In this document: positions 1-42,879 of the stretch, one piece after another | Numbering within the stretch: position 1 is the first letter of the stretch | How the letters are laid out: every line of letters begins with the position of its first letter | Source of the DNA: Amanita rubescens | Taxonomy: Eukaryota; Basidiomycota; Agaricomycetes; Agaricales; Amanitaceae | Direction: 5' to 3' | Assembly: GCA_015039365.1 (NCBI GenBank) | Contig: WION01000451.1 | Coordinates: 1-42,879, forward strand | Length of the DNA: 42,879 nucleotides | The notes under the pieces: generated by a model | The model's database searches: none | What the model was told of the DNA's origin: nothing | The model's input: only the letters and a program-made list of their open reading frames with translations | Translations under genes and position numbers: made by a program

Positions 1-1
1 T

Positions 2-2677
2 GTAATGTTCTTCGGATTAACGAATTCACCGGCGACGTTCCAAACGATGATGAATGATATGTTCAGGGAAGAGATAGCAGAAGGATGGGTGGTGATTTAT
101 ATGGACGATATACTCGTATTTTCCGATAACAAGGAAGCGCACCAACAACACGTTAAGCGAATCCTAGAAAAACTGGAACGCCATAAACTGTCGTTGAAAG
201 CGGATAAGTGTTGGTTCGATCAAGACGTAATCGAATTTTTGGGATTGATTATATCGCACGATTCAATACGTATGGATAAGGCAAAAGTAAAGGCAATACT
301 CGATTGGCCGCGACCTAAGAACAAAAGGGAATTACAACAATTCTTAGGTTTCGTCAACTTTTACTGACGATTTGTACGCGGATTCGCAAAAATAGCCAAA
401 GCCCTTACCAGGTTAACGGGAAAAGAGGAATGGATGTGGACGGTATTACAGGAGGAAGCGTTTCAAGGATTAAAGATGAGAATAGGAGAGGAAGTGGTGT
501 TGGCGATACCGGCAGATAAGGGACAATATCGAGTGGAAACGGATGCATCGGACTTCGCAATGGGAGCGGTACTATCTCAACAACAAGCGGACGGAACTTG
601 GAGACCGGTCGCGTTTATTTCAAAATCGTTAAACCTGACGGAAAGGAATTATGAAGTTTATGACAAGGAGTTGTTGGCGATAATGCACGCATTGTATGAA
701 TGGTCGCACTACCTAAAGGGAACAGAGGAAGTGATCGAGATCTTAACGGATCACCAAAATCTTACCTACTTCCGCAAATCCCAGAATATAAATCGACGAC
801 AAGCACGATGGGTATTAGATTTACAAGAGTACAATTTTACGTTGAAACATTGACCAGGCAAGACCAATACGAAGGCGGATGCCTTGTCTAGAAGAGCGGA
901 TTTTGATAAAGGGGAGACAGACAATGAAGGGACAATAGTATTGAAAGAAGAAATGTTTGTACGAACAATGAACGAGAACGGAGGATTGCAGGAAATAGAA
1001 AAACAGATAAAAAAGATAACAAAACGACAATGGGAGGAGAAAGTGAAAAAGGCGATAGAACAAAAAGAAGAAGGGTGGAAAACACAAGAGAACGGAATGG
1101 TAACATGGCGGGAAAGGGTGTACGTACCAGTAGTGAAAAAATTAAGAGAGGAAGTAATGGCGATACATCACTCTTGGGGACATTCGGGAGTTGATAAAAC
1201 AGTCGAGTTGATACTGCGAAATTATTGGTGGCCGGGATTGAGAAAAGATGTAGAGGGATATGTGAAAGGGTGTCGGATCTGTCAGACGGTTAAACCAGAC
1301 CGACAAAAGAGGGCAGCCCCGCTGAATCCAAATGAAGTTCCGCAAGGACCCTGGCAAATAATATCGGTGGATATGATTGGTCCTTTACCGGAATCAAAAG
1401 GATACGACGCGGTTTTAGTAGTGGTTGATAGGTTCACGAAGAAGGCCTATTTCCTACCTACCAATACGACGTTGACAAGTAAAGGAACGGCGGTATTATT
1501 CAGGGATCATGTGTTTAGGGAGCATGGAATACCGGAGAAGGTGATTAGCGATCGGGGACCTCAATTCGTGTCAAAGTTCATGAAGGAATTATACGAAGTG
1601 CTGAAAATAAAAGCAAATCCTTCGACGGCATACCACCCACAGACAGACGGTCAGACCGAAAGGGTGAATCAAGAGGTGAAAGAATTCCTCACCATGTTCG
1701 TAAATCATCAACAAGATAATTGGAGCGATTGGTTGGCAGTAGCGCAGTTCTGCCATAACGACCGAGTTCATTCGGCGACGGGATTTTCTCCTTTCTTCTT
1801 GAACAACGGGCGACACCCTCGGAAAGGATTAGAACCTGCAGTGGAGCGAAAGGTATTAGCGGTGGACGAGTGGATAGAACGATTGACAGAAGCGTGGGGA
1901 AAGGCAAAGGAAGGATTGAATAAGGCGGCGGAGGTGATGAAGAAACAGTATGATGTCAAGAAACAACCTTCTCGAGAGTATAAAGTAGGGGAGAAGGTAT
2001 ATCTTAGTACACAAAACCTCCCGACGTTACGAGCGACTAAGAAACTTGGAGGGAAATTTGTAGGGCCATATGTGGTTGCCGGAAAAGTAGGAGTATCGGC
2101 CTACCGTCTTAAAATACCGGCGTCATGGAAGATATACAACGTATTCAACGAAGTATGGCTGAAACCCTACTCGCCGGCTCAATTTCCCCAACAACAGAGA
2201 GAAGAGAAAGAATGGGATAAAAGACGAAAGGAGGAGGAAGATATGAAGAAGGATACGGAGTTTGAGGTGGAGGAAGTAATTGATAGTCGACAAAGAAAGA
2301 ATGGAGGACGGTTGGAGTATTTGGTGAAGTGGAAAGGGTATCCTCAGGAGGAAGCGACTTGGGAACCTTCGGATAATCTCGAGCACGCAAGTAAAAAGGT
2401 CGCCCAGTTTCATAAAAGGAAACCGAGTGCTCCGCGAGAGATACCAAAGGGAGAATCACTGAAGTTTCGGGCGTATCAAAATCACACGACGATGAACGCA
2501 CCCAAACGGTTATTTGGATGGGAAGACGGGAAATTCGACAAGGACTACTTGGAGAATATGCAACGAAGGTGGGCCAATTGGAGACGCGATCGAAGTGAGG
2601 TGGATTGGGAAGATGAAATGGACGAAGAAAGGGACTTAGATTCTCGGGACGAGAATCTTGAAGAGAAGGCGATGTAA
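2..2677 (+). pseudogene. Ty3/gypsy Pol polyprotein fragment with two in-frame stops
   Basis: One reading frame runs from the window edge to TAA at 2675-2677, broken only by TGA at 365-367 and TGA at 851-853. Domains in order: reverse transcriptase palm with the YMDD active-site box (about nt 101-112); RNase H (about nt 520-800, with ETDASDF and LTDHQN); integrase HHCC zinc finger (about nt 1150-1290); integrase core with catalytic D in SVDMIG, D in ISDRGPQF and E in QTERVNQ; and a C-terminal chromodomain (about nt 2259-2415, with YLVKWKGY and TWEPSDNL). Both stops replace a position where related Pol proteins commonly have a basic residue, and both fit a CGA to TGA change. No indels were seen. 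The protein as encoded cannot be made full length without readthrough, so this copy is probably dead but fairly recent. Confidence 0.92.
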
Positions 2678-2907
2678 CGACCTTGTTTGTAGGTATTAGG
2701 ATGGGAAGTTGATGAGTCGGATGGAAGCGAGGTTGAGTCAGCAATCCGCGGAATGGTGATGATGCAGCTACGGGAAAAGGTATATAAGGGTTGAGGGTTA
2801 GATACGTTCCTTAGTCTTACGATTGTTTCTGTTGTCCATAGAACCAATCTAGTTCTCAACCCCATATCCGAGTGTCTTAGTGGTTGTGTGTGGATAACCT
2901 CCTAACA
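2673..2907 (+). repeat. 3' LTR of the Ty3 element
   Basis: The LTR starts TGTAACGACC and ends CTCCTAACA, that is TG...CA termini, 235 bp. It overlaps the last codons of pol: the TAA stop is inside it. It contains a TATA-like box. Boundaries are inferred from the termini, the preceding purine tract and the abrupt start of unrelated coding sequence at 2908. The 5' LTR is not in the window for comparison. Confidence 0.8.
2780..2789 (+). promoter_or_regulatory. TATA-like box in the LTR
   Basis: TATATAAGGG lies in the middle of the LTR, in the usual place for the U3 core promoter. Since the LTR abuts a coding exon at 2908 in the same orientation, it could drive transcription into the micro-exon gene. 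That consequence is inference. Confidence 0.5.
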
Positions 2908-3514
2908 GAGAGAGCCAGGGAAATTGCTGAAATCACTTTTCAGAATGTCTATCTTCCTAAAGTTATGGATGTTAAATATCCTCCCAAGGCATATGTGCGA
3001 TTGGAAGGTGGGAATGATGAGGATTCCTTCCTGAAAAATGAGAGTAATGTTGTTTCATAGACATGGATTTACCAGAAAAGAATTGTGCTGAATTAACTCA
3101 GCAAACTGCTGATGTAATAGATGATGACAGCATACATCACCTGTTTGTTTCAACACAGATGAACAATCTGGACCTTTGTGTTAAATCTGCACTTCAGTGA
3201 GGGTTAAATTTTCAACATCACTTACTAACATTAACATTGTTTAGACATGTTCTGAAACATAAATATTTGACATGGGATAATATCATTATGATAGTTTTTT
3301 CAAAATTTCCACATTTCTGGGTATGCTTTTTTTGTCAAACTGCACATAGGAAAAATTAATGGCAATAGGCAGACAGGGAGGTAGGTGGCCTCACATGGAA
3401 TAATAAATACTTGCAAAAGTTCATCAGGAGGTAAGTAACACTCCATGCCTTCACATGACAACAAACTTAGCCATGCTTCAGATGTCTGGGAATAAACAAC
3501 TGAGTGAAACACAG
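2908..3514 (+). other. Leader exons of the micro-exon gene
   Basis: Exon 2908-3007 (100 nt, starts GAG AGA GCC in frame), intron 3008-3060 (53 nt), exon 3061-3196 (136 nt), intron 3197-3244 (48 nt, CTAAC branch-like site), exon 3245-3320 (76 nt), intron 3321-3368 (48 nt), exon 3369-3380 (12 nt), intron 3381-3427 (47 nt), GAG 3428-3430, intron 3431-3481 (51 nt), exon 3482-3514 (33 nt, MSGNKQLSETQ). Alternative acceptors exist at 3376 and 3356, but only the choice given keeps phase 0 with no stop. This fixes the frame in which the three-base exons are read. Confidence 0.6.
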
Positions 3515-6500
3515 GTTAGTTGTCACCATATTCTACTAGGTGGCAGGATCTGATGTTATTGATATCAGTGGGTAAGTGACATTGAACTAACATATGTATG
3601 TAGATCTAATTGCTATTGTCTCATGATGACAGTTTGTAAGTAATACTCCTTTTGTGATCAGCAGTCTTGTCCCATAATCTACAGGAAGTGAGTGACATCA
3701 CTCATTTTGATTCTTGGTAAATTATTTCATGGTGCATCATATGACCAACAGAAAGTGAGTTAATCTACTAATCATTATGAACAGACTTGTCAATCTAGTC
3801 TCTTGTGGACAGGGAGTGAGTGATACAACACTGCCTCACACCACATCTGACCTGCTTAAAGAAAGTAAGCAAATTGATCTTGTTGAAGTTTATCAGACAT
3901 AAATCAATGAACAATAGAAAGTTGGTGACTTACTGTTATCTGAAAGAGAATCTCAAGAAACCTCATTGGATTGATAACAGGAAGTAAAGGACATTTTCTT
4001 TCTACATATCTGCTTCTGAACATTACCAAACAACAGACAGTAAATAGGTCTCCTTTTCAAAGCCTCTTGACAAGCAATTGAAAAACAAACAGGATGTATG
4101 TGATAATTTGTGAGATATGAATTCATCATATGAAATACTAGAGGAAAGAGAGTCAGTGGCATCATTTTTTTTCTTTCTTCCTTACCCATTATGCTAATTC
4201 CATTCTAAAAGGAAGTGAGTAATGCTGGCCACTCTGCTGCAAGACAATTTGGACACATTCATTTGTTCTACAGATTGTGAGTGATATTGCAAGTTTCATA
4301 TGAAATCACATATTTCTGAATAAACATAGAAGGTTAGCAGTGTGTCATCCTGGTTTTGTTGTTCAAATGGTGACCTTATCAAAACTTTGCCTATGGCCTA
4401 CAGTATGTGAGTGACATTGCAATTTGCAAGTTGTTCCATGAATCTTTTACCTACATACATATTACTGATAGGATGTGAGCAACACTGAAGATTTTTGTGG
4501 AAGGCAGTCTCATCACATCTTTTCCTATGACTAACAGGGAGTGAGTGACATTATACATTGGCAAAAGGCAATCTCATCACATCTTTTCCTTTGACAAACA
4601 GGTTGTGAGTCACCAGTTTGTGAAAGGCAGTCTTATTACATCTTTTTCTATGACTAACAGGGAGTGGGTGACATTTGCACATTTTGTGAAAAGGCAATCT
4701 CATCACAACTTTTCCTATGACTAACAGGTTGTGAGTGGCATTGCACATTTTGTGGAAAAGCAGTCTCAACACAGCTTTTCCTATGACCAACAGGCTGTGA
4801 GTGACATTGCACATTTTGCAAAAGGCAGTCTCATAACATCTTTTCCTATGTCTAATACTAGGGAGTGAGTGATTTGCACATGTTTTGAGAGGCAGTCTCA
4901 CCACATATTTTTCTATAACTAACAGGGAGTGAGTGACATTGCACATCTTGTGAAAAGCCTCAGTCTCACACCAGTTTTCCTATGACCAACAGGCTGTGAG
5001 TGACATTGCACATTTTGTGAAAGGCAGTCTCATCACATCTTTCTATGACTAACAGGTTGTTAGTGACCTTGCACATTTGTGAAAGGCAGTCTCATCACAT
5101 GTTTTCCCCCAACAGCGAGTGAGTTGCATTCAAGTTGCACATTTTTTGAAAGACAATCTCATCACATCTTTTCCTATGACCAATAGAATGTGAGTGACAT
5201 TGCAAATGGGTGAGATGCAATCTCACCACCTGCTTTCCTATAACAAACAGGGAGTGAGCAACATGATTATACATTGTGTGAAAGGCAAACTTATTGCATC
5301 TTTTCCTATGACCAACAGAAAGTGAGTGACATTGCACATTTTGTGAAAGGCAGTCTCATTACATCTTTCCTATGACCAACAGCTTGTGAGTGACATTACA
5401 CAGTTTGTGAAAGGCAGTCTCATCACATCTTTTCCTATGACCAACAGCTTGTGAGTGACATTGTACATATATTTTGTGAAAGAGCAGTCTTGTGACATCT
5501 TTCCCAACAGAATGTGAGTGACACTGCACATTTTGTGAAAGGCTGTCACCTCATCACATCTTTTCCTACTATGGTCTGCAGATTGTGAGTATCCTTGTGA
5601 AAGGCAGTCTCATCACATCTTCCCTATGACCAACAGTCAGTGAGTGACATGGCACATTTTGTAAAAGGCAGTCTCATCATATCTTTTCCTATCACTAACA
5701 GTTTGTGAGTGTCCTTGCACATTTGTGAAATGCACCCTCATCAAATCTTTTCCTATGAAACAGTTTGTGAGCAACATTGCACATTTTGTGAAAGGCAGTC
5801 CCATCACATCTTTTCCTATGACCAACAGCTTGTGAGTGACATTGTCATTTTCAGTCTGATCATATGATCATATTCCTATTACAAACAGCTGGTAAGTGAA
5901 ATGGCACATTTTGTGAAAGGTAGTCTCATCACATCTTTTCCAACAGCGAGTGAGTGATATTGCACATACTGTGAAAGGCAGTCTCATCACATCTTTTCCT
6001 ATCACCAATAGTCTGTGGGTGACATTACACATTGTGTGAAAAAGTGGTCTCATCACATTTTTCCTATCACCAACAGCGGGTGAGTGACCTTTCACATTTT
6101 GTGAAAGGCAGTCTCATCACATCTTTTGCTATCACCACCAGCTTGTCAGTGACAATGCACATTTTGTGAAAGGTGTTCTCATCACTTCTTTTCCTATGTC
6201 CAACAGCAAGTGAGTAACAATACACATTTTGTGAAAGGCAATCTCATTACATCATTTCCTATGACCAACAGGAAGTGAGTATTGGCAATTGCCCATTTTG
6301 TAAATGGCACTCTCATCACATCTTTTCCTATGACAACAGTCTGTGAGTGACATTGCTCATTCCATGAAAGGCAGTCTTGTCACATCTTTTCCTATGTCCA
6401 GCAGGGAGTGAGTGACATTGCACATTTTGTGAAAGGCAGTCTCATCACATCTATTCCTATGTCCAATAGGGAGTGAGTGACATTGCAAATTTTGTGAAAG

Positions 6501-9500
6501 GCAGTCTCACCACATCTTTTCCTATCACCAAAAGGAAGTGAGTGGCTTGCATATTCTCTGAAAGGCATTCTCATCACATCTTTTCCTATCACTAACAGCA
6601 AGTAAGTGACAATGCACATTGTGTGAAAAGCAGTCTCATCATGTCTTTTCCTGTCACCAACAGGAAGTGAGTAATATTGTACATTTTGTGAAAGGCAGTC
6701 TCATCACATCTTTTACTATCACCAACAGGAAGTGAGTGACATTGCACATTTTGTGAAAGGCAGTCTCATCACACCTTTTGTTATTGCCACCAGCTTGTCA
6801 GTGACATTGCACATTTTATGAAGGGCAATCTCACCACATCTTTTCCTATGACCAACAGGATGTAAGTGACATTGCATTTTTGTGAATGGCAGTTTCATCA
6901 CATCTTTTCCTACATGTTACCAACAGTCTGTAAGCAACATTATGCACTTTGTGAAAGGCACTCTCCTCACACCTTTTCCTATTACCAACAGTTTGTGAGT
7001 GACATTGCACATTTTGTGAAAGGCACAGTCTCATCACATCTTTTCCTTTGACAAACAGCTTGTGAGTGACATTGTAAATTTTCTGACCAGCATTCTCAGC
7101 ATACCTCAATCCATCAATGTTTGATATATCATTACATGCTATGTATATCAGAAAGTGAGGATTTTACCATATCCTTTCTTTGTCTTCCTTTTACATTATT
7201 ATCATCATAGATTGTAAGATCCATTTCAGCTCCCACTTAGAGATCAGTAGGGGTAACCCTCGGGTTTTCGAGGCCAGACCCCTACCCCTACCCTCCTTTA
7301 CCCTTACCCTCATACAAGGGTATGAGGGTTTACCCTCAATAACCCGGGGGTACGCAAAGGGTACATAAGGGTATAAGGGTTAATAAATACCCCCGGGTTT
7401 ACACCCAGGGGTTTAATATTTGTGCGGACAATAACTATATTACGCTATATCATCCCATCCGTCGTCTACATTGACTTCTTCCTCTTCCTCTACTTGTTTT
7501 AAGCCCTTTATAGCATCATGTATTTGTTTTTCTTTGATAATCCCGGCCTTGATCCACTCATCAACACAAATGAGAGCACGAACCGTCTGGACACTCAGAC
7601 GGTTCCGCAAATATGACAGAATGACACGGCCACGTGAAAAGACGCACTCTACATCAACTGTTGTGGCTTAAGATGCATCAGATAAGCAAGAAACAGCAAG
7701 GAATTGAAGAAAGACATACATGGTACGGATAGATAATCAGATGCCATGGCCGCGAGCCTCGGATATGTGTCACGGTGCTCTCTCCACCATTTCAGAGGAT
7801 CGCCGGGCTTCCCTGCATCATTCTTGAGGTACTCGACACCACTGCTAAGATACAAGGCCAGCTCGTCGGCAGGCAATCTAGTCCTGGACGAGCCAGATAC
7901 CGGACTGGGCCCACTGAGTAAATCGTCGAACATGTTGGTTGTCTTACGTGTTTCCTCCATGCGAAGCTGTGGATTGTCGATCTAGAATAGATGTTGTAGT
8001 TAAGCGAACAGCAGATTACTAAAACAGTCATGCTGTACATACCATAAACTCGTTTTCGTCGGAGATGACCGACGCCAGCGGATCCAAGTACTTTGACAAT
8101 CCTGCTGTCACTAGCCTGCGCGCCTCGTCAATCCATTCCGTCTCCCACTGGAGCGACTGAAAGTACGAGAGTTTCAGCCGTGGATCCAAAACTGGTCGAG
8201 ATTTTGGTCAGTACGAGTTATGAGTCTTATGACTATATGATTCATATACATACCCATCGCGATGCGATACATTTCCGAGTGATCGGTCTTGGAGTAGTAT
8301 CGGTTAAGTGTTTTCTTTCCGATGCGCATAGCAGCACGGATAGCCGGCGAGTATTGTTGTGAGACCATTGATGTCGCAAGATGTTGGTCTAGATGATCCA
8401 TGGCTGGGATGACCGTAGTGAGGTTCGCCACCTTAGATCTTGAAAAAAATTCGGTGGCGTCGTTGAATATCTGTGTGGCGAGGGTGGTCAAAGAGGAACG
8501 GGGTTGGTTGTTACACTTACTTCGAGGATGTCGCGCAGTTGCTTGGCTAGCATCCATTCCCCTAGGTCCAGCTCGTAATCCCGTAGTCCCAATCCACGTT
8601 CGCCTGTGAGACTGTCAATGACAACCCGATAAGTAATAGCGAACTCGAGCATATGGTAAGTCGAGTTCCAGCGTGTGCGAACGTCCGTGGGCATATTTTT
8701 CTCTTTCAGTTGATGCACCTTGCAAAGTTCTCGCCATCGAGGCATAGATACGGTCGGTGAGTTCTTGAGCGCATAGGCTGTCTTACGGAGCTGCAGGAAG
8801 TAGCGTAAGCCTGGATTAGATACCCTTAGCCCAAGATAAGGCTGTGCGTGCCACGGTGGACCCACGTGGACACACAAACACCTACACACCTTTACTAACA
8901 TACGTCTCGCAGGCATGACATCCTGCGCCAACAAATGCAGATCTCTCTCAGTCATACCCCTCCGCTCATCAATCCAGCCGTCATTGTCATCTTGCTGACG
9001 GTCTTCAAGTGGCTCCTCCTCGATTTCGATTTGCATCTCTTCAGCAAGCCCCTCGGCGAGTCGACGAAGCTGGGTAAGCTGTGCGCGCGCATCGGAATCA
9101 TTATCATTCCCATCTGCTGACGTGGCTTCGGATCCAGCTGCTCCCATACCTTCAAGTTCTTTGACGGGAACATCAAACTGCGCAAGAACACTCTTTACGA
9201 CCAGATTGATCACATGTGCGAAGCAACGGACCCGTGTGGCATCACCACCAAATGATGCCACTTTATCAGCCAAATCGTCCACCAGTACATCATTATTACT
9301 AGCATTGTCGCATGTCAGAGACAATATCTGACACGAAAAAACAGTGAGTTACAGTTCCAATCGTCTGCACTCTGAGCCGCTTACCTTATCGCTAATCCCG
9401 AATGTATCTAGAACCTTTGCAAACTGGGCCGCGAGCTCTGCACCAGTATGCCTCCGGGCGACCTCGACAATATCCAGCAGCCATGAGTTCATGACCCCTT

Positions 9501-11833
9501 TGCTTGTATATTGGACGGTCACCGCCATGTATGCTCGCCGATTGGGAGATGTCCAACAATCCGTTCCGAAGTGCAACTTCCCTTCGTGTGTCTAATGGGT
9601 GCGTTTTTTTTATGAGGGTTAAATATGATGTCTGAACGTGATTCTGAACACAATGCACCTGTAGGTTTGCAGCTATCAGTTTCCGGCCAGCCAAGAACAC
9701 CTGTCGTACATCCTGGGCAACCGTCGTCGGTGCCGGTATGTACTGCTGCGGCCGCCCGGTTTTCATATTCAGGTGGTACCCAGGATCCTTGACTAACTCG
9801 AAGGGCCGTTTACTCTCGCACATCCAGCGGACGTGATTGGCGCGCACTTCATGATTACTTGCTTGCCTCGTGGAGTACGTAACCTTTCCTTGAGCTACAC
9901 GTTCAAATGCGGCCGTAATTGAACCGCTACGTCGCAGGTTAAGCTTGTCCTTCATCACGCTGCGTGCCACCCTCAAGTCCTTCACCTTCATTGCAGAAGA
10001 GATAGCGTCTTCACCAAAGCATTTGCTCGCATGAGCAATGAGATTGGAAGTTGATGATTTATCAGAAGTGCGCATGTTTCTTTTGACGATGTGGCCTCCT
10101 GTAGTGATGCACTCCTTGGCTGCGCATCGGAAGACTTGGAGCCGCTTGTCGTCTTCAACTTTGAACACGGGGGGCAGGTAGAATACGTAGACAGGTGATC
10201 TATATGTTTTATACAGCTCGTCTTTGGAGTTACTGATCAATTTCCATTTGCAGGGAGTGATGGTAGGCTCACCGAGAGTTTCCTGAGAGTCTACGAGTAC
10301 TTTCTTGCTGTTACCCCCGTTATCGGTTGCTTGATCTGGATTAGAGGTGTTGGGAGGGCCATCCAGAACCTCTAAATCGTAGTTATCATCTTCATCACTG
10401 TTATCGTTGGCATCGGTTGGGGTCCCAGGCCGCGTCACAGGTGTAGACATCTCAGAAGTTAATGTCTCGGATGTTGACTGCGCTTGTTGACGCTCGGTCT
10501 GGGCATCCTTCAACCTCTTGGTGAAGGCTTCAGTGCTCTGTTCGAACCTTGAGGTGGCCTTGCGCTTGCGGCCCTCCTTGGTTGTGTCCATGGCAGATGA
10601 ATATGTGTAAAATTTTCGTGTATTTTATTGTTATGGAAGTACACTATATATTTCTCCCAGGGGTAAGAAGGGTGACCACCTATAGGGAGGGGTTATGAAG
10701 GGTTGGCAAGGGCCAACCCTCACCCTCACCCTCTGCAAAACCCTTGGAAAAACCCTAGGGTTTCCTGTACCCTTACTGATCTCTACTCCCACTCCACCTT
10801 ATGTGATCACTTTTCTTGATTTCTAGGTGAGTGATGCTTATCCATGAGGTATTGAATTTCATATCAGTTTGCATGCTAGTTTGTAGGTCTGATGATACAC
10901 TGGATGTTTTACTCTATGTATCTCATAACTAGCATGAACTTTTCTCCATGTTTGGAGCCAAGCAAAGGCCTTTTGTTGTCATGGTATTTTTGTTCCTCCT
11001 TTTCTAGGTAGCACACAACTGATGGCATAATCCATTGCAACAAGCCTACTGATTGCCAGGTCTTAGTTTGTAAATTATTCCTTTCCATCCACTGTATTTC
11101 TGCTTAAACTTTCAAGCAATTATTATCATTGCCAAGCAATCCTTTTGGATCAATAAACCATTTCTTCCATCAGTTACAGAAGCCTTGGATCAATGCAAGC
11201 AAAAAGGCTATGTTCAGAAGCTGAAGAGTGAAATTACTTCTGATTTTATCCACTCTGGTCATTTGGCCACATTACTCTATAGGAAGGTGATTAACATTGA
11301 TGGTGGGTACTTTGTCTACTAGTCATACACTACTTATGAACAATTTATGGCAGGGTGAAACACCCAGCTATTCAGGTGATTTATTAGCTGCATTGCCTTT
11401 GCAAGATCATATTTATTTGTACATAGATCACTTCTCATATCCCTTTCTTTGGTTATCCATGCATTTGTTTCAAAATTTCTTTCTAATGTAGACATATATG
11501 TACATGGTTGTTGGCAATACATTCAGGGATAGACCAGTGAATGTGACTAAAGTGTCTATAGAATGGTGGCACCATCATAGGGGTGTTGGAGATGGTGTAA
11601 GAAATCAGACTCCGTTCGACGTACAGAGCAGAACTGGCATTCGGACGGCCAACGGACACCCTCCTTTTTACAATCACAGAATCCTCGACATCTGCACCTC
11701 GTCGCTGCTTAGTAGAAAGACTATGTTGAATGCACCGTTATGGGCTGGCGAGGGTCTGGAGTATCAGATTGGACAAAGAAGGGCGAAGAGGGCACAATTG
11801 TATCGTAGTCCCGTGGCCAGTTGTGGGAAGTGA
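2908..11833 (+). CDS. Unrecognised gene with a tandem array of one-codon micro-exons (5' end cut by Ty3 LTR; hAT in an intron)
   Basis: I do not recognise the protein. The exon model by eye is: 2908-3007, 3061-3196, 3245-3320, 3369-3380, GAG at 3428, 3482-3514, then 58 three-base exons from 3569 to 7213, TTT at 10880, 10933-10983, TTT at 11067, 11137-11286, 11354-11375, 11427-11451, and a last exon from 11527 that stays open to TGA at 11831-11833. All junctions are GT-AG. Exon lengths 100+136+76 return to phase 0 and every later exon up to 11286 is a multiple of three. The larger exons translate without stops into ordinary-looking mixed-composition sequence (for example LPKVMDVKYPPKAYVRLE, HELFSMFGAKQRPFVVM, YVQKLKSEITSDFIHSGHL). 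The gene is AT-rich compared with its neighbours. It has lost its 5' exons to the Ty3 insertion, so whether it is still expressed is unknown. The true 3' end is uncertain: base composition changes near 11603. Confidence 0.62.
3428..4474 (+). other. Diverged 5' block of single-codon exons
   Basis: Three-base exons in the form AG|NNN|GT: GAG 3428, TGG 3569, TTT 3633, GAA 3685, AAA 3752, GGA 3813, AAA 3862, AAA 3918, GAA 3981, ACA 4037, GAT 4093, AGA 4149, GAA 4212, ATT 4274, AAG 4330, TAT 4404, GAT 4472. The introns between them are 46-71 nt and mostly unlike one another in sequence, yet each keeps a GT donor (GTAAGT, GTGAGT, GTATGT, GTTAGC and similar) and an AG acceptor in register. Least certain is 4149, where AGG at 4144 and other AGs compete. 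Persistence of the pattern after the introns have diverged argues that splicing at these sites has been maintained. Confidence 0.58.
4475..7061 (+). repeat. Tandem array of about 40 near-identical intron units separated by 3-nt exons
   Basis: The repeat period is about 65 bp (55-71; most often exactly 65). The unit begins GTGAGTGACATTGCAC, has TTTTGTGAAAGGCAGT, then CTCATCACATC (branch-like, A about 25 nt from the acceptor), a TTTTCC tract, and ends TATGACCAACAG. Triplets between AG and GT: GGA 4538, GTT 4602, GGA 4661, GTT 4728, GCT 4794, GGA 4862, GGA 4926, GCT 4993, GTT 5056, CGA 5116, AAT 5187, GGA 5251, AAA 5319, CTT 5383, CTT 5448, AAT 5511, ATT 5582, TCA 5637, TTT 5702, TTT 5764, CTT 5829, CTG 5889, CGA 5947, TCT 6012, CGG 6077, CTT 6142, CAA 6207, GAA 6272, TCT 6340, GGA 6405, GGA 6470, GAA 6535, CAA 6599, GAA 6664, GAA 6729, CTT 6794, GAT 6859, TCT 6927, TTT 6992, CTT 7059. 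Donors vary only within splice-competent forms (GTGAGT, GTAAGT, GTGAGC, GTGGGT, GTTAGT, GTCAGT). Confidence 0.9.
7062..7237 (+). other. Last diverged micro-exon units before the hAT insertion
   Basis: After the core the introns diverge again: intron 7062-7151 (90 nt), AAA at 7152-7154 followed by GTGAGG, intron 7155-7210, ATT at 7211-7213 followed by GTAAGA. The intron starting at 7214 is interrupted by the hAT element. Removing the element and one copy of the target duplication leaves a 57-nt intron ending TTTCTAG at 10826. Confidence 0.6.
7230..7237 (+). repeat. hAT target-site duplication, left copy
   Basis: CTCCCACT at 7230-7237 is repeated exactly at 10786-10793. Eight-base duplications are characteristic of hAT insertion. 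Confidence 0.95.
7238..7430. repeat. hAT left terminal/subterminal repeat region
   Basis: The terminal inverted repeat is followed by many short ACCCT, TACCC and AGGGTA motifs in both orientations up to about 7415. The right end (about 10655-10785) has the same motif density. The motifs resemble telomere-type C-rich repeats in composition but are irregular in spacing. Confidence 0.7.
7440..10591 (-). CDS. hAT family transposase (8 exons)
   Basis: Exons on the minus strand by eye: 10591-9659, 9591-9385, 9327-8890, 8790-8521, 8470-8254, 8192-8043, 7981-7720, 7666-7440, all GT-AG and in phase. The N-terminus is basic then acidic, followed by a BED-like finger (FRCAAKEC ... LIAHASKC, about residues 130-190). 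The catalytic core has D in FGTDCWTSPNRRAYMAV, D in LTCDNASNND and the hAT RCFAHVINL (CxxH) motif, with an acidic insert after it. The C-terminal hAT dimerisation domain includes LKWWREH, YPRLAAMASDYLSVP and VECVFSRGRVILSYLRNRL. It would cut and paste the element in the nucleus. No stop or frameshift was found. The intron between exons 3 and 4 could alternatively end at 8842, but the acceptor used here gives the expected joined LRKTAYALKNSPT sequence. Confidence 0.93.
10786..10793 (+). repeat. hAT target-site duplication, right copy
   Basis: CTCCCACT, identical to 7230-7237. Confidence 0.95.
10827..11602 (+). other. Downstream exons of the micro-exon gene
   Basis: Intron 10827-10879 begins GTGAGT directly after the TTTCTAG acceptor at 10826. 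TTT 10880-10882, intron 10883-10932 (50 nt), exon 10933-10983 (51 nt, 17 codons), intron 10984-11066 (83 nt, with an internal TTTTCTAG|GTAGCA at 11007/11008), TTT 11067-11069, intron 11070-11136 (67 nt), exon 11137-11286 (150 nt, 50 codons, no stop), intron 11287-11353, exon 11354-11375, intron 11376-11426, exon 11427-11451, intron 11452-11526, exon from 11527 (DRPVNVTKVSIEWWHHH). The last three exons are less certain than the earlier ones. Reading remains open into GC-richer sequence after about 11603. Confidence 0.5.
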
Positions 11834-13028
11834 TATCGTCTTCGATTCCGGAGGTAGTATCCCATTCTGAGTCAGTCTTCCAACGTCCATAAGCCATCTT
11901 TCTGTCCGTCCGGATCTTCAATACCGCCGCCACAGTTGCCATAGGAGATGAAGTTGAAGACATCAAACACGTTGATGAAGTAGGTGGATGCATCCGAAGG
12001 GGACGAAGGAAACGTGCTGGGGTCGACGTCAGGAAGTATGCTGGACGTGGAAAGGGCATCCCAATGCCGCCCTGAGCCATCATGGGAACAGCGACACATG
12101 ATAATAGTCGTTGTTGGTAGGACCGTTTGAACAGATGTTTGACATTACTAGATGATGATAGGAATAGTTGGGTATGATAATGTCGTTGTTAGAAGCTGAC
12201 GAGTGCGAAAAGCGATTGGTTCGGCTTCGTATCTATTGAAGCGTGTTATCTAAACAATGATGAATCCTACTCGGTTCTCCACGTTAACAGCGCTCAGGTA
12301 GTGAGCAGGTGAGTCAAGGGCGAGTGCAGCAATAAAGGTGGAGCGGCGCCGGGATGAGGTGGTAGGATGGAGAGTATGAAGCGGCTGTCGCTCCGGAACG
12401 CTGGGTCTTGTGCCAAAAAGTCGATGTGCGGACTAGATAGACCAGGGTGAATAAACGAACGGATAGGAAACGCCAGAGATATGACTTACGAAGGTGGTGC
12501 CAGTGGTGGAGGGCGGAAATCACCGAGCTTATACTCCTAGCGAGCCTGAGAGCTTCTGACGAGCAAGAAGCAAAGGCTGATGGAGGCCTGGGATTGTTTC
12601 GAGGAAGCGTTTCCTGCTCCGAGTATTCTAGATATCATGATTTAGTTGTGTCCTTTAGCGTGTCGAGAAACTGGACACAGGGCCTCTCCGTAGTGATAGA
12701 GAACCTGGATGCCAGGATCCGAATCCGACTGGCGACCAGTCACCGCGATGTTGGGCAGTTGACTTGCATTTGGCTCTGGGATACCGTTAAAATGGAGCGG
12801 AAAGTGTCATGGTATGTTTGGCTCCCGTGACCAGTACGCGTACCGTTTCAGTTCGACGCGACGACGCCTCCTCCTCAATTCGTTGACCACGACTTGGATT
12901 CCTGCGGGCAGTTAGGAAACGAGGAGATACCTGTTTCGGCAGTTTCTGGTGGCAGTTTCTGGTGCTACTTCGCAAGTGGAGCATTGGAAAACATTGAAAA
13001 CCCTCCCATCACACCCTTATACACAGCC
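11834..13028. other. Intergenic region, no supported gene
   Basis: No ORF here shows a recognisable domain. On the minus strand, 12099-11721 contains two overlapping open frames (120 and 75 aa), with a Ser/Pro-rich stretch (STSSILPDVDPSTFPSSP) that could be a remnant exon of an unrecognised gene. No start, splice pattern or family supports it. The rest shows nothing I can name. Confidence 0.4.
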
Positions 13029-13031
13029 CTG

Positions 13032-13042
<11 letters not shown>
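13029..13042 (+). repeat. LINE target-site duplication, 3' side copy
   Basis: CTGGGCTTGTCTTC, repeated exactly at 15473-15486, immediately beside the poly(T) run (the poly(A) tail of the minus-strand element). Confidence 0.9.
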
Positions 13043-13062
<20 letters not shown>

Positions 13063-15472
13063 AATTGTAAAGGTGATTTCATTTGAGCAAGAAGTAGTTA
13101 ATACAGGTAGGCATTGTGACACAAGTCACATAGTGGGGTAATGCGCATTCATGCGCATGTTAATGTGTTTAGTAGTATTTTTCTAGATAGAAAAGAGGGA
13201 AACGAATAGAGGAAAAGGAAATCATGGTACATCGAGAGGAAGATCAGTAAACGAAAATATAGTAGGATTTTCTTTGATGATTTTAGTAAGTGATTCATTG
13301 TTTTTTGGATCGTTAGTCCATTCGCGTAAAGAAGGAAAAGAAAAGTGATACCTGCATCGTGTTAAGATGTGTTCGCGTGATTGGTAAGTTCCAGGTTGGC
13401 ACGTTGGGCAATCTGTCGATTTATCCGGGAACCTCCGTTGGTTGTGTTCTCCTGTTGGTGCGTGACCGGTTACCGCACACGTAAGTCTCGTCATCCTCTC
13501 TCTATCGTCATCTGCCATCTCAAAGAAGAATCTCTTTCTCTTCGTCGAAGAGCCTAGCATGGGTAGGTAGCGCTTTCGGTTGTATTTGACAGCGAGCCAT
13601 TGTCTGCCTCTGTAAGCCTGAGAGCTGGCTCTAATTCTCCAAAGGTTATTCATGCGGCGTCTTTGTTCATCGGTGAAGTGCTGTTTCAATATCAAAGGTC
13701 CCGTCGTCACTGGGGGCGCGCGAGAGGCGAGTGAGTCTGCCTTTTCATTGCCTTCAATGCCTGAATGTGACGGGCAGTGCGCGAAGTGGAGGGACCGAAT
13801 GGTGCTGTCCGCAAAGAGGTCCAGTAGTAGGAGATTTATTCTGACGGACTCCATTTGATTGGTGTGTGCATCCATGTTTAGTGCGCCCTGAATGACGCTT
13901 TTGTTGTCAATGATGAACCAAAGGTTGGGTCTGATTCGCTCTTTGTTTGCAGCCGCCCATGCAACCGCCATCCCTAGAGCTACTATTTCTGCATCATATG
14001 AAGAGCCTGCTGGGCAGTCGGCTGTGTCCGCAATCTCAAATAATCCGTGATCAGACAGGAGGAAGGCAGCTCGTCCTCGTCTTTTGTCTTTCCAGTAGCC
14101 ACCATCAGTGTAGATGACAGTGGCGTCATCATCGCTCTCAACCACCCTGAGCCATGTTCGATACTCTCTCATCCACCCGCCAAACTCCTCGCTATCCTTC
14201 TTTGGAGCGTCCATCTTTGTGCGTTCAATGCTTTTTCCGTAGACGTCTTCGACCCTGTGTCCTGGTCTGTTGACAGGGTGATAGGTGTCGAATTGCTCTT
14301 TGATCTGTCCTCTAAAAGCCCTGAGTCTAGTGTTAGGGTTATCGCTCGGTAGGTGTCGTGGGCGTCTCTTAGGTCTTATCCTCCTCGACGAGGGTTTAAC
14401 CAGATCTGATGACCAGGCGACTTTAAGTAGGTGGTTGTCCGGGAGTGTGTGAATCCTGGCGGCGTAACCGTAAATGCATAGATTGCACCACACATCCAGG
14501 GGGGGGATGTGAGCGATCATTTCTAATGCGCCCGACGGGGAGCCTCTAAAAGCACCCGTTATCCATCTCAGAGCAAAGTTATGAACCCTCCTCATCTCCA
14601 TCAGCTGTTTCTTTACTCCTCTGCCATCCTCCGCATACCAAAGTGCGAGACCGTATGTAAGCACCGGGAGAGTGATTGCTTTGTAAGCCAACGTGCGGTT
14701 CCTGGGACTTAATCCTCGACGCGAATTTCCTAACATTCCGCAGGCTCTAATAGTACTGAAGGCTTTGTTAGTATAGTATTTGACGTGATGATGAAATTTA
14801 AGAAAAGGATCGAAAAAGAAACCCAAATATCTCCACACGCCGATCGGTTTGATCGTAAACTCCCTTCCACCCACTTCGTAAACCAGGTTGGGCTGTTGTT
14901 TGTGTTTAAAGGTTCTTGGCCCTTTACTGAGGTCGTATGCAGCGAAGTGCATGAGTTCCGTTTTGGTTTGTTCAATTTGTATACCTATTTTGGCAAATAC
15001 GTCCGTTAGCCGTTCGATAGCCGCTTTTAAGGTTAGCATGTTGTGATTCATTGTTGGGGACGACGCGCAAAGTGTGCCGTCGTCGACAAAAAAGAGACAG
15101 TTAGTATTCAACTCAAGATCCCACTGGAAGTGAGATCTGAGGACGAGAGAGATATATAGCGCAGAGAGGACCGGCGATAAGCAGTCACCCTGTGGGGTGC
15201 CTAGGTCTGCGTCGAAAATGTGGGAAGTTTGTTTTCCCCATTTGTAAGCGGTGGTCCTGTCTTTAAAGAAAGAGGCAATGAGATTAGTAATTTTGTGACA
15301 AAACCCCTGTTTCGTTAGCAGTGTGACCATTACATCATGATTGATTGAAGGGAAAAACTGCGCAATATCTACCGCCAGAACCGAAGTGAAGAGGCCTCTG
15401 TCTCTCGCCTCTGAAACCATGTCCATCAAAACTATCCCCACATCCACCGTCGAGTGTTTTTGAATGCCTCCG
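13043..15472 (-). mobile_element. 5'-truncated non-LTR retrotransposon (LINE)
   Basis: The element is bounded by a 14-bp target duplication. It ends in a 20-nt T run at 13043-13062 (poly(A) on the minus strand) and starts abruptly within the reverse transcriptase domain at 15472, so ORF1, the endonuclease and the 5' part of RT are missing. 5' truncation with a poly(A) tail and a target duplication of 10-20 bp is typical of target-primed reverse transcription. This copy cannot move by itself. Confidence 0.94.
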
Positions 15473-15606
15473 CTGGGCTTGTCTTCGACAGACCCGCCGA
15501 GTAACCACCGGTCCACCCTACTATAGCTGAATCCAACAACATGCTTCCACGAAATGGAGCAACGATGGTTGTCGTATGACCCACACGAGACACGCTCTCG
15601 CTCCAT
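13222..15606 (-). pseudogene. LINE reverse transcriptase-RNase H ORF fragment, fused to about 44 host-coded residues
   Basis: The open frame is 794 codons from ATG 15606 to stop 13222. Only 15472-13222 belongs to the element; the first ~44 residues read through the target duplication into flanking DNA. RT landmarks: GGIQKHSTVD near the cut, AVDIAQFFPSINH (motif A), GTPQGDCLSPVLSALY (motif B), and FVDDGTL as the active-site FVDD box. RNase H: VIYTDGGYW, SYDAEIVALGMAVAW, IIDNKSVIQGA and HCPSHSGIEGNEKADSLA. A C-terminal C-x2-C-x7-H-x4-C knuckle (CPTCQPGTYQSREHILTRC) follows. The frame is uninterrupted, so the insertion is young. The ATG lies in host sequence and is probably fortuitous. Confidence 0.9.
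15473..15486 (+). repeat. LINE target-site duplication, 5' side copy
   Basis: CTGGGCTTGTCTTC, identical to 13029-13042. It marks the 5' truncation point of the element at 15472. Confidence 0.9.
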
Positions 15607-16020
15607 CTTTCCGTGATGGATACGTGAACCTTGAGGGGAATCAATCAGGGTTTCTGATACTATGCACTTCGTTCAGTGCGGACTCGTGTCGGCAAAGATC
15701 GATGACCTCCACACGAAACATTGAACATCGACGCATGAATGAACTCGTTTGCCAGGCTTCTATGGAGCAATGGAAGGTCGTTTTGTGGCGGTCCCTCAAC
15801 ATCAACTGTTTCCATAAAATCGGATGGAATTATCATTGTTACCGCAGTCGTCATCTATCTGATGGATTGCACGCGCCCGGCAACAAACGTATAAAATCTG
15901 CTATCTCCGTGCTATACCCTCGAGCTGGCCTCCGTTACTGCACCATCCAAACAGCAGAGTTTTTTCTTCACTCGTCTTTTTCATTCTCAATCAAAAACGT
16001 TGCCTATCGCGTTCTCAAAC
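15487..16020. other. Gap between LINE and the small secreted-protein candidate
   Basis: Open frames in this stretch (a 207-codon frame from 15576 on plus and short minus frames) have no recognisable motif and overlap the better-supported frame at 16021, so I do not call them genes. The last 100 bp is pyrimidine-rich and could be a 5' leader for the gene at 16021. Confidence 0.4.
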
Positions 16021-16643
16021 ATGTTGTTCTCGTGCGCGCTGCTTTTCTTCCTATTTACCACTTTCGCGGTTGCGGCTCCAACTGCGAAGCTACAAAAAAG
16101 GATGCCCGAATCTGGTTTGCTAGGTTTTCAAGAGCACATGAAGTTTCTAACGGACGCAGGTGGTGTGTGGGTCCGAGAGGTCAGCAGATTCTCTTTTAAC
16201 AGGAGGCGGAGCATGCGCATTTATCGCACATTTCACAGTCTGGTAACCTCAAGGGGGGGATAGAACAACTCACGTTCAGCGGAGCGCCTGATATGCATTC
16301 TCGGGGCCACGATGTATTACTAATGGTTGACGTACATCCAGCCAATTATATCACCCGACTTGGATACCGGGGTAAGATTCGTTGGAAACAAATTCTTCCC
16401 GCCCAGGTACAACTCCCTCTTATATGGAAACGAGAAAAAACGGTCAGCATATCGCGATTTGAAGATGTACGCGTCTCTCAAATACTAACTTTAAACTTCA
16501 TACAGGGTAGTAAGATTCAAATTGTCGAACAGGCTACGGTTATGAATATGCCAGCTACGGGAGGACCACGAACCCCCGGACCACTTCACTACCGTTCCTA
16601 TTTTTTCAGAATCATAGAAAAGGGGACGACGTCGGAAGGTTAA
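16021..16643 (+). CDS. Putative small secreted protein (uncertain gene model)
   Basis: The ATG at 16021 opens a typical signal peptide (MLFSCALLFFLFTTFAVAA, then PTAK) followed by a Lys-Arg that could be a Kex2 cut site (LQKR). A first exon to about 16159 is followed by GT-AG introns of about 40-60 nt (acceptors near 16201, 16296, 16416 and 16504), with open frames after each. I could not find one set of junctions that keeps a single open frame to the stop at 16641-16643, so it is either a pseudogene or my junctions are wrong. An in-frame upstream ATG at 16000 would spoil the signal peptide start. No family was recognised; secretion is inferred from the N-terminus only. Confidence 0.4.
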
Positions 16644-17577
16644 GGTGCAAAGGACAGTACGGTGAGGAGGACAAGAGCGCTCACTTAGCATAGCGTACAC
16701 TTTTTGTCGGTGTTATTGCGCTCGTGGTGGGAGTGATCCACCTGCCGGCCAGGTGGAATAATACTATGAATTGGAATTTCCGAAAGCCGAAACGAGGTGT
16801 AGACTTCGGTTTTATGTTGAAAAGGGGGTCGCAGTGACACTAGGCACACAAACAGAGTACAACGTTGGCAAGACGCTTTCCTTTCTGTGCCAGTAAGCTG
16901 GTCAAAAGAATCTTTCTCGCTCAGTTGGAGCGCTGCAAAAAGCGCCCTGTTACGGTCAAATACACGCGCTCGCACGAGGATTTGCGACCCCGGTGAACAT
17001 TCAACGGGAGGATAACGATGTGAACGAAACGCAAGCCGGACTTAAGGCCAAAGATGCGCTCGGACCGTGGTGGACCTCCTTAGAATCGATAGAGCGCACC
17101 TTGGTTGTTCGACCTGCCACCTGATCCCATTGTGAAGCTAAGAAGGTCGTTTTCGAGCTCCTTCTGTGTTTCCTGCGATCAAACGATAATGAGAAATAGG
17201 ATCAGTGTGGTATGAATTCTCATGAACTTGCGTGGGGTCGACGCTCCATTGCGACCATCATCAAGATTCAAAGGAATTTTACATGATTTGTTTATCGAAG
17301 ATTCGCCCCTCAGGCAGGAACATGCCGACCTGTTCGGGGATTTTGGAAAACTGCGGGCATTGCATAACATTTCCTTGAAGATTGGAGTAATTTCTGGGAT
17401 GGGGCAGAGCCTATACTTGATACGGCTTTTACAATCGCTAGTTGAAAATGGATTAAGTTATCCACCAGAGATAGTAGTGGTGAAAAGTAATACGTAGCTA
17501 GATGCACAAAAGTTAGTTTGTCGTGATTGATTCCGAAATGTCCGGCGCGTCACTCCTTTAAGTTGTCACAGCCCATC
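16644..17577. other. Intergenic region upstream of chk1; one weak ORF
   Basis: The only sizeable frame is 17222-17497 on plus (91 codons, mixed charged/hydrophobic sequence, no family recognised, not obviously spliced). I see no domain, signal peptide or homologous element. The sequence just before 17578 should contain the chk1 promoter, but no clear TATA box or other motif stands out. Confidence 0.35.
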
Positions 17578-19578
<2,001 letters not shown>

Positions 19579-20863
19579 GTTGGTTATGAAATAGGTCAGA
19601 TGCACGGTGGAAAGCTGTACGAGTCGTTTCGTTGCATGCGGATGCGAATTTAATTTTTAAAGGCAACGAGGTTGTTTTCCAGAATTCATCACAGCGATTC
19701 GTAAAGAATATAATGAGGAAAGCTGCCGTTATCCCATTTCTTCTTGATGCGTAATGTTTGGCACGAGGCATCGCCTGATCTGATGGCTGTTGTACGGGTT
19801 CGTGGGTTTCGCAGGCGAGGTCTCTTCTTCGTTAATAGACAATTGGGCTAAGTAATCCATAGGCACGCGACGCAATAACTTGAGCCTATATTTTCTATCC
19901 TAGTTGTCCTGGCAAATTCTGCGTTCGTGTCAAAGTCACCTTGAGGGAGAGCGTCCGGGGGTGTGAGCGCCATGATATCTCCCAACCGAGAGAAAAACTA
20001 AACCGGGATGCTTTTTGGCTGCTTTTTGCAACGAATCATGAGGCCATTTGGCAAGAGTGTCTCTAGCACTCTAATCGGGATCCTTGCCAAGGTTCAACTT
20101 CCGAGAGTGTATTGGACAGTGCGCGCGCGGGTGGATTTGACTTACAGGAAAGAGGCAGTGTTGGATTGCGATCGCCTCGTGTGAAATGTGTCGTCCGTAC
20201 ATCATTGATAAGTGTCTAAAAGTTCGGTTAATGTTGACCGGACCAGGGACCGAACGGCCATGTCGGTCACCGCTCACCGTAATGCTATGACTATGCGTCA
20301 GTTGCTTTTATTTTCACGGCAACCATAGAACTTGCCTGAATGGAACTGGTTCAATGCAACTTGCAATCTACCCGGCAGTCCGTAACATGAACAGTTTGAG
20401 CGGAGGCAAATTATTTTGGTGCAGCTTTCGAGCACGCCGCGGCCCGGCACGATACAACCGGCCCGAAATCTGCAAACGTGATTAGTTTTGCGTCGATAAA
20501 TGACACGCAATCGACATTGCCCGCATTCTATGGTACTGCACGTGCAGATCCTCAAGTAGGCTAGACAGCGTTTGGATAGATGAATGTATGGATGTAATCG
20601 CCTCGTGTTCCGGTCTGAGATAGCCTATGTCATATTGGTACTAGTTAGTCGGAACCGACTTCATCATCAGGTAAGTAATCGCCCGAAATCAATGATTTGA
20701 TAGATAGAAGCATCGATTCGGCGATGTATAAAGACCGCGACTCTGTTTAGCTTGCCGAGTGAAGCCATATCTTTATATAAATAATTGGTTCGTTCAATCT
20801 CTCCTAGTAGCTAGCTTGTGACTTTGACCAGTCAATACTTAATCATTTCAAAAATAAAATGGC
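19579..20863. other. Intergenic region downstream of chk1
   Basis: No frame with a recognisable domain on either strand; the open frames are short and low quality. TATA-like sequences (GTATAAAG near 20726, TTTATATAAATAA near 20771) precede the direct repeat at 20864 and may belong to it. No tRNA B-box sequence was evident by eye. Confidence 0.4.
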
Positions 20864-21056
20864 CGATAAAGCGGTGCAGGACTGTGCTGTGTCGGACTAA
20901 GACTCAGATATGAGCACAGAGCCACACAGAAATGGTGAGCGGAATGACATCCGTCCGGCCCGATGATCGTCAGCATGTGATTCAAAGTCCGACCTCAATT
21001 ACGTAACAGCGTTGACTCCGACGGCATCGCGGCAAGTTTTTAAGCGGAGGCCTCGG
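20864..21056 (+). repeat. Direct repeat, copy 1 (about 193 bp)
   Basis: Starts CGATAAAGCGGTGCAGGACT and ends AAGCGGAGGCCTCGG. A second copy in the same orientation lies at 23219-23434. The two share long identical blocks (GAGCCACACAGAAATGG, GTCAGCATGTGATTCAAAGT, CTCCGACGGCATCGCGGCAA), with small indels. The pair brackets the APH-like gene. I see no ORF or inverted termini, so the repeat class is unknown (non-autonomous element or solo terminal repeat are options). Confidence 0.85.
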
Positions 21057-21476
21057 TCACATACTGGAAATGTGGTCATCTCTCAAAGTATAATTGCGTT
21101 CGGAAAGGGCCAGTCGACCTAGCCCTACAATGAAAATGAATAGCTCAAGATAATCTGTGACACAATGGACGGAAAATTCGAATGCTATCACCTCGATATA
21201 TGGTATGGCAATGGATAACGAAAGCGGAAAAATCAAATTCAGCCAGGCGATATAGCAGTTCGAGGTAAAGAACGATTTGGGATGGAGAGCGTGATTGGCG
21301 ATAAATAAACGGGACCCAGATGACAAGGGCTTATGAAAATGATTGCGGAATCTACTCACTCGGACAGCACGTCCGTTCCGACAGCATAGGGGCCTACGCA
21401 CTAGTAGACAAACTCTTCGGCTTTCGCCGGCCGTCCTTGTCCAGACCTATGACGAACGTTAGTTTTAACTCCCATT
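21057..21476. other. 3' flank of the APH-like gene
   Basis: 420 bp without a convincing gene. Short frames on both strands only; presumably the 3' UTR of the minus-strand gene plus spacer. Confidence 0.4.
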
Positions 21477-22386
21477 TCAAGCGCAAGTCGTCGCACCGAG
21501 TTTCGGGTTGGATGCCATCCATAGACAATAAGAGACTCTGGCCATCGAGTCCAAATTGGAGTTATCTGGCCAACGCAGGATATTGGCGACAGAGGCGATG
21601 AAGCTACCATCTCCACCTGATCCCATGGTGTACTTTGCAAATGATAGTGGCAATCGCCCTATCGCGCCAAAGTCCAACAGGACCGTGTTGCCACACTCGT
21701 CGACGCCGAAGTTGCTGATGTGCATGTCGGACTGAGTGAAAATCAATGGGTCATTGATAATTACGATCGGTTTCGCTGGGTTCCTAGCTAACTTCGAGAG
21801 AAGCTTGCGGCCCTGGCCAAATGAAATGTTGTCGGATGACGGATATTCGAAAAAAATAATATAAGCAGCGACTTACTTCATTCATATAACGCTCCAAGGC
21901 ATCGATACTTGAAAAAGCCAGAGGTGCTTTATGGTCCTTGAAGAACCTATGACGAATGAGACCACCCCCTATTGGACCCACCGCATCTTTGGAAGGACCC
22001 ATTACATCTTCGGGAGGAGCTGGAACCCTCGAGAGCCAATCGAGAGCCCATGCTGCCCTCTCAGCGAGGTTTGTAATAAGGGGGGAATGAGTAAGTTCGA
22101 TGTATTCCATTACGAGGAATGCTTCCACTTGGGCATCGAAGTAGTGTAGAGCCTGGGGAATGCGTGGCCCATTCCTGTGACGCATGGCATAGTCGTAGAT
22201 GTACGACTGCGTCGAGAATTCAGGCCAAAGAGCCTTGGGGTGGTCGAACTTGATGAAGTATTTTGATTTCTTTGATTCGATTGTCACGCAGGCGCGGTAA
22301 CCAACGTCCCGCCAGTGATTCTGCTTGTGTTCTGCACAAGTTACGATGATATCGGCCTCAAAAGCGGCTAGTTCGGCGTCCGTCAT
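21477..22386 (-). CDS. APH-like (aminoglycoside phosphotransferase/kinase fold) protein
   Basis: Two exons, 22386-21877 and 21812-21477, joined in phase 0 across a 64-nt GT-AG intron, give 281 aa. The N-lobe has a lysine in KYFIKFDHP, a likely ATP-anchoring position, and an EFSTQSYIYDYA helix. The hinge is FLVMEYIE. The catalytic-loop equivalent is QSDMHISNFGVD (H.D..N pattern of APH proteins with Q-S-D for H-G-D) and the metal-binding segment is VLLDFGAIGRLP. Many paralogs of this fold occur in agaricomycetes with unknown substrates; antibiotic modification should not be assumed. A 5' extension with further small exons is possible (see 22387-23218), but the ATG at 22386 gives a complete-looking fold. 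The gene lies between two copies of a direct repeat. Confidence 0.75.
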
Positions 22387-23218
22387 CCCAAGAAGCCCTG
22401 GACGATGCTATATAAGAAAGCGTAAGGAGAGAAAATAATATGTACCAGTAGGACTTGGTATCCAAGGAAAGCATGGCGCCATAACTTGGATAAAGGTGGG
22501 TAAGTAAAGGTAGGAGTGACAATGGGTGGTAGAAGATCACGGGAGAAGCTTGGTCGAACGAGATAGGTGAAGATTAAGACGCCGTAGACGAAGACACTTG
22601 CACGAGCATAAGGAAGAGGTAGGATGATATATATGAATACAAACATTGGAGGCGAAGTCAAAGACTTTGTTGATGTTCTGCAGGAAAATGTTTAAGAAAG
22701 GCAGGGAAGGACGATAAAACGATACATACAAGTGGACTGGGTCGACACCAAATTATAGCGTATTGCTTTGGGAGATGGTATGTAAATAAAGGCAGGAAGA
22801 ATACTGAAAGAATAATACGTACTGGACGCTTACAACAGAAGCTTGGTCAAAGGAGACAAAGGAGTTCAACGCCCTAGGCGAAGACACTGAATGAAGGTAA
22901 GGAAGAGCGGTAGGAGGATACTCACGATTGATATGGGTCACGATGTCCTGTGAGGATAAGGAAGAACGCCTAAGGAAAGCGTGAAACGAGTTGCGAGACA
23001 TCTGTGACATAGGTGCTCATGGCCAAGAATAGGTCGAGTCTTCCGCAGGTCTGTAGAGCGTAGTACTAGCCCTCAGAACACTCGTGCTATAGAGCTCCGA
23101 TACACTAGAATAATACCAAAATCGTATGATCTCCAGCTTTCTCACCGTCCTCCACACACCTCCGCTTTCAAGTGGCAGGAATCTTCATTTCGCAAGCTTC
23201 TCAGACGCAATCGTAGGT
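22387..23218 (-). other. Upstream region of the APH-like gene with degenerate internal duplication
   Basis: Read on the minus strand, a block at about 22925-22765 resembles a block at about 22650-22485: TGTCTTCG, a GGCGT-containing stretch and GACCAAGCTTCT in the same order, followed by CCTGCCTTT/CCTACCTTT tracts. Splice-like GTGAGT/GTACGT donors and CAG acceptors border short open stretches (for example after CATATCAATC near 22928). These could be alternative or decayed 5' exons of the APH-like gene, or a duplicated pyrimidine-rich leader. No complete coding model was reached. Confidence 0.4.
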
Positions 23219-23434
23219 CGATAAAGCGGTGCAGGACTGTGATGTCGGGCTAAGACTCAGAATTCAATGGACAGAGCCACACAGAAATGGTGAGCGGAAT
23301 GACATCGAACAGCATCGAACCCGTCCGGGCCGATGATAGTCAGCATGTGATTCAAAGTCCGCGTTGTTGACCTCGATTACGTAACTACGTTGACTCCGAC
23401 GGCATCGCGGCAAGTTTCTAAGCGGAGGCCTCGG
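23219..23434 (+). repeat. Direct repeat, copy 2 (about 216 bp)
   Basis: Same orientation and order of blocks as 20864-21056, with roughly 20 bp of insertions (for example GAACAGCATCGAAC). Copy-to-copy distance is 2.36 kb. Confidence 0.85.
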
Positions 23435-23697
23435 AGCGCTGCAATTATTGTATAGCTCAAGGTTTCTGCCGAGCGGCATTCATTCAGTTCTGGGTCTAGC
23501 GACCGCATTACACTCATTTTGGCAGATTCGCACGCAGCCCTGACGGTGGACATAGAACGCGATAAAATAAGAAGCACGCTCAACGGCGATTCGACGCCGT
23601 CCGTCCACGACTTTGCCCTGGTGCCTCAAGTTACAAAACTTCCTTCCACCCTGTCATCACACTAATATCCTCTAATCCGCTCCATCGCCCGGAAACT

Positions 23698-24405
23698 ATG
23701 CACCCCATCATCTTCATCGCTCGTTCGCTCGTCGTGTGCACCTTCTTTGCCCTTCAAACAGGCAAGTGTCACGTCACTCCTTTTTTCTCCTTGTTTCGAC
23801 TAAACGCGTAAACGAAATATTTTCAGACGCCTATTTCTCGTTCTCGCAACCCAATCCCAGTACTAAATGGCAAAATAATGGTCTTAACCAGATCAGCTGG
23901 ACGCAGGGGAAATTAGATGGCGTCAATAGTTTTGATATCGAGTTTACGCGAATAAGCGTGGCAGGCAATTGGCCAGTTGCCAAGGGAGGTGAGTACACAC
24001 CCTTTCTCTCTCTCTATTCTTGTACCCACTTCGCATTTTTTCTTAGTGTCGCATACACAAACATCGCTCAATATCATGGTTGAAAACCTCCCATCAGGAG
24101 ACGACTATTTTGTCCTCTTTCTCAATACAACAGGTGGCATCGTTTACGCCGTATCTCCCCGGTTTACCGTCCTCGCCCCATCCAATTCCTCCGCTTCCAC
24201 ACCAAAATCAAACGGCTCTCCCACTATCACAGTGAGCAGCACCCCAAACCCGACTCAACAGTTCGCAACCACATTCCCCGCTGGGATTAGCACCTCACGC
24301 GCGTTACCTATGATCAACAAGGACCGATGGCATACGCAAGCAGCGGCCGTAGGCGCAGCGGTCGTAACTTCCTTCATTGGAGTGCTATGGACACTATTGC
24401 TATAA
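23698..24405 (+). CDS. Small secreted Ser/Thr-rich, probably GPI-anchored protein (Kre9/Knh1-like N-terminal domain)
   Basis: Three exons, 23698-23761, 23827-23988 and 24047-24405, give 585 nt (194 aa). The N-terminal signal peptide is MHPIIFIARSLVVCTFFALQ. A beta-rich module follows (FSQPNPSTKWQNNG, ISWTQGKLDGVNSFDIEFTR, then ENLPSGDDYFVLFLNTTGG and YAVSPRFTV), which has the pattern of the Ser-Thr-rich GPI-anchored/Kre9-Knh1 domain. A Ser/Thr/Pro linker precedes a C-terminal hydrophobic helix ending WTLLL at the very C-terminus, as expected for a GPI signal. It probably sits at the membrane or wall surface; a role in beta-glucan assembly is only family inference. The first intron is GC-AG (GCAAGT at 23762), as in chk1. 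Confidence 0.78.
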
Positions 24406-24912
24406 CACCCGTACGCGTGAGGCTTTCCCAATACGGTCAACCCATACTTCCTTTCTTGGCGATGCTGGCGCATCTTATCTATGAACTCTCCAACCCTTTC
24501 CGCTCCTTTCCCCTCTATACCAACAGGGACATACTATGACCACCCACAGAGTATACCAACGCATACATATACATGCATTACATGGACATGATATCCATCC
24601 TTGCAGACGGACTTACGTATATAATCATTAATCGAGAAAATAGGAACAAGTACGATTAGAGCATGAGGTCGTTGGGAGGCCTTTTTTTCTTGTTTTGTTT
24701 TTGTCGAGTCACTTATCTTGTCTTTGTTTTTTTTTTTTTTTTGGGTCTTCATGTAAGTAGAAGTAGTGTACAAGATAGCCTTAGCTGTTACATACTAGAA
24801 GTTAATCGTCTATTGACGATTTTATTTGTCAATCTACCTGACTCGTTCACAAATAAGGTTTGTACTTCCCTTCTCCGACGGCAAAAGAAGCACTTGAAGA
24901 AGCACCTGATTT
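24406..24912. other. 3' flank with T-rich tract
   Basis: Contains a T run at about 24726-24743 and scattered T-rich sequence. No gene was identified. The run is not next to an element with LINE features, so I do not call a retroelement tail. Confidence 0.4.
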
Positions 24913-25606
24913 AAGAATGGGGTAAAAGCCTGAGAAGGCCTGGACGAGGCGATGCTCTTTTTTCGGGTTGTTATCTCCCCGGGCCGACCCTGTCATCACA
25001 TGGAGTCTAGCCACTTTTACGATCAACGATAGTGAGCCCACCAAACATTGTTAGAAACCCGGTCGGTAAGCCTCGATTGCTTATCTTGCCTTTTTTCGGT
25101 TTGTCCAAATTTGTCCGTCTAGACTCGTCACTCTTAGGGAACGCTCTCCGAGTCGAAAAAGTTTTCACCGATTTCTATCAGTTTGTCAGTATATTCAATT
25201 GTGATGCGAAACACGGAAAAAGTCAGATCTGCTATCAGGGCTGGCGGGGACATTCGCAGGGGGAACCGTCGTTAACGCGCCTTTTTTTGGATAAAGTGCG
25301 TACGTGAGTTGGTTTATCGCTCAAGGTTAAATGCTTTTTTAGGCATATGGCAGGTGCGAAAAAAAAGACGGTTCTTCGTAGATGATGACATCCGCAAAAA
25401 GTCCAGAATTCGCGTCTCGTCGTTTGCGTCCCTCTACTATGATCCCCTTAAAAACGTGTCCAGATCTACCAACGCTCAAGGTGTGCCAAGTTGGGCTTTA
25501 CGAGGAACTAGGAGCGCTGCGGTTGTACGACAAGAATGATGTCAAGGTTGAGCTTCATCTCCTCGCTCCCGGACACCTCGCCGTCATGCGACACATTTTG
25601 GTACTG
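24913..25606 (+). pseudogene. Deleted relic of a NACHT-ankyrin gene
   Basis: 24913-25450 matches 34556-35147 of the third NLR copy nearly base for base in places (ATGGGGTAAAGCCTGAGAAG-like start, GACGAGGCGATGCTC, ATTGTGATGCGAAACAC, AACGCGCCTT). At about 25455 it jumps to sequence matching 36276-36434 (AACGCTCAAGGTGTG, GGAGCGCTGC, CAAGAATG, GTCAAGGTTGAGCTTCATCT). About 1.1 kb, the NACHT core onward, is therefore missing. A second small deletion removes about 20 bp before ACATTTTGGTACTG, where similarity ends. The frame is broken several times, so no protein is expected. Confidence 0.85.
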
Positions 25607-26423
25607 TCGACGGCCTTGGCAGGCTCGTGTTCGAGAGAATGGAGCAGGATGCTTTGAACGGAGTTGAAGAGATGGTCGTAGAGGGTAAGACGAGGAGCGA
25701 CCATGGATGTAGGCTTGCAACAAGGGGCGGAAGAGTAGAAGCCTGAGGAGGACAAGCGCATCTAAATGCGATCAGGGGGCGACTAGGCGGAGATCGGGGA
25801 AGCGACTTATGACTTCCGTGTCTGCCGTTATTGCAAACTGGGCAAGGGCGAGCCGACAAGGCTCTGGAGAGTGTGCGAGGTGGTCATTGAGGCGTTTTCG
25901 GTGTTATGCAGGAAGCAGACATTGCTTCTGGCGGAGGTCGTTGTCGCCGAGAATGAGATTTGAGGAGATTTGGGCGGGGTCTGCGGAACGAGAGCCTCCA
26001 TATGTGGCACGGTCGATTATTGTTCTCATCCTCGGCAAATGCATGAGTGTCGTCGTGCATCACGTCAAAAGAGACCGAATTTATTGGTCTGACTACGGGA
26101 GACTAGGCAAATGCGAGCTGGAGTCAGTTTCGGGGTCTAACATAATTTGAGATAACTTAGACGATGCAACTAGGATCATCCAGTTAATCGAGGTCGATAA
26201 TCTCAACGTCTCTTTGTCGTCGTTGCGATGCGACAGGATCCAGAGAATTACTCATGGCGGACACTGGCCTGTCGACCATGGCGGCCATTTTCAAGTGGGC
26301 TCCCACCCTGAGTGTCGCTTGTAAAAATAACTAACCGGTCTTGGGGTCCCGGGTCTCGTGGTACCTAGTGGACTCGGTCATAGGCGCTCATTTCGTTCGG
26401 CCTCGAAACCTTCAACCAGTCCA
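25607..26423. other. Spacer between NLR relic and HMG-box gene
   Basis: No recognisable coding sequence. Short open frames on both strands lack family motifs. The HMG-box frame is open back to 26358, but the ATG at 26424 is preferred as start. Confidence 0.35.
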
Positions 26424-27944
26424 ATGTCTGTCAGTGGCGACACCATGGACATTTTACTGGATCCATATCCATCCACAACAGAAAACGTCCTTCACTCCGA
26501 GCGACACGACGATCCAGGCCCTCAATCGAGTTCTGACGAAGGAAGCATCGCTTCGTATGTGGACTCCTCGAGTAACGAGGCTGAATATGACGGTGCGCTA
26601 TCCAGCCAAACGCTGAATGCACACGGCACACCGAAGCGACCTACGAATGCTTTCATGATTTCTGCGCGTAAACGTAGGCCTCAAGCCTTCTCCGCCGAAA
26701 AACAAGCAATGCGGGATCCATATCCATTCACAACCGAAAACGTCGATCACCGCGCCCTTCAATCCGAGCGACACGACGAGCCAGACTCTCAATCGGATTC
26801 AGAGGAAGGAAATATCGCTCCGTATGCGGACTCCTCGAGTAACGAGGCTGAATATGACGGTACTACTGCCATTGACGATTCAGATGCGCTATTCAGCCAA
26901 ACGCTGCATGCACACGGCACACCGAAGCGACCTATGAATGCTTTCATAATTTCTGCGCGTAAACGTAGGCCTCAAGCCTTCTCCGCTGAAAAACAAGCAA
27001 TGCGGGATCCATATCCATCCACAACCGAAAACGTCGATCACAACTCCGAGCGACACGACGATCCAGGCTCTCAATCGGGTTCCGACGAAGGAAGTATCGC
27101 TCCGTATGTGGATCCCTCCAATTACGAGGTTGAATATGACGGTACTACGTCACCTAGTGCCATTGCAACCTTAGGCGACTCCGATGCGCTATCCAGCCAA
27201 ACGCTGAATGCAGATGGCACACCGAAGCGACCTATGAATGCTTTCATGATTTTTGCGCGTGAACGTAGGCCTCAAGTCTCCGCTGAAAACCAAGCAATGC
27301 GCACAGGTGAAATTAGCAAGATTCTCAGCCACGAGTGGGCAGTCATGCCTCCGGTAAGTTTTTAAATCTTCGTCATCGCCTTAGCATAGCCGTTGACGGA
27401 TTGACAGGGACAAAAGCAGGACTATCTCGACCGCGCAAAGCAGTTGAAGGAGATTTTCAACAGCAAATATCCCGATTATATCTACAGGCGACGACCGATG
27501 AATTATCGGCTAAATAAATCGAAACCCAGGCACGACATGACAGGACTAGTAGACCAAGGCATCACCCCTGAAGCAGTGGAATACTACGGGAGCGCTCATC
27601 CTGAGGGTGATGACCGACAATATGAAGGCGTTGCAAACATCGCCCATTCGTCTCGCATACAGCACGATTACATTGGGCCAGCGGCGCAGGCAAAATCAAA
27701 CCCTTACCCTTACGTGACTCCCGATTCACCCCATCGACACGAGAGTTCTCATGACCCTCGCATGCATTTTATCAGCCAGCAAGGCGAACGGCTAATAAAC
27801 AGTTTCCATGCAAAGAGTTCCGGCTACGATTCCTCGGCTCAGTCCCGGCAAGCGCAGATTTATCCCGCAGACGCTGGTGAAACGCAAGGAAGATGGGAGC
27901 CAGAGACGGTGCGTTATTGTTGTCGACGTAATTCATCTTTTTAA
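26424..27944 (+). CDS. HMG-box DNA-binding protein with duplicated partial boxes
   Basis: Two exons, 26424-27353 and 27408-27944 (488 aa), joined in phase 0 inside the HMG box. Residues ~68-96, ~165-193 and ~265 onward each begin GTPKRP.NAFM(I) followed by AR(K/E)RRPQ, the first strand and helix of a MATA/SOX-type HMG box. Only the third continues into a full box (EISKILSHEWAVMPP, then GQKQDYLDRAKQLKEIF). Each copy is preceded by an acidic Ser-rich linker with DPYPSTTENV and SSNEAEYDG, so the repeated unit is linker plus half box (255-291 bp in DNA). HMG-box proteins of this type are nuclear, bend DNA and regulate mating or development in fungi; the target here is unknown. The first two half boxes lack helices 2-3 and should not fold as HMG domains alone. 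An ATG at 26445 is an alternative start; the 3' end may have one more intron at about 27909. Confidence 0.85.
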
Positions 27945-28046
27945 GCCTGAATCTCGAAGGCTTTATATAGGCCACTTTCGTCTCCCAAGCTCAAATCTTA
28001 TCGCCTATTACCTTTCTCGAAAAGTCTGGAAATAGAGCTGGAGAAA

Positions 28047-31000
28047 ATGGTCACCGGAAACAAAGAACATTTCAAGTTTGTGGCAGGCGCTGCCCTACAC
28101 GCCCCTACTGAACGTCAATGGGCGGAAATGGTTTTTCAGGAGTCATTATTGGCTATTTCCAGCTGCGAGAAGAAGCATGATCAAGTGAAATCTGCAGTGC
28201 GAGGCATACCAACAGCAGGAAAATGGTTCCTCGAAAGACCTGAATACCGCACATGGAAAGCGGGAATGTCATCCTCCTTTCCACTTTTGTTGACGGGTAT
28301 CCGTGAGTAATATCAGCCTCTCATGCACTGTTTATGTTCACAAGTTGCGGTAACGACCAGCGGGCTCGGGTAAGACAGTTATCAGGTATGAACACTTGTA
28401 TTTGCTCCGGCGAACAACCTTATCTAATTACCACTTCCTTGCGCAGCTCAGTTGTGATAGACGACCTACGAGGAAGTGAACGACCTGTAAATGCGGTGAT
28501 CTTTCTGTACTGTGAATCTCCAGATCACACCAAGTACGACACCAGGTCTTTCCTTGGCAATCTCTTTGGGCAACTTCTGCTTCAACTTCCCCAATCCAAG
28601 TACTCTGCGGTCGACCGTTTAGTCAGATTATACAACGCATTTCAACCCTTTGACTTTGAAGCTCTAATTATAAATATCTCTCGCGATTATGAAAAGGTTT
28701 TTGTCGTTATCGATTCATTAGATGAATGTAAAGACCCCGTCGATCTTCTGGAAAGCCTCCCAGACAACTGGCATGTATTCATCACATCTTTGAGAGAATA
28801 CCCTGTCAGGAATGCATATGCAAATTTCAATCGAGTTGTAATCAACTCTATGGATACTATAGCCGATATACGACGATTCGTTCGGTTGGAGGTCAAAAAA
28901 ATCAAGGTTCAAAACCCTAAGTTGGCAAGATGTATCGTAGATAAGTTGACTTTAGATGCCCATGGAAGGTGGGTCCTGGTTTCTACCTCTAATCGCATAT
29001 CCTCACTCTAGACTTCACAGCTTTTTTTGGCCAATTTGTCATATGCGACAGCTTCGGCGACTGTGGACAGAGTATCAGATCCATGAATCTCTCAAATGGC
29101 TACCGCAAGGCATAGATGATCAATTTCCCAGAGCTTTGCGGTTAGAGAGTGCAAACCAGGTGTGGGGAAGAACCAGACACGCCATACGTCTAGTTCGACT
29201 TGCGGTGAGACCCATGACGATCCCGGAGTTGGCAGAGGCATTGGGAACTGCCGAATCAAACGGGCAACAGACATCCGGTCTTTACGCTGCACGCATGGAT
29301 ATGGATATGCTCATTGACGGTTGTTCCGACCTTATTCGTATCCCAGCCGATAAGCAAAGACAACCTGATTTTGTTGTACCTGCTCCCTCTCTCAAGGTTC
29401 CATTGTTTGGAGGCGCCGCACACAACGACGTTGCCAAGCTATGCTTAACCTATCTCAAATCTAAACTAGCGGATTATTCACCAGCAGTTCTTGCACGGAC
29501 CTCCGATCATCCTTTTATGAGGTATGCTGTCACTGGATGCCTCGATCATATTCGCGCCTCCGGAACGGACTCATTGGCAACAGAGTTTCGAGCTTTTTTT
29601 GCTCCAGGCTCGAAAACATTCGAAGGGTGGTGCCGTCTGTACAAGAAGCAACTTGGAAAGTTCGCAACTTCTGGCGTTGGGAAGCACATTGAACGTCTGG
29701 ATTGCGCCCATCTTGCGGTCTGGTTTGACCTTCCCATGATATTGCGCAAGTTCAGTGCCGCCGAATTGGCGGCAAAAGATTACAGAGGGTTGAACACGCT
29801 ACACGTCGCAGTTGGAATACCTAGCTCCCTTGCCGCGATTGATTGTCTACTAGATAAAGTAGACATCAACAGTCTCAGCAGATACGGCGACACCGCGCTT
29901 CACATTGCTGTTTCGCACTCGAAGAATCCGGAGATGGTTATTCTACGATTTTGGCGGGCAGATGTAAATGTACATGCAAAAGACAGGGCAGGACGAACGG
30001 CTTTGCATCTATCGATTCTGAATCCTGAACGTGCTTTTTTATGCATAGCTACGCTGCTTCAGAGCGGAGCTAACGTCAATGCTCAAGATGCTTCCTTACG
30101 CACGCCCTTGCATTTAGCTGCTGCGGCACGTAACTATGTGTCCAACAGGCGCTTCACGGGACCTGAATGCCAAGGATCAACTGCAGGGGATTACGAGAAA
30201 ATAATACGTCTCTTATTGGATAATGACGCAGATATTGAATCACAGGACGAGGCAGGCAATACCCCTCTTCACATCGCTTCCGAAAATGTGAATGCCTCTG
30301 TCTCAAAGCTATTGCTCGAAAGAGGGGCATCAGTTATTTCTCGTAACAAGCACGGTAGTATGGCAATCCACTTGGCTGTTGGGAATGTGGTACCGGATTC
30401 ATCCATGATCCGATTTCGTCTTCAGGAAATTCGTGATCAAGAGCTCACCGTTCATGCGCTTCTCGATCGCGGTGCAGACGTTAATGCCACGATTCAAAAT
30501 AGCCAAACACCATTACACCTCGCGGCACGTTCTCGTTGCGAGCTCTGTATTTTCAATGCCCTTCTACAAAAGGGCGCAGCAGTAACCGCAAATGATGACG
30601 ATGGCGTTACAGCGTTGCATCTGGCGGTAAAGATGGCCCCAATATCGAATGTAAACGAACCTGAAGGTCATTGGCGTATTTCTTGGATTCGCATGCAGAC
30701 AGATCATCGAGTTTTTGATCGAGAACGGCTGCGACCCGAGCACGTTACATGGCATAGTCGAGAAAGTCTGCCAATTTTTAGAGAGCCATTACCCCGACAT
30801 TGTCACGACTCGAGATGATGAACTGAAGCCGGATCATCCCTCCGTAACTTGGTTTAAAGATGTTGTGATATTGCTTTGTTCCAAGGGAGCCACTGTTAGT
30901 TCAAAGACCAACCGAGGTTATGATATCCTACGCTTTGCAATGGAATCATGGGCTTCTTGGATTCTCGAGAATCATCAGATTCTTGCAGCAAGACGACGTT

Positions 31001-31149
31001 CAGATGATATGTCGCTCATAGGAACATACTTAGCGTGGTCGGACATTGCTAAGATAATACCCGCAGCTGATAGACAATACACTTGTACACATGGTTCTTT
31101 TTCAATAATCATATATATGCGCATAGCGTTCGTTGGGAATGCCTACTGA
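28047..31149 (+). CDS. NACHT-ankyrin NLR-like protein 1 (one frameshift near the 3' end)
   Basis: Exons 28047-28302, 28361-28385, 28447-28968, and 29012 to stop 30818. The 25-nt exon carries most of Walker A; splicing gives LLTGIPGSGKTVISSVVIDDLR. Walker B is VFVVIDSLDECKD, followed by a winged-helix-like region (SFFWPICHMRQLRRLW ... MTIPELAEAL). About 8-10 ankyrin repeats come after residue ~500 (TALHIAVSHS, TALHLSILNP, TPLHLAAAAR, NTPLHIASEN, TPLHLAARSR). Near 30693 one extra base shifts the frame; 30715-31149 continues the family C-terminus (CQFLESHYPDIV, LLCSKGATV, ESWASWILENH). As encoded, the protein ends about 45 residues after the shift with its ankyrins intact. NACHT-ankyrin proteins in fungi are presumed signalling NTPases for non-self or stress recognition. 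Its 3' end abuts the next copy tail to tail. Confidence 0.85.
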
Positions 31150-34100
31150 CTATAGCTTAGAAATTCTGGTCCACTCTGTGAACAGAGAAAGTAACACTGT
31201 TCGTTTGGCCGCGATAGATGGATGATGGGCACGAATCCACGAAGCCCAGGACCCAGTTATAAATGATAAAATGTCTTGACCCTCGTCGTTCCTATGATTC
31301 ACCTTTGCACCGTTAGAACAAAGCAGCTTCTTGACATTGTCGAACCACATTGTGGAGGGATGTTCTGGTTCCAAGTCATCTTCAAAAGCTGTCGCCAAAG
31401 CGCTGGCAATGACATCTGCGTATTTGGTGCCTATAAGATGAAGAACTCCTTGTGCGGTTTGATGCAATGACGGCCGATCACTTTCATCTGTCATCAGCTT
31501 GCAGACTATCTGTCTAAACGTCACCCATGATATACGCCATTGATCCGCCGGATCATTCGGGTTTAAGATTGGCGCTACTTTGGCGGCAATTTGCAAGGGT
31601 GTGTTGCCTTGTAAATCTACTGAATCGATAATAGCACCACGGTCGATCAGGAGGGAGAAAATGGGTTCTTTGCAACACGACAATGCCGCTAGGTGCAGTG
31701 GAGAGTTTCTGACGTCATCATTAACGGGTAAATTGGCAGGTGCGGCGTGGCGAAGCAGAAGTGCTACGGTCAATTCTTGGTCTCTTTGTTCTGCAGTCGT
31801 AAAAACATTCCGCCGATTCGTCGGCAAGTTACTTGAAATTGCAAGATGAAGGGTGTACACCCCTCATCATTAACGGCGTTCACGTATGCTCCCTTGTTTA
31901 AAGAAATTCTACCGCAAATGCGTTGACGCTATTTGCGGCGAGGTGGAGAGGAGTGTTTCCTACTTCATCTCTAAACAATACATCCGCACCATGGACTAGC
32001 AAAATCTTCATAGCCTGGATGTAGTCTTCGGCGGTAGATGTCTGACGGTCTAACTGCGAGGACGTTCTGCTCACTATATATCGGGAGCAGAGGCTGCAAT
32101 ATGAAGAGGCGTGCATAGTGACCTGTCTCGAGCATTGGGATCGGCGTGACTTTGCAACAACGGAACAATGCATGGCATGGCGCGCCCAGGATTCAACATG
32201 GCCAAATGTAGAGCCGTTCGTCCCCTCGCTATCCATCGCGTTCATCTCCGCACCCGCTTCCCAGAGCCGCTGAATGACGGCCTTCCCATGGGCCTGGAAC
32301 CTGAGTGATTGCGACATGGAGGGCGGTTTTTCCTTCTTTACTAAGTTGACCGACGTCAACCTTGTCTAGTAACTGATCGATGACCGAAATGGAACTCGAT
32401 ATATCCATCGCGACGTGTAGAGCGCTCAGTCCTCTATAGTCCTCTGCGCAGAGTTGATCATCGCTGAAGTGTGGAATGATCATTGGAAGATCAAACCAGA
32501 CGGCAAGATGTGCTGGGTCAAGGTGTTCCAAGTGGTCTAAAACCTTTGAAGATGCAAAACTTCCTGACCACCTAGCGAATAGGTGTCTCCATATTTCGAA
32601 CGTGGCCGCTTCTGGAGCTAGGAATTGCCGGAATTCCCTTGCTAACGCATCTGTCCCAGAGGCCCGAATATGTTCAAGCCAGCCTGCAACAGCATACGCC
32701 GCAAAGGGATGACGAGATATCTCAGATAAGACGGAGCGATAGTGCCTCATGGCTTTGAGTTTCAGATAAGACAAGCAAAGTTTTGCCAGTTCGGTATGCA
32801 CGCTAGAGCGATGAAGAGCATAGCTCTTCATCGGTTCGGAAAGTTTTGCTGGGTCAGCTAGCATGGATCTTTTGACGAAATCGTGAAATGGAGCAACGAT
32901 TTCCAACTGTCCTTCTTCCCCAAGGGAACACAGATGAGAAGATTTGCACAACTGTCAACGAGCAGCATGGGATCCCGAACCACGTGTGATAATTCCCATT
33001 TATTCGTCATTTCCCCAGTTGCAACACCTTCGGCCAACTCGGGAAGGGTAAGAGGCCTTGTTGCACATAAGACAAACTTGAGAGCAAGGCTAGAGCGCTC
33101 AAAACGTTCGCGACGCCGTCGAGAGATCGCTTTTAGCGCCCCTGCAACAGTATCGCCAATCCTCGACGGCAATGTGTGCAGGGATTTTTCGATGTCACCT
33201 AGTGTATCCGATTCTCGGAGTTGCTCGATATGACAGGCGGGCCAAAGAAAACTGAAAATATTGAGAAGGAGTAGATTATGATCCAACAATACTTACGTTC
33301 CTTGCGCGCCCGAGGTCAACTTTTGAACAATGGATTCAACAACTTTCTCGTCGTGGACTCCGATGCGTTTTGTGATCCGTTCAGCTTCCAACCTAACAAA
33401 CTGCTGCACGTCATGGGCGATATCATCTGCGCGAATTGTCAGTTGGGTATGATCTCGGAAGTGTTCTCGAATATCGCGATGATGTCGGCTAGTGACAAAG
33501 ATGTACAGTTCGGTTCCCAGCTCCTTGAGAATTGGAAGGAACTGAGGGAGGCAATCACATTCATCTAACCCATCAATTATCACAAACGTCTTTCCGATCT
33601 CTCGAGATACCTGCATGATACACTTCGCAAAGTCAGAGTAGCAAAAGAGGTGCAGCTTCGTGAACTGTTCGCGTAGTTTATTTTCGGCGTCTGATTTTCG
33701 CGGTGCTCTCTGCAAGAGTTGGCCTAGAAGACTGCAGAGGATGTTCTTCGGATCACGTTTTCTGTCATCTTTCCGGTCACAGAAGCAGAAAATGACGGGG
33801 AATTGATGGCCTTTTTCTCTTTCAACATTGGCGATAACGATAGAGCTGCGCGGCGAAACCATATATTGAGATCGTACAAACATAACTTACGCCATACCTG
33901 AGTACAGTCTTTCCCGAACCGGCTAATCAAATGACATCTAAGACTGATTATGGGAAGAATAACGATTTAGCACATACGGACACCTTCAACCATAGCAAAC
34001 GCGACGCTGATAGTCCCTCTTTCCATTCTATATATTCTTTCTTTTAAGAAGCCATCGTCCCGCTGTTGGATGTGCAACTCCCCGTACTGCTTCAAATTTA

Positions 34101-34350
34101 TCTTGATAGTCAATTGAGCAAAGATTTTTTACAAATTCTAATTCGAGAATTGGTCAAAAGCGAGAGCTCGCTGCATGAGGATAACCTCACCATCTAGTTG
34201 AACTATGAAGTCTCCTGCAATGTCGTAGAACACGGATCCGATCAAAGCCAATTGTTGGACTTCCGAGACGTCCCCAAGGTCGAGAGTACGGTTATTTGGC
34301 ATGGGCGCACGTTGACGCCGTAGGCGCCGTTTGGCTGTCAACAATGTCAT
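31150..34350 (-). pseudogene. NACHT-ankyrin NLR-like copy 2, multiply frameshifted
   Basis: Minus strand, same domain order as copy 1. Recognisable pieces: 34350-34138 (N-terminal exon candidate), VRGVAHPTAGRWLLK near 34075, GSGKTVL in a 25-nt exon near 33915, NACHT exon 33883-33293 with Walker B TFVIIDGLDECDC, winged-helix region 33270-32940, and ankyrin region 32900-31150. At least six frame changes are needed: near 34048 and 34002 (one base lost each, the latter a GGG to GG run), near 32930, near 32290, near 32225 and near 32085. Between the breaks the sequence still matches the family closely, so decay is recent. The stop at 31150 directly faces the stop of copy 1 at 31149. Confidence 0.85.
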
Positions 34351-34555
34351 GGGTATTGATCAGAGTTGCGCCACGTGCCAACGGCCTTAATAATATATAT
34401 TAATAACACGTGGATGTGACTGCTTCAAGTTTGACATTTTTTTACAACTTGAAATAAGGTGTGTTTTTACCCATTCTCTGACGACTCTTTATGCAAAAAG
34501 TCCCTGAAGGAGTCCCTAATTTTGTTGAGGATGCAGATCGCTGGTCTTCAACAGA
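34351..34555. other. Divergent spacer between NLR copies 2 and 3
   Basis: 205 bp, AT-rich, between the 5' ends of two oppositely oriented copies. It would hold both promoters. TAATATATATTAATAA near 34388-34403 is the only TATA-like sequence seen. Confidence 0.45.
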
Positions 34556-37500
34556 TTCAAAATGGGGTAAAGCCTGAGAAGTCTTGGACGAGGCGATGCT
34601 CTACTTTGGGTCTACGCCGGCGCCTTGGGTTGTAATCTGGCACTGCATGGCGTTTTCTGCATCTAGCCACTTTGCAATTAGCGGTAGCGAAATCACTAAC
34701 ATTTCTGGAAATTACTACACTATCAACACTGGTATCGGTAAGCCTCAATTGCTTATCCATCCTTTTTCAGTTTGTCTAAATTTTTCGTCTAGGGGACGCT
34801 CTCGAGGACTTTCACCGATTTCTATCGTTCGTCAATTGTGATGCGAAACACAGGAAAGTGAGATCTGCTATCAGGATGGGGACCCTCGCAGGGAGTGGCT
34901 TCTGCGACATGAAGCGTATACGATGTGGAAGGAAGAAACGTCGTTAACGCGCCTTCTTTGGATAAAGGGCGTACGTGAGTCCATCGCTTACAGTCAAACG
35001 ATTTATTGCTACCACGCACATATAGCAGGTGCAGGGAAATCAGTTCTTAGCTCGGTTATCATAGATGACCTCCGCAAAATCCAGAACCCGCGTCTGGCGG
35101 TTGCATTCTTCTACTGCGAACTCCAAGATCCTCTAAAACGTGACCCGACAAATGTCCTAACAATTTGCTTGCTCAACTTTTACGCAAAGTCTCTCGAGGC
35201 AAACCAGCCGTCACCAATTTACTCAAACAATGTCCAAATCCTCAATCCGTTCACGACTTCGATCTGACAGAGCTTATCTTGGAATTCGCGCGAGAGTTTG
35301 ATAAGACCTTCGTCGTGATTGATGCCGTAGACGAATGTGACAATCTTGCCGAGTTGCTACCAGCTCTGACAACTTGGCGGTGGAAATCAACGTGCTCGCT
35401 ACTGGTCGCGACAATTCTCAAATTCGCAACGAGTTTCAGGGGCACGGAAAAGTGATAATTGGACGAGACGATATCAACCATGACGTGCGGAGGTTCGTCG
35501 AAACGGATGTGAGGCACGTCAAAACTCGGGATCCACAGCTACTTCAGGACATTATTGATAGGTTGATCTCCGGTGCACAAGGAACGTAAGCAGTATCTAT
35601 CCGTTTTACATCTTTTGATATCCAGACCTTTCTCTTCAGCTTTCTATGGCCCTCGTATCACATGCGGCGATTGAGAAAGTTGCGGACAGATTACGATATA
35701 CGAGAAGCTTTGGACGACTTACCCCACGGAATGGAGGACACGTTATCTAGGGCTCTCGAAACCATTGATGCGCATCCTAATTCAGACCGCCTTCGTCGAG
35801 TGCTGCGACTGGCTATATACGCAGTACAACCTCTCACGCTGTACGAATTAGCGGAAGGCGTCGCGACAGCTGAAATGACCGACGTATGGGATCCAGCGCG
35901 CGTCGTGACGGATCCAATATCCCTCATCGACGATTGCGCAAATCTCCTCGTCTGTGCTCCTAGCAGTACTTTTCCACATCTACCTTACGTGGTTATTCCT
36001 TTTCAAGCGTCGGTCAAAGAATTCCTCGCGAACCCGGCCAGGATAACCCCAGCCGTTCCTCAGATATGCTCTGTACCCGCAGAGTGTTTTACATTGCGAT
36101 TTGGCAAGATTGTGCTTTTCTTGTCTCAAACTGAGGTGCGAGGACGAAGGAATTGCGCTAGGGAAAGGCTCGAAGACACCGTTCGCCCAGTATGCTGCTG
36201 AAGGATGGGTAGAGCATATACGTGCTTCGGGATCGGATGTGTTAGTAAGGGAGTTCCGGGAGTTTGTAGCCGCCAGATCCACAACGCTCAAGGTGTGGGC
36301 CGCACTTTACGAGGAACTAGGAGCGCTGCAGCTTTACGACAAGAATGGCGTCAAGGTTGAGCTTCATCTCCTCACTCCCGGCCACCTCGCCGTCAGACTC
36401 GACCTTGCGATGATGATCCCACATTTTGGTACTGAAGAACTCATGGCTGAAGATCACAGAGGGTCAACACCGCTATGCGTCGCCGTGGAAAGATCTGCCT
36501 CCCTAATTCTCGACAATCTTTTGAAGAGGGTGGACGTTAATCAAATTAACCGCGACAGTGAAACGGCCCTTCATATCGCTGCGTCCACCGAAGACGTTCG
36601 GAATTCGGAAGCTATCATTCACCGGCTTTTGGTGGCTGGTGCAAATCCACACTGTCAGAACGACGAGGGACAGAGTGCACTGCACCTTCTGATGAACAAT
36701 CCTATGCGAGCATTGTCATGTGTATCCCTCCTGCTACGGCGCGGGGCTGATATCCATGCCCGCGATGCGTATTCTCGTACACCACTCCATATTGCGGCCG
36801 CTGCTGAAATGTACGATGAAACTAGACTTTCGTATACAGGAGATGAGAATGGGACGTTGGAAGACTATCCGCGCGTCGCAGAGGGTTATGTAAAGCTCCT
36901 GAAAACTTTGCTAGACCATGGTGCAGACCCTCGGTGCGTCGACAGCAACGCGAAACCTCCGCTACATTTGCAGCACGTAACGGCAATGCTTTTGCTGTCG
37001 AGTTTCTCGTGAATAACGGAGCATACGTTGATGCGAAGAATGAAGGTGGATACACACCACTTCACCAGGTCGTCTCTGATCAAACGCCAAGTCTTTGTGT
37101 CAACGAAGCTGGGCTATCTCAGAAGCACAAAGACTGTGAACTTACCCTCAAGCATATTCTCGGTTACGGTGCTGATGTTAACGCGCGAATCAGAGCCAAG
37201 CGTCGCACGCCCGCTACATCTCGCAGCACTGTCACGTTGTCAACTGCCCATCATTGCTTGCCTCGTAGATGGAGGCGCAAAAGTGAATTGTATAGATAAT
37301 CATCACATCACTCCCTTGCATCTGGCTGCCAAAATGGCGCCGATATTCGACAGTCACAAACCTCCAGAGGAATGGCAAATTTCCTGGGTAGCCTGTAGAA
37401 TGATCATCGACATTTCTCATCAGGTACACCGCTATCGACGAGTAACGAGTGGGATACGCTATGCTCCCAGGTTGTTCGACTTTCGCGCAAGGGTGATCTG

Positions 37501-37739
37501 CGCATCAGCCATCGGTTATCGCCGGGAAAAGTGAATCGGACGGAGAAGACGCATGACGCAAGCATCGTGGTTTAATGGCTTTTTTGAAACTGTTGTGTTC
37601 TAAAGGTGCATCCGTAACGCCCGTAACGATCGCAATCACAACTGTCTTGCAATATGCGACGTTGTTTTGGGCGTCGTGGATCTTCAAATATCACGCGTCG
37701 CTGCTCAGTGATAACGTCGTCTGGGGCCAGACGAGATGA
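34556..37739 (+). pseudogene. NACHT-ankyrin NLR-like copy 3, multiply frameshifted
   Basis: Recognisable order: HEAYTMWKEETSLTRLLWIKG (about 34908-34972), intron 34976-35026, and an exon giving VPGAGKSVLSSVIIDDL when the AG at 35026 is used. Walker B is TFVVIDAVDECDN near 35310, the winged-helix region runs from 35639 (HMRRLRKLR ... LTLYELAEGVATAEM), and ankyrin repeats span 36400-37400. Frame changes occur near 35160 and 35372 (single-base losses in short runs), near 36095, near 36965, near 37190 and near 37420. The family C-terminus continues at 37575-37739 (LLCSKGASV, WASWIFKYH). The first ~350 bp and an internal piece were the apparent source, or sister, of the relic at 24913-25606. Confidence 0.85.
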
Positions 37740-38255
37740 CCAAGGAAGCGGCAGAGGTGGAATGGTCTCGCATCTTACATTCAATGAATCCTAGGATGCA
37801 TGGTCGACCGTATGTAGGCTCGCAGATACCGTCACACAAGAGAAGACGATTTGGAAAATGATTGGTGAGCGGTATTGATTCGTGCTTTGATACTTAACGA
37901 ACGTCTTTCTGCAGGTGATATACTCGCTCTACATTTCCGATGTCTGTTGGATCCAGGCAGGACAGGTGCGCAACGCCGTGGGCCGGCGTAAGGGAGTACC
38001 ATATTGATGCTTGTAATCATGACCGAAGATAAGCACAATTGCATGTCCATTTCGGGGTCAACGGATCTGGACAGGCCTCAAGCGTGAGAAGGCTTCTGCC
38101 AGTGCATATGCACGTGGTTACAGAATAGACGCTCGTTACATGAGGCTTACAGCCGTTTAGGCTTCAATGAACGATAACCAGATGTCCGTTCAACAACCCC
38201 ACAAATGAACCTTAACGGATGTACACTGAATGGGATTGCAGGACACTACATACAG
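37740..38255. other. Spacer between NLR copies 3 and 4
   Basis: No gene identified. The final part leads into repeated short splice-like units at 38256-38400. Confidence 0.4.
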
Positions 38256-38400
38256 ATTCAACGAGATGGCAGTGAGTATAGTAGACTTGGTCGGACTCAG
38301 GCTTCTTATTCACCGCTTCATAGCTCAGCGAGATGGTAAGCATAGGCTTGATCGTGTGCAGAATTCTCACCAATGTTCCCGTAATTCAACGAGGCGGTAG
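38256..38400 (+). repeat. Three short repeated exon-like units in the NLR copy 4 leader
   Basis: Related segments ending in donor-like sequence: ATTCAACGAGATGGCA|GTGAGTATAG (38256-38281), CTCAGCGAGATG|GTAAGCATAG (38324-38345) and ATTCAACGAGGCG|GTAGGTATAT (38384-38406), each followed by an (A/G)CTTG- or TTTGATC-like sequence. Spacing is about 64 and 60 bp. The first two are preceded by AG; the third is not. They could be short N-terminal exons produced by tandem duplication of an exon-intron unit. Confidence 0.45.
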
Positions 38401-38461
38401 GTATATGGATTTGATCAAGCTTATGTATCTCACTAGCGTCTCTGCTCGAACTAGAATTGAA

Positions 38462-41400
38462 GAAGCTCGCTGAGGAGGATCACGCGAAATTGGGGAAGTG
38501 AAGGATGCGACAAACGCATATCCGGCTGCTGGACAATGGCTACTCCAACGCGAAGAGTATAAAAGTTGGAAGGAGGGGTTATCAACGTCGCGCTTGCTAT
38601 GGCTAAAGGGCACACGTGAGTGTTGGATCATTGAACGCTGCATAACTCGTTTAAACGTTCTTTCAATAGCAGGTGCGGGGAAGACAGTTCTCAGGTACGA
38701 TCCATCTACCTGAACCATGGTTGTTCAAACGAATCCGATATGCTCTCCGCGCAGCTCTGTCGTAATTGCGGATGTCAAAAAGACCGCAGGATGTCACATT
38801 ATCTATGGTTTCTGTGACCAAAAAGACGACAAAAAACGTGATCCAACGAATTTGCTCGGTAGTCTATTGAGCCAGCTTTTGCGGAGTGCTCCAAACCCAG
38901 AAGCTGAGAACGAAATTCGCAGGCAGTGCGACCGGGAAGCGCTTTTCTGCAGCAGCGACCTTAAAATCTTATCAAGGAGCAATCACCGGAATCTGAGAAG
39001 ACGTGTTTGCGGTAATCGATGGTCTAGATGAATGTGATAATCTCCCTCAGTTACTCCCCCTCCTCAAGGATCTCGCGACGAAGCTGTACGTCTTCGTCAG
39101 CAGTCGGGATCATCGCCATATTCGAGAGCACTTCCAAGATCAGACGCAGCTAGTGATTGGTGTGGCTGATATCGCACATGATGTGCAACAATTTGTAAAG
39201 GCGAGGCTAGAAGCCATCAGCAATCGCGTTCGACTTGAACGACGTATTGTCGATTCCTATTTCCGCCGGTTGACAATCGGGCGCTAATGGAACGTACGTG
39301 TCTAGATGCGATAGTAACATTGCCCTTTGCTTAGCTCTTTAAGTTTTCTTTGGCCTGCCTCCCATATCGAACAACTCCAAGATTCAATTACGCAACGGGA
39401 CATTGATAATTCACTAAATGATTTGCCCCGAGGTGTTTGTGAAATGATGGAAAGGATGCTAAATGGATCCATTCAAAACGCACAGATCTCGTTCTTAAAC
39501 TGGCCCTATGCGCGACGAGGCATCTTACTCTTCCCGAATTGGCTGAAGGTGTTGGAGTTGATGAGATGACAGACATATGGGAGCAGTCGCGCGTGGCCGC
39601 TAATCCCTTGTTGCTCGTTGACGACTGCGCAAATCTCCTTGTTTGTGTTCCCCACCCAGAACAAGACCTATTGCAGATCGTCGTTCCGTTCCACGAGCTA
39701 GTCGAAAATTTTCTACTGCCTGACACTGATAAACCCACGAGAAGCAAAACATTTCATCGACGTACCGTGCACGTCCAACTCGCGAGGCTTTGCCTAAAGT
39801 ATTTAAAGCTCCGATCCGTCTTATCTCAAGCTCACCGGCATCCATTTGCGGCGTACGCGGTTCCAGGGTGGCTAGAACATATTCGCGCATCTGGTACTGG
39901 TGAACTAGCGAAGGATTTTCGAGGAATTCTTATCACCGTGGTCTTCTACATTCGAAGGATGGAGGCGCTTATTGCTAAATGGTCAGGGCCGTTTACATCT
40001 CAGAAGGTATTAGAGCATCTCGAGCACCACGTTCATCCCGCACATCTAGCTGTCTGGTTCGATCTTCCAATGCTTATCTCATGTTTTAGCCGGGACCAGC
40101 TGTGCGCAGAAGATTATAGAGGTCTAAGCGCTCTGCACATTGCAATGGAAATACCTAATCCTACCTCCGTCGTCAAATCCTTACTGGACATTGTCGATGT
40201 AAACTACCTTGATCGAGACGGTCGTACTGCCCTCCATGTCGTCGTCTCTCAGTTCAGAGCCGATGGAGAGGCAGTGATCCAGCGGCTCTGCGAGAAAGGC
40301 GCCAAAATTGACAAGCCGGATAAAGAAGGACGAACTGCTCTACATCTAGCGATGTTAAATCCCGGAGCCGCGCAGCGGTGTATCCATCCGCTGTTGGAAC
40401 GGCATGCGAGTCCTTGTGCTCGAGATCTCTCCCGTCAAACCCCTCTTCACATTGCAGCGGCTGCTCCTAGATATGTATGGAGTCGAGCGTCCGAGAATCC
40501 GAATGCCAGGGAAAAGCCGCGGAAGCCTATTGTCGCGCGATGAACGCCTTGTTAGCCCGTCAATCCGATACGCAATCTACTGACTGGAAAGGCAACACTC
40601 CTCTTCACCTCGCTGCAGATAAAGTCAATGCGTTTGCAGTAGAACACCTATTAAAACGGAGGGCATTCGTAAATGCCGTTAACAACGAAGGATGCACACC
40701 TCTTCATCTTGCAATTAAATGTAACCTGCCAGGGTGCCGGCGAAATGAATCTACGATACAAGAGCAGAGATATCGACCATTTACTATAATGTCAGGGGGC
40801 CAGAGGAAACGTGTTTACCACACCAGAACAAAGGGATCAACATCTCACCGTGAAATATCTCATTCTCAATGCCGCTTCGATTAATACGCCCGTCAACGAC
40901 GAATCGCAAAGATCGCCATTACATCTTGCAGGACTCTCATGCTGCAACGAGGCCATTTTCAAACTTCTTATCGAAAATAACGCAGCTGTTAACGCAATAG
41001 ATGCAAAAGGTAATACTGCCCTGCATCTTGCCGCTATGATGGCGCCGATAAAAAATCCCGAAGACCCCGTGAACCAATGGCGCATATCATGGACATCTCT
41101 CAGGCAGATAATACGTAGTCTAATTACGAACGAAAGCGATTTGCATGCATTGCATCAAATAGCGGAGAAAAATCTTCACTTTATAAGCTCCCGTTATGCA
41201 GGCGCCATTGCGGCGGCAGCGCCCCAAGATGACAAAGATGATTTAGATCATCCCTTCACAGCGTGGTTCGAACAGGTAAAAAAGCTACTCTGTTCGAAAG
41301 GTGCAAGGATTGACCGGACGAATGACGAGAGCCAGAACGTTTTAGCTTGTACAGCCGCTTTCTGGTCTTCGTGGTTCAGAGCAATTACCGAGAAATGGCA

Positions 41401-41482
41401 GCGAGACAAATCACAGTATGTGAATTGTACACAGAGTGGAAAAAGATTTCCAAGTTATAGTTTCATAACGATATTTTCGTAG
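38462..41482 (+). pseudogene. NACHT-ankyrin NLR-like copy 4, multiply frameshifted
   Basis: AYPAAGQWLLQREEYKSWKEGL (38517-38580) precedes a 60-nt intron and a 25-nt exon encoding PGAGKTVL (AG acceptor at 38669). The next exon starts SSVVIADVK; Walker B FAVIDGLDECDN is near 39003, reached only after a frame change near 38975. Further breaks are near 39280, 39490-39530, 40500 and 40780. The winged-helix region is near 39340-39640 (LSFLWPASHIEQL, HLTLPELAEGV). Ankyrins span 40110-41040 (TALHLAMLNPG, TPLHIAAAAP, NTPLHLAADK, SPLHLAGLSC, TALHLAAMM). The C-terminus KKLLCSKGARI is near 41278. Segments between breaks are well conserved with copy 2, its apparent closest relative. Confidence 0.85.
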
Positions 41483-41660
41483 TGACTCGTTTGCATACAA
41501 CTTTATGCGATCACCATATGCTTACGTTTTCAGCCTGACTGTTACTACTGTACACGAAATAGAAGGAAAATTGGTGAATGAAAAAAGCGATGGTGAATAA
41601 AAAAAGCGAGGCATAAAGTATTCGTGGCCGTAAAATTAAGTAAGCTAGTTGTGCATTTGC

Positions 41661-42879
41661 TCAGACCTGATGAAGAATCTTGGCAATGTTCGACCATGCA
41701 AGGTATGTCCCCATCACTGACATATCATCTGCTTTTTGCCTTGTTGCAAGCATCCAATGGTAGTCGAGAATCCAAGAAGCCCAAGATTCCATGCCGAAAC
41801 ATAGAGGATTGTAATCTTGGCTCGTCTTCGAATTGAGTGTAGCACCTTTTGAACACAATAACTCCGTCACTCTCTTGAGCCTTGCTGTAGACGGAAGAAT
41901 GTCCTCTGGTTCATCCAGCTGAGTGACAATGTCGGGATAAGAATTCTGCAAGAACTGGCAGACGTTGTCCGCAATGTCATGCACCGTGTGCGTGTCGGCG
42001 CCGCTGTGTATAAAAAACTCGATTATTTGTCTGCATCCAACCCATGAAATACGCCATTGGCTTTCAGGGTCGTTCGAATTCAAGATTGGTGCCATTTTTG
42101 TTGCCAGATGTAACGGACTAATATTTCTATCATCGGTTGCGGTCACTATTGCATCGTTTTGTATAAGAGCATCAAAAATGTCTAACTTGCAGGCCGAGTG
42201 TGCCGCCAGATGTAATGGGGTTCGGTTATGTTGATCTGTGGCGTTAACGTAATTGATGAGATGGCGGATCGTTAAAACGTGATCATCGTTTTCCCGAGAA
42301 GAGAACCGAATTGATGACGAATCCGGTGTTATATGTTCAACTGCCAAGTGTATTGGCATGCAACCGTGGCCATTCCGAGCCTTCATTGATGCCCCTTTTT
42401 GCAGCAATAATTCAACGGCAAAGGCGTTCGCATTTTCAGCAGCGATGTGAAGAGGAGTATTGTTTGCCTCGTCCCGTAATTCGATGTCTGCTCCAGAATC
42501 CAGCAGGATGCGTATTACATTTGAGTAGCCTTCGGCAATCAATTTTTGCCAGCTAAGACAACCATATCGCCTTCTCTGCACGTACTCAGGAGCAGCAGAA
42601 GCCAGGTGTAGGGGAGCGCGTGAAGAATTATCTCCAGCATTTACATCAGCGCCACTGCAAAGCAGCGTATCGATGCATGACAAAGCGCGTCCGGGATGCA
42701 ACATCGAAAGATGTAAAGGTGTCCGTCCCTCTCCGTCTTTGGCATTGACATTTGCACCCGGCGATTCCAAAAGTCGCTGAACGATTGTCACCGCATTTGC
42801 CGACTCGGAAATGGCAATATGGAGAGCCGCATCACCCGATCTACTCAGACTGTTAACGTCGACTTTGTCCAGTAGACAA
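41661..42879 (-). CDS. NACHT-ankyrin NLR-like copy 5, C-terminal part (window-truncated)
   Basis: One frame is open from the window edge (about 42878) to stop at 41661, 405 codons, with no frameshift. It starts in the linker before the ankyrins (LLDKVDVNSLSRSGDAALHIA) and holds about eight ankyrin repeats (TPLHLSMLHPG, APLHLASAAP, NTPLHIAAENANAFAVELLL, TPLHLAAHSACKLD). It ends with the family tail (WRISWVGCRQIIEFFIHSG, TELLCSKGATL, MESWASWILDYH). The tail aligns with copy 1 in the region where copy 1 is frameshifted and shows the undamaged version. The NACHT half lies beyond the window, so integrity of the whole gene is unknown. Confidence 0.88.
   Translation of the reverse strand, partial: CLLDKVDVNSLSRSGDAALHIAISESANAVTIVQRLLESPGANVNAKDGEGRTPLHLSMLHPGRALSCIDTLLCSGADVNAGDNSSRAPLHLASAAPEYVQRRRYGCLSWQKLIAEGYSNVIRILLDSGADIELRDEANNTPLHIAAENANAFAVELLLQKGASMKARNGHGCMPIHLAVEHITPDSSSIRFSSRENDDHVLTIRHLINYVNATDQHNRTPLHLAAHSACKLDIFDALIQNDAIVTATDDRNISPLHLATKMAPILNSNDPESQWRISWVGCRQIIEFFIHSGADTHTVHDIADNVCQFLQNSYPDIVTQLDEPEDILPSTARLKRVTELLCSKGATLNSKTSQDYNPLCFGMESWASWILDYHWMLATRQKADDMSVMGTYLAWSNIAKILHQV

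Follow-up and report, generated by a model that had tools for sequence, protein, structure and literature searches.

Introduction

The internal exons of aphid bicycle genes are longer than one codon, and the micro-exons of schistosome micro-exon genes hold several codons each, with no one-residue units known among them. Bicycle genes are described as fast-evolving families of many very small exons, with a megacycle gene of more than 100 microexons (PMC9168663), and the schistosome genes as encoding fast-evolving proteins in series of small symmetric exons (PMC4350168). Exons of one codon or less, spliced in between ordinary introns, are likewise on record: known microexons include a 3-nt exon in Drosophila homothorax (PMC7392893), and plant APC11 has a constitutive 1-nt exon (PMC4674806, PMC8831610). 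The study of fungal microexons is described as relatively limited, and a microexon shown to matter is found in Trichoderma Xlr2 (PMC11121469).

Here, we analyzed a window of 42,879 nt, positions 1–42,879 of contig WION01000451.1 of Amanita rubescens, in which an array of three-nucleotide units very probably represents 60 single-codon exons of a fungal GTPase, likely spliced residue by residue into a conserved motif and a hypervariable segment. The array resembles the schistosome genes in being a series of small symmetric exons. In homothorax and APC11, microexons stand isolated, singly or a few to a gene, and Xlr2 has a single regulated exon, whereas about 60 exons, dozens of them consecutive, carry a whole segment of one gene in Amanita. 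The internal exons of bicycle genes are almost all in phase 2 (PMC9168663), whereas the Amanita array exons are in phase 0, are exactly one codon long, are attached to a GTPase, and vary codon by codon. In the open full-text literature on arrays of microexons, on exons of 3 nt or one codon, on microexons in fungi, on GTPase expansion in Amanita and Agaricomycetes and on A. rubescens introns, a body of text with few subscription papers or preprints, none of the titles and abstract openings listed describes a gene in which single-codon exons follow one another by the dozen. If our reading is correct, this would be among the most extreme of split genes, with about one-eighth of the protein (60 of 464 residues) built one residue per exon in a pattern that recurs, within a single genome, at the 19 loci fetched and in two paralogues further removed, and it would test both the minimum size of an exon and how many such consecutive exons the spliceosome can manage under intron definition.

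A chain of three-nucleotide candidate exons

The original prediction had placed 59 framed triplets between positions 3428 and 7213, and our recount returned exactly 59 three-nucleotide candidate exons of the form AG-NNN-GT, from GAG at 3428 to ATT at 7213. The predicted spacing, 46–90 nt and mostly 62 nt, holds for 57 of the 58 gaps, 62 nt being the commonest (16 of 58); it fails at the first gap, which measures 138 nt and contains a 33-nt exon. The best chain scored 311 (58 units), against scores of at most 9.0 and chains of at most 5 units in 200 dinucleotide shuffles, and each of 12 background stretches, the opposite strand of the locus included, gave at most 2 units. When [CT]AG-N(L)-GTRAG sites were counted in 3400–7240 for L from 0 to 15, 45 were found at L=3 and 0 or 1 at every other length, and a rhythm of another exon length was rejected on this basis.

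The 3' half of the array (4493–7086) is also a 65-bp tandem repeat (40 copies, 76% matches; TRF), which, taken alone, would suggest a minisatellite. The 5' half is not a tandem repeat: intron-intron identity there is 0.553, near the 0.531 of shuffled introns from the paralogue C117. With a further unit downstream, the window model contains 60 three-nucleotide units that have the size (no more than 30 nt) and the acceptor and donor of their own expected of internal microexons, and are candidates for this class. As had been proposed, the chain runs in phase 0, joining the normal exons that flank it into one open frame; the flanking exons themselves were foreseen correctly as to this frame on both sides, but the last of them spans 11117–11322 rather than 11137–11286.

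Exon model of the window copy

All exons lie on the forward strand. The model begins with the remainder of exon 6 of the GTPase (2907–3007; 98% identity to a sister copy, C13), the 5' part of this exon and exons 1–5 being absent because a retrotransposon occupies their place. The normal exons 7 (3061–3196; MDLPEKNCAELTQQTADVIDDDSIHHLFVSTQMNNLDLCVKSALQ) and 8 (3245–3320, with FPHFW at its end) have AG/GT boundaries in 19 of 19 copies. They are followed by a 12-nt exon, ADRE (3369–3380; VGRD at the same place in P0033, a protein from a public contig), by the single-codon exon GAG (E, 3428–3430), found by triplet chain and exon model alike, and by the 33-nt exon MSGNKQLSETQ (3482–3514; MANKQLSEAQ in P0033). 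Seventeen consecutive single-codon exons (3569–4540) then spell W F E K G K K E T D R E I K Y D G, contiguous as WFEKGKKESDREIEYDG in P0002; they start at 3569, 3633, 3685, 3752, 3813, 3862, 3918, 3981, 4037, 4093, 4149, 4212, 4274, 4330, 4404, 4472 and 4538, and the introns among them are mutually unrelated. Beyond these lie 38 hypervariable single-codon exons, VGVAGGAVRNGKLLNISFFLLRSRLQESGGEQEELDSF, with near-repeat introns of about 62 nt (4602–6994), and three further ones, L K I (7059–7213; starts 7059, 7152 and 7211), which end the array and are similar in several copies.

Further downstream, at 10825–10831, an AG is followed directly by GTGAG with no exon between them, which may be a recursive splice site or an exon of zero nucleotides. 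Among the six loci where a strict pattern located the next long exon, AG followed directly by GTRAR occurs 107–115 nt upstream of that exon in five (the window copy W, C13a, C278, C209 and C117; not C79), against a background of 0.04 per 400 nt. Of two additional triplets in the original prediction, the first, TTT (F) at 10880–10882, fits a single-codon exon and forms the 60th unit, since the paralogue C117 has CTA (Leu) and the contig protein P0049 has Leu at this place; the second, TTT at 11067, turned out to be the end of a 25-nt exon (11045–11069; PTDCQVLV) and not an exon of its own. Between the two lies a 51-nt exon, HELFSMFGAKQRPFVVM (10933–10983), which matches ELFSVFG of P0049 and aligned in 8 of 19 copies. 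The 25-nt exon matches TACQVLA of P0049 and has AG/GT boundaries in 15 of the 15 placeable copies among 19, the window tail lying beyond the range searched and so outside these 15. The last exon (11117–11322) reads IIIIAKQSFWINKPFLPS...YFVY and ends in a stop codon.

The array belongs to a family of P-loop GTPases

The gene encodes a P-loop GTPase of a large family, with 40 scored loci in the 75.7-Mb genome, the window locus counted in. The P-loop motif GxxxxGK[ST] is present as GRANAGKT in the C13 model, and MMR_HSR1 matches 20 of 25 family members with E-values up to 0.01; motif and family match together place the protein in this class, the C13 query (20.3 bits) and P0049 (19.3 bits) both scoring below the MMR_HSR1 cut-off of 21.9 bits. 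The predicted model of P0049 (mean pLDDT 76.8) shows a P-loop GTPase domain and then a helical part. Its best PDB hits in Foldseek were BDLP and IRG proteins, with E-values of about 2e-5 and low TM-scores, at most 0.47 among the 50 hits listed. From this predicted model and these weak matches, the likeness to IRG and dynamin-like GTPases (Irga6, GM4951, BDLP) appears to lie in the order of GTPase domain and helical part; unlike them, the Amanita family has a hypervariable segment, predicted to be disordered, that separates the GTPase part from the C-terminal helices.

The sister copy C13, 96% identical to the window copy, can be modelled intact, with 73 exons that encode 464 residues; 60 of these exons measure 3 nt. 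Across 19 fetched copies, a conserved motif resembling WFEQGKKETDREIKYDG is spread over 17 single-codon exons, and up to about 70 hypervariable codons, almost wholly different between most loci, come after it. First and last exons aside, placeable ordinary exons carry AG/GT in all but four cases (GC in C79 exon 9, C239 exon 9 and C278 exon 6; CC in C495 exon 9). A contiguous or retrocopied version of the motif was not found among the best candidates in the genome, the only ones scored (best E 0.86, over the first 26 residues only); a protein search limited to the motif region gave one candidate, and none was scored.

Divergent paralogues and intronless contigs of relatives

Two divergent paralogues show the same architecture. 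In C1:30880-32380, 20 consecutive single-codon exons spell WFESADNAAAKERQYYDDGV, with introns that are unrelated to one another (0.575 versus 0.548). C117 has 48 chained 3-nt units (intron identity 0.563 versus 0.531 when shuffled), but its array is uneven: of the 47 gaps, 10 reach 100 nt or more and show either no unit or units of 2, 7 or 12 nt, and one chained unit is TGA, so that its full frame is tentative. P0046, a 478-residue protein from a 1486-nt contig, carries the contiguous stretch WFESADDAAGKEREYYDDGI, identical to the C1 residues at 16 of 20 positions, and the window's own motif is contiguous in P0002 and P0033, from intronless public contigs of relatives. The contiguous residues that the original prediction had proposed to seek in an orthologue are thereby closely approached, since these intronless contigs encode the same residues in one stretch. 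The tails of P0002 and P0033 past YDG were matched to no array. Between P0049 and P0053, identity is 94% before the hypervariable segment and 95% after it; inside the segment, which has 48 and 31 residues, respectively, 11 of 29 aligned residues are shared.

These comparisons bear on the possibility that the array is a minisatellite sitting inside a single long intron, its 65-bp repeat carrying CAG...GTGAGT by chance, and that it is spliced out whole or never transcribed. The TRF array in the 3' half is what such a repeat would look like, but the AG-NNN-GT rhythm is kept with unrelated introns in the 5' half of the window array, in C117 and in C1, stop codons are depleted, variation is confined to exactly three columns, and the residues are encoded in the contigs of relatives. 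Because the two divergent paralogues keep 20 and 48 units despite mutually unrelated introns, we discount a minisatellite artefact, for which there is hardly any likelihood left. Removal of the array as one whole intron is disfavoured, the contig proteins retaining the residues. Judged from the same contigs, codon-by-codon splicing in A. rubescens itself is likely. The earlier reading that most of a domain is built one residue per exon is thus supported by the open frame, the motif in 19 copies and the contiguous residues in relatives.

Short exons are readily skipped, and every 3-nt exon of the C13 model is in phase 0, so that any subset of triplets would preserve the frame. The triplets might then be optional, combinatorial inclusion and skipping giving many protein variants per gene by alternative splicing; against this, every residue of the motif has its counterpart in P0046, P0002 and P0033, and we regard such optional use as rather unlikely. 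Among the matches listed, 47 of 126 proteins have an FPHFW-like motif. Of the 31 from outside JGI contigs, mostly from annotated genomes, 3 extend for at least 40 residues and the segment is found in 0 of these 3, while 11 of the 16 from JGI contigs extend for at least 40 residues. This suggests that gene predictors miss such segments.

Variation of codons and introns

Four arrays that are near-duplicate or mis-chained (W, C254, C239 and C495) were left out of the counts of stop codons, entropy, array heads, unit pairs and codon-intron links. Stop codons are depleted: 663 array codons include 5, where 46.5 ± 4.5 would be expected. All five are TGA and fall in 3 of 15 arrays; C13b alone has three. 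Across 357 units, entropy is 1.61, 1.80 and 1.33 bits in the codon columns, and averages 0.34 bits (maximum 0.66) in the other 62 columns. In the array head, codon bases differ in 8.9% of comparisons versus 15.0% for intron interiors, so that the head codons are conserved in moderate excess of introns.

Between W and C13a, 1 of 159 codon bases and 0 amino acids differ over 53 paired codons, compared with 74 of 2750 intron bases (2.7%). Taken by itself, the contrast between codons and introns falls short of significance across all 59 units (Fisher p 0.088); for splice sites versus intron interior, Fisher p is 0.0001. The pair C769 and C254 behaves in the opposite way, with 11 of 147 codon bases and 7 of 2570 intron bases different, C254 being partly mis-chained; with that qualification, the pair argues for replacement of codons and against a purifying selection that acts uniformly. 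That purifying selection is the sole force on codons, a reading which W and C13a would fit, was rejected on C769 and C254. C41 versus C726 and C13a versus C311 were left out, having 3 and 9 paired units.

Among unit pairs with identical introns, 1320 of 1652 have different codons. With three arrays of fewer than 20 usable units also set aside, units whose downstream introns rank among the 5% most similar have a slightly raised chance of sharing a codon in 8 of 12 arrays (C79: 0.158 to 0.182), and for upstream introns of that rank the same holds in 9 of 12. Neighbouring codons agree more often than codons paired at random, again in 9 of 12 arrays. Duplication of codon and intron together as the main mode of array growth found little support, the same-codon chance being barely raised with similar introns.

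An introner-like burst, in which near-identical introns were inserted into coding sequence that had been unbroken, would account for the presence of identical introns between codons that differ, and the 1320 pairs and the barely raised codon identity among units with the most similar introns are in keeping with it. However, in the divergent paralogues nearly every codon of this stretch is already followed by an intron, and the introns are unrelated in sequence; we also know of no cause for insertion at exactly every third base; such a burst seems improbable. Introns are alike within recent arrays and unrelated in old ones. The variable codon columns and the weak link of codons to introns suggest codon-wise diversification, and recombination does not fully explain this weak link.

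A proposed mechanism

For splicing residue by residue, each 46–90-nt intron has its own donor (mostly GTRAGT) and a YAG acceptor, and the prediction is that the spliceosome pairs these two sites across the intron (intron definition), so that exon length would be irrelevant to recognition. Neighbouring introns are presumably removed successively, because two spliceosomes could hardly fit on one 3-nt exon. The array is likely to be a codon-cassette device: recombination between near-identical introns, we infer, would add, drop or swap whole codons and leave frame and splice sites untouched, and the GTPase could thereby alter, residue by residue, the segment predicted to be disordered. Introns would then be spacers enabling codon-by-codon protein editing through recombination. 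Any recognition role is likewise conjectural. More tentatively, and with somewhat less than even chances, the device may generate diversity through detachable codons changed independently of introns, whether short-tract recombination or targeted mutation is at work. The fungus would then have GTPase recognition segments in open-ended variety, e.g., for self/nonself discrimination, rewritable by single amino acids with the frame always preserved.

Transposons in the window copy

Transposon breakage of the window copy, the hypervariability of most of the array and the relatives in the genome were all missing from the original prediction. The end of an LTR retrotransposon (1–2906, forward strand; integrase and chromodomain in the ORF at 884–2677) truncates the 5' part of the gene, its end at 2906 being set by eye from the start of similarity to C13 and the stop of LTR-like sequence. 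A second element, which we take to be of class hAT, lies within one intron (7238–10785, reverse strand).

With these insertions, TGA codons in 3 of 15 arrays and near-identical duplicate loci in the family, the architecture could be real and ancient but the window's multi-copy subfamily mostly dead here, a relic not now spliced codon by codon. This we consider very unlikely, given the intact 464-residue frame of C13, the lack of amino-acid differences between W and C13a while their introns diverged, and AG/GT on all but four placeable ordinary exons. The hAT-like insertion is absent from C13, and two tested ORFs of the element had no Pfam match. Its ends carry a 12-bp terminal inverted repeat, TAGAGATCAGTA, and it is flanked by an 8-bp target duplication, CTCCCACT, at 7230–7237 and 10786–10793.

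Results

Array structure and coding capacity

At 3428-7213 of the window, 59 triplets each have AG on the left and GT on the right. The recount agrees with the original prediction, and the chain score of this array is 311 (58 units). No score above 9.0 arose among 200 dinucleotide-preserving shuffles, and none of 12 background stretches, which included the reverse strand of the locus itself and both strands of 14001-42879, gave more than two units. The predicted spacing of 46-90 nt holds for 57 of the 58 gaps; the first gap is 138 nt, with a 33-nt exon inside. In 3400-7240, the pattern [CT]AG-N(L)-GTRAG occurs 45 times at L=3, and once or not at all at any other L from 0 to 15. The 3' part of the array is made up of a 65-bp tandem repeat; the 5' part is not tandem-repeated, its intron-intron identity (0.553) being near that of shuffled introns of C117, a divergent paralogue (0.531).

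A P-loop GTPase is encoded by the DNA flanking the array on either side; Amanita is the main source of related proteins among the matches listed (A. rubescens, A. brunnescens, A. polypyramis, A. muscaria). The 5' exons are absent from the window copy, where an LTR retrotransposon (integrase, chromodomain) cuts the gene, and the intron after the array holds an element with a 12-bp inverted repeat and an 8-bp target duplication, which we take to be hAT-like and whose two tested ORFs had no Pfam match. Because of these two insertions, the window copy is probably dead. The sister copy on C13 (loci L010 and L011), 96% identical to the window, is intact: its full model comprises 73 exons, of which 60 measure exactly 3 nt, and 72 introns of 46-128 nt, with 1395 coding bases giving 464 residues from ATG to stop.

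Counting the window itself, positions 2907-4300 score at 40 places in the genome, the other 39 being 81-98% identical; this is a lower bound, since 40 of 206 candidates were scored. Among the 19 loci analysed in detail, window included, the array opens with TGG TTT in 18 and with CTG TTT in C190. The motif WFEQGKKETDREIKYDG or a variant comes next, followed by up to ~70 chained codons that are almost wholly different between most loci, and LKI or a near variant closes several arrays. Ordinary internal exons placed in the copies have AG/GT in all but four cases (GC at exon 9 of C79, exon 9 of C239 and exon 6 of C278; CC at exon 9 of C495); of the 19 copies, 8 allowed placement of the 51-nt exon and 15 that of the 25-nt exon.

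We rejected the reading of the array as a repeat artefact, against which stand paralogue arrays with unrelated introns, array residues contiguous on public contigs, depletion of stop codons and variability in the codon columns. In C117 (L038 and L039 joined), 48 chained 3-nt units have a mean mutual intron identity of 0.563, versus 0.531 after shuffling. This array is irregular, with 10 of 47 gaps of at least 100 nt, and its frame is not established because some long gaps have no visible unit, others hold AG-...-GTRAG units whose length is not 3 nt (7, 2, 12 and 2 nt at ~2540, 4144, 4258 and 5163), and one chained unit is TGA. The second divergent paralogue, C1:30880-32380 (L040), has 20 single-codon units in succession, WFESADNAAAKERQYYDDGV, with unrelated introns (0.575 versus 0.548), two of which start GCAAGT and so have GC donors (374-379, after TGG; 1443-1448, after GGG). 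The C1 genomic exons give KHNEVD before the array, then W, F, E and onwards; the relative's protein P0046 (478 residues) reads KHNEIDWFESADDAAGKEREYYDDGI, is identical at 16 of the 20 array residues, and is encoded on a contig of 1486 nt, which leaves no room for the introns. P0002 (1446-nt contig) and P0033 (1903-nt contig) read WFEKGKKESDREIEYDG and WFEHGKKDTDKQIVYDG, both the window's own motif, of which a search of the A. rubescens genome found no contiguous copy among the best candidates scored. Array residues occur uninterrupted in all three relatives' proteins, an outcome close to the check on related fungi that the original prediction had proposed. Contigs of RNA origin would record splicing, and so would retrocopies; the exception would be a species that has the residues in one ordinary exon.

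Stop codons account for 5 of 663 codons in 15 arrays, all TGA and three in one locus, when 46.5 +/- 4.5 are expected from shuffling first bases within arrays (minimum 33 over 2000 runs). Across 357 units of 65 nt, entropy is 1.61, 1.80 and 1.33 bits in the codon columns and averages 0.34 in the remaining 62, never exceeding 0.66, with GT and AG columns at zero by unit choice. In the head, that is, the conserved 5' motif codons, base differences over 15 copies and 15 compared codons reach 8.9% in codons versus 15.0% in intron interiors, where gaps are many; head intron pairs are of unequal length in 1101 of 1575 cases, the codon exons in this comparison being 3 nt by chain construction. The window and array C13a of the sister copy show, over 53 paired units, zero amino-acid changes and one synonymous base change beside introns that are 2.7% different; over all 59 units the codon-versus-intron contrast alone gives Fisher p 0.088, and the splice-site contrast p 0.0001. 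Contrary to codon conservation, C769 and the partly mis-chained C254 differ at 11/147 codon and 7/2570 intron bases; the counts are 2/183 and 1/3183 for C79 versus C239, and 2/108 and 47/1839 for C311 versus C495. Compared with normal C13 exons, array codons more often end in A or T (92% versus 66%) and use the commonest codon of their amino acid (508/572 versus 155/284), and less often contain AG or GT (6.4% versus 21.3%). This AG/GT avoidance is what splice-site fidelity would demand; the lack of C endings does not follow from it.

The hypervariable segment

In the contig proteins P0049 and P0053, 302 of 321 residues agree on the N-terminal side of the segment and 87 of 92 on its C-terminal side; inside it (lengths 48 and 31), only 11 of 29 aligned residues are shared. 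In the predicted structure of P0049 (mean pLDDT 76.8, 25-sequence alignment), the stretch that links the GTPase part to the C-terminal helices scores below 50 at residues 294-358 and is probably disordered. Among solved folds, the closest matches, all weak, are to bacterial dynamin-like and immunity-related GTPases. Two contig-encoded family members that are more distant, P0114 and P0120, have stretches of low complexity, HHREEEEYHHHHHYLEYEEY and RAREELREELERNNEEEKEEKE, at about the same protein position, and the variable segment may for this reason be older than Amanita.

Within arrays, codons differ at 57% of bases in 3387 unit pairs whose introns are at most 3.3% different, and 1320 of the 1652 pairs with identical introns have different codons, counts that come mostly from C79, C13b and C769. 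Units with the most similar introns carry the same codon only slightly more frequently than random pairs do. The evolution of the codons is therefore largely uncoupled from that of the introns, which could reflect short-tract intron conversion with codons held by selection, the exchange of codon cassettes as whole units, or targeted changes to codons.

Discussion

The original prediction held that, if the array is real, most of a protein domain is assembled one residue per exon. The sequence shows the architecture, the conservation of the motif and the open frame of C13, together with the confinement of variability; splicing itself is the interpretive step. We infer that the array would be spliced one residue per exon through intron definition. 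Two assembling spliceosomes could hardly fit on one 3-nt exon, so introns would be removed in sequential order. AG|GTRAR, with no exon between, occurs at 10825-10831 in the window, ~9104 in L010 and ~5400 in C117. It sits 107-115 nt upstream of the next long exon in the window, C13a, C278, C209 and C117, and is absent there in C79 (six loci examined); it is a possible zero-nucleotide exon or recursive splice site at the end of the array. The array may serve as a codon-cassette device. A role of the segment in recognition or nonself is speculative; what suggests it is a weak resemblance in structure to immune GTPases, along with the number of copies and the hypervariability.

Isolated 3-nt and 1-nt exons are already established (PMC7392893, PMC4674806, PMC8831610). 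Aphids have many-microexon genes with ~17 exons on average and one gene with >100 (PMC9168663), and schistosomes also have genes composed of many microexons (PMC4350168); microexon study in fungi is termed relatively limited in one paper (PMC11121469). The literature searched gave no gene with dozens of consecutive one-codon exons, and we therefore judge the architecture categorically new in kind. The chemistry is probably that of ordinary splicing.

Elsewhere in the window, a long ORF on the minus strand at 13222-15606 matches reverse transcriptase and RNase H and is presumably a non-LTR-type element by content. An HMG-box ORF (26358-27365) includes, at 26594-27301, 2.4 tandem copies of a 291-bp unit, so that a stretch like PKRPMNAFMISARKRRPQAFSAEKQAMR recurs. 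ORFs cluster on both strands of 28334-42791; two of them, at 28334-30815, were tested and gave matches to NPHP3_N and ankyrin repeats, and the others resemble them by translation. Judged by these likenesses, this is a putative NLR-like cluster that shares the contig with the GTPase copy.
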